Positions 1-64,000 of a stretch of DNA of 64,000 nucleotides are shown one piece after another. Every line of letters starts with the position of its first letter. The first letter of the stretch is position 1. This stretch comes from Gracilariopsis chorda. Its lineage: Eukaryota; Rhodophyta; Florideophyceae; Gracilariales; Gracilariaceae. The position numbers and the translations under genes are program-made. The stretch lies in assembly GCA_003194525.1 (NCBI GenBank), contig NBIV01000263.1, positions 1 to 64,000 on the forward strand, given 5' to 3'. The notes below the pieces were generated by a model that saw nothing but the letters and a program-made list of their open reading frames with translations, ran no database searches and was not told where the DNA came from.

Positions 1-530
1 AAATTGAAAAGTGTTTTTAAAGCAGCTGTCTTAGCCTATCTGGAAACCCTTCTTCTCGAAGCTCCTGGTGTCACGGTTCTGAAGGAAATTCAATTTATCG
101 CGGACTGCATCGGGTACAGCTTATTCGTAAGGACTTCTGTATATTTTAGACAACGAAAGCGATCTCCGGATAAGACAAAGTCTCCGAAGAGTCGTGGTGC
201 TGAAAGTGGGAATAGAAGTGTGCTAAAGAAGGGACTCTTGAAATGCAATCAATAAAATAACAAGATGAGGCGATGCCTCTTCTTGATAACGATTAAGACG
301 GAGGATTCTGAGCAGGAGGAAGATGGTGGAATGATCTACGTGGCTAATTTAAATGGTTGTAAACATGGACATGGTCCCTCTGGAGCTTTTGTATTAGAGA
401 TCTCAACCCGCAAATGCGTTCTGAAGTGATACATATGACGAAAGATTTGGATATGAGATTTAGAGATACGATACGATACCTGAAAGACAAGTAAAATCAA
501 AAGACAAATCCGGTATCGGCGATGTAGAAG
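1..530. other. no gene recognised
   Basis: Short open stretches exist on both strands (for example a lysine/arginine-rich 83-codon frame near the left edge that opens with TTG), but none has a motif I recognise. It may be the decayed 5' part of the MULE-like relic that follows on the plus strand. Confidence 0.3.
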
Positions 531-1259
531 TTGAGGTATGCTTCCTCCATAAGAAATCCCCGCGATTTGGAAGGTGTAAGTTTTTGTGACCTGTTCTTTT
601 CGTTGAGCCAGGAGGATGCAGGGAATAAAGGATTCTTCGCTGCCGATGATTCGGGTAGGATGAAGTACGCTTGTTGGTCGTTTCGAGAGTGGATGGAAGA
701 CTACCAGAAGTTTGGCATTGTTTCGTGGGTATCTATTGATTGTAAAGCCATAGCCAATAGATACGGTTCCCCTCTTGTCGCCACTAATGGAAGAGCCAAT
801 GATGGTCATGTGTTGACATTTTTCATGGGATACATGTGATCCGAGACAGAAGAGGACCTCGTACGAATTCTGTTCTACTTCAAGTCTATAGTCGCCGTCT
901 CACCGGCGATGGTAGTAATGGCTCAGAACACTGCAAGTACAAATGCAGCTGAGAAGGTTTTCAATTCTTCCTATATAAGCCTCGAAGAATGGCATCTGAA
1001 CGAGAATCAGAAGAAGAATATGGCCAATTGGTATAGAAAGATTGGTAATATGGATTGGATGCACGATATGAAGAAAGAACTGTTCAACATCAGAAAGTCA
1101 TATACGTCGGAAACGTTTTTCGAAAGCAGGAGAATGCTAGAATCCAAGTACTTTGATGCTTTTCACGATCGTCTCCCTGTGTGGTATAAGTACTTGTACC
1201 ACTACAAGCCACCTATGCTGGTGTCTTGCTTCCGAAGTGCGGCTGTACCTACCCATTAA
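531..1259 (+). pseudogene. MULE/FAR1-like transposase relic
   Basis: Two open pieces (531-839 and 909-1259) lie in one reading frame separated by an in-frame TGA at 837-839, and the text reads through both. The order resembles the MULE transposase core: a first acidic residue in a WVSIDCKAIANRYGSPL context (family pattern D-x-T...PL), a glycine-rich turn, an SETEED-like helix, and then the place where the second catalytic Asp is expected, which reads MAQNTAS, so the Asp appears lost. A Trp/His-rich WHLNENQKKNM segment follows where families have the C/H motif. Identification rests on this pattern only. Host zinc-finger proteins of the FAR1 type share the fold. The copy cannot encode a full-length protein. 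Confidence 0.4.
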
Positions 1260-3188
1260 ATGTTACAAGGAATTGGCTACACCGAATGTTCTAATTCTGC
1301 ATACAAGAAGATCATTATATCGAAGAAGATTCCCTTGTGCATGGTTCCTTTGGAGGTTCGGCGTATATCCTAAGAACGGGCTGATACCCATAACTTGGGG
1401 CTTGTATGAACCTTATCTTCTCAAATCGGAAGATATGGGAAGACAAGAGAGCTAGAGCACTTTTTACCTGTAGAAGTTGTAGATAGCCTGGTGGCTGAGT
1501 AAACGAACTACGCTTTGGCGCACTTTGTAGATTTGAGCATTAAGCCCTTGAAGAGCTACATTCTTTCCAGCACAGAGGTTGTGGATTATTAGCAGGAAGC
1601 GTGGCCGGAAGCAATCAGAAACCTGGAAAGTAGTTCAACCACAGCAATTGGACCTGTAGCTCGCTTTATATTGAAATGGGGAAGCCATCTGAGTCAGAGC
1701 TAGAATGCGTCGTTGGAAGAAGAACGCTGATCACAAGAGACAGTTGTAAAATTCCCAAAACGGTATAGGAGGTCGGGGAATGACCTAAGGCAGAGTTTTT
1801 GTGTCTGTTCCTGTGGGAAGCTGTGGTCCGTTGGCTTTGCTTTTCGTCACATAGTTCGATGTGCTGTGGTTTATCAGGAAGAACGTCTGTGGTTCCCTGA
1901 ACTACGAAACATAATAGGATTCTTCATACCTCTTGAAGTGCTTTTCTCTACATACTGGAGAAAAGATACATCTGCTTTGACAGTCCCATAAATGGCCAAA
2001 ACTCGGGTCAGAGACCCCATATTTCAACAACGAGGAGATGAATTACCGACTACGCCATTTTGAAGAGTCGACAGAGAAAGAGTTCATCCCCATTGACTCA
2101 GATATACTTAGAACCAGTAGAGAAGACTCGGAAATAGATGGTACAATACGTACATGGAAGGAAAAAAAAACCTCTACGATGCTTCACATCGACAAGCTAC
2201 TGGAATTGGACGTGTTGCGGTGAGTGGTGTTCTACGTCTTTTAAGGGATGCCATCGCGGACATTCAGTAAGGAAAAGCCACACGCTTCGAAGCTAGAGGT
2301 ACCTGTAAAACAAGGCTGGCTTCAATAGCAGAACACGGGAAGAAACAGAGAACACTGTGACTTTACTGCGTCCATCTTCTTCTACAAAAGATTTCAGTTC
2401 ATCAGGGATCCGTCCGCCAAACAATGGACGCCACAGGGCACAACGGAGAAAGAAAAGCTCCTTGGAGCGCACGAGAAAGCGAGCGAGGACAAGCCCAAAT
2501 TCATTCCAGGAAGCATCTCAGAAAGACTGTCGCCAACTTTCAGCATCCTCAGAACCAGCTGTGGCACCCTCAACTACCATAGCCCAAGAGGCGCAAAGAC
2601 AAAGCACTTCAAATTATGTCAAAGAGTCTCGGACACATCCACTAGTTATAGCATTGACCACAGGCGTTTGATCCTTTTCTTTCTTTCATAATTTTCTTTC
2701 CGCTCTTTCTGTTCTTCATAAAAGCCCTGGGTTCTTGCTTCTCTCGCCTTCTGCTTCACTTCACTTTTTTATTCAACTTCTAGATATCGTCGTGTATCAT
2801 AGAGAAATGCCCTTCGTGTATTCTAAAACCTTGTCCAACAACGCGTGAACAGTCGTCCTTGCATCTGAGAACCCCTAAATGGAAGTTCAGGTGGAAGTGT
2901 TCCATGCACCTCGATCACTGAAGAGCCAACGTATCTCTCAAACTACTCAACAATAGTATTACCTGACCTCATGAACAAATAATCCAATCCCACTCGCACC
3001 ATAACCCGCATCAAACTCGTATTCGCAGTCTTAGACTTGGACCAAAGAAGGTTCTCAATCTTCTCACCAGGTTCCTAGCTTTCGATAAGCTCTTTCAGTT
3101 GAACTTCTAATGCAAGGTACAGAACAAGGAAAGAAATATTGTTCTGGCTTAACATAACTGAACGCTTGCTTAAGCCTCGCATAGGATT
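1260..3188. other. decayed sequence, no supported gene
   Basis: Only short plus-strand frames occur (2038-2223, and a Ser/Arg/Lys-rich 104-codon frame at 2357-2671). The latter could be a low-complexity C-terminal tail of the MULE-like relic. From 2672 to 3188 I see nothing. Confidence 0.3.
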
Positions 3189-3634
3189 TTAAAGAGGCAT
3201 GTCAGCAGCTGAGTAGATGTGTAGCCGCTCGGCCACCTGTCGTAACATGTCTTCTCTCTCCTTCTCATCTGGTATCGAAGCAGTTAGTCGTCCGGAAAGT
3301 TCGGCAAAGGCATTTACAGCCAAGTTTGCCAGTCGCCTCGGGTCCTCAGTTTCCTGGAGATCACATCCCAAGAGCTTCAACCCAAAGTATTTCCTATCAC
3401 TCCGATATGGCTTGCTAGTAGCGGATGTAGCGCCAATAAATCTCCCTACAAACTGACCAGAGCGTGGGTTGTCAATCTCCATATGAGAAAGGTTACGAAA
3501 AAGTTAGTAAAAGCATTCGCAGAAATAGTTCGCTTCATTAGTGAGTCTACTAGACTTTCAAATAACTCGATAACCTTTTCCTGGTGTATGACCGATCTTC
3601 GAACTGAACGTTGCCATAACTTCCTCATACACAA
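3189..3634 (-). pseudogene. hypothetical protein fragment, frameshifted
   Basis: Two overlapping minus-strand frames (3634-3446 and 3482-3189) read as one protein interrupted by a frameshift near 3480. The upstream part is helical (VIHQEKVIELFESLVDSL). The downstream part is 97 codons with evenly mixed composition and an amphipathic C-terminus rich in Glu/Arg. Base composition and residue balance look coding, but I recognise no family. It may be another piece of retroelement or host gene debris. Confidence 0.3.
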
Positions 3635-4139
3635 ATCTTTCCAAGAATTTCCTGGAGCGGTCTAGTGAAGAGGCTCTTGTTCTCAGAGATCTTACGCAAT
3701 AATCTCATGTCACAGGGGGAAGATTCACCTAACAGCTGTTGTAAATACCCGAAAGAAGTCGGCTGAGTTGTTTTTGTAGAGTTTTCTCCAGTCGAGTTCC
3801 CCAGACGTAGATCAAGCGTGCGGAGCTCGATCGCGATTCGCTATGCCTCTCCCTTTTCGCTACACTCACCCATTTGCAGAAAGATGGCGCCTTATGACAA
3901 TCATGACATTTACGTTGTGCTGACTTGGCGGTTGGAGAGAGCAGGGATAGAAGGAATGTCCTGACTGTGCGGATCTACTGGTTGAAATCCAAAATAAGGG
4001 CGTCTTATTGGCTACAGTAAGATCTCAAGTGGCACGGGCACTTGTGCAGCTCGCCGTAGCACGTGCCCACTGACTCTCTCTTTTTATTGGTACAAATGCG
4101 CGCTGACTCGCGTATACTATCTAATTCGTGTAGTTTAGG
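3635..4139. other. no gene seen
   Basis: No open frame of interest on either strand and no repeat recognised. Confidence 0.4.
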
Positions 4140-4560
4140 GCTTTCTGTCATGCAAACAGCAATCGTTTCTTCTCGGAATTGCGTTCTTGTACAATCAGGA
4201 ACAAAGACAAACCGAGAGAATAGAGGCTTTGTGCAGTGGAGAGATGATGAGATTGTAGCTACACTATGCGGGTTCCAACGTCTCTTCGTTGGAAGGAGCT
4301 CTTCTCTGTACGAGAGAATTCAGGACCCAAAATTTCTGTAGTGTCTTTTACCGGTCTGGAGGACAACATAATGCACTGCTCACTGTATTTATCTCCGAAG
4401 ATGCCGCAGCGGTGGCGTCCAGCGCCGCCACAAGTTGTGCAAATCAGCTTGAGACCACAAAGAGCTATCAGTAAACAAAACAAAAAAAACAATCTTCCCA
4501 CATTTCGTCCACGTCCACTCAATTTAATACACCCAGCACCCCCTCCATCTGCACTATGAA
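4140..4560 (-). repeat. dispersed ~400-bp repeat, probable Copia LTR (copy 1)
   Basis: This block aligns by eye over about 400 bp with 27675-28075 in the same orientation, with many substitutions and a few indels; shared stretches include ctctccactgcaaaaagcc-like, cagcggtggcgtccagcgc and atcttcccacatttcgtcc. The second copy sits directly upstream (minus sense) of a Copia gag relic, the position of a 5' LTR. On the minus strand the unit carries a TATA-like promoter element (TATAAAAA in copy 2, decayed here). Copy 1 may be the 3' LTR of the pol relic at 5.8-8.9 kb or a solo LTR. The repeat itself is certain; the LTR label is inferred. Confidence 0.65.
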
Positions 4561-5820
4561 TCTTCGTTGATGACAATAGCAAAGACAACTACAACAGATT
4601 GAATGCAACCCAGCAACTCATCAGCGGAAAATAGTCCGCAGTATTAGTACAGTCTGCAACCCACCCCAAACATTATAAAAGGCTTTACCAAGTAGTCCAT
4701 AGCAGCATCGACCGGTCGCGATAGAGACAAGATGGAGATCGTACTTGACCTTTGGGTGACGTGCGACTTCACAAATACCATAATTTCCTCCTTTTCACAA
4801 AACGTAAAATCCACTTGCGTTCTTACTGATCCAAGCACAAACCACCAACAATCACTGACATCTAGGACACCGTAAGACAAACGCAACATAACATGTAGCA
4901 GTACAACGCGTTAGATAGTCGAAAAAGTAATGGCAGGGGATGCCAGTGTCATAATCAATGGTAAAGTGCTATTCTGCGGCCAGTTCTACTCAACCTCAAG
5001 TGCACAGAATGGTGCAGAATGGATGCATCGAATTGACATTGGTTCGCTGCAGTCTCGCTTATAGATGAACGTCGCCTTTGGCGTAGTTGCAGAAACCGGT
5101 CGAGCTAAGAATCAACGACTCCCTCTACCACTGGTTCCGAGGATCACGAAGGCTAACTTCAGGCGCGCTGGAGTGTTCATACGAAGGAAGGATGGAGAGT
5201 GGTGTCTGGAGTATCCCGGGTTCTCCCTGGTTAAAGAAGGAACAGGTTGCAGGGGAAAACGTGAGTGCACCAACGAGCACGTAGTTGACCGATCGATGCG
5301 AATTGTTGGCACCCGGGAAAAAGGACTCTGCCTAGTGTTTGCTGTTGTGAACACTGTAGCGCGTTTGGTAGATTTTGAGACAGCTTGACTCGTGGAGAAA
5401 AAACTGGCAAAATGTTCGTACAGTCGCCGGTCCATATCATCGTGCCAACCAGTGCTGCAAAGTTTGAACACAAACATTTATTTTCGAAAATTAGAAAAGA
5501 AACACGAGAAACAAGCAAGCATGTTTGAATGGCTTGCTGACAGAAAGAGAGGATTGGGGCTGATACGGTTGCGCCGTGGCAGCCTTGTCAATCATTGAAT
5601 TCTGATCGATGCGAACCGACAGGAAATTCTCGACGTCGAAGAGAGAAAACCATTCGACTAAATGTCGCAGCGATTGAAGCTTGCGGCGGTGACAAAGACG
5701 GTAGGTTATACGTTGCGCAAGTCAGAGAGGTATAACAGTCGAAGCTGCGGAAGTAAAATAGAATGCCCAGATTGTTACTCGTCACATGATGAGCGTCGCA
5801 CAATCCATTGTTCTGGAGCA
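4561..5820. other. spacer between LTR-like repeat and Copia pol, no gene
   Basis: The open frames on both strands overlap one another (for example 5065-5388 plus and 5112-5477 minus) and show no family motif. If the flanking pieces belong to one Copia element this is its 3' untranslated part plus later insertions. Confidence 0.3.
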
Positions 5821-5824
5821 ATAA

Positions 5825-6651
5825 ACATTTTGCATTCCGATATCACCTTGCGTATTGCTTCCTGTTGCATGTGGTTTTTTAACCCATCTGCAATGTTCTA
5901 GGAACTTCGCACAAAACCGATGTCATATATAAGTCTATTCTTAAACCATCTCGAGCCGCTGCGATGTCCAGCATCATTTTTTTTTCAGAGGTGTGAGAGC
6001 CCTTTGAGGTAACATCAAATAAGCACTTGCTGTCTGTGTGCAGTTGCACGGGAACCTTCTTTTTTATCAAGTTTTGTAACTATTCGGACCGGATAGTGGC
6101 GACATCGAAAATATCGCTGAAAGTGCTGACTTCTCTAGCCATTGTGGAGCGAGTAACTCGGCGGGACTTGTATGACTTGAAATTTATTGGCACCACGGCA
6201 CCGGTATTATCTCCAATGAAGCAAATATGTCCTAATTGTGACGATTGATCAGCGTCATTTGCAAATGAGGAGTCTGAGAAACCAATGATCCGTAACGAAT
6301 CCAAATCTAAGCTTTGAAATCGCAAAGACACCTGATTAGACTTTGTGTGCCGAATGGTATGGTTGAGTTGCCTGATGAACTTCTTCGGGTTTTTAGCGAA
6401 CATTTGGTCGGTAACTTGAGCCAGTCGGGATATTTCAGAAAGGCACTCAGAGCGAGTGTTCGAAAGCCACGCGAGTTTCATGCGCATGGAACGAAATGTC
6501 TTATAGTTTTCATTTGTCTCGAGCTCCTCAAGTTTTCGAAGATAGGCATGTTGATCTTGGAGGATGGTTTTGTCTGTATTCTTCGACAAAAGAAACCCAG
6601 TAAATGCGCATGGGAGGTATTGGTCTTCAGCCATATCAAAATTCATCTTTG
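5825..6651 (-). pseudogene. Copia RNase H domain
   Basis: A 188-codon stretch (6646-6080) carries the connection and RNase H: IIGFSDSSFANDADQSSQLG with the first acidic residues, then SYKSRRVTRSTMAREVSTF. After a stop it continues in frame with VQLHTDSKCLFDVTSKG and an EKKMMLDIAAARDGLR segment. A one-base slip then gives NIADGLKNH, the end of the Copia RNase H. Order and spacing match the family. Confidence 0.8.
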
Positions 6652-7370
6652 AATGCTTACAAATATTCAGAAATTCGCGGTCACCTGCACGGAGTAAGTA
6701 AATCGTCTACATAACCTCCTGAGTGACCCTTTAGTAGAACGTCTCAGATGAGTACGTACAGCGCAGGATCCGATCGCAAAGGCTTCATTTCTAGATCATC
6801 GATGTGGTGCTTGTCAAGGGTTTGATGCCAAAGGTCACCCGATTCACAAAGCCCATATAATGGCTTCAATAGTTGAAGGCATTGCGACAGGTCCAGTTCG
6901 AACTCAGGGACGGGCTTATCGATGAACACTTCCCGCGCAAGAGGTTGTGCAGGCTGAAGTTACGCTTCATGAACATCAGAGGTCCAAAAGTTGAAACTAT
7001 AGATCATTGCCAGAGCTAGTAACAGTCGTATTGACTGTGGTTGGAGAGAAGTAGCTGAGTGAGCCATCATGTTTTGAAGCCTGTCACGGTGACCACCGAT
7101 GACATATCTTGCATTATACTTAATCTGCCCGTCTTCTGTTGATTTGATAGCCAATACAAATCTGCCTGGTAAGATGTTACCATCGATCGGAACGTCCTCC
7201 CGCAATATGACCTTGAACGTTCCTCGGTCAAGTAGATTCCTGATCTCCTTGCTCTTTACCTCCGGCATCTGCTTAGAGTTAGAGCGTGGATCGTTCTTAT
7301 CAAATATCTCGGTGAGATAAACTTCTTCTTCGACAAGCGAGGCAAAAGGCTTAAAACTATTTTTTAGATA
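6652..7370 (-). pseudogene. Copia reverse transcriptase domain
   Basis: Starting near 7370 the frame reads VYLTEIFDKNDPRS, then MPEVKSKEIRNLLDRGTF, the Copia RT entry. It continues to ARYVIGGHRDRLQ and TSDVHEA, where a TAA (6960-6962) stands in place of the usual Tyr of the A-Y-L-Q motif. The same frame resumes as LQPAQPLAREVFI, passes the LYGLCESGDLW motif, meets a TGA near 6744, and reaches the catalytic GYVDDLL box at about 6700. A frameshift follows immediately. Confidence 0.85.
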
Positions 7371-7406
7371 TGCAAAGAATGAGTATGCAAGTGCTTCTGG
7401 CTCACA

Positions 7407-8399
7407 TTAACGTTTAAATTGTGCCACCCCGAAAGGCTTTGCCGCACTGATACGTTCATCCTGAATATATACGATATTCTTAGCTTCGACGATGGCACTA
7501 GCCGTAAACGCACCCATCCACTCACCGATTCGGCTACCAACGACCTTCTCCCTCCTTACCAAGACTTTGTCCCCGACTTGGTACGTTCGATCTGCAGCGG
7601 CCGGAGTCTTTTGTTTTAAAGCTCGGTCAAGTCGAAGCTTGGCCATGTGCTTTTGCATTTCAGTGCGAGCAGAACTCGCAACCTTTGCTCTGCTTGCAAC
7701 AGTTTCTCGCTGGTCTGGGGGTTCCGATCGTGTGTGAATCTGTGCAAACTCACCGAATACAAGCGCGGATGGAACAAGTCCTTCTGGGCCTAGTGTGTCA
7801 TTCATTGCTTTTGCCGAAGCCGCAAGAGCGTAATCTGGTTCGACGTTGTTGTACTGCGCCATGATTTTCCGATATGTTTGGCGAAGTGGTTGATGATAGT
7901 GTTCTCCTATAGCAAGACTTGAATGCGCTTCAACACCAGTCCGATCAACGGCGACGTTCGATATGGCAGCTATATTGATAAAGAGCTGACCGAAAGCACT
8001 GCCGTGATCAAAGAGCATTCGGTTTGGAAGCCCAGTATAGATCGAGGCCCAGCAGAGAACTATCTTGCGCAAGATTGTCATCGTAGACACATCGGGCAAA
8101 AAAGTAGCTGCTGAAAAATGGGTTCCCTCATCGACAATATGTAATACTGGCCTTCCGTCAATATATATGATGTCAATGAAAACTATTTCATTGAAACGGA
8201 CATTTTCTGCACCAAAAGACACCTTAAACTGCGTTGGAGCATTTTGTATCCTTTGACAGGGATCACAGCACCTGCCAAGATCCTTCAGCACGGCTAATGT
8301 TTCTGGAGTAGCTTCGGAAGGCTTACCCCGTTTCAATTGGTTAAAGAGCTTATTTGCAGCAGGGTGGAAGAACTGTGGGTGAAGCTTGTGGAGTTATGT
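7407..8399 (-). pseudogene. Copia integrase domain
   Basis: Just after an in-frame TAA (8394-8396) comes the HHCC zinc-binding region: LHKLHPQFFHP, then LGRCCDPCQ. The DDE core follows, with FIDIIYIDG giving the first Asp, MLFDHGSAFG the second, and GEHYHQPLRQ the Glu. A small beta-barrel-like C-terminus (YQVGDKVLVRRE) ends the 309-codon open stretch. All three catalytic acids are present, so decay has come through stop codons rather than loss of active-site residues. Confidence 0.85.
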
Positions 8400-8940
8400 C
8401 CTTGTATAAAACATCTTGGAGGATAGCTCCATGTGTACAAACACATGCCCACTCCTTGCACGATACATGGGAATAACCCACTCGTCCACAAAAGCTTTGG
8501 AACCAGTATCACTTGCAACTGGAACACGCTTTGTAAGACGGTTTGACACTGTATCAGCAGTAAGAGACTCTCGATCTAGGACATCCATACCACTAAGAGC
8601 AGGGATATCAGCGTGAACAACGTCCAGATCTATCAATATATTTGGAGTCCCCATTGGTGTTGCAAGTGGTATAATGGCCCTTCAAAAAGATCAGAAGCTT
8701 TTGTAAGCAAACCTGAAGCGTCAATGAGATGATGACTGTTGAAGTTCAGGGACTCGAAGCCTGTTGTCATTGAATATCCTTTGGAGTTCTTTTATACCAA
8801 TCACTGATCTAGGTGCTCCAATGTCGACACAGAAACCATTCCTTTGAGATCTGTTGTGGCCTTTGGAGAGCTCCGCTGAATTTACATGAGTAAGGTTGAC
8901 ATCAACAACGTTAATTGCTACGTCAATGTTCTCGGAATGC

Positions 8941-9434
8941 TAGATAGAGGTGCTAGATCGCAAGTTTCTTAGGCAAAAGCTCAAAAATACTACGAAAACG
9001 ATAGATTCTGCTAGTTTCTGGCGCTTGCCAGGTAGAATTTTTTTTTTTGGAATTCACACTCCCATATCTTACAGAGCCTTACCTCACCTGCACTGCGCAT
9101 CGCTAGTTTCAAGTTTGGAGCAAGTTCATTCTCCACTAAAAGCTAGATACAGATCTCAAAATGGCGCTGGCCACGCAGCGGCCAGCGCCATTTCGAGCAC
9201 CCAACCAAAACTAACATTTTTATTTCCATCTTTTGAATTTCAAACTTCATACTGCCCTAGTTTGACTTCCAACTCATCCTCAGGAACCCATCTCGGTAGC
9301 TCTCTCCGTTCTCACACACCCGACGCACCGCGCATCAGATTCCAATACCACCCATTCCGTCGTCCTTACAGCCTCAATGACACTCCTACACATCACGAGC
9401 CTTCTTCTCCCTCTTCCCTCTTTCCATGCCTCCT
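8941..9434. other. no gene; contains a short perfect foldback
   Basis: No coding signal. The only structure is the hairpin at 9155-9197, described separately. Confidence 0.4.
9155..9197. repeat. inverted repeat, 18-bp arms
   Basis: The arms at 9155-9172 and 9180-9197 match at 17 of 18 positions around a 7-base loop. The core is aatggcgctggcc and its complement. It would form a strong GC-rich hairpin. No coding context. Confidence 0.8.
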
Positions 9435-10081
9435 TTACAACCGACTCTTAACCTCCAATCCTTCTTCGTCCTTCTCCTTTAACCTCCTTTTCACGCCCCC
9501 TCTACCTCCAGGAGTAACCGGAGACCCACTCCCGACAGCACCTCCCACCCCACCTTCCCCTCCACCTCCATACATCTTGTTCCGCATATCCTCAAATAGA
9601 TGCACAGCCCTGTCCACCAGTAAAAGCCGCTTCTCCAACTCCAAAATTCGTCCTCGCAACTCCTCATTCTCCTTCCACAGCCTCCCCAGCTCCTTTCCCA
9701 CACACGCCACAACCCCATTGACATGCTGCTCTGCCCACACCCCAGCCTCCCTCACCCTCCGGCGCAACTCAGCCACAGCACCCATCGGCACTCCTTCCCC
9801 GACGCACTCAGAACCATCCCTCCCAACTCCACGACAACCCCCTCAATACGCTCATCCAAACGCTCCTTAAGCCCTTCCCCAGCGCTCCTCAATAGTTCCT
9901 TCACATCGCGGTAGAACCCATCCATTCGTCTCCCTCCACCTCCCCCTACCCCTCCTCCTCGACCACCCTCGCCCGCACCTCCCTCCCCACCATCCCCTCC
10001 CATCATCGTCCCAACCCCAAGCTCATTGACCGAAAATTGCAAATAGTAGTCATGGTGCGTGTGGATGTTCTCAAATGACAT
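9435..10081 (-). pseudogene. possible small coiled-coil protein, frameshifted
   Basis: Frame 10081-9752 starts at an ATG (MSFENIHTHHDYY), has a Gly-rich linker and a helical KELLRSAGEGLKERLDER segment. Near 9790 a frame change leads into 9791-9435 with a strong heptad stretch (VGKELGRLWKENEELRGRI, LELEKRLLLV), a Gly-rich turn and a basic tail (GVKRRLKEKDEEG). Together they would give about 210 codons. I recognise no family. It is codirectional with the oxygenase gene to its right and could be a third gene of that element, but its low-complexity composition also allows a chance frame. Confidence 0.3.
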
Positions 10082-10726
10082 GAATCTTCAAGAGTCGTGA
10101 ATGAATTTTCAAAAGTCGATAATGAATGTCCCACCTCTTCTCTTGAACCAACTTTGTCACTGCTTAAATGCACAGCTCATCATCTTCTCATTTGCTCACC
10201 CCTTGTCCTTCCCAACACAAAAAACAATATTTTGGACCTCTACACGATAATGCCTTCACCCTCTTCACTCTTCTTCATACATCAAGCACGCCACAATGCA
10301 TTCATGTATGAAAAGAACCAGTACTTTCTATATCAACAGAATGGACAATCGCGGTATTTGGCTATAACAACGGGATTCTTCATATCCGTACAATCGCCTT
10401 CAATTCTCATACATAATCCCATACACAATTTTACATCCATTCGTGTTTCATATGAGCTGCCCCTTCATTCTCCCCTCCAATACACCCATCCCAAGTTTCT
10501 TCTCATACTTGTAGACATTTCTTTATGGAATATAACAAAGCGAAATCTTTGTAGACATCATCCCTTCATTATTACGCATCATTCGAATCAAGCTGCATAA
10601 AAAGTAATCCCCCTCGTAGTAAACCTCTCCCATTCACTATAATCATTCACTATAAACATTCATTATAAAGATCAAAAAGCAATCATCAGATTTAACAAAC
10701 GTATATCACTAGTTTACTTATCATTA
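10082..10726. other. no gene seen
   Basis: AT-rich sequence with short imperfect direct repeats (for example cactataatcattcactataaacattcattataaa near 10635). No coding signal on either strand. Confidence 0.4.
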
Positions 10727-13700
10727 TCAATCGCTTTCATCGTCCTCATCTATCAGACCCTCTGCTCCTTTAGGAACCATTTCACCCTCATCGTCATCCT
10801 CCTGTTCATAATCTCCATCAGTGTTCATTTCCGCTGGTTTCAGTATATTCTCATCGTCCTCCTCATTCGACGGGTTCTCACCTTCGGCTTCTTGCATAAC
10901 TACATCTCTACCGTCAGCTTCATCTCCCCGCTCCTCTTCCCCTCCTCCCACCTCACATAAATCGCCACAGTCCTCTTCATCATTAAAAAAGGGAGGGCGA
11001 AAACCGCTTTGCCTATGCACCGCATCTGGGAGATTGTATCCCTCAGGTACAAAGTACATATGGTATCGCATGCAATAGCCTTTAGCTATTGCATCATTGT
11101 ACCCAGCCCCAGCATGAAATACATCCCCTCTTCCAATGAACACAGAAAACGGTGGAACTCTTAACTTCCGAACCATCATAGAAGCCGAAATCTCTTTCAA
11201 GCTACCTCGTGTCATTGTTAGAGTATGTGACCGTTCACAAAACCATGTCATGAACGCATCCGGTCCCGATGCCATTGCAAAATACCCCGGGTTCACATTT
11301 CTCACCCTGTCATTCTCCGTCAAACCCCTGAAATCCGTGTGTAGCACCTGTCTTGGACAATCCTCTCCAGTACAAAAAAATACGGCCAACCGTGTGAGGG
11401 GCATAAATCGTTCCACTTTCAGACAACCCGAGAGCCGCTGCAATCCGACCGAGCCTTGCATCCAACATGGCTCTCTTTCGAGCAAGAACCGCACCGTTTT
11501 CAAGCTCCTCAATTCTGTCCGCAATCCCTTGTTTGGTTGTGATGAAACGCCCCACCGCCTTGATACCATTCTTAACATCCTTTACCCCTCCTTCATTGAT
11601 GATCATATACCAGAAAACACGATTCGCTTCGTTCGTGAGATCCGGTTGCGAAACAAAGCGCTCGAAGAAGTCCATCAGTTCTCCTATCACATCTTCGTCC
11701 ATTTGCAGTCCCCTCTTCGAAGCCTCACTTGCCATGCCTTCATCTGTCTCGAAATTCTCCAGCACACAAAACCCTCTCTCGGACAGCTCCACTCTCTTCT
11801 TCTCAAAGCAAACACGAGCCGAGTCCTCGCTCTCAAAAGCGGCCATCCAAAACGCTTCCTCTTCAATCGATGCCGTTCCTGATGAAGGCATCTTCACGCC
11901 CAGCACTGCACGTGTCGTAGTACCCATCTCTTTGTGCATGTTGCTCGACGCACTCCAGTACACAGGATGATGACCCATTCGGAAGCCATCAGGTGATAGG
12001 CACTCCGCCCGATGGTGCTTCCTCAGATTTATCCTCTTCATGCATGGATGGGAATGCTTCACTGCATTTCTGCTTGCAGGCCACTCACTCGGCAACGAGT
12101 ATACCAGGTCCACCCAACACATGTCCGCTCCCATAGCAAGCCCTCCTGGCGTACTTAAGCCAGCTAGAAGCTTGTCAGGATTCTTATCGTCAAAGCTGCC
12201 TGTCGTTTGCTGCTCCTCTGCCTTGTCTTCCTCATCATCCACAAAGACCTCCTGAGCTTCATCCTCGCTTGACTCGAGCACAATGATCTCCTGTGCTGTC
12301 AAACACCTCTTCAAATCTCTCCTTTCCATACTACGCAGCACCTCCACCACCTCCTGCGAGATACCAAAGCCAGGTCGCTTCACACCAGGTGCAGTCGGCT
12401 TACGATTCGATCGTCTCTGCCTCTTCACCGTTGGCTCAAAATCAACTGACTCTTCATCTTCATCTTCGTCCAGGACCTCCACTTTACGCTTCTTTGATAT
12501 TCGCTTACTTCTTCGAGCCTCCTGGTCAGCGTTTGAAGGCTCCTGAGCAGCTTCCTCATTCAGACCAAGCAACTCGATCACGTCCACATCGGCCGCAGAG
12601 GGAGCAGCAGCAGTAGCATCCTGTCCCTGCATGCCCGACAAAGCGCTGGACAACGTCCTACGAACCTTTTTCACCTTTTAACTCACTCTGGACTCCAGTA
12701 AACTGCGTTTCCCTTTCGTATACCACTTCCCTAGACGAGATATGATATAATTTGACACAGTCTAGTCAGAATCGCCGATGGTAACCGTGGTATTCATCAC
12801 TTCCTGTACATTCTTTTTCTCCTTCATGGAACTCCCCAGCTCACTGCAAGTGTCATACGTTCTAGAAGCGCAGTCGAAGAAGTACTTTCGGAAATCCTCA
12901 AACGGTCCCATCTTCACAGTGGCCACCGACCTCACTCGAACATGTGCCTGTAGACATTGGATAGTAAAACGAAACTTATTCCCTGACATTCCAAGCAGAA
13001 TATCACTAGACACATGATTGATTCCAATTTGAGGCGTCTCCTGCCACACCACATCGAAGAACTCTCACAGACCGGTATTACGCGCACACTTCAGAGCAAA
13101 AGCAGAATGGCAATTGAAATGACGTATCTTCACTTCTTTCCCCTTCGTCTCACTGCTCCACAACACCCCCGTGATTTGGCTTGGTTTAAGCTTCGACAAC
13201 TCATACCCATTCTGCTCTACGCCATTACGAATAAACGAAACACCAGTGTGAATCTTATCTGCCAAGGACATCACCAGAACATTGGAGCTCAAATAATTCA
13301 ACGTCTTCCCCAGCCACAAGACCTCATTCAATGTCAATCTCCGGCCTTCGTTCCGTTCCGAAAGCGTGACGTTCAAACCAGTAGTAATCCATGCCCATCT
13401 CGCACCATCCTGCTCGAGGTCCAGTAGAACAATCACTCGAGGGAAGCCGTCCACCAAAAACACAGGAACAATCAAACGCCCACTCGCATCAATAGCGTCA
13501 CCAACCGGCACATCCTCCAACAGGGCCACCGCAATCGACCCAAGAGAAGGAAGCAATTCGAATTTCTCAGTTTGTTAGAAGTATCTCGAAGATGTTTGTC
13601 ATTCTTCGAACGAACCATGTTATTCGGAAATCAAATGTTGTGGATATCTATTACGCAATTGTGCTGGTCATAATCATCTCGATTGATTTCTAAGACCCCC

Positions 13701-14599
13701 AAACTGTTATCCACCTCTTCCGAAGGAACAGCATCACCGTCATCATATAAAACCCTCTCTTCTGGATAAAAATCGTCCCTGGAGAGTACAGGCACCTCTA
13801 TGACGTCATCATCGGAGCTTGCTCCGACTTCAGGCCCTCCTTGGTTTCCAGAGACGCCCGCGAGAGCACCTGATGTTCCTCCACAGCTCTGACGGGTTTT
13901 CACCGGACCTTCTCCACCACTCTCAAGGCTCTTCACCGGCGCTTTGGTCACCAAAATGCTTGATGGTGTACCAGCAACAGCAGGAAGGCGCTTGACTTGT
14001 CTTGCAGTGGTCCTGGAAGCTGTGCTTCTGTTGACAGTCTTCACATTTGCCCCTGACTGCGGTGGAACCGGCTCATTCCCCTCTCCGCCTTCATTTGTGA
14101 CACTCATCATCGCAGTTTCCCATGCATATAAACCCCCTGAAACCATCTCCTTCAAAGTTGTGGGCGGTTCCTCGGGACCCCCAAAAACATAAGAGTACTT
14201 CTCATCTTGGTGTGACGAAATATTTGTGTTAAAGATAACCACCAAGTCCTCTCCAGGTCTCTGCGTAGAGGACAGGGAATGGTTGTGTAGAGAACGACGG
14301 AGTCTCGTCCCCGGCCCCCCAGCAACCCCCACACCACGCAATTTGGCCTCTCCTACCTTCACCTTCCCATCACTACTCCCAACTCGTACGAACAGATTGA
14401 CCTCCGCATCGCCCTTAAGCACCTGACCCGTATTGGCCCCAATTGATGGCTCAGGGTGGCTGGCAGTTCGGGTTGCGCCCCAGCTCTTCGCTTTGCCTCG
14501 CGTTGTCGGCATCTCGATAACACGTCTCTTCGGCGAAAAAGGCTTCCTCGGAGTCCGTTTCCGTGATGGCGCCTTTATCTTATTCCCAGTGGAAACCAT
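10727..14599 (-). pseudogene. large protein with C-terminal 2OG-Fe(II) oxygenase-like domain (broken)
   Basis: The chosen start is the ATG at 14599 (MVSTGNKIKAPSRKRTPRK), a basic nuclear-localisation-like N-terminus; the frame begins only a few codons earlier at a TTG. Pieces in order: 14599-13631; 13556-13065; 13052-12762; 12674-11310; 11578-10727. The middle three share one frame broken only by TGA (13065), TAG (12762) and a TAA near 12675. An acidic/basic linker (KRISKKRKVEV, then DEDEDEESVDFEP) precedes a conserved region with VYWSASSNMHKEMG. At a T7 run near 11385 the frame shifts by one and enters QVLHTDFRG (HxD), VFIGRGDVFHAGAGY (distal His) and MRYHMYFVPEG (Arg), the metal and 2OG ligand layout of a double-stranded beta-helix oxygenase. 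An acidic tail ends the protein. Substrate unknown. Every region up to the oxygenase has a counterpart in the copy at 50.9-54.4 kb. Confidence 0.65.
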
Positions 14600-14662
14600 G
14601 GCTGAGTACTTCAAAGATCGCGCTTGCGTTTTTTTGGCACCCGCTTACGTCGAATACTTCCG

Positions 14663-15958
14663 TGATCACGTATGCTTGGTTCCAAAGGGATGGACGTAAG
14701 CACTATATATCGTTTTCAAGACGTTTCATGACATCCATTGTCGTCAACGTAGCATCCCTGCAATTCCCCTCCCAATTACTTGCATTGCAAAAACAATTTG
14801 ATAATTTTTTGGTCGAGGACCATGGTACGAGGTGTCGTGGTCCTCCATCGCAAACATGATGGAGCGCCAGGTCGCGAAATTTTAATTACAATTTATGCCT
14901 GGCGCTCCATCATGTTCGCGATGGAGCACCACGACACCTCGGACCACGGTCCTCGACCCAAAACGAAGAGAAACCTAATCCGTGGCCACCAAGTGAAAAG
15001 CGACTTGCGCATTCTTTGCAACCACATTCGTTGCGTCGGTTTGGGTGATTGAAAACTTCTATTGAACCCGAAGAACAACTTTTTCTTGTTAAACAAAGCA
15101 CCGGAGGGGTCATCTCCAACAGTGTTACCCCTTTCTTTTGAAGCTCCCTTGATCACGCCTGCTTGGTTCCAAAGAGATGGATGTAAGATCTATATATTGT
15201 TTTCAAGACGTTTTATGACATCCATCCGTCGTCATCATAGCATCCCTGCAATTCCCCTCCCAATTACTTGCATTGCAAAAACAATTTGATAATTTTTTGG
15301 GCGAGGACCATGGTCCGAGGTGTCGTGGTCCTCCATCGCGAACATGATGGAGCGCCAGGACGCGAATTTTTAATTACAATTCATGCCTGGCGCTCCATCG
15401 TGTTCGCGATGGAGCACCATGACACCTCGGACCATGGTCCTCGACCAAGAACGAAGAGAAACATAATCCGTGGCAACCAAGTCAAAAGCGACTTGCTCAT
15501 TCTCCACAACCGCATTCGTTGCGTGGGTTTGGGCGATTGAAAACTTCTATTGAACCCGAGGAACAACTTTTTCTTGTTAAACAAAGCACCGGAGTGGTCT
15601 TCTCCAACAGTGTTACCCCTATCTTTTGAAGCTCCTGTGATCACGCCTGCTTGGTTCCAAAGAGATGGACGTAAGATCTATATATTGTTTTCAAGACGTT
15701 TCATGACATCCATCCGTCGTCATCGTAGCATCCCTGCAATTCCCCTCCCAATTACTTGCATTGCAAAAACAATTTGATAATTTTTTGGGCGAGGACCATG
15801 GTCCGAGGTGTCGTGGTCCTCCATCGCGAACATGATGGAGCGCCAGGACGCGAAATTTTAATTACAATTCATGCCTGGCGCTCCATCGTGTTTGCGATGG
15901 AGCACCATGACACCTCGGACCACGGTCTTCGACCCAAAACGAAGAGAAAATTAATCCG
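14663..15958. repeat. three tandem ~488-bp repeats with internal foldbacks
   Basis: Copies begin at 14663, 15150 and 15638 (tgatcacg...gcttggttccaaag). The third is truncated near 15958, 20 bases before the start codon of the methyltransferase gene. The copies differ by scattered substitutions. Each contains a long inverted repeat: arms of about 59 bp (14813-14871 with 14898-14956; equivalents at 15300-15444 and 15788-15932) around an AT-rich 26-base centre. The array fills the gap between the two divergent genes, so it is where a shared promoter would lie. Confidence 0.9.
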
Positions 15959-17489
15959 AAGGAAACGGGTTCATTCAAGATGCACGGAACCGGAGAAGAG
16001 CTTATTGATGCTTATCTTGCAGTTCGTGATGACTACGCAGCGACGAGGCAAAATGTGGATGAGCCGAGAAGTTTGAAGCACACTGACTTTGTGGAGTTCG
16101 CGGTACAAAGTCGCAACGTGCATGACTCTGCCAAGAAAATATTTCTCACTCTCATCGGACTGGATTACATCTAGTATTCGGACTCCGAGCTCCATAACAT
16201 GTCTCTCAGAGGCCCTCCACGTCAACTCTATCTCATGGCAAGAGTGATGGACGTAAAGGACCGTGAAGAAGACAGGCGTGTAAGGGACTTTTGGAAGGTT
16301 TATTATAAAAGGGAAGGGCTTTAAGGAATCCCCGTAACGTGATGCTATCTGTCTTTTGCAAGTCCCGTATTCTAGGAGCAACCAATAAATCTTCCGCTTT
16401 CCACACGGATCCTTGTACCGACTTTGAAATGGTCATTGGGTTGTCTATGGTACAACAGAATGCCGTGGGTAAGAAAGGAAGTGGTAGGAAGAGGAAAAGG
16501 GGCATGGCAGCTAAGAAGTTCTCGAAAGTGAGTTTGTCGGAAAAGACCCAGAGTCAAAGAGTCGGGTATGGTGTACAGCTGGTGACCAGGGCTTGGGATT
16601 GTTTCGCCCAATTCCTCGGGTTTCCCAACGTTGAGGTTATGATCTTGCCTTACATTCGACTCGCTTATACCAGTGTAGTCTTCACCGATATCGCACAACG
16701 CTCCATGGGCTTCCAACAAAAAGATTGTTCCAAACAGTTTATGGAGGAAAAGAACGTCACCACCATAGAAGAAAAAGTTACCCAATCGGCATGGAATCTG
16801 CCGGACCCAGTTAATACAGCGCTTCGCCTTTGTGCCGAAGAATAACTTAGTGACCTTTCTAATGTGGTGGTACAAGAGAAACTGTTCGACATCTCTGCTC
16901 CCAGCAAATGGGATGCCCTCAAAAGATTCATCATCACGAGAACGAGACTTTTCCCTCTGCGGTTTGAGAACTTTAGTGAATCTCTTGTCACTACGGTTCA
17001 AGAGGCCATAAAGCCTCTGAAGCTCATTGCATTGCATGGAAGCAATGTCAAAGTACATCAAGCTGTGAAACCAGAGTCCGCAGAAGACGTTGACATCATT
17101 ATGGAGCATGTAGAAACTGGTACGGCTGGTAGTGGGAACGAACGTGCTGAGCGTGCAGAAGGTCGTGATCAGGGTGAGTTGGAAGAAGTAGAAGAGATAG
17201 AGATGGTAGAGGATGCGGAATGTGGTACTGCGGAATGTGGTACTGCGGAACGTGGTACTGCACCAAAGGCCACTGAAGGACTGCAGACAAAAGCTTTGCA
17301 GCAGGACGTATTGTATGATGTCAAAGGCACCGGGATTCGTGCACCACCGTACCCTACGACTTTGGATGATGTGATAGCTTACAAGTATTGTGAGAAGGAG
17401 ATGTCCCGCAACTTCCGTCTCCACAGCTGCAAGTTCAAAAATCTCATCGAATTGGACGACAACAAGTCTGGCGAAAGCGAGGTATCTAT

Positions 17490-18240
17490 TGAAGGAAGGG
17501 TACAGTTCCTGCTTTCCGATCCGCCATATGTGATTCGTTCTGAGCGTCGTTTGGAGAACAGCGAACACGATATTCTGACAGAGAAGGGCATGGGAGGTCA
17601 GCGAGGAGGTCGTCAAAGCCTCTACGTCCTGGTGGACATATTATACAGTTCTGCTCATGGGATCAGGTACCATTGTGGCGGGATGTGCTACGGAAAGTTA
17701 TGTACATTGATGACTCTGATACGATGCGTTACTCCTTCGTCGTCGACGAACAGCCCCTCCATTTCGTATGGTATTTAGGTAATACGACGGGTAACGTTGG
17801 GGGAAGACGTTGCCGGTTTCACCAGACGACAGAATACGCTGTAAATGCTGTTCGTTCTGGAGTTCCTTATACACAACAGCACCGGATGGTCAACTACGAG
17901 AACTTCAATTTTGTTGCTTCACGATACCCAGCGTATCATTCAATCATGAATCAGGTGCCGCCCATATCAAATAGTGAGATGCTCATGTGGTCTGTGAAAA
18001 ACCCGGATGGAAAGTATACGAGGAAGAGGGTGCGACCGGAACATTAGTGTAGGGCACTGTTGAAAGAGCTGATTTGCAGGTTCAGTCAGCCAGGAGACCT
18101 CGTGGTCGACATGTTTGCTGGAACGTTCTCGACAGCGATGGTGTGCATGGAACTGCCCAAGCATCGGAAGTTTGTGGGGTTTGAACCGGACAAAGATTGC
18201 TTTGAACACGCCAGGCATGCCGCTATTGTTCGCTTCGCTT
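17490..18240 (+). other. DNA methyltransferase domain (DPPY ... FAGT)
   Basis: Motif IV DPPY lies at about 17519-17530 and motif I (DMFAGTFST) at about 18109-18135, with a target-recognition-length stretch between. After the frameshift near 17610-17630 the frame reads GGHIIQFCSWDQ, typical of the beta strand following motif IV. The text just before motif I (CRALLKELICRFSQPGDLV) is the usual lead-in, interrupted upstream by the TAG at 18045. The AdoMet-binding and catalytic residues are present. Confidence 0.75.
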
Positions 18241-18559
18241 CCATAATACGGGAAGGACACACGGATATGGAGAAGAGCCAGGAGCTTCAAAAGATGGCCC
18301 ATTGTGTTTCCTCTGCATTCCCAATGGGAAGAAGCAGGCATACCGTGTTATGGAGGGCTGTCGACGGATTTCCACCGTACCAAATTCTTCCCCCACACCT
18401 TGTCGACGTTCTCTCCACTTTGTGGCAAAGTGAAATTCTAGGGACGTTGGGAAGGAAGAAAGCTATGGATGGATGGCCGAGGGAGCTGCAGGGAAGAATG
18501 AATCTGGAGAGCATGAAGTCTCTATTGGCAATGGAGGCTGTGCAATATGGGTTGCGAGT

Positions 18560-19115
18560 GGGCAAGTCTACTATTTGTCACGAAAAGGCTGGTGTTGGAG
18601 TGTTTGCAACTCGTCGAATTGCTGCAGGCGAGGTAGTGTGCCATTTCTACGGGACGTTGGTTTATCATGACCTTTCGAATCGGAAAGAAGTACAAAAGAC
18701 CTACGGGGAGGGAGTCATAGGTGTGACGAAGGATCGCTTCTGGAAGTATGCGGTGGAGATAGAAGTCTACGGTCAACAGTTCCAATCACTTCCGCATCGA
18801 AAACAGCTGACTAACTGGCATGGAAAACAAGCAAACCCCATTTTATGGGTGGTTCCTGCCCTTTTTTGTATTTCTGGGTATATCAACGATCCAAAGTACG
18901 TGGAAGGGGATAAACAGTTAGATGCCATAGTGGATGGCCTCGTGAATGAAAGGGAGGCTGATGTGCGAATGAAACGGACACCGGGATTGGGACGAACACC
19001 AGGGAGAATAACGGACTACAAACTTATTAAGATGGAGGCGACAGCCAACATAGAGCAAGGAGAGGAACTCTGCGCCAGGTAAGGTGATATTTATAACTGG
19101 CAAACATATTTGAAT
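18560..19115 (+). other. SET domain
   Basis: The domain opens with AGVGVFATRRIAAGEVV and HFYGTLVYHD, the SET-N pattern. It continues with a long insert to FCISGYINDPKYVEG at the place of the N-H-S/C motif, and closes with YKLIKMEATANIEQGEEL. The final catalytic Tyr-Gly of SET is replaced by TAA-GGT (19080-19085); the frame then continues DIYNW, so one base change removed the Tyr. Substrate (histone or other protein) cannot be read from the sequence. Confidence 0.75.
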
Positions 19116-19442
19116 GTGGAGGATGGAACGATAGTCATTGATTAGTTTGTTGTTATAAACCTTTGTCCACAGCTTGGGTAAAGGGGGACGTTTATTATTT
19201 GAACGGATGTGTAGTCCTAACTTACGAGAAAATCACTTTTCAGTAAGGATAGAAGATACAAAGCGATATAGATGTGACACAGAAACGTCCATTTTCGGTA
19301 CCACGGAGGATTGTATTCTCAAGATTTCACAAAAAACAAAGATCTTCGTGCGCACTGGGTGGCGAGATTTTCCGGGACAACACACAACGTGCGCCATCCC
19401 AGAGCGTCACTAGCCACTTGCGTAAGAGGCTTGACTCCAAGA

Positions 19443-21858
19443 ATGGCGCCGAAGGGAAAGAATAGAGGCCCGGCAAGGGGTGGTGCGGCGAGTGCGCCTA
19501 AGAAGCGGCGAAAGGCTATTGAGGAGCGAACTGCGAGTGGAACGAAAGCGAAATCATTTGTTCCTAGGAGCGTATTATCGAGGAGGAGGTCAGGAGAAGG
19601 TGCTTCGAAGAGAGGGGGAAGATGTGGGGCAAAGAACGTCGGATCCGAGCGCACGACGAGTGAGCGCACGACGAGTGAGAATTTGAAGGCTGATGCCCAT
19701 GCGCATGTAGCACGCAGGAGAGATTCGGTTCGGGGACAGCAATCTATGCCTGGTCTGATGGTGGGGTGGAGGGTAAGAAATGGTCAGTTGCTAGGAGAAG
19801 AGAAAAGGTACCACATCAGGGAGGGTTGAAAGCAAATGGGCGGTTCGAAGACCGAAATAAAGATGAAGCAATGCCGGAAAGGAACCAAATTGAAGAGGCA
19901 GTTGCGCTGAAGAGAGGTGGACCCCCAAGGGGAAATCAATATGGAGGAGAGGTAAATGTCCCTTTGGTAGAGAGTGATGGGGACGAAGAGGAACACATTG
20001 TGAAGGGGAGATGGACGAGAGAAAGAATAAAGGAAGGAGTGGGACGCTGCTCTGATTTAAAGGAAACGCGAGAAGTGGAAAAAGTGGTCAGAGTGACGGA
20101 TGGAATACAGGAAGCATCGAAAAGCGGAGAACGTACGGGCACCCCGGTATGGGCGCGAAAGGTGCAAATGGCTCAAGACTTGTAAAGTGATAAAGGAAGC
20201 ATAACGCCGCGGACTCCGGAAGGAATGCGAGAGAGGAAACGAAGTGTTCATCGGTCCCCAAATGAGCCTGCTCAGGAGCGACGGCGGCCAATCAATATTT
20301 TGGGAGATGCAGGGAATGACGACATCGGTGTGATGTCTCGATCTTCGTTAGTTGAGAGAGTCAATATGTTGAAGGCAGAACTCGGGCAGGTCAAAGGGGA
20401 CCACTGCAGCCTAAAGATGTCGCTGAAGCTGACGCAAGAGGAACTGAAGAGGATGAGAGAAGAGATGAGCGAGAAGAATTTACTGATAGATAGCTTACGG
20501 GAAGGGATGAAGGTGAGACGAGGGGAGAGAAAGGGATCTGAAGGTGAAAAGGAATTGCGAGGGCGTAGGAAGTATGTGGTTGATGCGCAAGAGGGGTTTT
20601 CTGGGTTTGCCAGGGTAGTATATGATAGGTTGTTGTACTATGCGAAGGTGGAGGCATCGGAGCTTTGTTTTACTTCGGAGGGTTTGAAAAGGAACTGGAC
20701 AAGTCGATGCAAAGTATTGGGGAAGGGAAAAGAGGGTAGTGTGTTTGTTGTGAGAGGGAAGGAGATTGTACCTCGATGTCCGTTTGAGATTGCGTCTGAG
20801 ATGAGGTCGTACACGCCTTCTTCGCGAGGAGGAAGTAATGAACTATTGAAGTACTTGGTTGGCGTTGAGATTGAGGGGGAGAGATGGGAGTCGATTCGTG
20901 AAGCGGATAGGAAGGATCAATGCGTGCGGGAGGTTGTTGCGGACAGGTGTTTGAGGCAAATTATGAAGCAGAAGTTGAGTGATCTGATTGGGGTTCGGAA
21001 GCGTGCAGCACGGGACAAAATGTTTTCCTTGCTTGGATATGACTTGATAGCCAGACGTGTAAGACCGCGAGAGGGGACGGAGCTAAGCATTGAGTTGAAG
21101 AAGCAGTTAGAGGAAGCAAAGACGAAGTTTACAGGGGATGGGAAGGCGAAGAGCGGTAGGTTATGTTCTTGGAGGATGAAAACAATCGAAGATCTTACGT
21201 ATTCTGGATTTCAGGTTGCTGGGCGGCTGAGAGAATTTAGTGAAGGGGACATGTACTTCAAGAACGGGGCTGCGGTGGAAGTGTTGGAAGATTCGTGGGA
21301 TATAAGGTTGGAACGGAAAGGGAGGGAAAGATGGAGTACGTTCATGGGACAGTGATGCATTTGGGTCGTTTGGATGCGTGGATTGGATGTGTTTTGACGG
21401 CAATGGACGCAGATGTGGGGCGTGGAGGAAGACGGGAGTTGTTATTTTCTATGTTGTACGGTGAGTATCTTCCGCTCGCGGTAGAGAATATTCTTGGTGT
21501 GGCGTGGGAGAGGGTGAGAGAACTACATCATGAAGAATTGGAGAATGAAGGTTGCGATGAGGGTGACCCGCGTTGTATAGCTGGCAATGGGGATAGAGAA
21601 GTGATGGTAGCGCTGTGGATACCTTCGAAGCGGAGGATATAATTGGCCGTGAAGGATGAATACTTTTTGGAACATATGACGAAACGGCTGGGAGGGGTGC
21701 TGGACTGTTATGTTGCTGCGTGTCGGCCAGAAGATCTGTGGATGAAGAGGTTGGTGAAAGAGAGTCAAGATGTTGGGAGAGGTGAGGCGATGGATCATGT
21801 CGAGGCGCAGTGGGAGGAAGGTCTGGGAGTTTATGAAGAACAAGTTGAAGAAGAATAG
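19443..21858 (+). pseudogene. second gene of the Plavaka-like element, basic coiled-coil protein (broken)
   Basis: The ATG at 19443 gives a basic nuclear-type N-terminus (MAPKGKNRGPARGG, then PKKRRKAIEE). A frameshift near 19790 leads to a charged stretch with a TAA at 20183. The same frame continues through ATG 20225 with a coiled-coil (SSLVERVNMLKAELGQVKG, EELKRMREEMSEKN) into a globular region of about 250 codons (GFARVVYDRLLYYAKVEASE; YTPSSRGGSNELLKYLVGVE). A second frameshift near 21340 and a TAA at 21640 precede the end at 21858. I recognise no family. Its position opposite the transposase suggests an accessory DNA-binding or regulatory role, which is inference. Confidence 0.5.
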
Positions 21859-22135
21859 TCTTACTGGTGGAACGGGTGGTTTACTGATGTGTTGTAGATT
21901 GTGGGGCGTAAGGCTTTGAAGAGGTGTCGCGATAGAATCGGTTGATGTAGAAACGATGGAAGCGCCAGTGAAGATGACAAGTGAATGGTGGGGTGGGGTA
22001 GTTTTCTCGAATGACATGGACTGCACGTAGATTGGAGGTGGAAGGAATGAGGCCGAACCAAGGAGATACGTTGTCGTCGGTGGAAGGTTTGGAGATGAGA
22101 ACTGGATAGGTGGTGTGGTCCCGCTCTTCATCGGT

Positions 22136-25100
22136 TCACCACCGAAGGCAGACGCAGTTGAGGGTGATATCGACATTGTCGCGCGGTGGTACGAGTTCAA
22201 GGAATTGTACGAAAGCGAATTCCTTTGTAATGGGGGTAGAAGAGCTTGAAGAGGGGGAAGGTAGTTTGAAGCGAACTAGGGCAATGAGCTTGGAGACCCA
22301 TACAGTGGATGTGGATGGAGAGGAGGAGTTGGTTCCTGCGACAAGGATATGGGAGAACTTTGGTGATCTGGAAGGTCCGAATGATGGAAAGACCAAGATG
22401 CACTGGAGGAGAGGGACGGAGGGTTCTTGGAGGACGAGTTCGTTTCGTTCTTGGTTTTAATTGTGTAGTGTTGGGATGTAACCGCCGACGACGTATGCTG
22501 AGTTGACAAAGGTGAGACGAGTTTGACGGAGGTTGTTGGGTGAGGGATTTAGCTTGAGATATTCGATGGAAGGGGAGACGAAGGAATGAAGTGTGGTGGG
22601 ACCTAGTTTTGAGATGATGGAGAGCGTGTCTGAGGAGAAGAGTTCTTGAAGAAATTTTGGACTTGCGTTGGGGGTGGATGCAAGGTACTTTGTGGCTGTG
22701 AAGATGTCGTAGAAGGAAAGATGTTTTCCGTCACGTACGAAGGAGGGTTTGCGTGGTTGCGGTTGAGTTTGAGGTCGAGCATGGGAGGATAGGAAGGATA
22801 TGCGGAAAGTGGATTCCAGTCTTTGAAGAGATTGGAGCGGTCTATAGCACGGATGGTTTCTGTATGGGCGGTGGCTCTTCGCTTGGAAGTTTTGGAGTAA
22901 TGTGATTTGAAGAGGACGTGGGCGCGCTCGAAGATGCCTGCGTCTTTGAAGTGGAGACCCCCGTATCTGCGTATGTATTCGACGATGTGGTCGAGGAGAT
23001 GGAACGTGATGGTGCCGAGGTGGGAGGAGTGGTAGGGTCCGAGAATGGATGCGGCTGTGACTTTGAAGGATCTGATGTGTTTTTCGAGAGATAGGAGGGA
23101 GGTGTCTGTCCATTCGGGGGACGAGTTGCATCAAATAGCGGAGAGAAGGAGGTCTGTGTAATTGGTGAAGACAGAAGTGATTGGGGAGGGGGAGTCGGTT
23201 TCTTTGCAGCTTCTGTCGAAAAAGGCGCCGATGAAGGGGAAGACCATGTCGAGCGTGCGGCAATCCTTTGCTTCCAGCATTCCTCGCAAGCCTTCTGTGG
23301 TGAAGAAGCCGTTGAGAGCTTGGGATTTGTCGCTTGTGGAGAAGTCGATGTGGAGGCCGGGTGCCGGGGAGTCCTTTACGATGGCGGCGAGGATGGAGTT
23401 GCAGTGTTTGAGGATTGAGGTGCGGATGGAATGGAAGGAACGTTTGGTGTTGTTGGGGCCGACTGTCGTGAAGAGTGATTCGGAGCGGAGTCGTTCGATG
23501 GCAGTGGCTTTGATGAGCTTTGAGACGCCGAGGTGGAAGTTGTGAAGGGGTTCGAAGGCGGATATGTTGTAAGAGGAGAGAAGGGGAGTGATGTTGAAAA
23601 TGGCGTAAGATTCGAAGAGAGAGGGATACTTTGCGAGGGAGAGGGACTGGAGGACTCTGGCTGCTTGTAACTTTTTGGTGCGAGCGACTTTTGGCTTGCG
23701 GGAGAGCTGGGCTTTGTCGGACTGGCGAAGGAGAGCGGCGTGTTCTCTGCCTTTGTTTCGAGTCTGGGATTGTGTGCGGAAGTGGATGGGGTTTGTGTTG
23801 AGGGAGAGATGTTCGCGGGGGACGGTACATCTGGGGCAGGGGTGATGTGGTCTTGTTCCGTGCGAGATGGCGAGGATGTCATTTGCCTCTGGGATGTCTG
23901 CGAAGTAGCCAGAGAGGATGAGGTGGCAGTGGTGGAGTACACCGTGGGCGTCACGGAATGAGAAACCGAGGAGGGCGGAAGAGAGGAGTGGGTTGAGGAT
24001 TGCAGAGATGGCGCGCTGAATGAGGTCCATTCTTGTTTCGCGTGGGATGCTGGAGGACGAATGTGGGATGAAGTCTGCGTGGTCCGTGGAGGAAGAGGGG
24101 GAGAAGGAGGCTGGGAGGTATCCGAGAAGGGTGAGGTTTTCGGAGATACACTTTTGGCGGAATGCTTCTGAGAAGTTGAGAAGGGTGATGTGAAGGGGAT
24201 ATGAGTTGATGGAGGAGCTCTTGAGTGAGATGGCGGACTTATCAGAGTATAACTGGACGAGACCGACGAAAGATTCCATACCGGTTGTTTCGGGGGTGTG
24301 CTAGACGATGTCATTGATGTGGCACTGCATGATGGCTTGTTTGAAGGCAGGAACGATTTTGTTTCCAAAGGCTGCCGCCATAGGATGGGCGAAGGCGGGG
24401 GTGGAAGAGGAGGAAGGGGAAGATTAGGAGACGGGTTGGAAGAAGATGTTGTTGAAGTGTGCGAGGGCGAGTTGTTGCTTCAGGAAGTCTGTGGCGCGTT
24501 TTTGGAAGATGGTTGCGGAGAAGAAGTTGTGCTTGTCGGTGAGTGTGAGAGGGAGGAAGCCGGTGGAGTTGATGCAATCATTGAGGAGTTGTTCTTGGAG
24601 TGCGTGGCACTGCTCTGCGGAGGAGATGGATTTCTGGAAGGATGACTTGGAGAAGTCTGGGTGGTTGAGAAGGGAGATGAGTTCATCGGCTTTGCGTGTG
24701 CTGAAGGAGAAAGCGATGGAGGAGATGCAGAGGACGAGTTGCTCGAGATGGGGGTTGTTGAGGAGAGAGGAGTGGGATTGGGACGAGGTATGGGGAGGTG
24801 GGTTTGAGGAGGAGACTGAACAGAGGGCGTGACTTGCCATGTGGTGTGCGTCTTGTGTTTGGAGGGAAAGAGAGGCCTGTTGGAGGTGATGGGGTTCATC
24901 TTCTGCAAGGGGGACGTTGTCGGAGGGGCGGTGTGAGGGAGTGGGAGGAGGAATGATGGAGAGGTTTGGAACGGATTTTCGTCGCTTGGTCCCTGGAGGG
25001 AACTGGACGGGAGCGTTGGCGGAGGAGGAAGGGCGTTTGTCGGGGGTGAGTCGATGAGAGCACCTGCGTTGGTGGTTCTGGAGAGAGTACGCGGTGCGGC

Positions 25101-25137
25101 CATAGAAGGTGCAACGGGGATGGCAACAGGGTATCAT
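22136..25137 (-). pseudogene. Plavaka/KDZ transposase (broken)
   Basis: ATG at 25137 opens a C2HC/C2H2-like zinc finger (CCHPRCTFYGRTAYSLQNH, then RRCSH), the usual N-terminus of Plavaka proteins. A Ser/Pro linker follows. After in-frame stops at 24424 and 24303 comes the core: VQLYSDKSAIS with the first catalytic Asp, SYPLHITLLN, TLLGYLPASF, then GVLHHCHLILSGYFADIPEA with the second acidic residue and PHHPCPRCTVPREHLS. The third part, after a TGA at 23131, reads FHLLDHIVEYIRRYGG and FERAHVLFKSHYSKTSKR, a typical C-terminal segment with the catalytic Glu/His context. A frameshift near 22740 and a TAA at 22457 precede a beta-rich tail. The copy cannot be active. Confidence 0.7.
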
Positions 25138-25365
25138 GTCGGGGGAAGGAGAACGGAGAACGGGATGCTTGGAAACAGAGAAGGGAGGGTGGTGGCGGAG
25201 TGGGGTATCGGGGAGCGTAATATTATGGCGCACGTAGATGAGGTGGTGCACGTGGTGCACGTGATACAGAGCGTCTTTTCGTAGGGCGTGGGGTAGAGCA
25301 TGCGACGCAGGGAGCAGGTCGGGCAGCGGGTGAAAGAAAGCCAAAGCTATTTGGTTATGTAAACG

Positions 25366-25403
25366 CTATGTATCTATTATATCTATTCTATCTATTCTAT
25401 TTT
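25366..25403. repeat. short tandem repeat (tctat-type)
   Basis: About 38 bases of imperfect ctatt/tctat repeats lie at the right flank of the Plavaka-like element. Confidence 0.8.
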
Positions 25404-25936
25404 GCTATTTGAAGGGGCACTCGCTCAGGACCAGTAAGATTTGGATTCCACGTGCACCTGAGAGGGTAGGTATTAGTGGAGTCTGGTGCTAGTTTTACCT
25501 CCAAAGAAACTGGGAAATGTCTAGTATACTGCTAGTCTTTTGTCCCAAGCAAACTAGCTCTGTGCTATGTATGGAATTATTTTGAGAAATTTGATTCATT
25601 CAAAATTGGGTTTGAAGAGTCGTTATTGGTTCATTTTAGTTCTTCGCCTTTTGAATGCCAAACTAGCATAACGAGAACACCAACTTAATTTGCGCCTCAG
25701 TAAGGTGGTTCGATGCGAAACTACCACATGAGCTGGGCGACGATGTTGAGGCAGATTTCGTCGTTGCCCTAACAAAAATCCCGTTGCTCCGTTCTCATAT
25801 GATTATCTTCACTCCTTCCTATTGTGACTGATAGGTGATTTGTGTACCACTCTTGATCCAAATTTTCTACATCATGCACTAGATTTTGATTGTTAGCGGT
25901 TATCTCATCGAAGAGACGTATATCTTCTTCATTGTT
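25404..25936. other. no gene seen
   Basis: No open frame of interest. The sequence lies between two mobile-element relics. Confidence 0.4.
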
Positions 25937-27642
25937 CTAGGACGATATTCTGTCACCCGCACAAGCAGGTTGATGTGCGTGGTCGCATGTTTCTCCCTCC
26001 ATCGCCAAAACAAGGTCGGATACTATGTGAAATGCTGACTCACCATTTTTCGTGCGTTGGCGCATGCTGTTTCGTATTGTGCCTGGGCTACATTTGTGTA
26101 CAGGTTTCCAAGGTGAGCGGCATTTGTGAAATTCATTTCGTCTACGACTCTCTTCAAATTTCCGGCGCTGATTCTCATACCAGCTGGATTCCGCAGAACC
26201 TCGAGAGCCAAACCTTTCGTTGGTCCGTGAAGTTTTACCACGAACGAATTTCGGGTCGCGGCCATATCGCTGGTAGAGTGTACCTTCGTGCACCAAGTGG
26301 GTGTCTGTGCTTTGACTGACATGTTGGATCTCCTGCTAGAGCTGAAGACCTTCTCTCAGAGCCGTTATAAATCCGTTGAATGTGTAATTAGAAGGGACAA
26401 TGTTTCCTATTGGCAACTTGGCCCAAGACAGGCCACGGAAAGCATCACGGAGATACCCAAACTTGTGAGCCTCGCACCAAAAGTGCGGACGACATTGCGG
26501 CGAGAGCTCTTCTACAATGCTCAACACCTTCGTCAGACCTTCAGAAGAGGTGGTGATCTCATTCTCTGACATGGATTTCTCAATCCGTAGTGTCTTCAAT
26601 ATGCTGTAAACCTGCAGCTGACGTGCGTTACTGTTGTACTCTGTGAGCACCAGTTCTGCTATATCCTTAAACGAAATGTCATCAGAGGCATTTTTGAAAA
26701 AAAAGTCTGAGCTGGGCTCTCAAGTACATTCAAAAAGTAGTCTGCCTTCTGCTGGGCAGCCAAACGGTGTTGACGAGCACAGTTATTGTAATCATGGAGA
26801 GTGGGCTCGATAAACTGACTAAAATCTTCAGTGAAACGGTTGTCCTTAACTTTTCGTAGAACTTAATTGTTTTTTCTGGTATGTTCACCATATCCGCTGT
26901 GCGTGGCTTGTGAATCATTTATATTCGTGTTCTCGTGTCGGAAGGTAGCGTCATTGTTACCATCATTGCGAACAGAATCAATAGGTTCCTGAATGGTAGG
27001 CTTAACCCCAGTATTTCGCGTCACCGGCGGCCATCGAGAACTTGGAGAGGACACGTGCTCATTTCCGTTGTGCCTTTGTGCGATTGAGGGTGGAAGAGGG
27101 CTTCTCGTGTCATTGAGACCAACAACTGACATTCTAGAAGCAGAACGACTATTTCTGTAGAGTTCGACGCCAGCTTTCATCATCTCCATTGATGCATCAA
27201 TGAAATGCATAAACCAAATGTGCGTTAACATCGATCGATTGTTAGTTTTACAAGAGTACAGATGAAGAGAGGTAACAAACCCTTCCGGTATGGCGTGCAG
27301 TTCCTATAGCTCGGCATTATCTCGGACAAGCTATACCGAAAACAAAGGCGCATTGAAAAACTCCTTGTTTACGATGCCATCTGGAGACGGTAGAAAACGC
27401 TTGAAAATGGATTCAACTTCAGTTTTTCTGGATGGCATAAGTGAGATGATGTTGCTTGATTCATCAAAAACCAGGTACATCGCAAGTGTATAGCTTGCGC
27501 AGTCATGAAATTGTTTTCCAACTTCCGTCACCAGCTCTAAAACTGTTATAAAACGTTTTAGGCGATCATAGCGCAAACCGTCTGAGCAAGAGTGGATGCT
27601 ATAGTGTCTAGAAATATTCGTGTCGATTGAGGATTTGAACAT
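25937..27642 (-). pseudogene. Copia Gag relic
   Basis: Minus-strand pieces at 27642-27331, 27231-26863, about 26870-26640, 26650-26336 and 26322-25937 read in order. The central part has the Gag-like helix text LRIEKSMSENEITTSSEGL, VLSIVEELSPQCRPHFWC and AFRGLSWAKLPIG. The last part (TLYQRYGRDPKFVRG) fits the basic region between Gag and nucleocapsid. Several stops and frameshifts break it. It lies immediately downstream (minus sense) of the LTR-like repeat at 27675-28075. No pol follows: the sequence past 25937 is unrelated, so the element is truncated by the Plavaka-like insertion or by deletion. Confidence 0.55.
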
Positions 27643-27674
27643 TGAAAAAACGCCTACAGTTTACGAATCCGGAT

Positions 27675-28075
27675 TTTTGTGCAAAAGGAAATGGTTTTTT
27701 CTCGGAATTTCGTTTTTATACAATCAGGAACAAAGGCAAACCGAGAAAATAGAGGCTTTTTGCAGTGGAGAGATGATGAGATTGTAGCTACAATATGCAG
27801 GTTCCAACGTCTCTTCGTTGAAAGAAGCTCTTCTCTGTACGAGGAACTTCAGTACCCAAAATGTGTGTAGTGTCTTGTCGGGGGACAAGATACTGCACAG
27901 CTCACTGTATTTGTCTGCGGAGATGCATGCAGCGGTGGCGTCCAGCGCTGCCGCAAGTTGTGCAAATCAGCTTGAAACAACAAAGAGCTATCAGTAAACA
28001 AAACAAACAAAAAAACAATCTTCCCACATTTCGTCCACGTCCACCCAATTCCATAGAGCCAACAATATCCCGTCT
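27675..28075 (-). repeat. dispersed ~400-bp repeat, probable Copia 5' LTR (copy 2)
   Basis: This is the partner of the block at 4140-4560. On the minus strand it begins TGTTGGCTCTATGG, a usual Copia LTR start, and carries gattgtataaaaacg, a good TATA box, about 350 bases later. The Gag relic starts just after its end. The LTR call is inferred from these three facts. Confidence 0.65.
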
Positions 28076-28180
28076 CACAAATGACATAGCTGAAAAACGC
28101 GGGGTAGTGTCTGGCAGCTTGACCCCCGCACGAGGTCAGCCAGAGCTGCCGGCGGTGCTTTATTGATACTCTGACCGTCA

Positions 28181-28219
28181 GGTTCAGTGAAACGTGTACG
28201 TCTACACGTTTCACTGAAC
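28181..28219. repeat. perfect palindrome, 16-bp arms
   Basis: Arms gttcagtgaaacgtgt and acacgtttcactgaac flank a six-base centre. It lies about 500 bases upstream of the ABCG start codon. It could be a regulatory hairpin, a binding site or the remains of a small foldback element. Confidence 0.85.
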
Positions 28220-28722
28220 GGCTTGTACAGCCATTCACAATAGCCGTCCAGTGCACAGTCTGTCATCCTGCAGTGTGTCATAGTCAAAACGACTAGGTCA
28301 CATGGCCGGTGTGAACTGATGATAGTCGCAGCTGGTACACGTATATCAACCACCACACAGTGTCTGGTGTTTCGAAGGTAAGAACAAGCTGGCGCGCCAC
28401 CTGTGGCGACACGGCGCATGTGCAAAGCTGCCTCAATGAACCCAGCTTGTGGCTGTAGGCTGTCCAGCACAGTGAGTCATGCCCGCTTCTGCCCACGAGT
28501 TGGATACGGTCCGTATCTTGCACAGCATTGTTTAACTTGGAGCCGGACACCTCACAACCTTCAAGGCTATCGCTTTGCCAGATGGCCTGAAGGAACCGTA
28601 GTGCATTCAAAGTGTTAGATAAGAGTAGTTTCTGCCGATCCCCTGCAGATTATGAATTCACTCCGCCAGGTATCCGCGCCAGCAAGCTGTCATTGCAGCG
28701 TCGTAAGCCTAGTCCTCAGACC

Positions 28723-31145
28723 ATGCATCCAAACCCCACTACATCGATGGAAGTACCGCGACCGCCCCCTGTCGACGTCTCCTTTTCCGACCTCTCGTAC
28801 CACATCCCCCAGAAGCAATCCGTTGCCTCACGTCTGCGCCTTGCTAGTCCAGAGCCGTCCAAACAAATTTTGCATTCTATTGCCGCCTACGTTGGAGCTG
28901 CACAGTCTCTCGCAATTCTGGGGCCGTCCGGCTCCGGGAAAACCACTCTGCTCAGTCTGCTGGCAGGACGTTGCGATTATCCAGCCTCGTCCGGCACAGT
29001 TCTTTTCGGGGGTAAACAACGCGTCGCTCGTACAAAACGGCGCATTGGATACGTCATGCAAGATGACGTGTTCTTTTCCAAGCTCACAGTTAAGGAAACG
29101 CTTGATTTCACGGCCTCGATTCGTATCCCCCACCTATCTCGGGCACAGCGCGACCAAATCGTCAACTCTGTGCTGCGGAAGCTCCGTCTTTCGAAATGCA
29201 AAGACACCATTATAGGCGATCAACAATTCGCGAAAGGGATTTCTGGGGGTGAGAGAAAGCGCCTAAATATTGCCAACGAACTATTACATAATCCGTCGTT
29301 GTTGTTGGCGGATGAGTGTACATCTGGACTGGACTCTTCTTCAGCGTACACTGTGATTTCATTGCTGCGTGATTTGTGTCTGGACGGTCGCACCGTCATT
29401 ACAACTATTCATCAGCCTTCTAGTCAGATCTTTGCGCTCTTCGACAATATCATGGTGCTTGCTGCTGGACATGTCGCTTATTTTGGCACTGCAGACAGAC
29501 TTGTGTCCTATTTCGAGTCAGTCGGTTTTCGGTTTCCTACTCATTCTTACAACCCTGCTGACTTTGTTTTGGAGCTCGTCATTGATGAAGTTCCACCCGA
29601 GGAAGAAGTCACAGACCAAGCCGTGGAACCGACACCACCATCCTCTCAACAGAGGGTGATCGATGCTTGGAAACACCACGGCACACCTCTTCTCGAGGAC
29701 ACCATTTCCCAGTCGCGGGCCCTTGCAAAGAAACGGACTACCCTTTTATCCTACGTAGCACTGCCCATAACGTCGTCTGACAGCCAGTCCAATGAATCCG
29801 CAGATCAGTCCTCGTCCTCCGATATGAAGCAGCTAATGATGCACGACCATCCCGAGGCCCCGAAAAATTTTCCCGCTAGAATGCGGCGGGCAGTTGTGAA
29901 AAGGTACCACGACATTACCATGCGGCATGCAGCGCACAACGCCCCAGACAAGTATCCCACTAGCTGGTTTACTCAAGTCCGAGTGCTCGCCATGCGGGCT
30001 CTGCGCCAGAAGCGTGGTAATGTCATAGAGCCGATGTACGTGGTCCATGTTACTCTCATCACGATTGTCGTGTCCCTGTTTTGGTTGCGGATGGAACCTA
30101 TTGAATCTAGGATTGAGGACCGCTTGGGCGCCTTGTCCTTTGTTTGCATCTTTTTTGCGTTCTTCTCCACATTCAATGCTATGTTTGCGTTTCCAGCAGA
30201 GAAACAGGTCTTGAACAAGGACCGTGCCTCCGGTGCGTATCGACTCAGCGCATATTACTTTGCGAAGTCAATGGTGAGTTTTATTTGTGCTCTTTTCTGG
30301 GATAGCGTAGTCACGTGATCTGCGTTTCGTCAAGCGCTGCAATTGTAGCGCTTGATGTAACGCAGATCATCATGTTTGGATATTGAAGGTGAGTTACCTT
30401 CGAAGGTAGATAGTGTTACTGACTGTCTAATTTTTGCACGTGTTGGAATAACATAGATGGAAACGCCGGTGGACATGATCACGCCCATTTTTTTCTCCGC
30501 GATTATCTACTGGACTATAGGACTGAACCCTAATTTCGTGCCCTTCCTTCTCTTCACCATTATCCTTGTACTGGATGTGCTCGTCGGGCAAAGCATTGGC
30601 TTACTAGTTTCTGCTTTGTTTATGGAAGTGAGACAATCTCAAGTACTGGGGTCAATGTGGATTCTGAGTTCGATGCTCATTTCCGGGTACTACATTGACC
30701 CGAACAACACACCTGACGTTGTTAAACCTCTGCGGTATATGAGTTTTCTCAAGGTACGTCTTGCGAATATTCATTGTTCTACTTTGTGAGATAACAGGAA
30801 ATCTCGGGCCTGCAACATCAACTCTGCTAACACTCTTTCATTGCTACGATCATCGTCTTGTAGTACGCCTTCGAAGCTATGGTTCGGACGGAAATGTTGC
30901 CTCCGAGATCATTTGAGTGTGTCCCAGCAGGGGAAGTCAGTACCATCTACTCGAACAACGGAGTAGACTGTCCTATCCGGAAAGATGCGCTCCTGCGTGG
31001 GGCACAGCTTGAAGATACGTTGCCTATCGGATGGAACATTGTTATACTTATGGTGTGGATCGTGCTTCTGAGATTAGCTGGGTACTTCGCTCTCAAGCTT
31101 TTGCACACAAACCACAAACCAAAGAGAGCTAGGAAGCACCTGTAA
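28723..31145 (+). CDS. ABCG-family half-transporter
   Basis: Three exons: 28723-30273, 30457-30753 and 30864-31145, joined by GT-AG introns in phase 0, giving about 709 residues, normal for the family. The start is the first ATG; the frame upstream opens only with GTG. The ATP-binding domain comes first, as in ABCG: Walker A GPSGSGKTT (about residues 67-75), signature ISGGERKRL (about 173-181), Walker B LLLADE (about 193-198), and a switch HQPSSQIF. A polar linker of some 100 residues leads to the ABC2 membrane domain with about six hydrophobic segments (for example VTLITIVVSLFWL, VPFLLFTIILVLDVLVG, WNIVILMVWIVLLRLAGYF). Half-transporters work as dimers, exporting lipids, sterols or other hydrophobic compounds; the substrate is not readable here. 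The gene is intact and converges on the glucokinase gene. Confidence 0.93.
30274..30456 (+). other. ABCG intron 1 (183 bp)
   Basis: Starts gtgagt after the Met codon of AYYFAKSM and ends acatag. Translation across the junction restores AKSMMETPVDM, matching the family's conserved segment before the third membrane helix. It holds a long hairpin (see the repeat at 30317-30370). Confidence 0.9.
30317..30370. repeat. 22-bp-arm hairpin inside ABCG intron 1
   Basis: Arms gatctgcgtttcgtcaagcgct and agcgcttgatgtaacgcagatc flank the loop gcaattgt. Pairing is nearly complete, with mismatches only in the middle (ttcg against gtaa). Confidence 0.85.
30754..30863 (+). other. ABCG intron 2 (110 bp)
   Basis: Starts gtacgt after SFLK and ends cttgtag. 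The next exon begins YAFEAMVRTEM, which restores the family's K-Y-x-F-E-A motif. Confidence 0.9.
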
Positions 31146-31475
31146 GTGCTGTTTACCTGGTTGTATCCGCCGTGTACCCGTACCCGTGTTTGCTCCCGAT
31201 TTTGGTCACGGCAGAGTGCCAGGAGCATTGGTTTATGTTGAATATGCTTGGGAGTTAATGTTGTTCCTTGCCTTCCAAAGAGTGTGGGGCTCTGTACTCA
31301 GAAAGAGAATAGTAGCTTGTGTGTTGTATTGACCTAGACGATTCATAGCATTCAAAGTGGAGAATGATAACGGCAAACTAGTGCTAGTCATTCTCCAATG
31401 TGTACAAATTGTACCCTGATCTTTGTGCGTATTTCTCGCCCACGATGCTTATCTTAGATGAGTCTGCTTTCGAAT
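31146..31475. other. 3' intergenic region of two convergent genes
   Basis: It contains a hairpin with 10-bp arms (31358-31367 tggagaatga and 31388-31397 tcattctcca), which may help end or process one of the facing transcripts. Nothing else seen. Confidence 0.5.
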
Positions 31476-32771
31476 TCATATTCGCTTCGTTTTGCGCAAG
31501 ATCTGTAAACCAGCCACACAAGCAGCGGCAGTCAGAGCAGCGGTCGTGCTCATGACCAAAGCGTACGCCAAGGGGTATGATGTGACGGCTGCGCGAACGG
31601 CTTGAGACAAAGACAGATTCGAACTACGCTCGTTGCTTTGTTGTTGCTTTTCGTTTGTCTCTACCACAAGTGGGGGATCGGTAAGAAGTTGTGCAGCGCG
31701 TTGGGAAGCTACGGTGTGTGCACCTCGAATTCCCAGATCTTCATTCATGACAACATGCAGCGGGAAATCCGGCATTAAAGAGCTCATCCTACCCTTGTCA
31801 GCAAAGCGCTTCATAAAGGCGGAATCGCGACCGGTGATCATTTCAATGTTCTTAGGCGCAATTCCACCAGCTACGTATATGCCAGCGAAAGGCAAGTACT
31901 TCAGGGCAACGTTCCCAACCTCGCCGCCATACACGCTGAACATGATCTCAAGCGCGTTCATAAAGAGACTATAGTTGTACTTCTGAGAGCCGATGAGACG
32001 GCCCTTCTCCGTGGAGTGTTGGTACTCGTGGTCCAACTCGCTGTTAACTTGATCCGGGAACTTCTCACGGAGAAATTCATAAATGTTTTCCAGGCCGGTT
32101 CCGGACACCAATCTTTCGACGCTGACGCGAGGAAGAACGTCTGTTTCGGAGTACTTACAGCCCGGATCAAGACGGGTTTCCAGGAAGGATAACAACTGCT
32201 GCTCGAGGTCGGTGCGTGGGGCGAACTCTACGTGACCGCCTTCAGTAGCATGCGCAGTAACGGTTCCGTCCTTCTCAGGAGTGAGAAAGCACTCTCCGAG
32301 TCCAGTGCCCGCTCCTACAAGGGCAACGGGGGCAGAAAACATGTCCGGAGCGGACGGCTTTCCTTTCTGCAAAGTAGTTAACTCCTGTTTGGTAAGTGAG
32401 AGCAAGCCGTAGCCATTGGCGACAAAATCGTTAATGAGGAGGACGGAATCGATATCAAATTCTTCCTTGATAGAGTTTCCATTGATGATCCAGCCCTCAC
32501 GGTTGGTGAAGTTGATGCGATTGTCAGCGACAGGTCCGGCGACGGCAAAACAGCAGCTGTGGATCTTGAGCTCGGCGTGGGATGGGATGGAGAGGAAAGT
32601 ACACAAGACCTCTGTGAATGATTGAAAGTCGTTATTCTTGTAGTACTTCTGGGAGATCACACGGTGAGATGTGATGCTCTTATAGTTAGCGAGCTCGGCC
32701 TGGCTATCGGGCGCTTCGTATAGCACGAGGCGTGCGTTAGTACCGCCGATATCTCCAGCCAAGAGTCGCAT
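31476..32771 (-). CDS. glk: glucokinase, bacterial (Glk) type, with C-terminal hydrophobic tail
   Basis: Phosphorylates glucose to glucose-6-phosphate with ATP (EC 2.7.1.2). The ATG at 32771 gives MRLLAGDIGGTNARL, the family's N-terminal phosphate-binding motif; the frame upstream opens only with TTG. Further motifs are NREGWIINGNSI, LINDFVANGYG (catalytic Asp context), VGAGTGLGE and AGIYVAGGIAPKN. The kinase core is about 370 residues of 431. Unlike the usual soluble enzyme it continues with a Gln/Ser-rich linker and a hydrophobic segment (LAYALVMSTTAALTAAACVA) followed by LQILRKTKRI, the layout of a tail-anchored membrane protein. Intact, no intron. It is head to head with the thioesterase gene across about 720 bases. 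Confidence 0.93.
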   Translation of the reverse strand: MRLLAGDIGGTNARLVLYEAPDSQAELANYKSITSHRVISQKYYKNNDFQSFTEVLCTFLSIPSHAELKIHSCCFAVAGPVADNRINFTNREGWIINGNSIKEEFDIDSVLLINDFVANGYGLLSLTKQELTTLQKGKPSAPDMFSAPVALVGAGTGLGECFLTPEKDGTVTAHATEGGHVEFAPRTDLEQQLLSFLETRLDPGCKYSETDVLPRVSVERLVSGTGLENIYEFLREKFPDQVNSELDHEYQHSTEKGRLIGSQKYNYSLFMNALEIMFSVYGGEVGNVALKYLPFAGIYVAGGIAPKNIEMITGRDSAFMKRFADKGRMSSLMPDFPLHVVMNEDLGIRGAHTVASQRAAQLLTDPPLVVETNEKQQQSNERSSNLSLSQAVRAAVTSYPLAYALVMSTTAALTAAACVAGLQILRKTKRI

Positions 32772-33494
32772 GACGATTACCGAGCGCTGCTGTGAGCTCA
32801 ACTGGGGTGTGGTTGAGTGTCCGGGTGGGCAACACAATAGGAAAACAGACGAGTCGAAGTGAAAAAGTGAAGGGTGCGAGCGAAGATCCGCGATTCAACG
32901 ACAGCTAAACGAAAGCACGCCCCGATCTGTAGTGGTGGGAGGAAGGGCGGAGGCACGAGCGGCATGGATTTTTCCATTGGGATGGCCGGAAGGAGATGTT
33001 CGAGATGGTGAGACGGGAGCATGCGCCTCTCACGAGTTGCTTCATTCAATGCAAGCACGTTTGTACCCTTCGTAGGGGGAGGCACTGTTATTTGCATGTT
33101 TCCATGTCGAGCTGCGTCATTTGGTGCAAACTTGGCGGTCCGCAAATGCTCTCGCTGCTGCTGCTATGCCATGATAGATACACTGTACTGTACCATCGCT
33201 GCCTTTGATACAGTAGTCTACCAAGGGATCTATGCGTGGCCTCAGCCATGCTGTCACCAGTTGGCGGCCTGGACTCGCCACCAATTGTCCTCAGCCGCAT
33301 GTTGACATGACGAACAAGATTGTAACCTCTTGACCATCAGTGGCGGCCCTCTTCTACTACCCCTGCCAATGCCAAACCTACATCCCGTACTAATACCCCC
33401 CCACTTTCGAAATGCGCATCGGCGGTACGTCAGCTCCATTTGCGCGGACTCTGCCGCTTGCAAATTCTCGCTCTCTCCTCGCTAACAAACAACC
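32772..33494. promoter_or_regulatory. shared upstream region of divergent glucokinase and thioesterase genes
   Basis: The two start codons face away from each other across about 720 bases with no coding frame between, so both promoters must lie here. I see no clear TATA box. Confidence 0.5.
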
Positions 33495-34581
33495 ATGATT
33501 ACGGATCTTATCGACGTCATGGGTGACTCGTCTCTATATGGAGACCCAGTGTCCCTGGCGCCCTTGTTATCAACGATGGACATTGCTGCAGGCAGGTGTT
33601 CCGCCTTGTTTTCTGGGGGACCCGTTGTTACAGGATGTTTTGACCAACTGAGCATTCACGCTCCTATCAAACACGGCGACCTCGTCGCTGTTGCCGCCAA
33701 GGTGGTTTCAATAGGCCGTTCCAGCATGGTGTTGCGCTTACTTGCCACTCACTACTTACCTTCAACTTCGAATGCCAAACCCGAAGTTATTGCTAGGTGC
33801 GTTGCATCCTAATGTTCCTTTCAATCCGCACTCGCGTACTCACCCGTTGAGATCGTCGTGTCACCTTCAAATCGACTGCAGCGCATATGCTACCTTTATT
33901 GCCGTCGATACAAAGACCAAACGCCCGCGTCTGCTTCCCCCCACCGCTACTCCCATCACACAGCCATCTCAGCACGACGAACCACATCTGCGGCTTATAT
34001 CACAAGAACAACAACTTTCGAGAACCCTTTTGGACAGCTTTTCGGTACAACGCAAGCAACTCAGCGTGAATTCCACTCCTCAACGCGATGAACACGCTAT
34101 CAAGTATCTACAGACCATCTCGTTCAAGAAAGTGCTGCACGTAGACCAAACCGAAGTCACCATTCGTAAACATTTTCTTCCTCGCAATCAGAATCAAGCA
34201 GGTCTCATTTTTGGTGGCGATATTCTTTCTACATTTGAACAAGCCGCTCTAACCTGCGCTTCTCGAATGCAATCAAGGCGAATGGTTACCGTCGCAACAC
34301 GCAGCATAGCGTTTCTTGCTCCTGTACAACCGCTCTCGCTGTTACATGTTGTTGCGCGAGTCGTTGCGTGTACGGGCGAGCTCGTCGTTGTCTTGGTACG
34401 CTCGTATGTTGATCAAGAACACAATCGTTTTGAACTTCAACCAAGTCATCAAGGTGTATTCTACCTCAGAGCAGCGGATTGGCAACCTGTCGAAGTTGGT
34501 GTACATGCATGGAACACCGCTCATGAAGATGACCTACATCGTGTACTACCCCTTCCATTGCCTCAGCAATATGCTCGGTAA
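33495..34581 (+). CDS. acyl-CoA thioesterase, double hotdog (ACOT9/BFIT-like)
   Basis: Two exons, 33495-33796 and 33882-34581, with an 85-bp GT-AG intron (gtgcgt...ctgcag). Splicing restores VIASAYATFIAVD, a characteristic end of the first hotdog fold. The product is about 333 residues. Hotdog 1 contains LLSTMDIAAGRCSA, VVTGCFDQLSIHAPI and GDLVAVAAKVVSIGRSS. Hotdog 2 contains NQAGLIFGGDILSTFEQAAL, the signature of the family, then VTVATRSIAFLAPV. Such enzymes hydrolyse acyl-CoA to free acid and CoA, often in mitochondria. No clear targeting peptide is visible; the N-terminus (MITDLIDVMG) is short. Intact. Confidence 0.85.
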
Positions 34582-35444
34582 ACGATAACGAACCGCACCT
34601 ATCATGGACATGTCCATCCACAACTGGACAAAAGAAGTGTATAAACACAAGATTTTGAGTGTCGCAGGTTCTCACTTCCTTTGTTAACTAATGCTGTCTG
34701 GCTTCGTTGAGTAAAAGCGTAGTCCTTCCTGAATGAAGCATGTGGTGGACTGAGGAGTTGGTCAAGCAGTATCCTTAACGCACTGTGTTGTGAGGCACAC
34801 AAACAGTATACCCTGTCCCATGCAATCCTGTTTGTGAGTTTCACAACACAGCGCATTACCTTCAGGTTAGGACAAGGACATGGGGAAAAGAAGAAAGACC
34901 AGAGCAAAGCTTTCGTCGATTTGCAACCATCGCGCAGTTCCATAGAACCAATCTGAGGGCAATGTAGAACTATTCTGTTGTATACCATGCATCGAGTGTA
35001 CTCTGCGAGCGCCTCACCGCTGTTGTAATAGAAGATGAAAGGAATCAAGAGTCCTAGGCAATTTGCAACATAGTTGATTCCACCGAGACGCTAAACTGAG
35101 GACGCGCACACGCATAACATAATACCTTGCAACTTCGTCCCCTCGTGTACATGAGATAAAGGCGTGCAGAGTAAATTCTCTGACGTGAGTAGTAGCCCTC
35201 TAACCCGTTATCCTAAGGATAGCCCTCTTACTAAGGGTTAGCTAGGATCACAGTGCAGGCGAGTCTAGACCGCTGTTCCCAGTACGTGCAAGCAAACTCG
35301 AGACAAAACAATAGAGGGCAAGACTTTTAATCGCGACTTGCAATTTACCGCTAAACACGCTTGCCAGGTACGTATGGTGCTAAATGCATCCAGGATGAGT
35401 TCACTTTAGCCACAGGCATCGAAGGGTGAGTTATTGCGCTATGT
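34582..35444. other. intergenic region with a large hairpin
   Basis: No gene seen. The hairpin at 34776-34858 is listed separately. Near 35200 there are short mirrored copies of ctaaccc/gggttag. Confidence 0.4.
34776..34858. repeat. inverted repeat, ~31-bp arms
   Basis: The arms (34776-34806 and 34828-34858) share taa-gc-ctgtgttgtga and cacaaacag, with about four mismatches, around a 21-base centre. It lies about 200 bases past the thioesterase stop codon. It is either a 3' UTR hairpin or a small foldback transposon remnant. Confidence 0.8.
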
Positions 35445-37223
35445 TTAATCATCTTTCGCATCCTCACCTTCTTCTTCCCGAAAGCACTTCACAATTGACT
35501 TGAAATTGTCCTTCACACACTTTTTCAGCCAGCACTTTCCGCTCTTGCATTCCTCTCCTTTCTCGCACGGCTCACATTCTCCCTTCTTCGTCCCCGCGGG
35601 GAAACACTTTGCCTTTGACGCTGGAGCCCTGAAGACGCATTTTCCAGATTCACACAGCTTAGAAATGCAATCATCTCCAGAAGTGCAGGACTCGCATTCT
35701 CGGTTGAACTCGCATCGACGACGGGAGGGGATACTATCATCTGTACATTTTCCCTTCTTGCAGATACCTTGTTTGCATTCCGAGCCGGTGCTGCATGGTT
35801 CACATTCCTCCTTTTTCTCTTGAGCTGGCGGGAAGCACTTTTCAATCGATTTTTTACCTCGGAAGACGCATTTCCCTCTGAAGCAGTTTTTAGACACGCA
35901 TTCATCAGTAGAGGAACACGGACTACACTCGGGACCAAATCCACATCGACGAAGGGAGGCAAAACTATCATCAGTACATTTGCCCGTCTTGCACACACCC
36001 TGCTTACATTCAGATCCAGTGCTGCACGATGCGCATTCCCCCTTCTTCATTGGAGCTGGCGGGAAGCATTTCCTCTTCGACTGAGGGGTATCTAAAACAC
36101 ACTTCCCATTCATGCACAAGTTGGTGCTGCAGTTATTATTCGTCGAGCAGCCGCCGCACTCCGGAGCGAAACCACATCTCAAAAGCGATTCGATGGAGTT
36201 ATTTGTGCATTTCCTTTGCCTACATGTACCCTGTGCACATTCCGAATTCTTCATACATGATTCACATTCTCCCTTCTTCGTTACCGGCACAGATGAAGGT
36301 GCTGCTGGCGGTGCTGATGAAGGGGTCGGTGAAGCAGATGGACTCGTTGAACGAGTCGGTGAACTAGATGGTGCAGTTGATGGGGCTGCAGACGGTGTGG
36401 TTGATGGGGCTGCAGACGGTGCGGTTGATGGGGCTGCAGACGGTGCGGTTGATGGTGTCGGAGGCGGGAAGCATTTTATGGTTGAGGCGTCTGTATCGAA
36501 CACGCATTTCCCATTGGAGCACAGCTTCGTAGCACAATCGGTATTTCTCCCACAAGGAGCACATTCCTCATTCAACAGACAATTCCGCAAAGACGCGGCG
36601 GAGCCATCCGTACAGATTGCAGCAAAACAGGTACCTTGTAGACACTGGTCTCCAGAATTACATGGCTCGCATTCTCTTCCAATACCACAAGTGGCGCGGG
36701 ATACATCAGTACCAAAAGTACAAATGCTATCTTCACACAAATTGGTAAAGCATTGTTCGTTCGAAGAACATGATGCGCACTCGGGAAATAGTGGAGAGAC
36801 AGTAAATACTGGAGCAGGTGGAATCGGAAAGATTGGGCGAGGACGGATGGGGCGAGGACGGATGGGGCGAGGACGGATCGGACGGCGACGGATCGGACGG
36901 CGACGGATCGGACGGCGACGGATCGGACGGCGACGCTTCGGCCGAATGCGAAGCAGTCGTCGACGGAATTTGTCATTGCGAATCCCACGAAAACGAGTTC
37001 CACGGCCACCCGGGGGTTTTGGTGAGAATGAGCGCTTCTTAGTTCGGCGTGGATTACTGGCTTTGCTTACGGCACGATTTCTGTAGATGGAGCGACGGCG
37101 GTAGGTCCTGCTCAGGCTTGGGGCTTCTCCATGCTCTTCATGTAGATAGTCTTCGGCAGTTGCGATTGATAACGTCAGGACAAGAAAGAGAGCGAGTCCA
37201 AAAAGAACGCCGCTGTGAGCCAT
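35445..37223 (-). CDS. secreted cysteine-rich repeat protein
   Basis: ATG 37223 gives a clean signal peptide (MAHSGVLFGLALFLVLTLSI, then ATA-E). An upstream in-frame ATG at 37289 lies too close to the TATA box at about 37307-37315 to be inside the transcript. The mature protein of about 570 residues opens with a very basic region of RRRPI/RPRPI repeats. Ten repeats follow with the spacing C-x2-C-x5-C-x4-C-x4-C-x10-C, alternating between a type ending GKCVF and a type ending CTDDS. A Pro/Ala/Ser/Thr linker (APSTAPSAAPSTTPS) splits repeats 3 and 4. The protein ends with an acidic tail. It is presumably extracellular (cell wall or matrix), disulfide-bonded and glycosylated. I do not recognise the family beyond this. 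Intact, no intron. Confidence 0.85.
   Translation of the reverse strand: MAHSGVLFGLALFLVLTLSIATAEDYLHEEHGEAPSLSRTYRRRSIYRNRAVSKASNPRRTKKRSFSPKPPGGRGTRFRGIRNDKFRRRLLRIRPKRRRPIRRRPIRRRPIRRRPIRPRPIRPRPIRPRPIFPIPPAPVFTVSPLFPECASCSSNEQCFTNLCEDSICTFGTDVSRATCGIGRECEPCNSGDQCLQGTCFAAICTDGSAASLRNCLLNEECAPCGRNTDCATKLCSNGKCVFDTDASTIKCFPPPTPSTAPSAAPSTAPSAAPSTTPSAAPSTAPSSSPTRSTSPSASPTPSSAPPAAPSSVPVTKKGECESCMKNSECAQGTCRQRKCTNNSIESLLRCGFAPECGGCSTNNNCSTNLCMNGKCVLDTPQSKRKCFPPAPMKKGECASCSTGSECKQGVCKTGKCTDDSFASLRRCGFGPECSPCSSTDECVSKNCFRGKCVFRGKKSIEKCFPPAQEKKEECEPCSTGSECKQGICKKGKCTDDSIPSRRRCEFNRECESCTSGDDCISKLCESGKCVFRAPASKAKCFPAGTKKGECEPCEKGEECKSGKCWLKKCVKDNFKSIVKCFREEEGEDAKDD
36365..36460. repeat. coding minisatellite, 24-bp unit
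   Basis: A unit of the form gatggggctgcagacggtg-cggtt repeats about four times inside the cysteine-rich protein gene and encodes the APSTAPSAAPST linker. Such arrays change length easily between strains. Confidence 0.8.
36838..36945. repeat. coding minisatellite, 15-bp unit
   Basis: Two adjoining sub-arrays (ggacggatggggcga and ggcgacggatcggac) repeat about seven times and encode the RPRPI/RRRPI tract behind the signal peptide. Confidence 0.85.
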
Positions 37224-37306
37224 GATAAAATTCGTTTGGAGGATACGGGTGCGAACTTCTAGACAAAGTCCGGCCACATCCGCGCCCATGGGGCAGTTTT
37301 GGAGGT

Positions 37307-37315
37307 TTATATATG
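37307..37315 (-). promoter_or_regulatory. TATA box of the cysteine-rich protein gene
   Basis: On the minus strand the sequence catatataaac stands about 85-90 bases before the ATG at 37223. It is the best TATA match among the intact genes and decides the choice of start codon. Confidence 0.55.
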
Positions 37316-40085
37316 ACTGAATCTTTAGACGATTCCGCTGTGCTATGAGGGAAGTGAGAACCAGACGAGGTCTTTGAAGCTTCGGAAGCTATTGAATTGT
37401 GACGTATGCTGAATCCTGGGCATCATGTTTCTCTTTCCTATGACTGTTTACAGCGAGATGTTTATGCACGAAGTAAGCTGTTTTTCGATATGTAGTCTAT
37501 GCGCTCATTCTCTTGACAGGAACACGAAAACGATGGATAAACATCATTCACCGAAACTATGAATTGACGACAGATCGGCCTACCTTGGCTCAGAGTGAGT
37601 AACCCATATCCCGAGCGGAAAGATTAGTTTATGAAACCATTGTTCAGAGAACGGCTTGCAATCTGAAGTTTGCGATGAGGCAGCACGTGGATTGTCTCAA
37701 ACTCTACAGAGGCCTCACTAGGAAAACGTGTACCGACGGCACACTTCCCAAGTACGAAACGCTTTTAGTGGCCACTGGCGCACATGTCCATTCAGACACG
37801 TGACGAGGAAGGCATGAAGCGTGACTTGGTGATGAAAGCTTCCCTCATAGATACACAAAGCAGCAAACCGAGGTGTGACCATGCTCGAAATCTTGTAAGC
37901 CATCTCCCCAAGAACCGAAACTAAATTGAGACCTTGCGTCTACAGCCATCGATCTTCCACGAAGACGGATTGTGCAAAGAGACGCACACATCGAAATTCA
38001 GAGTGAAAAGGGCTGAATACTGTCGCCAGTTCAAGTTATGCAACCTCATCAATTCAACCAAATTCTTCGAGAGGGGTGTAAACGGCTCTCGCGCCGAGTG
38101 AAAGAAGCAAATGGACTCGTAACCAGGTCTCCGTAAAGGAAAAACAACACCTAAGTTAACTTGCAAAGTTATATTCTTTCCATATGCGTCGTCCTTGTTC
38201 CACGTAAAGCAATGCCAATGCTGCATTGTCAACTGGGGCGCAGTGCTGATATACGATATATGCACTCATGGAAGTGCAGATATCACATATCACCACCCCA
38301 ACATCTCTTTTACTTTTTAATCTTTGCTACACTCTGTGCCATTTCTAATGGTCATTCACAAAAAAGTTCACCGTCACTCCCTAAAGAGATTTAGCATTGT
38401 ACGTGGCACCGCCCCCTGCCAAACAAGTCAGATCTCACAGTGGCTACTCGGCCAGATATTGGGAGGATCCAAGAATTGACAAACGGAGAGAGTGACAGTA
38501 TCCGAACTTGCCATTGCCGCGTGCCACCGCTACTGTACGCCTCGTCACAGCTCAATTGGATCAGCAGCGTAAAATCGCCGGAAATTTGAAGCACGTTCTT
38601 TGCAACGGACCAACCAGCGTCTTAATATGGCCTAAAACCGGCTTCAGCCCACGGTCCGCGAACGCGCCCATGAAACTCCCAACGCGCCCCAAACGCCCGC
38701 GCACTGCTGTGCCACACAGGGGCTCCGCACTGCGCCCACCCACTCGAATCTCCGCCAAACGACATGTTCCGCCGTCCCCAGCACAGGACACCAACGCCAC
38801 CCCCCGCCAAAGCCGCACGCGATTTTTGCTATAAACGCCGCGTCGCCGCAGGGGCAACGCTCTTCTCGTTTTGTGAAACATAACCATGGAAATCTGCAGT
38901 ACTGCCGTAGTGAGAGCTAAATCCTGCACATCTTGTGATAGCAACTATTCTGCATATAAACGCTCCCGGCGCCGGCGACTAGTTCCGGCATAAGCTGTGC
39001 AAATATAACTCTTCTCAATTTTATCAGTAACCTAAATTGAAAACGACACTTAAGTCCTTCATTCATGAGACAAGAGAGAATCGATGCTCCCTTCCCTCTG
39101 GCGGTCTCGCCGGCGGGCAGGGACTTTATTGTGTGTCGCTACGTGTACACTACGTGATGACAATTCAAACTAAAATCACCGGGTAATATCATCTTCACCG
39201 TGAAGGTGATGGTCAATTAAATGCTCTGTCGACCATAAAAGAAAAACATCTGTCTTCTACAGTATCTATCCAACAAGCCATCTGATTCCCGTACGTGCTA
39301 TGATCATCGAAAACGTTTTTGAGGCAAACTCTTGGTTCGCGCAGGATTGTTCTACACGGGACCCCATCATGTTAAGTCAGCTAACTTGTTTCACTCGGTG
39401 AAATCGAACGCGGCGAATGAAATGCTTCTTCTTTGTTACTTTTTCCCTGTGTGGATTCAAGGAATCCAGATTCCTTATCTTAATGAATGGCTGGTTTTTG
39501 CGCCCTCGGCACTACTCTCAAAATCAATTTAACCTTACCAATGAAGGTGTCATGTTTCCGTTGTTTCATTTCTGCCATTCACAAGTAAGTCACGCATGAA
39601 GTGCTCCGGCGCCCGATACAAATTGAAGATCGGAGATGAGTATTCTGGGCCAGTGGATCATTGCGAATCTGAAGGGGCACTTTGGTTACCGATCGTCGCA
39701 AAAGTTATAATGATGAACTGCTAATCCTTACTCTGCACAGTTAGTACTTAATTTTCAGCATCCGGACGCCACTGATGAACTACCCATCAGCGACATTCAC
39801 AACCCAAGAAATGGGCATTACTAAAACTCTTAAGATTTCTTCCGGCTCTGCTTCAATATCAAAGGTTGTGTATGTTGTCAGGATTCAATGGGATAAGTGA
39901 CGGTAGCGGACGAGAAGATACCCTCGGGAGTGGCTGAGTTCGTGGTGTTGTCAACGGAGGCAAAACTGGAGGTGAAAGTGGGGTAACACTCGTGCAAGTT
40001 TCACTTAATGTACACAACGTTCCAGTACGAATGTTAAAGAGAGAACTGTCAACAGTCCTTTGGCTCTCGAGCACATTGTTTCTTG
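37316..40085. other. long intergenic region, no gene supported
   Basis: Frames up to 127 codons occur (for example 37921-38265 minus and 38561-38944 minus), but they overlap frames on the other strand and carry no motif. 38480-38860 is GC-richer than its surroundings. A minus-strand Pro/Thr/Ser-rich frame at 40089-39859 could be a spliced extension of the next gene. Confidence 0.35.
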
Positions 40086-41480
40086 TCACACGGGTTTCCA
40101 GATCCTTTCCAACAATGGAGACTGAGCCTCGCTGTTTGTGACAGGTGTTGCAGTTGCCAAAAGTAGGCCCCCCATTGTAAGAGGTGGAAAGGGAGGGGTA
40201 CGATTCTGCACATCAGCCTGTAAACCCATTTTTGCCCCCGCCTCTCCTTCAGCCTTCTCACTACCCACTGTGAGCTCCAAACCCAATGCAGGTCGGTATC
40301 CAAAGAAACCACTCAAACCTAGCTCTTGGCTTGTTACATTTCCGAAATCTAGAATAGATGAACCGGAACTGCCAAAATTCGGTGGCAATAGGCTGTCCGC
40401 TCTCACAACACCAGAGCCAAAGTTTGCGTTGACCTTCAGAATGTTCTCGTTTGTTGCAGTAATCATCGCATCTAATCCAGAGTCCATTGCCACTTCCTGA
40501 ATGAAATCAAGCTTCATGAAGCTGATTAATCGCACGGTCCCCAAGAAAGGAATTGACGTGGAAAAGCTGAAGTCTGGGAGGACACGACGGTAAATCTCTC
40601 GAGTATCTGATGCTCTAAAAGTACTTGTCGCTGTAACTCTTGACGCTATATTAGCTCTGAGGTTCTGCTCCCATTCCGCTTCCAATCTGAACAACCTTGT
40701 GAATCTAAATCGATCTATAGATCCTTCGAGTTGCGCAGAGGTAAAAATTTGAGCGCCTGGTACAATGTTGTTCTGCTGAATCTGGGAAACAGTTTGCCTT
40801 GCGCTGGTGATCAAGGAAACGTCTTCATTATCCGAATCGGAAGGCTTAAGAAAATGTGAGGTAAAGTTGATACTGGGATTGTCTTCGAAAACCAACCTTT
40901 CAGAATGTAGCAAATTGCTCTTCCCTGTTCCAACGATTTCCACCATCACAACAGGAGCAACATCAGATCCAGAAACAACTTTCAGTTCTAGCTGTACTCT
41001 GGAACTGGAGCGGGATTTCGTTACCTTCTGTATAACGAAGAAGAGAACATCATCTCCCGGATCCACTCTTGGAATTAGTTCCATTGTACCGCAGGACTTC
41101 TTCCAATCCTTGACCTGAATTACGAAAGCAGTGTCTCTTTCGTAATCTGAAAGATCCAAGTGAGCTCCTGTGAGTTCCATGCCCACCACTTGCTCAGAAA
41201 CATTCCGGAAACAAGACGTGATCATAATCCCGTCAGCCCGAACTTCATCCCATAGAATTGCATCTTTTTTCAGCTCCACTGAAACAGAGAGTATTTGGAC
41301 ATGCGAAGAATTAGCGTTTTCGTGTCCAGAGTTGCTATGGTGGGCAGTAGCCAAGTGACCACGAAGTATGAAATCCGACTCATTCGCGCGTGGGCCAAGA
41401 TGCCGATGAGTCAAGGCAATGACGGGGGTCAATGCCAAAAAGAAGAGGACAATACAATGCAAAACTGAACCGACAGCCAT
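40086..41480 (-). CDS. secreted protein of unknown function (464 aa)
   Basis: The ATG at 41480 is the first in the frame (the frame extends upstream only to a TTG) and gives a signal peptide, MAVGSVLHCIVLFFLALTPV-IA. The mature part has many NxS/T sites (NESD, NSSH, NVSE, NFTS, NVTS, NRTP). An N-terminal beta-rich region ends near DPGDDVLFFVIQK. A helical/beta region with FRFTRLFRLEAEWEQNLRAN follows, then a Gly-rich stretch and a Pro-rich end. A TATA-like sequence (ttataag) stands near 41575. I recognise no family. The last codons before the stop (KPV, gtgtgacaag) resemble a splice donor, and a Pro-rich frame follows at 40089-39859, so the C-terminus could be longer after splicing. Confidence 0.75.
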   Translation of the reverse strand: MAVGSVLHCIVLFFLALTPVIALTHRHLGPRANESDFILRGHLATAHHSNSGHENANSSHVQILSVSVELKKDAILWDEVRADGIMITSCFRNVSEQVVGMELTGAHLDLSDYERDTAFVIQVKDWKKSCGTMELIPRVDPGDDVLFFVIQKVTKSRSSSRVQLELKVVSGSDVAPVVMVEIVGTGKSNLLHSERLVFEDNPSINFTSHFLKPSDSDNEDVSLITSARQTVSQIQQNNIVPGAQIFTSAQLEGSIDRFRFTRLFRLEAEWEQNLRANIASRVTATSTFRASDTREIYRRVLPDFSFSTSIPFLGTVRLISFMKLDFIQEVAMDSGLDAMITATNENILKVNANFGSGVVRADSLLPPNFGSSGSSILDFGNVTSQELGLSGFFGYRPALGLELTVGSEKAEGEAGAKMGLQADVQNRTPPFPPLTMGGLLLATATPVTNSEAQSPLLERIWKPV

Positions 41481-42906
41481 GGTTACAAACAACACGTATT
41501 TTAAATTCGTTTGCAAGAGTTTCAAATAGATTGTGTTACATGAGTTAAACTCGCTCTTGCTCGCAGTTCTTTGCTTATAACATCGTCAGGTCAGCCAGCT
41601 CTGCTCTGGACGGCTTCCATTCGCACGTTTCGTGTAGGTTCAAGTGGCCTCCGTCATGCTTAACAATGCACGCCAGGACACGTGCGATGTGAAGAGCAGG
41701 AGAAGTTTCACGCATTGAAAGGATTTGTAGGCGTTGCTGACTTGCTGTAGACAACCTCTTGTGCCCACAGGGGTAGCAGCCATGGTTCAATATACGGATA
41801 GCGCTAGCCCATTTAGCCTTCCAGGTCCAGGCTGAATACTTGCAAAAGTGAGCGGCAACATGCATGAACTTAGGTGAGTATTTTATGACGTTTTCCAACT
41901 AGAATTGAGCTACCATGTGCCCCAAGAAATGCCAACTGGCTTACGTCAGTACAACAGGAAAGAAAAGACAACCTAGATGAGTTGTGACGGTGTACGGTGC
42001 AGCTGTCAAAACTCGAGTGAGAATTTGGGTACTGTTGGCGGCGTTAATGCAACTGATAGGGTACCATTGTGTTTATATGAGCTCGCGTCTCTAATTCCAA
42101 GACTACGGTAGGGATTGCTACATTGAGAAGAACCCCTCTCTCTCTAGATAAACCAACAGCTTTTCTGGCCATGTCCTACACATAAGTACGTTGTAGTGAA
42201 GTCTCCAAACCAACGTATTTTGTTCCGAAGAATAGATGTAGGCAAATCGGCTCTTTGCCCTTCAGAAGTAGAGAATTGTTGATTTCTTTGTTAGGGCAAA
42301 TCTTCTCCTCTACATTGAGAGGGCATCAAGGCCAAGCATGTGAACCCAACAAAGATGAAACACTAGCTCGATGAATTGCGTTTCTCCACTTCTGGAAAGA
42401 AGCCAAGAGCAGAATACTGCAAACGGGCTTGTTTTACATCATGTCTGTAGATGACATTGCATCACATGGGTATACATTTCGCTATATCTAAGTGTGAAGA
42501 AATTCACTTGTTCCTACTCGACATGGGCATATTCCCCGACATCGTCTTGCGAAAGATGCAACGCTGCATGTGTCGTCCTTCCAAATACTTACGAAATATT
42601 GCAGAAGGCGAGCCCTTCCATTTTTAGTGGAGCTGCTCCAGAATGAAAACGTGGATCTTGTGACTTCTTTAACAGCAAGAGGCTCCACTATAATAAGACA
42701 CATGTGTCATGCTGCGCCTTGCTGTAGAGGGGCAGGTTATGACAATGAAAATTTTCATCTGGTTTGCCACCTCAGAAACACCAGAACTCGTTCTCTATAA
42801 AGCGTTCTTGAAAATTGAGTCAGCGCCAAAACGTCAGCCGTCTCTTCATCGATCGTGTTATAGGATTACTTTACCTCAAAGCTGTATCTGACTACTGCAC
42901 TTTATT
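41481..42906. other. region between two divergent secreted-protein genes
   Basis: The two genes run away from each other across about 1.4 kb. A 107-codon minus-strand frame (41898-41575) shows no motif. Nothing else seen. Confidence 0.4.
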
Positions 42907-43728
42907 ATGACATCCCGATTGAACTTAATCTTTCTCCTCGTTGCTTCCATACTTTCCATTCTTGAGTGTTTTGCGTCTCCTTTATCAAAGAAAGTTGTGA
43001 AACCAGTGGAGAACATCGGAGACAGGGTATTCTCGCTTCAGGATGTAGAGCTTACATCTGTTCAGGATCTTCACATAGTTTTGGATAGAATGCTGGCACC
43101 AACAACTGCACAAGTCGCTGGCATTGAAAGGTCCAGGTTAGGATACATTCAAACATCTCGTGCTGCATCAGGGTTTATTCCTCCCGGTAGAGGTATCACC
43201 TTCTCAGCTTCATTGGAAGGCAATGTCAGCATGACTGGAAGCCTGGCCAGTGATATTGAAGATGCAACAGAAAGAATAGCCTTAGGAGAGCCCGACAGGG
43301 TCCGAGAGTTCTATCGAACTGAAAAAAGGAATCTGCAGAGCAGAGCTGGAGACAACTACTTTCATTTTTTTCAAGCTGCCCGTGATTTTGGGTTCACGGA
43401 GGACCAAACCACCAGAGATACCCTGAACTCAACTGATTATGCTCAATTCAGTGAAAAAGTTGGGGTTGAACTGGGGTCAAGCTTTCTCGGAAGCCTTAAT
43501 TCCAGATATTCCGTTACATACAGTGGAGTCTCTGACGGAAACCAGAGAGTCATTCAGGCATTCGCATATGTTCTCATCAACCAGATCACGTTGAGCTCTG
43601 GGCGAATTCTGAATATTGTTCAGAAGAATCCCGAACTCGTTGTTACGGACCAAGAATTCAACGTCATTGATCGAATCGAAAATTCTGTGGAGTTTGAGAA
43701 TATCGGAAACCAAATTTTAGAGCCCTAG
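42907..43728 (+). CDS. secreted protein of unknown function (273 aa)
   Basis: ATG 42907 opens a signal peptide (MTSRLNLIFLLVASILSIL, cleaved near CFASP). The mature protein of about 248 residues has an SVQDLHIVLDRMLAPTTAQ helix, a Gly/Ser-rich turn, an acidic helix (DIEDATERIALGEPDRVRE), and a C-terminal part with NRYSVTYSG-like beta strands and RVIQAFAYVLINQITLSS. Two NxS/T sites are present (NVS, NST). No cysteine pattern or known domain is recognised. Intact, no intron; its stop is TAG at 43726. Confidence 0.75.
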   Translation: MTSRLNLIFLLVASILSILECFASPLSKKVVKPVENIGDRVFSLQDVELTSVQDLHIVLDRMLAPTTAQVAGIERSRLGYIQTSRAASGFIPPGRGITFSASLEGNVSMTGSLASDIEDATERIALGEPDRVREFYRTEKRNLQSRAGDNYFHFFQAARDFGFTEDQTTRDTLNSTDYAQFSEKVGVELGSSFLGSLNSRYSVTYSGVSDGNQRVIQAFAYVLINQITLSSGRILNIVQKNPELVVTDQEFNVIDRIENSVEFENIGNQILEP

Positions 43729-45903
43729 GGATCCTTTTAACTCTTTAACTTCGTGCATAGTAGATGCACGTAGAAAAGTATACAAAACTACTTCCTCTGA
43801 TCCCATCAAGCCCTCATTTCGTAAAGGAGTTGGAGCAAAAAGAATGAAGCCTAACAATGTAAGTTGCAGTGGAAAAGCATCAATCCTCGTTTCCGGCCAA
43901 TGTAGCGAATAGGCGGCTGGATGATCGAGCACTGGCTTGGATAAGAAATGATTAGACACGATTCTGTAATGTCACATAACATGATAAACTTTATTACCGG
44001 TGGTACTTTGTCCTCCTTCGTGGTCATTAAGCTTTGGGCCATGTCTGCTTTCTGAGTCTTGTAACTTGGAAACAGATAAGCATCTACGGTGCGGGTTAAG
44101 GGTTAGGCAACTAACCCTGGTAGCGACAGAAGGGCTTAACTTGGAACACTCTCAAGACATTAAAAAATGTAAAATTTTGCACAGCTTTTGGTATCTCCCG
44201 CCTATGGTAGACAAACAAGGGCTTAACTTGAGACAAAGACAAAGCTTGGACTTCTTATCGTCTCTTGAAACTTGTGTTCTGTTTTGGCATAGTGGCAGTG
44301 AATCTTGTTAGTATAAACTGCAATTGTGCAAACTATGGAAAAACTAACTTAGTAGTTGCGGCAGTGTTAACATGACGAACGTTCTTGCTTTCTTTAACGC
44401 AATGCAATGCCAAACGCGTTTGGAGCACGAATTGGAAAAAAAAGCCAACAGCTACACAATAAACGTTAACCAAAACCAAAACGCTTCTTTGTACAGCCTA
44501 TCTGCTATTCTTTCTTCTAAACGGAAGACGCAAAAGCTTTTACCCTTGAGTACTTCACATTCAAGTTTGCAGCCATTTATTGAAGCTACGAAGGGTACAT
44601 TTTTGCCGATTTTGGCACTCCCAAAACCCAAAGCTCCTGCAACTGACATCTTGATAGACATACTCTGTTATCTGCCTTAATTTGGATCTGTACTAGAAGT
44701 CAAATTTTTACAAAACCAAATTTTGCCTAATTACAAAAAAGAAAGACAGGTTTTTCTCATCTTCAGCCACCTTTTTGGCAAAAAATTCGTCTCAACTCCG
44801 TCTCAAGTAAAGCCCTTCTGACCGCTAACCCTTTCAAGTAGAAGCAGGATAGCCTTCTACTGGACCGTTGGTAGCTTTACATAATGAGTGGGGTTGTAAA
44901 ACTTGTCTCGGGCAGCGATGGACGCATTTCGAGAGCCGTTCAAATTTTGAAGAGTGCAAACGCTCGCGAGACGGTAGCACTGCTAGCAATAGATTGCTAA
45001 CCCTTACCAGCCGTTGTTTATATGATACTGAAACACCTTGTTTCCGGCAGCCTTTTAACCTTCCTGAACTCATCCGCGTTCTGCGTACACAAAAGAAAAC
45101 ATGATCTGCATGGGTGCGTCCGCCTATGTCACGACCGACCAGGTGGGCAATGCTTGATCGTTGGTTACCTGTAACTGTACGGCTTTTGCGCAACGTAAGG
45201 AAAGACTTTTAGGACAGTAGAGATCTGAGATTCCCGGAGGGATACGGTGCTTTCCATTCTCGTGAATGCGTGACAAAGTGTTTACCACAGTGAGCCTATG
45301 TAGGTGTGGCGATAACCTTCCTGTTTGCAACGACCAGACCAGGAGCGTACAGACCGATTTGTCAGTGCGATCTTTGTTGCATTTTTCAGCGAGATTCACT
45401 GCGTACCTTAAGCTACCCGTATTGGAAAACACGAGAAGTGGAGTTTGCAATACGAGGGTGCTGAGTTTGTCAGTTGTTCCACCGTGCTGTACTCGTGACG
45501 TTTCTCCAACTAGTCAGGCGCATGCAGATGAGGTAACAAGCTTGCCCAAACACAACTGTTGACGATATGGTCGCTAGAGCTGGAGAAATAAATAGATGAG
45601 TGGAATGAAAATCGTTAAAACACAAAGCCCATGGTTACGAAGGCGAAGGCTCTATGCAAGCAACCAGAACACGGTGTTTGCGATTTATGCAGACAACACA
45701 GGCAGTACGGATTAGCTGAGCGAGGAAGTGCAGGCAATTTGTGTAGTTAGTTGCAAAGTTAGGCCATTCCATGCATGAGTACAGACACGCTCAGCGCCTT
45801 GCTTCCACATGTGTGTCTACGAAGAATGAGTATCAGTGGGTATTGGAAATGGCGCAAGTGTTGGCTGTGGCAAAGAGAAAAGGCCAGGGCGAAGCATTGT
45901 TGG
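43729..45903. other. intergenic region, no gene supported
   Basis: Short frames only. A minus-strand 69-codon frame (44661-44452) and its plus-strand shadow are undecided. The motif gggttaagggttagg and its inverse occur near 44095-44120, and agggcttaacttg recurs at about 44130 and 44218. Confidence 0.35.
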
Positions 45904-47073
45904 TCAGAGCTTGCCGTCCTTTTCGCAGTCCGAGTCAGCGGCACCTTGCGTGACTCGCTCATTCCAGCGCAAACACTGACTCACACTGGTAAACCAGTCG
46001 TTGGTGGTATCAGTCTTACTAAAGGTAGGCACGGACCACGGGGAAACGGTGACAATCACCTTATCACCCTTCATCAATTCCATGCGGTGTCGTCCGTCGA
46101 AACTGACCCAAGCGGTGGCACGTGAATCGCTAGGGACCTTAATTTGGAGAGTGACATGATCAGGAAACAAGACAGGTCTGAATGAAAGCGAGTGCGGGCA
46201 GATGGGTGTGAACAGGATTGCTGGTACGTTGGGGTGAACCATACTGCCACCAGATGAGAGTGAGTACGCGGTGGAACCGGTTGGAGTGGCAACGATGAGG
46301 CCATCAGCCTGGACACGGGTAACAGGACAGTCGTCAGCAAGGACTTCGAGGTTGGAGAGGTACGGGGCGGGTCCGCGGTCAATGACCATTTCGTTGAGAG
46401 CATGGAATTCCTCAGTCTGTCGCGCTGGACCGTCGTGCAAAACGTTGTGCTCAAAGTTGTGGACGCAAGCGGTGCGTTTCTCACAGCGCTGGACGACGCA
46501 TTTCAGACGCATGCGGACGGTAACTGTGTTATTGGCACCGCGCAAAATGGAGGAGATGTGCTGGCGAAAACTGGCAAAGTCAAAGGGGGTGAGAAAACCG
46601 AGAGAGCCCATGTTGAAGGGGACGAAGGGCGGAACGCGAGTGGGGAAATAGCGGTGAAGGACGTGGAAGATGAGGCCATCGCCGCCGAGACAGACGACTA
46701 GGTCCACTTCGGAAGCATCGTAGGAGGTGCGGGCGAGTTCGGGGTCATGGTCGGTGGTGGAGCGCACGGCGGGCGTGCCAGGGGGGCAGAGCGAGAGCAC
46801 GGCGGTGTCGGCGGCGACAAGGACATCGGGAAGGGACTGGAGGTAGGTCAGGAGCTGCGGGAGGGCGGCGCGGGCGCGCTTGGAGTGATGGGAGGCGGCG
46901 ACAAGGATGAGGCGCGGCATATCATCCCAGTAGATGGAGACGCGTCGACGGCGTGGTTCGTTGTTGAGCACGGAGGGCGGGTGACGCTCGACGTGGGTAT
47001 GGCCGTTGTGGTAGTGCGAGGTGACGCGCACATGGCCGGCACGGGAGACGGGCGTGGGTGTTGTGCTTGTCAT
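45904..47073 (-). CDS. NAD kinase
   Basis: Makes NADP from NAD and ATP (EC 2.7.1.23). ATG 47073 opens a His/Arg-rich N-terminal extension of about 50 residues, then PRLILVAASHHSKRARAAL. The nucleotide-binding motif VVCLGGDGLIFHVLHRYFP has GGDG at residues 130-133. Further motifs are PFNMGSLGFLTPF, FHALNEMVIDRG with the conserved Asn-Glu, and VATPTGSTAYSLSSGGSMVH. The 389-residue length is normal for a eukaryotic member. The N-terminus could be a targeting peptide but is not typical. Intact, no intron. Confidence 0.95.
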   Translation of the reverse strand: MTSTTPTPVSRAGHVRVTSHYHNGHTHVERHPPSVLNNEPRRRRVSIYWDDMPRLILVAASHHSKRARAALPQLLTYLQSLPDVLVAADTAVLSLCPPGTPAVRSTTDHDPELARTSYDASEVDLVVCLGGDGLIFHVLHRYFPTRVPPFVPFNMGSLGFLTPFDFASFRQHISSILRGANNTVTVRMRLKCVVQRCEKRTACVHNFEHNVLHDGPARQTEEFHALNEMVIDRGPAPYLSNLEVLADDCPVTRVQADGLIVATPTGSTAYSLSSGGSMVHPNVPAILFTPICPHSLSFRPVLFPDHVTLQIKVPSDSRATAWVSFDGRHRMELMKGDKVIVTVSPWSVPTFSKTDTTNDWFTSVSQCLRWNERVTQGAADSDCEKDGKL

Positions 47074-47369
47074 GGACGACAGCAGCGCGACGTTGTTTGA
47101 TTACGCGACTGAGCGCCTCGCTTTCGCGCGCGCGACCGGTGCAGCCCTTTGAACATATACCACTCGCCGCCCGTTCGCCCCCGCAGTGCTGCGCGTCCGC
47201 TTGATGTAAGCTTGAGACTCTATCGCTCCACGTACCGTTGTACAAAAAGCAGGTGATCACAGCCTCTCCCATGACAGCCTCTGAGTGACACAGCGTCACC
47301 GCATGTGCTACATCTGTCAACCTGTACAGTAATTGTAGCAATTCTGGACTGTAAGCACCTACTGTTGAA
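47074..47369. promoter_or_regulatory. upstream region of the NAD kinase gene
   Basis: GC-rich just upstream of the start (gcgcgcgcgaccggtg near 47128), then falling sharply in GC at about 47370. No frame of interest. Confidence 0.35.
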
Positions 47370-48358
47370 ACAAAAACACATAAAAGAAAAAGAGAAGTGT
47401 CTTTAATTTAAACTTTGGTGGGGAGGTACTTAAAGACACTCTGAACCACTCTAAGTTGGTTGAGGAAGAAGGAGAGAGAGGCGCAGTGAACCGCGGTAAC
47501 TTTCTTTCCCTCAGATAGAACGCACAGTACTGCATACACCTCAATAAAATAATATTTGACATGATAATATAATCTATCCATCGTTATGCTTATAAATTGA
47601 AAAAATGTTCTTCAGAAATTTGGAACTTGATTTGGATTTTGTTTCAAGTTTTTGCAATTGCTCATGCTTTCATTGCTTTTAAAGCATGATTTCATAATAC
47701 TTACTCTCCTTTCAAATCATTATTTGTCCTATTATAATCCGCTCTTCTGTTACCATGGTATACGAATATTTTTATGGATACAAAACGTTAAGTAAATCTA
47801 TATTCTGAATAAAATGAGCAATAGTTGATTGTTTTCCAGTTTTACTAATGCAGTTTCAACTTTTGACTTGAATGTATTCTTGCTCTTTAAATGTTCGATT
47901 TTACCAACTGTGAAGCAGTACTAGAATACTACACATTCTAGGTATTCATCATCAAATGTACCTGATAGACTTAGTTGAAATAGTTTGAAGATCTTCACAA
48001 GTATTTTAAACTGTGGTGTAGTCTCAATAAATGGTCCGACGATTTAATAGCATCTCAGACAAACGTGCATGGAATTCTATATGTAACCTGGGAAATTCTG
48101 AGATTGAACTAGTTTGACTCCCCAACTCTCAATACATTTTCCGGAGATGAAGAAGCAAAGGAATTCAATATCTGAATTCCGATTAAGGAAGTCAATGGTA
48201 AAACGCATCATTGATAAAGTGTTTGGATGCTTAGTTTCTAATCATCTCTGAGTTGACGGTGGTGATTACTGTGTGACTATTAACCCAATGATTCTCAGTA
48301 TCGTCCCGGTTTTTATAGTGAACAAGGTATTCGATCTTGCCCTTGCAAATGCGGTGGT
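47370..48358. other. AT-rich tract, possible Gypsy LTR
   Basis: About 1 kb is visibly poorer in G+C than anything else in the window and has no coding frame. It directly follows, in minus sense, the C-terminal end of a Gypsy pol relic, the position of a 3' LTR or 3' UTR. No second copy is present in the window to prove it. Confidence 0.4.
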
Positions 48359-48665
48359 CTAGTATCTAATCAACACTGATGTCCTCCTTCTGGAAGACTC
48401 GTTTCTTTGCACTTTCTTCTTAATGTTCCCTGATTTTGCGTTCTCATGATATGAATTCAACGAAGATACATGAGCGGTAGGATGAATTTGTTCCAACGCC
48501 TTCGGTAATTCTAGTTCATAGGCTCCAGAGTCTGCGAATACTTTTTTGACGGAGTAAGGTCCTAAAGTCTTGGGAGATTGCTTTTTGACTTGACCTGAAT
48601 TTAAGTCTAGATCTCGCTTATCCTGGAGCACTGTATCGCCTTCCTTGAAGACTCATTCTTTTCGA
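48359..48665 (-). pseudogene. Ty3/Gypsy integrase C-terminal relic
   Basis: The frame reads FKEGDTVLQDKRDLDLNSG, KKQSPKTLGPYSVKKV, AYELELPKALEQIHPTAHVS and SLNSYH, the standard GPY/F end of a Gypsy integrase. An in-frame TGA lies just upstream (near 48650), and earlier text (ALLYKSNLKMIENTDH) continues the family pattern. The rest of pol is missing. Confidence 0.65.
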
Positions 48666-48669
48666 TTGT

Positions 48670-49029
48670 GGTCTGTGTTCTCAATCATTTTTAGATTGCT
48701 TTTGTAGAGCAATGCGTATGCGCATACCCTCTAGGAGAGGTTGATCATGAGTTTTCAGTACACACGTGGCATCGGCTCAACTCAAGTATGAGTGCACCCT
48801 GTGACTTTTTGAGTGAAACTCGATATGAATTCTATTTCGTATTTTTGGAAGCTTCGTGGGTGCTTTCTATGATATCTGGAATGTATGGACGCGTGGTACG
48901 CGTGCGGATGTTATTCACGGCGGGCATGACCCACATGTGTCTTGTCGCGCCGTGGCCGGCCTTGCCACTCAGTGACACAAATGTGTGGTCCACACGTTTG
49001 TCAAACTACATTAGTAGTATTCATAGTTT
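48670..49029. other. no gene; short inverted repeats
   Basis: It contains acaaatgtgtggtccacacgtttgt near 48978, a hairpin with 11 of 12 paired positions, and other small palindromes. No coding frame. Confidence 0.4.
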
Positions 49030-50545
49030 TATTATGACTGTGGTGCAATGCCCCAAAGGGGAAAAACACCGAAAGACGTTCGGGATCTTCCTCTCACGAG
49101 GTGAACCAAGTTGGGTAGAGCCTTCCCAGAGGTGTCACGGCGAAGCCGGTTTGTAAGACCAGGGACACCTGTCGCGACTTGCGCAGGGAGGTGAAGGCGA
49201 AGAATCGGTAGCCGCGTGAGCGGGGTGTGATCCTCAGTAGAGGTATGTTTCCACGTAAGTGGGGAAGTGTGAGCGGGTGCACACAGGAAGGGCCGCGGGT
49301 AGCGGGATGTACTACCCTGAAAGGGGGAAAGGAGGAAGACCGGGCGAGGGTGAGTCGCGAGAGCGACGAACAAATACGGCAATGCCAGTGGACAGGACTC
49401 CCTATACAGGGCGAAACACCAATGTGATTGGAACAATTATACTCCCAAGTATGGGCCTCTTTAGATGTGCAAGGGGGTTAGATGTCCCGTGGTCCACGGC
49501 GTTTCCCTCCAAGGAGGAGTAGAGCACGAGCGCAAGCGGTAACAACTAGAGCCAATTCCCCAGGTTGGGGTCCCTTGTTGGGGAAGGTTTACTGGTGCGA
49601 CGGCAGTGCGCCGTCGCACTAAGTACTAGCTTCCCAGAAATGGGTGTGAAAATAATAAATAATATTTACTAAAATACTCCACATTTCGTGGCAACATCCA
49701 CTACTGTGGCCAACCGCCAATTGGCCCAAAACCGTGTCCCACGTGTCCATACCCACCATTGTGGGGCGTAGTTCATACACACACTACACAACCGATAATA
49801 TCGGGAAAACGATCAAGTACCAAGAATCCCTCCCTGAGGGCGTTGCATTTCAATGACGCCGTAGTACTTGAGGGAGGACGGCGCTGCCGTTTCACCCTAA
49901 AGTTAAGCTCAGCTGTGATTCGGATCTGAGTTTATCGACTGCGCGAAGTGACTGACTCCGTCCTGGGGTTTCATCCCGTTTGGTCTCGTTATACGCACCG
50001 GCACAGTATGAACCGGAACCGCTGATCTGTCTTACCACATAGGTTTGCCCAGTTTTCACTGCTTTTACCGTATTGGTTTTTTTTGTGGTAACAGATAGTC
50101 GTTCGACTTACTATTCAGTATTGCCGTGCTGGCTGAATACGCAACACCCCCACCGCCGGATCTCCTTGGCTTTTCGCACGACCCGCCAGGTTGTGCCCTT
50201 TTCCGTGGTTCCTTCCATCTTTTTCCCCTTTTCTCTTTTCAATCCCGTGGACCATGACACCGCTTACACAGACCTGTTCACTGATTTGACCAGCTGGTAA
50301 CCCAATTCTCGGTAACACCTCCGTCGGTATAGCCGGAAGCCACTTTCGTTTTTCACCCGAACACCATGTGGTACGGAGGGCCCTGACCCTGCTCCTATCT
50401 CGCAAGAGAGCAAGGCCGCGAACAACTTGAGAGGATCTTCTGCCTACGGATATTGCTCCAGAAGTGGTCTCCCGACCTAGAATCGGTTTACCTACAGTTG
50501 GTTTGATCACTTTGTGCATTTCTGTGCTGTACTCTTTTTTTGGAA
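49030..50545. other. GC-rich, hairpin-rich tract of unknown nature
   Basis: About 1.5 kb has no convincing protein frame (frames on both strands overlap, with unbalanced composition) but many short inverted repeats: gtgcgacggc...gccgtcgcac (49592-49618), ggcgttg...caatgacgcc near 49840, and ccccaaagggg near 49052. The text resembles a structured RNA more than a gene. I tried rRNA, tRNA, group I and group II intron and ribozyme consensus motifs and none fits. It ends where the 228-bp repeat family begins. Confidence 0.4.
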
Positions 50546-50555
50546 AAGTCTATCA

Positions 50556-50790
50556 AAATCGTTAGTAGTGTTGCAAGTAAGTTTGGGTTTCCGCTGGGTT
50601 TTGAGGGGTGTCGGCAAGCGCTTGGTTCTGACACAAAACGTTGAACGAGTGGTGGAATGGCCGTATGTACGTTTTTCATGCCTTCAGTGGATGACGAAGC
50701 GCTATGCGCTGGTTATGAAACAAACGCTTGACCTCAAAAAACCTGGCTAAGTTTTATAGATTGCTCTGTTCTGCTAAAGCCCAAGCGCAT
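50556..50790 (+). repeat. 228-bp repeat family, single upstream copy
   Basis: Matches the units of the array at 54437-55580 (tagtagtgttgcaagtaag, gcttggttctgac, aaacgcttgacctc). It is followed by a spacer to 50948 that is itself repeated at 55580-55740, just before a gene fragment. Confidence 0.85.
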
Positions 50791-50948
50791 ACTTCAAAAC
50801 ATTAAGACTTGACATCGCCGTTTGCGCTTGGTTTTAAGCATATATGGCACGTGCCACATGCGTGTTGTGTAAGTAGCGTAATTGAGTCCATGTTTAAAGG
50901 TTTAGCGCGCCAATACAGGGTGCCCCAGCGCTTGGTTTTAGCCATGAT

Positions 50949-53900
50949 TTGTCAGAACCTTGTAAGGAGGTCCTGAAAGTGCGCGCGCACGCATATCTGC
51001 GTGTTGTAGGCTTTGGAAGGATGGTTTCTAAGCTGGTTAACGCAGACGCGTTCAGGCCCGGCAAAGAAGTGACGTTGATCTTCGTGGATGGGAAGGTTGC
51101 TGGCGAGGCTCTTCTGTTCTTGCATGATGGACAGCTTAGCCGTACGCTCCATGGGCATGCTCTTTCGGAGAACGCCAGACCAAACAAGGATTTGGTGGTT
51201 GTGCACCGCGTTAGCACAACAGGTGACCGTGGTGTGGTGTACCCTTATCCATTCAAAGGGGGCGAAGACCCACCGAAGCATTTGTCTGACATTCATCGTG
51301 GACTGTTCGTGGCGTGGGGTTTACCGTTGATGCGTCCGCGTCGAAGTGTGTCAGCTTCTGTGCCATGAAGAAGTCAAATCCCAAGGGCAAGCGGTTCAAG
51401 GAGAGCGGTTTCATGTGGGCGTTCTGTGTGGGCATCCCCGCGGGCTGGTGGCACGAGAGCGAATGTTAGAAGCAGTGTTCATCCGGATACTGGACCTTGA
51501 CGCATGAAAATTCCGGGCCGTGCCGTTGTTTTACAGTCGAAACGTCCGGCGATGCGTCCCTTGTTGAAATCTGGTACAGTGCCCAGCTCTGCTTCAGATG
51601 CTATGGTGCCTACCTCACAAACAGCCCCAGGGTAGAGTTCTAGTGCAGATGGTCGGATTCCTGCGACGCACCCTTCACGTGGGTCGGCCGCCGGAAGCTC
51701 TTGTGTTGCAGGTAGCAGTAGGGGACGTGCAGGCACGCCGCATCGTGCGCCGAGTGTAGCGAGCACCAAGACACTACAGCCGATGCCATCGCTTTCGTTG
51801 CCGGCAACGGTGCGTGGAGGATATGGGGAAGACGAATACTAACTGGAGCGCATGTCATTGGCGTCACCCGGTACTGCTCTCCGTAGTTCTGGAAGAGGTA
51901 GTGCGAACCAGAGGGGTGAAAGTTATGGAAATTATGGTGGTGACGGTGCCGTTGGAGGGTAGTGTGAACGAAGGCGATGTCGAACCGTTGGTGGATATAG
52001 GCACTTGCAATGTGTACGAACGTATCAAAGTCAGTGATTATGAAGTACAGGAATATATAATTGGGTTAGACTTCATTGATGATTCTAGCTTCAGTCCGCG
52101 TGGTGTGAGTGAGAATAATTTGCAGCAACTGGAAGAGCAGTTTGACTGGAAGGGTTTGCTGTATTCGTCTGGAATGATGAGTGTTACCGTGGACATAAAC
52201 GGGCGTCCTTTGGAGGACAGATTTGTGGAGAACGGGCGTATTGTTCGATGTGTTGAACTCAATGATGGCAGCACCGTCGAATTATACATCGGCGTCGGCA
52301 GGCTAAATCGGAGTTGTGGCTGCAGATCACGCAAGCGTTGTGCGTGTTGATGTGGAAGAGGCGAGATGGTAAGGACCTCACTCCGAGTGAGATTCTTCGG
52401 CTTCAAACATTATTGAATGATACCTCGTCTGCGGTGCTGAAGATGCGCTTTGCAGATCGCGTACACTCCACATTTAGTATGTTAGGAACCGTACAAGTAG
52501 AACTCAGAGTAAGTGCAGAAGAAATTACTCCCTCGCATTTAGGAGGTGTTCTGACGTCGAGCGAGGTGATTGAGAAGTTAGAAACACGTCAGCTTCTTTG
52601 CTTTGTTGATGTAGGTCTGAAATAGCCCACCTGCCTGCGCTTCTACTGGTTTTTGAAAAGATGTATGAGGAGCAGCCCGCCATCGGGCTCACACACGATT
52701 CCAGTGATATGCTACTGAAACTGAATGTTCGTGACTTCTTATTCGCGATGGAATGCCTCAAGTTTTATACGGGACCGAAGGGCCCCGACATTCGGGGTGG
52801 GTTTGAGCTGGTGCAGTCGTACTTTTACAGCCGGGTGGTTGCGTTCAGCCGCGAAATTAAGTTGTGGGCTCGCGCCCTTAGTCTTGATGTGGAGGAATTT
52901 CTACGACAGGAAATTACGATGTCCGCGGTTGCAAACGGAACGACCACAGTCGAGGCTTTCGGCGTTGAACAAGTCAACAGGTTCGTGAAGGTGCCGCGTA
53001 TGGATTTGCGTGAAGTAACCATTGGGCGGGGTGTGAGCGCGTTCAAGGGTAAGCTGGGGAATTGGATGCCCGAGTTGTGCGTTAATGCTGAAGGTGAAGG
53101 CCAGGGCGATGTAGAGCTTTCAAAAGCCGCTGCATCCGTCCAGCAAGAGGCCGAGCATATGGACATTGCAGTTCAGGATGTCGAACGAGCTGGGGAGGAC
53201 TGGGAGGTTGAAATGGTGAGTTGAACGCCACGAAGTTCAGCACCGATATATAGTTTTCATTAAAGAGGCGGCTCGAGTAGCTCGAGGGGCGTACGACGAA
53301 GCCTCTGGCGCCGCCGTAACGTAAGGACCGTGGTGACTCGTGCATCTTCTGTGGATGCCCGCAGCACTTTGCGCCGCGGTCCTATTCGAAAGGCTGGTAG
53401 AAGAGCGGTCGGTTGCCACCCGCAACCGTACGTTTCCTTCAAAGTTTGGACACTGAAGGATGGCGTATGTTGTTCAGGGAGAACAACATTCGTGGTGTGG
53501 GGATCGTGAACGAAGAAGAGGAAGGCACCGAGGACGAGGAAGATGGTAGTGATGGTGACGACGCTTTTCGAGCGGACGGCGGTGAAGAGGATGTTGTGGA
53601 ACGGGTATTCGACGACGCAAATCCGGGAGAGTGGCCCAGCACGCTCACTCTGAGCGAGCCGTACGAATCGGAAGATGCGTATCCTCGTTGGTGCAATTAT
53701 GCCGTTATGCCTCCTGGTCTTTGGCCTAAGAACGAGAATAGCATCCAACATTTCCTCCCGTGGTTCAAGGACATTCTCATTCGGCCTGGACATCGCGCCG
53801 AAGTGCTCACGGAAGACGAACTGCAGAATGTACACCACACGGTGTACTGGCATGCCGCAAAGCATTCCTACAATGAATTCGGTTGGGCGATCATAGGCGT

Positions 53901-54425
53901 GCTTGGAGGTCTACAGCCAAGTGGGAAAAAGAGCGCTGGCGTTGTAAAGGTGGGCGGTGGTCAGCCTCTGGAAACCGAAATACAATATATGGACTCTTTG
54001 GGTGTGCAGTGTCTCGCAAAAAACGGCAGGAGAAGAAGTAGAAAGGATTCTGCGTTCTTTCCGGGTTTGAGATTGATTTAGACTGTCCGTTAGGGTAGAG
54101 GTCCATGAAGATGTGTCTTAGTGTTACAAACTACAGTAAGCAACCGGATTTGCGAGTGGAGTCGGACCGAACGTATTGGAACGCCATCATCAATACCGGA
54201 AAAAGCGTGGATGGTGCGGAAATTGCGAAAGGGGAAGGGCGCTTTATAGCGAAGCGTAATGGAATTTTGCACGCGATGGAAAGCGAAGAGGGCACGCATT
54301 GGGTGGTGAAGAAGCGAACCCTTCTGGATGCTCGGTTGGGGCAAGTAGCCGCAGCGTTGCGATTCGCGAAGAAACGAGATTTGGGTACAAGGACCATGTA
54401 GGCCCCACATACTGAGGGACGAGTA
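50949..54425 (+). pseudogene. second, diverged copy of the oxygenase-element gene (oxygenase end missing)
   Basis: Pieces at 50949-51368, 51814-52350, 52314-52625, 52661-53224, 53413-54081 and 54105-54425 align in order with the left gene of the 10.7-19.2 kb element. Examples (here against there): LSRTLHGHALSENARPNKDL with LRRSLHNHSLSSTQRPGEDL; QPAIGLTHDSSDMLL with TPQIGINHVSSDILL; VHHTVYWHAAKHSYNEFG with GHHPVYWSASSNMHKEMG; LLDARLGQVAAALRF with MLDARLGRIAAALGL. Identity is moderate, so the copies parted long ago. A TAG (54399-54401) replaces a Tyr before APHTEGR. The match stops there, at the edge of the 228-bp repeats, so the HxD oxygenase core is absent. Several frameshifts separate the pieces. 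Confidence 0.75.
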
Positions 54426-54436
54426 ATGGCAACGTC

Positions 54437-55580
54437 TTATAGTAGTGTTTCAAGTGTATTTGGGTTTGCGCTTGGTTTTGAGGGGTGTCGGCAAGCGCTT
54501 GGTTCTGACTCAAACCGTTGAACGATTGGTGGAATGGCTGTATGTAGGTTTTTCATGCCTTCAGTGGATGACGAAGCGCAGTGCACCGGTTATGAAACAA
54601 ACACTGGAGCTCCAAAAATCTGGCTAGATTTTATAGATTGCTTGGTTCGTCTAAAAACCAAGCACTTATAGTAATGTTGGAAGTAAGTTTGGGTTTGGGC
54701 TTGGTTTTGAAGGGTGTCTGCAAATGCTTGGTTCTGACAAAAATTGTTGAACCAGTGATGGAGTCGCTGTTTGTACGTTTTTCATTCCATCAGTTGATGA
54801 CGAAGCGCTGTGTGACGGTTATGAATCAAACACTTGAGCTAAAAAAATCAGGGTAAATTTTATAGATTGCTCGGTTCGTCTAAAACCCAGGGGCGTATAG
54901 TAGTGTTGCAATGAAGTTTGGGTCTTCGCTTGGTTTTGAGGGGTGTCAGCAAGCGCTTGGTTCTGACGCAAACCGTTGAACGAGTGGTGGAATCGCTCTA
55001 TGAAATTCTTTAATGCCTTCAGGTGATGATGAAGCTCTGTGTGCCAAAAAGAATCAAACGCTTGAGCTCAAAAAACCTGAGTAAATTTTATATATTGCTT
55101 GGTTCGTCTAAAAACCAAGCGCCTATAGTAGTGTTGCAAGGAAGTTTGGGTTTCCTCTTGGTATTGAGGGGTATCAGCAAACACTTGGTTTTGACGCAAA
55201 ACGTTGAAAGAGTGGTGAAATCGCTGTATGTACGTTTGTCATGCATTCAGTGTATGACAAAGCGCTTTGTGGCGGTTATGAATCAAATGCTTGAGCCCAA
55301 AAAACCTGGTTATGTTTATACATTGCTTGGTTCCTCCTAACACCAAGCGCCTGTAGTAGTGTTTCATGTATGTTTGGGTTTTCGCTTGGTTTTGAGAGGT
55401 GTCAGCAAGCGCTTGGTTTTGTCGAAACACATTGAACAAGTGGTGGAATGGCTGTATGTACTCTCATGTCTTCAGTGGATGATGAAGGGCTGTGAGCTGT
55501 TCATGAAACAAACGCTTGACCTCAAAAACCCTGCCTAAGTTTTATAGGTTGCTCGGTTCGGCTAAAACCCAAGCACATAC
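54437..55580 (+). repeat. five tandem 228-bp repeats
   Basis: Units begin at about 54437, 54665, 54893, 55122 and 55350, each opening c-tatagtagtgtt. Each holds gcttggttttgaggggtgtc near its start and a short complement (aaaaccaagc) near its end, so each unit has internal pairing ability. Units differ by scattered substitutions. Confidence 0.9.
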
Positions 55581-55739
55581 TTCAACACATTAGGATTTGA
55601 CCTCGCCGTTTGCGCTTGGTTTTAGTGATATATGCACGTGCCACGTGCATGTTATGTAGGTATCGTAATTGAGCCCATGTTTAAAGGTTTAGCGCCCCAA
55701 AACAGGGTGCCCCAGCGCTTGGTTTTAGCCATGATTTGT

Positions 55740-55905
55740 CAGACCCTTGAAGGGAGGTCCTGAGAGTGCGTGCGCGCGCATATGTGCGTGTTGTAGGCCT
55801 TGGAAGGATGGTTTGTTAGCTATTTAAAGCACACGCGTTCAGGCCCGGCGAAGAATTGATGTTGATCTTCGTGGATGGAAGGTTGCTGGCGAGGTGACGA
55901 TGAAG
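55740..55905 (+). pseudogene. third fragment: 5' end of the oxygenase-element gene
   Basis: Repeats 50941-51110 almost base for base (catgatttgtcagacccttg..., ttcaggcccggcgaagaa, gttgatcttcgtggatgg) and then diverges. With the preceding spacer and repeat unit it forms a direct repeat of roughly 550 bp (50556-51110 with 55350-55905) that flanks the second gene copy. Confidence 0.85.
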
Positions 55906-57532
55906 CGCACACCTATACATTTGAATGTAAACAAAATTTCATTTGATACCGAAGAGTTCGATTAAAATCATATCCGCTCTTGTGATTGCAACCATTGGTA
56001 GTTTCCAGTGGGTTGATTGCGCGTCCTTCTCGCGAGGGACTGAGAAATACGATTCGTACATACCAGCGCATTCATCTTCTCGACGCTCAGAGGATTTTTA
56101 GAGTATAGGTCAATCATGCTCCGCTTCGAAGTTCGAACGTACTGTCTTACAGCACACTGCCGCAGCTGCCAATAACGAGCGCCTGTGGCGCTGAAACCGG
56201 CCTAGCTGACCACATTGAAACCAAGAGCCTCCTTTCCTTCCTTTTCTCTCTCTCACATTCAATATGATGAAGATGAACTTCAATGTACGAGGTGTACCGT
56301 GTATATCGCGCTGTTTTGATCGTGAGTTAGATAGCAGACACACCAGTGCCGAAAGTCGAAACCCAGATACTGTACCACGGCAAACTTTCGATAGAGTGTG
56401 GTGATGCAGTAGCCTATGAACATAGACTGGTGTGACAAGCAGCGCTCCATCCCGACATTGATTCACTTCCACTGAACCCAGAATGATTGACCTGTGCAGA
56501 AGGATCATAAACCTGTTCCAAAGCTCAGATACCTCCACCGCTCAGTAGGTGCCTGCGAACTAGGTAGGAGAATGGAGAAGATTGCTAGTATACGGTTCAG
56601 ACACCAAAATGGGAGAGTAGATTCTTCAGGATAGGAATGGGGAGGTGGTGCATCGAAACAATACCTTCGTCTATGATACACAAACGTCTAGAATGTTGTC
56701 CACGAGATTTCATAAATGGTTGTTAAGTTACTTGAGCGCAGAAACAAGAGTAATTCATCTTCCAGAACAATGTCCGGCTCCTACCCTCAAGTAAGAACAA
56801 CATCTTTAAAAGTCTCTTTCAACAAAAAATTGACATTGTGCTTGTCACAGACGAACATATTGCTCCCTGTGCTCCTTGCTCCATACCCTTTGCCGCCCTT
56901 TCCACTGCCACCATGCCTTCGACTTCGCACTCCACTTGCTCCGCAATCCAGTTCCTTCTACCCATACAACCACTGACTCAAATTGTTTTTCTCCAATATG
57001 TCTCGAGACTCCACGCTGTTCAGAGTCACCGGAGACGCCATCTGTACTATGTGGCCCGCCGGACATCGAAGACAAATGCTGTGCAGACCCAGTTTTTGCG
57101 ATCACGAGCGGGATTTTGTCTTGGTTCCTCATCTGTTTTGGTATTGAAACACTTGGAGCGGGTCCTCTACCTTGTGGGAGAGCGTTAATGAAGACAGGAA
57201 TTGGGTCTGATACGCGGTGGGCTTCTGGGTTTGTCATTCGAACTGGTGCTGGCGACGGTCTACGAGAAGTACGAAGAGCCTCTAACGGCAAATATTTTCA
57301 GAGGGGTACGTAGCAGTGTCCCAAGTGATCCGGAGGTTAGTGGCGCAAACCTTTCCGGTGCTTATTCTCTTAGGAAGACAGAAGAGGTTCCCTTCTGTCG
57401 AGACAGATTAGACGAAAGCTCTTGTGCATCTTGGCCGTCTTCATTTTCCGAATCATCAACGTGATGGTACTCAACATTAATACTCCCCGTAAGGATGGCC
57501 CCCGCACGCTCACTTCTGTTCTTCTTCGGAAT
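55906..57532. other. no gene supported
   Basis: Opposing frames (56876-57313 plus and 57291-56845 minus; 57201-57464 plus) cannot be decided. The plus frame has one hydrophobic stretch (VFAITSGILSWFLICFGI), which may be chance. 55906-56700 shows nothing. Confidence 0.3.
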
Positions 57533-58627
57533 TTAATCATCATCGTCCAAGTACAAAAACTTTGAGCTACCTGAAGCCGTATAAAAAAACCTTTCAGTAT
57601 CATAATTAGCAATCGCAGCCATGAAGGTATCCAGATACTCCGTTGAGTGAACCGTAACTACCAAAGCTATAGATTTAAGGTTATTATCTGTGTCTGGTGT
57701 TACTGGTCTCCATATCTTCACCATAAATCGTTTCGTTGCAACCAGAATAACACGGTAATCATACATGATAAAAGCGATTTCTGCGAATTCCCTGTTTGTC
57801 AGTTGCAGTGGTAACTTTACACATTCGAATCGGCATTCAATACCATGCTTGTACGCCCAAGCCCTCATTGGATCCTCATCCTTCAACATCGGAGTGACGC
57901 GGAGAATTAAGTTCATCAAGAGCGTAGATAAGCCATTGCAGAAAAAGTTCTTCGCCAAGAGCGACATCTCGATCTCTTGCATACAAAGAGCCTCAGAGTT
58001 TAAGTGTGACGGGCCATCATATGAGATAGCAAGCAGTCCATCATCGTCATCATCTTTGTCCTGGAAGTATCCTATATGTGGGACTAGCTCTTCACCAACT
58101 GAAGATAATTTGGCCATGTCTGATGACGATGGATCCATCATTTGTAATCGCAGATTCATTCCGGATACTCTTCGGGATGAAGCTTTTTCCCCATCGCCTT
58201 CCTCGCCGACTTGCTCCAGTGCGAAGGTGGTTTGCAACCTGTAATCAAGATAAGCGCACATGGAGTATGTCGGAAGATTCGGCGTGTAGGATCGTAGAGT
58301 AAGAAATGGCTTTAGCGTTTCAGAGTCCTCGGCATACGGGTCCGGATTATGCTGATTGTTGAGTATGAATACAGCATTTGATGTCTCCACCTGTGCCTTA
58401 ATCAAGTCATCACGTGTGTCACATGAGCCCTCAAGATAGGTGACGTTATCTCGATACTGAATGTTGGCAGTCAAAAAGTTGATCCATACGGTTTCGGACC
58501 AGTTTGGCTGATCGCATGTGGTAACCAGATTCATCTTGACATTTCCGTCATCGCCATAAAACTCAAGCCCGAAAGCCTTGAGGTATTCCCGCGTATTGGA
58601 GGTGGGTTGAGCGCGTAGCACCAGCAC
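57533..58627 (-). pseudogene. Slo/BK-type potassium channel, RCK-domain fragment
   Basis: The 364-codon open frame covers the cytoplasmic gating ring: REYLKAFGLEFYGDDGN, NVTYLEGSCDTRDDLIKAQV, SNAVFILNNQHNPDPYAEDS, TLRSYTPNLPTYSMCAYLDY, then MSLLAKNFFCNGLSTLLMNL. These match the first RCK domain and the BK-channel alpha domain. The frame starts with TTG or GTG-like codons inside the fold and no ATG or membrane helices precede it. The pore and voltage sensor are not found upstream on either frame, so this is a truncated copy or an exon of a broken gene. A run of Asp (LYLDDDD) ends it. Without the pore it cannot be a channel. Confidence 0.6.
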
Positions 58628-59673
58628 TTGCGTACCATATCTTTATCATAACAGCTGCCGTGAACGAGCATGGTTCGCGAGGATGCACGCGCTGCGGCAG
58701 TTGTTGGGTTAGGTCAAGAACGGTGACGTACAGGCAGGCGCACGGGAGCAAAATCGTTTTCGGTGACCACGTGGAACACTCCAGGTCGAAACCATCCCCA
58801 TCTCCGACTACGCCGATGCGGCCGAGTCGTGCACAGAGGCACATCTCATGCGTCTCGACGACTTGATTGATTGCGCGGACGTTTTGAGCAGTATGCAGCA
58901 CTAAATGCAGGGCTTCAGTCGTGCGCGATCTCAGCACACTAATGACGTTTACCTGTACGAGAAGCATTCGGAGCCTCCTGCCAGCGCCAAAGGCACACCA
59001 ACTCGCGTAAGCTCGACTGAAGGCGCCAAGAAGGTGGCCGAAAGCCAGAAGTGTCGTAAAAATGAGCGTGCGACACACTATTTGCAGAAAGAGAGTGGGT
59101 CTTTCGTCCACTCGTCTCAAAGTGGAACACAAAGAGGCAGTTTTTGGCATACAGCGCTATGAGATATTGTCCGCATGCGTTGAAGCATCGAAAGCACAAG
59201 TTGGGAATGACCTGCACATGAATGAAGGTGGAGGCCGGCACCAACGCCGAGTAGGTAGCGCGTCGAAACGCGTTGCTCGACAATTCGCCACGTTCACGAC
59301 GACGCAGCGCATGAAGTATACCAATACGACCAACCAAACACTCATCGCTGCACCATAGAATCACAGCGCGTTCGGCAGAGTTTCATGCTCACGTCTTGGC
59401 ACGCTGAGCAGACGTGGTTCAGCGTCGACAACAAAAGAATGACATGTGACGAGATGAGTGTTCAGCAAAAGCACAGTAGGGAGAGCAAAGACAAAGGGAA
59501 GGGAAAAGTTATATTACACAACGCATCGCCCCAACCAGCCTAATAGAGCTACGTCGGGCGTAACCATATTGTTTTAAGCCGTGGCTGCATCTCTTATATG
59601 TAGCTCTCACAGTGTATTTTCCCGGCAAAGTTTTTCGCAGCGCACTTTGTAGAGTGCAGTGCAGCAGGCCACT
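58628..59673. other. no gene supported
   Basis: Overlapping frames on both strands without motifs. If the K+ channel relic had a 5' part, this is where it would be expected, but no pore or voltage-sensor text is visible. Confidence 0.35.
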
Positions 59674-60045
59674 TTATCGGAGAACCATCAAGGGAAGGGC
59701 TGGGTGCCGCATGGCGGAGGAAAGCCGATCGCGGGTGCGAGAACTGATGGCTTTTGAGCAGACATTGAAGTGTGTTGGAAGCTGTTCAGCCGTCATGTCC
59801 ACGTGACCGTGTATGTTTCTAAACTCTACTTCTTCCTGCTCCAATATCGGCATGAGCTCTCTGTCGTCCACCCTGACGAGCGCCAGCGCCTTTAGAAACT
59901 CGTCCCACCACCGATTGAACCTCTTCCACTCCTGCCCATCCTAACGCGCCAGAGCCGAACGATCGAAATGCGGCTCTAAATCTGCGTCGTCAAACACCAC
60001 CACGGCCGGGTTTTTAAAAACTCTTTCATCGAAATTCGGATAAAA
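59674..60045 (-). pseudogene. hypothetical protein relic
   Basis: The minus strand reads PNFDERVFKNPAVVVFDDAD, a TAG near 59942, then QEWKRFNRWWDEFLKALALV and RELMPILEQEEVEFRNIHGH to a stop at 59674. Composition is protein-like and charged. The family is not recognised. The single internal stop suggests a dead copy. Confidence 0.35.
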
Positions 60046-60289
60046 CTAGTATGGTCCATCTTCAAGCACTATCATACGAGAACCAATACGTTCTGCCAGT
60101 CCAAAACTGCTGGATGAGCGAAAGGATGTCGGGAACTTGCACCCTTAACCAATACTTCAACATTCCCACTTGTTTTGATTTGATGTATCTGCAACGGCTA
60201 TTGTGGTAAACGGTGTGAAAATTAGCCCCTTGGCTTTTGCATCGCTAATTGCAATCATACCCTTCTGAGTAGCTCCCGTGCGAAGTGCT

Positions 60290-60873
60290 CACCCTTCAAT
60301 ATAGTCCAGTTATTTTGGGATTCCAAAAGGCTTGTTGAAGTCACGCTTATCCATGCAGAACTTCTTCACTGCCCAATACTGACAATTAAAGATGTTGTCC
60401 ACCCACCTGTTCGTGCATTCCCGAGCTACTTTTGTTCGTTCCCTCAGACGCTCCATTTCTTCTTGGTCAAACTCAACGATATGTTCAAGCCGTCCATCGA
60501 TTTCCTTTCGCCTCTTCTCCAACTTCTAAAGCTCTGCGAGAGCATTCTGTCTTTCCTCCGTATCCTCCCGCCCCATGTTCAGTTCCTCTACTCTGCTTCT
60601 CACCTCCACTCGCTCTTTGGTCTTCATTTCGATCTGCTCTGTCACATGTTCCAACTTCGCTTTGGGCTTCTGTCACGCTTCGCTCGGCAGACATCAAAAA
60701 ACGGTTTGCACCCGGCTTTTGTCAGTGTTTACCATATTGTCATCCACCAGGCCCTTTCTATTGGGAGCAATCTTCTCTAGCTCTTTCAGCGTGAAAAACT
60801 TGGCAGTCACAGTGAACAGCTCCATAAGTCGCTCACGTTTCTCATCGAATGAGAGCACCTTTGTAGGAGCCAT
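60290..60873 (-). pseudogene. MND1: MND1 (meiotic recombination cofactor) pseudogene
   Basis: ATG 60873 gives MAPTKVLSFDEKRERLMELF, FTLKELEKIAPNRKGLVDDN, the MND1 N-terminal winged helix. About 30 residues of the family pattern (the QSLVDDG...YYWAFPS region) are missing or shifted near 60700. A coiled coil follows (LEHVTEQIEMKTKERVEVRS) with an in-frame TAG near 60535. The C-terminus reads ECTNRWVDNIFNCQYWAVKK and FNKPFGIPK, then TAA, then LDYIEG where the family ends D-Y-I. MND1 with HOP2 promotes strand invasion by DMC1/RAD51 in meiosis. This copy is dead; a working copy is presumably elsewhere. Confidence 0.8.
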
Positions 60874-61435
60874 TTTGGGGAGAAACACGGGGAAATAGTT
60901 GCATTAAAAATTGGTGGAGGGAATGGTATTTGGCGTGTAACAGTCGCAGAAGAACGTCAAATCCATTTCGGTTGGTCCGAATGCGCTTTGCCTGGCCGAG
61001 GGAAACACAAATTTGTTCGTGCATTGCTACCAATAGCTTTTCATCCTCCGGCGAATTACGTCGAATGTCAAAGACACCCTGACACTGGTCGTGGGATATA
61101 TCTAGCGGTGAAACACAATGAGTAGAACAACTGCGCAGAAGTGAAACACTTGCACTCGAAGCCGTGCAGCAAAAATTTCAGAATTTTGAGTGCTACTCGC
61201 ATTGCAACCAGCCTACATGATATGTACAATGGCATTACCATCCGCGTTTGGAAGCTCACGTCGCCTACTTCATGTTCGAAGCTGGCAGCTTTCAAGTGCC
61301 CCTCAAGGATCACTGAGAATTGCGCTCGCTTCCACATGCAATTTGAGCGTATCGACCCTGGACCCACACTGATCGGATTGGACACAGACCGATGTTTACC
61401 TCCACATTCCAACCTCACCAAATCTGAGCGAAGAA
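60874..61435. other. no gene supported
   Basis: Overlapping frames on both strands (61141-61458 plus, 61421-61068 minus) without motifs. Confidence 0.35.
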
Positions 61436-62226
61436 ATGACTGGAAACGCAGCGAGTGAGCTCAAGATACGTGCACGAGAAGAATTGGATAGAGGATCGTC
61501 CGCTCACATTGAAGCATCTGCTGTTCAGAACGACTGGGAGAGTGATAAAGTTTTTGACACGCACACGCCGGAGTTGCGAGTTGAACTCCCAGGGTTGCAC
61601 AATCTATGCATCGAATTAGATCATGGAATTATACAACTGCACGACACCATCGAAGGCGATTTGCGGATTATCAGAACACGTTTCGAACCACAAATGAAAC
61701 GATAGAAACGAGGGACGGGAATATCGAGGTGCGTATTTTGCAAGGTAACGTGAATATAGAATCTCAAACCGGAACAGTGAAGATTACCAGATTACAGGTA
61801 AATGACATAAACGTGTAGTGTAGTGGACGAATTGAGGCGGGTTGCTTGTATAGAGGGCACTTGGCTCTGCGTAGCGGCCGCCAGTGTTCGGCGGATGCCG
61901 TACATGGAGAGGCAGATATAGAAGCGGATGGAGCCGCCATATTTGCGCTACAAGAAAGTCTAAAACTGAAAAGCAAAGGAAGTTCACGCTTAACTTTAGC
62001 TGATGCAGATACTGAAATAGTCGACGTTCACGCTGAAAGAGACGTGCATTTGGGAGTAGTAAAAGGTCTTGCTGCTGGTTTTGATTTGAAGGCGGAGAGT
62101 ATTTGCGATGTAATGGGAGTACTTCAAGACATGGAATCTCGCGTTCATCACGACAGAAGTGTTCTGCCGGTGCAGGTGAGAGCAACATGCAGCGCTACAT
62201 TGCGCGATGAGCAGTGGGCGAGATGA
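61436..62226 (+). pseudogene. DUF4097/FAM185A-like beta-repeat protein, broken
   Basis: Frame 61436-61705 ends in THTPELRVELPGLHNLCIEL. A frameshift near 61690 leads to ETRDGNIEVRILQGNVNIES and QTGTVKITRLQVNDINV. A TAG at 61816 follows, and the same frame goes on with DAVHGEADIEADGAAIFALQ and SRLTLADADTEIVDVHAERD. The short beta repeats with G-x-I/V at regular spacing are the pattern of DUF4097 and of FAM185A. Function of the family is poorly known. One frameshift and one stop make it a pseudogene. Confidence 0.45.
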
Positions 62227-63256
62227 ATGCTGGTGCTTGCTTCGGCCAGAACCTGAATATTTGTGTGCATCTTTCTCCCCTCCCTACACGCAGCGAGGCG
62301 CACTTGCAACAACCGAGTCGCAAGTGGCGAAGCACTAGGACTGCTAACATAACTGCACAATGTACACATAGGCGGCAATGCTTTTTTTTGCTACACCGAA
62401 AGCCTTTCAGGACTTGTGTTTCCACAAAAGAAGGCGGTCCATGTCGAGATGTGCCGTTGGGCTGTTCCTCCGGAGCTTCATCTCGGTTTCAGTCGTCGCG
62501 CCGCCTTCGCGAGATTCTATTTATGAGCACCTGCGGTGAGCCATCGTCACCCGTTGCCTGCGCCGCGGCCACGCTCGAGCGCGCTTGATCGGCTACCTGA
62601 AGGAGCCATGCTTTTTGCGGTGGAACGCTTGATACAGCCGCCCGTCACACAGCCGCTGCTGCCAGCAGACGAGGTGCAACAGTCGTCCGTGGCTTGGGTG
62701 CTGCGCCTGGTGGGCTTATTGGCGGCCGCCTTTTAACTCTGCGCGCTTGGTTTCGCTCTTTTGCGCCGCTTCAATTAGCCCATACCGTGGAAATAATCGC
62801 CTGCACCCTGCGACGCCGTGAACCATCTCAAGCCCGCTGTCATGCTCACTGATGTCTCGTGTATTACTTGCACGTCTTGTTCTGCGCGTGCACGCGCACC
62901 AGGTCGGCAGCAGCGGACGACTGGGCATGGCGAGCCGTTTGCTTGCATACAAGTCGTACGGGTTGTCGACGAGCCAGCTGATGAGCGGCACTTGCGCCAC
63001 GGCGTACACACTCAAGCCCCACTGCACCGTGCGCAAGACGTAACACCGGCACGCCTGTCATCTCGTCACCGTCGCGCACAGACGGTAGCACGGCAGCTCT
63101 GTTAACACTACTATGACTTAGTTCGTCACTAGACGCCGGTAAGGCCACGCTGCGACGAAAGCCTGCTCCAGCCACCGTGTGACACGCCCACCAAACAAGC
63201 GTCCGCGGACTCTGTGCTATCGCAGAAGACGCAACCATGACCTTACGCTCGACGAC
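62227..63256. other. no gene supported
   Basis: A minus-strand stretch (63036-62716) contains TVQWGLSVYAVAQVPLISWL followed by VDNPYDLYASKRL, which looks protein-like and membrane-associated, but it degenerates and I cannot name it. Confidence 0.3.
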
Positions 63257-63510
63257 ATGCCCTCACAGGCCTGCAAGACCATCGTCATCACGACCGCCAG
63301 CTCAAGCCTTGGCCTCATCGCCGCGCGCATGCTCACCTCAAAGAGCCCGCACGTCATCATGGCCTCTTGCATCCTGTCCTAGTCGCAGCCGCTCTGCGAC
63401 GAAGTCAACGCCGCCGCCAAAGAAGCAAGTGGAAAGGCTTCTCTCATTCGGCTCGACACCACCGACCTCAACTTCATCGAAGCCTTCGTTGACGCCATTG
63501 ATAACATTTC
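63257..63510 (+). pseudogene. SDR / protochlorophyllide-reductase-like fragment
   Basis: The ATG at 63257 is followed by CKTIVITTASSSLGLIAARM, the Rossmann start of a short-chain dehydrogenase, with two Gly of the TGxxxGxG motif changed. It continues with SPHVIMASC, a TAG at 63380-63382, and LIRLDTTDLNFIEAFVDAID. Loss of the Gly residues and the stop show decay. HVIMAS and the LD-L-FV spacing resemble light-dependent protochlorophyllide oxidoreductase. The fragment ends near 63510, where unrelated WD40 sequence on the other strand begins. Confidence 0.5.
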
Positions 63511-64000
63511 CGTCGTTGGTAATTGCAAAACTTTGTATACGGTCTGTTATACGGACCGGTATAGTGAGCAGCATTCTTTCAGGACCACCAACGTCCCAAA
63601 CCTGCACAACTTGCATAGGACTGCTGAGCACTCGCCTTCCAGCGGTTCTCAATCCAAAACGAAGTAAAACCCCGTCATTGAATTCAGGAAGCACTTTCAT
63701 GGTTTCAAGAGTTTTCTCGTCCCACAGATGAACACCACCCTTAATATCAGTGCACACATTTCGGGTTTCTTCAAAGTCCATAGCAACGCCTAGTACATGT
63801 TGTCTCTCTGTGGATGTCTCAACTGCGTTTCAGACAAACTTACCACTCTCTGAGTTCCATACGCAAATCGAACCTCCTCGTGAACCACAAAAAATCCTTG
63901 TCATGTCTCCACTAATTGTGACGCACGTGACAGAAAAGCGATCGCAAGGGATACGCCGCTCAAGCTGATATCCAGAATCACAGTCCCAAATCAGAATACT
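63510..64000 (-). pseudogene. WD40-repeat protein fragment
   Basis: Reading in from the right edge, the minus strand gives SILIWDCDSG, GSRGGSICVWNSESG, then (past an in-frame TGA near 63838) IKGGVHLWDEKTLETMKVLP, and MQVVQVWDVGGPERMLLTIP: four WD-repeat ends at regular spacing. It runs off the window, so its full extent is unknown. The TGA suggests a broken copy; a 22-base intron (gtaagt...cag) would also remove it but is too short to be likely. Confidence 0.55.

Follow-up and report, generated by a model that had tools for sequence, protein, structure and literature searches.

A DNA methyltransferase-SET fusion gene carried by a Plavaka-type DNA transposon in the red alga Gracilariopsis chorda

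The window analyzed here is the whole stretch of 64,000 nucleotides at positions 1 to 64,000 (forward strand) of contig NBIV01000263.1 in the Gracilariopsis chorda assembly GCA_003194525.1. It contains a decayed copy of a Plavaka-type DNA transposon in which a damaged gene encoding a DNA methyltransferase fused to a SET domain is one of about five genes (Table 1). An earlier note on this DNA, made from the letters alone, had suspected such a fusion in a transposon-like gene, and the fusion does lie inside a 16.8-kb element with a Plavaka transposase and inverted ends. A search of the window against Rfam returned no match. At the level of the assembly, phycobilisome linker domains (7 matches on 7 contigs) and chlorophyll-binding proteins (15 matches) were detected, and the plastid gene for the RuBisCO large subunit was not found. 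The joint presence of these two kinds of nuclear gene identifies the host as a red alga.

Table 1. Features of the transposon copy in the window (positions are those of the window)
Feature	Position	Strand	Basis
Whole DNA transposon, Plavaka-type, ~16.8 kb, decayed copy	8921..25685		Ends by copy comparison, inverted repeats, transposase inside
Left TA, probable 2-bp target duplication	8919..8920		Equals TA at 25686-25687
Right TA, probable 2-bp target duplication	25686..25687		Equals TA at 8919-8920
Left terminal inverted repeat, degenerate copy of CGTCGGTGTTCTCGNNATGCTAG	8921..8943	+	Comparison with copies
Right terminal inverted repeat	25663..25685	-	Comparison with copies
Remnant of small protein gene, coiled-coil by eye	9417..9916	-	tblastn of 276-aa C53 frame
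Putative 2-oxoglutarate/Fe(II) dioxygenase-like gene, frameshifted	10751..12734	-	tblastn of L069 protein, two frames; motifs
Probable N-terminal part of dioxygenase-like gene, broken frames	12735..14644	-	Inferred from 1417-aa frames elsewhere
Three tandem ~488-bp repeats with 66-bp inverted arms	14657..16015		Between two head-to-head genes
DNA methyltransferase-SET fusion gene, damaged	15965..19142	+	tblastn of intact 1065-aa protein, three frame segments
Beta-class N6_N4 DNA methyltransferase domain	17500..18212	+	DPPY 17518-17529, FAGT 18114-18125; full-length PF01555 in L032
Linker, ~125 residues	18213..18590	+	379 bases from methyltransferase match to SET match here
SET domain (GVGVFA ... 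YINDPKY ... GEEL)	18591..19073	+	PF00856 and motifs
Unknown element gene (821-aa open frame in C53)	19371..21783	+	tblastn of C53 frame
Plavaka transposase gene, broken	21890..25149	-	tblastn of 1160-aa C53 frame; PF18759

The element is a true DNA transposon that has moved recently. Homology to 20 fetched copies spans approximately positions 8919 to 25687, interrupted in many of them by internal gaps, and the inverted repeat CGTCGGTGTTCTCGNNATGCTAG is found at both element ends. In the young family the termini read CGTCGG..CCGACG, and each end occurs at no fewer than 40 places with 98-100% identity (40 scored of 128 and of 117 candidates, respectively). Perfect 2-bp target duplications (AT, AT, AG, CG, TA, TC, TA, TT, TG, TA) flank 10 of 10 young copies, these being the ones whose two ends could be paired from the end lists, and the young copy C53 has AT on both flanks. 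Among older copies, TA stands on both flanks in the window, L011 and L026, and the flanks of L023 are mismatched (TA left, CT right). Ends, duplications and copy number together led us to reject a host gene. The transposase was recognized by PF18759 in a reverse-strand frame of the window at 23134-24300 (E 7.3e-20) and in C53 (E 2.3e-21, 1065 aa scanned of the 1160-aa frame), a contiguous copy of about 11.85 kb with frames of 276 (-), 1065 (+), 821 (+) and 1160 aa (-). C332, C745 and C241 do not share the element length of C53. The element ends match neither of the fungal termini, TGT..ACA (A) and CATCA..TGATG (B), and given its own CGTCGG..CCGACG termini we did not file the element as fungal PlavakaA or PlavakaB.

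Damage to the fusion gene in the window consists of two frame changes and stops at 18045 (TAG) and 19080 (TAA). Plus-strand positions 18048-19079 run without a stop over 344 codons from motif I through the SET domain, just as the earlier note had described; the gene limits that it proposed, 15980..19156, were close, with homology to the intact protein extending instead from 15965 to 19142. Searched against Pfam, this frame has significant matches to both N6_N4_Mtase (PF01555, E 4.9e-9, 36.9 bits against a cut-off of 26.7) and SET (PF00856, E 6.1e-6, 27.0 bits against a cut-off of 22.4, profile positions 1-101 of 105), of which the former covers profile positions 168-219 of 221 and hence the motif-I end only. 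The DPPY motif of the window lies upstream in a different frame, and the single open frame comprises motif I to SET only. At motif IV the raw sequence of the window reads DPPYV; its row in our copy alignment shows DPPFG, most likely through the merging of two overlapping frame segments.

Intact versions of the gene are present elsewhere in the genome, where a search with the 808-aa frame of L011 gave at least 62 matches (56 of 366 candidates scored). One stop-free frame of 1065 aa with both domains is present in each of four young copies (C53, C745, C332 and C241), which bears out the earlier view that the fusion is no product of joining pieces; no separation of the domains was seen among intact young homologues. 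Over 3195 bases, C745 and C332 each differ from C53 at 10 positions, C241 at 17, and C48, whose frame is interrupted by one TGA, at 11; C976 is a relative (97% over 569 residues) with a broken frame. In L032, a single 1065-aa frame with DPPY, FAGT and SET, the PF01555 match is full length (residues 518-756, profile 1-220 of 221, E 3.6e-18) and motif IV (DPPYG, residues 524-528) precedes motif I (DLFAGT, residues 721-726) in one polypeptide, the beta-class order that had been read across two frames in the window. The SET match of L032 (PF00856, residues 882-1044, profile 1-105, 22.0 bits) falls just below the cut-off of 22.4, that of L070 (29.3 bits) exceeds it, and L011, a single 808-aa frame with DPPY and FAGT, retains only the start of SET (13.0 bits, under the cut-off). 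Ahead of the methyltransferase, the fusion protein has an N-terminal region of approximately 517 residues.

Among solved structures, the best sequence matches to the methyltransferase part are DpnA-type adenine methylases, a methyltransferase (9c3u, 8urk) and CcrM, and an NCBIfam CcrM-like match is weak and far under its cut-off. This part matches 174 phage records, the best being the PhiCh1 adenine methylase (27% identity over 87% of the methyltransferase region), and the SET part matches none of the phage records. Pattern scans that reach close relatives only found no relative of either part in viral_contigs and no relative of the methyltransferase part in genome_contigs. We rejected a viral or prokaryotic source of the whole fusion, as these scans found no close relative and the phage records match the methyltransferase only. 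Under the motif rule given in the relevant part of PMC8885841, DPPY indicates N6-adenine rather than N4-cytosine, and the DPPY of the fusion would point to adenine N6 rather than cytosine N4.

The SET region carries a large insert; from an alignment of this region the rows of L009 (wrong region) and L039 (partial) were left out. Across a set of 33 aligned copies, the core YINDPKY is exact in 19 and NDP is present in most; GVGVFA is found in 27, EYG/RYG is common, and the classic NHS occurs in none, with NHL in one. With NDP in place of NHS, the domain may bind or act differently. A profile built from three SET regions gave weak matches to EZH2, MLL3 and SETD8 (best E 0.003): the matches fall in the N-terminal GxG block, and EZH2 additionally aligns with the C-terminal GEELF..YG block.

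Searched as DNA, the region has counterparts at dozens of sites in the genome (at least 41 matches, with 40 of 116 candidates scored). When the best 150 of 175 methyltransferase candidates were compared with SET matches, 59 of the 85 SET matches had a methyltransferase match 373-430 bases upstream on the same strand, and for 20 of these 59 pairs, including that of the window, equal open-frame length was reported for both domains; such pairs are spread over many contigs and some measure 1065 aa. The remaining 26 SET matches had no methyltransferase partner: 14 of them, all within the top 15 SET matches, are probably host genes, and the other 12 are weaker or partial. Conversely, 91 of the 150 scored methyltransferase matches had no SET match at this threshold, a number that includes some misses (the SET domain of the intact C332 is unlisted). 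Profile scores and recurrence in dozens of copies exclude chance, and we regard the methyltransferase-SET fusion as confirmed: it is no accident confined to a single copy.

The fusion extends to diverged forms of the element ("forms" and "sub-families" being classes by percent identity). C637, with an open frame of 1039 aa according to the search table, shares 45% identity with the young protein over 379 columns, and the 1151 bases that were read contain, in one frame, motif I, an equally long linker and a SET domain with the core YINDPRY. At least 108 matches were returned with this stretch as query (107 of 299 candidates scored); 89 of those listed, counted by hand, run from query residue 5 or lower to 320 or higher of 383 and cover the methyltransferase end, the linker and most of SET. 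In C12, a more diverged methyltransferase frame (1003 aa by the table) continues into the first part of SET and then meets a stop. No intact fused frame was found in a group at 42-43% identity (C249, C1065, C94, C179, C435, C192 and C37:413728), where stops lie inside SET in three members and before it in some others, and which may represent decay or separate genes. Comparison of L032 with 21 copies of the window family, the window included, gave dN/dS of 0.139-0.213 (methyltransferase), 0.145-0.296 (SET), 0.160-0.185 (N-terminal region) and 0.185-0.256 (linker), all rough values with dS of approximately 0.8-1.3 and one long branch shared by all 21 comparisons; the young copies differ from each other by too few changes for an estimate of selection. 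Values this far below 1 show that the protein sequence of both halves and of the linker was maintained. The fusion is old, and selection has kept its domains joined in diverged forms of the element.

Head-to-head with the fusion gene lies the dioxygenase-like gene, for which 98 matches collapsed to 79 loci. A methyltransferase match occurs within 9 kb at 50 of these loci and none is near at the other 29; all 50 close pairs are divergent with the methyltransferase of the fusion, and the dioxygenase-like gene is clearly an element gene. Its open frames reach 1062-1417 aa at other loci, and in the window the putative N-terminal part is divided into frames at 12762-13064, 13065-13574 and 13631-14644. 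The pattern HTD ... FHAG ... R (HxD ... H ... R) is common to the window and L069, two sequences read by eye. The protein had no significant match in Pfam, NCBIfam or PDB and a single weak match among PHROGs (E 0.3, function not assigned), and on its motif alone an iron dioxygenase is a lead as to what the product may be. As for the other genes, the 276-aa protein (identical L068 frame) had no match in Pfam, and the 821-aa protein had none in Pfam or PHROG.

Some copies lack part or all of the fusion. Eleven amplified places share a 608-aa frame in which the match ends 46 residues before the protein end, inside SET, and most of the N-terminal region is missing. In L068, an 8-kb copy with the same ends and duplication, the 276-aa gene and the core of the dioxygenase-like gene are still present together with a truncated transposase, and neither the fusion gene nor the 821-aa gene has left a trace. 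Since the SET-truncated 608-aa places have multiplied, movement does not require the entire fusion in cis, and copies without an intact fusion could borrow proteins in trans.

We propose, with confidence slightly above even, that the fusion, a selected gene of a mobile Plavaka-type element, serves self-marking of the element's own DNA and chromatin against silencing. The methyltransferase would have been acquired from a bacterial or phage-like source and, judging by DPPY, would put a methyl group on adenine in element DNA, probably with the assistance of the N-terminal region or of partner proteins of the element, and the tethered SET domain would methylate, at that site, a lysine on a histone or another protein of chromatin. 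The most likely purpose of the fusion would be to ensure that the element's transposase can still read the element copies and that these stay accessible for transcription despite host silencing, and the head-to-head dioxygenase-like gene could provide a second, eraser-like part of the kit. Self-marking is the most economical reading because transposons with chromatin-modifying genes are known (as described in part of PMC12730594). The fullest version, in which one polypeptide would write both 6mA-type DNA marks and histone lysine marks beside a head-to-head eraser-type dioxygenase, giving element copies a private epigenetic state apart from host silencing, we put forward only tentatively, as a doubtful extension.

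Other explanations differ widely in how well they accommodate these data. That two separate genes were joined by decay or assembly has a negligible probability: the gene is damaged in the window and some copies (for example C435 and C192) have stops separating the domains, but equal open-frame length for both domains recurs in 20 pairs on many contigs, and for the young sub-family the four intact 1065-aa frames, compared base by base, refute a frame-joining artefact. It is also very unlikely that the fusion is a captured host or foreign gene, carried as a passenger without a role in the element's life cycle. L068, with its same ends, moves without the fusion and SET-truncated copies multiply, as expected of a passenger; however, the fusion persists with similar linker length in forms of very different identity, and all four regions are under purifying selection, with dN/dS well below 1 between two sub-families.

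The SET domain may no longer be an enzyme and might instead act as a binding or dimerization platform that brings the methyltransferase to chromatin, by analogy with the chromodomain of bdelloid N4CMT, and this we regard as a serious possibility that nevertheless falls short of probable. NDP instead of NHS, the weak SET scores (22.0 bits in L032) and the large insert are all consistent with a platform, yet the intact young copies and C637 retain GxG, the asparagine of NDP and the C-terminal tyrosine (GEEL..YG), and dN/dS of SET is nearly as low as that of the methyltransferase. Self-restraint or licensing, whereby methylated transposase-binding sites in the ends would limit transposition or tie it to replication and SET would add repressive marks, seems to us rather unlikely, though it has a precedent in Dam methylation, which limits or times the transposition of some bacterial transposons. 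The same anatomy fits this explanation, DPPY enzymes of the class are often adenine methylases (as in the weak CcrM-like match and the annotated phage enzymes), and the ends are strongly conserved in the places scored; against it, selection would favor repression in trans only poorly, except where copies stay in one genome over long periods, and SET-truncated derivatives have spread well.

Under the self-marking that we favor, a transposon may bring with it the means to mark DNA as well as chromatin. As a rule, DNA methylation and histone methylation are coupled via separate, mutually recruiting enzymes, and the role of 6mA in eukaryotes is disputed. A selected, natural fusion of a DNA writer to SET on a recently active transposon would allow the direct question of whether a parasite imposes a combined mark on its copies, and intact source copies, derivatives with a cut SET and copies without the fusion within one genome would together offer a eukaryotic system for 6mA.

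Sequence matches to the methyltransferase part include phage and bacterial beta-class adenine methylases (PhiCh1, CcrM), which are stand-alone enzymes without SET. The bdelloid N4CMT resembles the fusion, in the part of PMC8885841 that describes it, as a beta-class N6_N4 methyltransferase of bacterial origin joined to a chromatin domain in a eukaryote, but it is not borne on a transposon, has SPPY (N4C) and carries a C-terminal chromodomain reader that is not of the SET type. Among DNA transposons, the HarbingerS and MuDR elements of the oomycete Phytophthora likewise carry SET genes (cited in PMC12730594); they belong to other transposase groups, and the relevant passage of that paper mentions no methyltransferase fusion. 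Fungal Plavaka elements share with the present element the PF18759 transposase, 2-bp duplications, epigenetic cargo and a possible dioxygenase gene, some of them carrying a TET/JBP dioxygenase of the kind also present in other transposon groups (per the passage cited from PMC12730594), and differ in having other termini than CGTCGG..CCGACG; the methyltransferase-SET fusion and a dioxygenase-like protein unrecognized by the profiles tried set the red algal element apart from them as there described. The giant En/Spm (CACTA) families of Chondrus crispus, whose members measure 16-20 kb and carry 4-5 ORFs (Kojima, Bao and Jurka 2013, as summarized in PMC6431247), are alike in coming from a red alga, in their CACTA-like group, in element size and in gene number. 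Given the match in size and gene number, the element class is probably known, and the 2013 report on Chondrus may describe the same elements. Within the open-licence PMC literature searched, we found no report of a DNA methyltransferase-SET fusion in a transposon. Transposons with epigenetic cargo are already known, and what these searches did not meet is a dual-methyltransferase fusion as that cargo.

The transposon family to which the window element belongs is mobile, with differing gene contents. Its 8-kb copy L068 has the 276-aa gene and a cut transposase; of two further frames, one of 417 aa is membrane-like and the other, of 311 aa, is the core of the dioxygenase-like protein. Eleven amplified derivatives in the G. 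chorda assembly carry a 608-aa frame, interrupted in one of them by a TAG; in those for which PF01555 was scored, the DNA methyltransferase is complete, and similarity to the fusion protein stops inside SET, 46 residues short of the protein end. A distant-form second element on the window's own contig holds a MTase-SET remnant interrupted by stops, together with a 701-aa dioxygenase-like frame (49% identical).

The putative dioxygenase-like gene is listed with open frames of up to 1417 aa at other places in the genome (contigs C204 and C550), and the dioxygenase-like reading gained no support from any library searched (Pfam, NCBIfam, PDB, PHROGs). Each repeat in the spacer between this gene and the fusion gene, which lie head-to-head, has 66-bp inverted arms, about 92% complementary, and other fetched element copies seem to have fewer repeats; the array is possibly a two-way promoter or a target array.

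Adjoining the window transposon is perhaps a retroelement remnant, where an integrase core (rve) match was weak and under the cut-off (E 8e-4). Judged by eye on its HSCGCYV motif, the 1017-aa open frame beside the young intact copy in C53 resembles a Ulp1-type peptidase protein from a different mobile element.

Features of the element family and its neighbours (C, contig of G. chorda assembly G000)
Feature	Position	Strand	Remarks
Copy L068	C340:11941-19990		Ends as in family; fusion gene absent
Second element	C263:85888-95823		Outside window
Putative dioxygenase-like gene	window 10751-14644	-	HTD..FHAG..R motifs
Three tandem repeats	window 14657-16015		~488 bp each
608-aa derivatives	C12, C37, C64, C144, C232, C253, C281, C32 (two places), C34, C546		
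1017-aa frame	C53:98412-101462		3622-6672 of fetched stretch L030
rve match	window 7410-8393	-	
Ordinary-looking host genes	window 28591-58642		ABC transporter, bacterial-type glucokinase, thioesterase, NAD kinase, BK-type potassium channel
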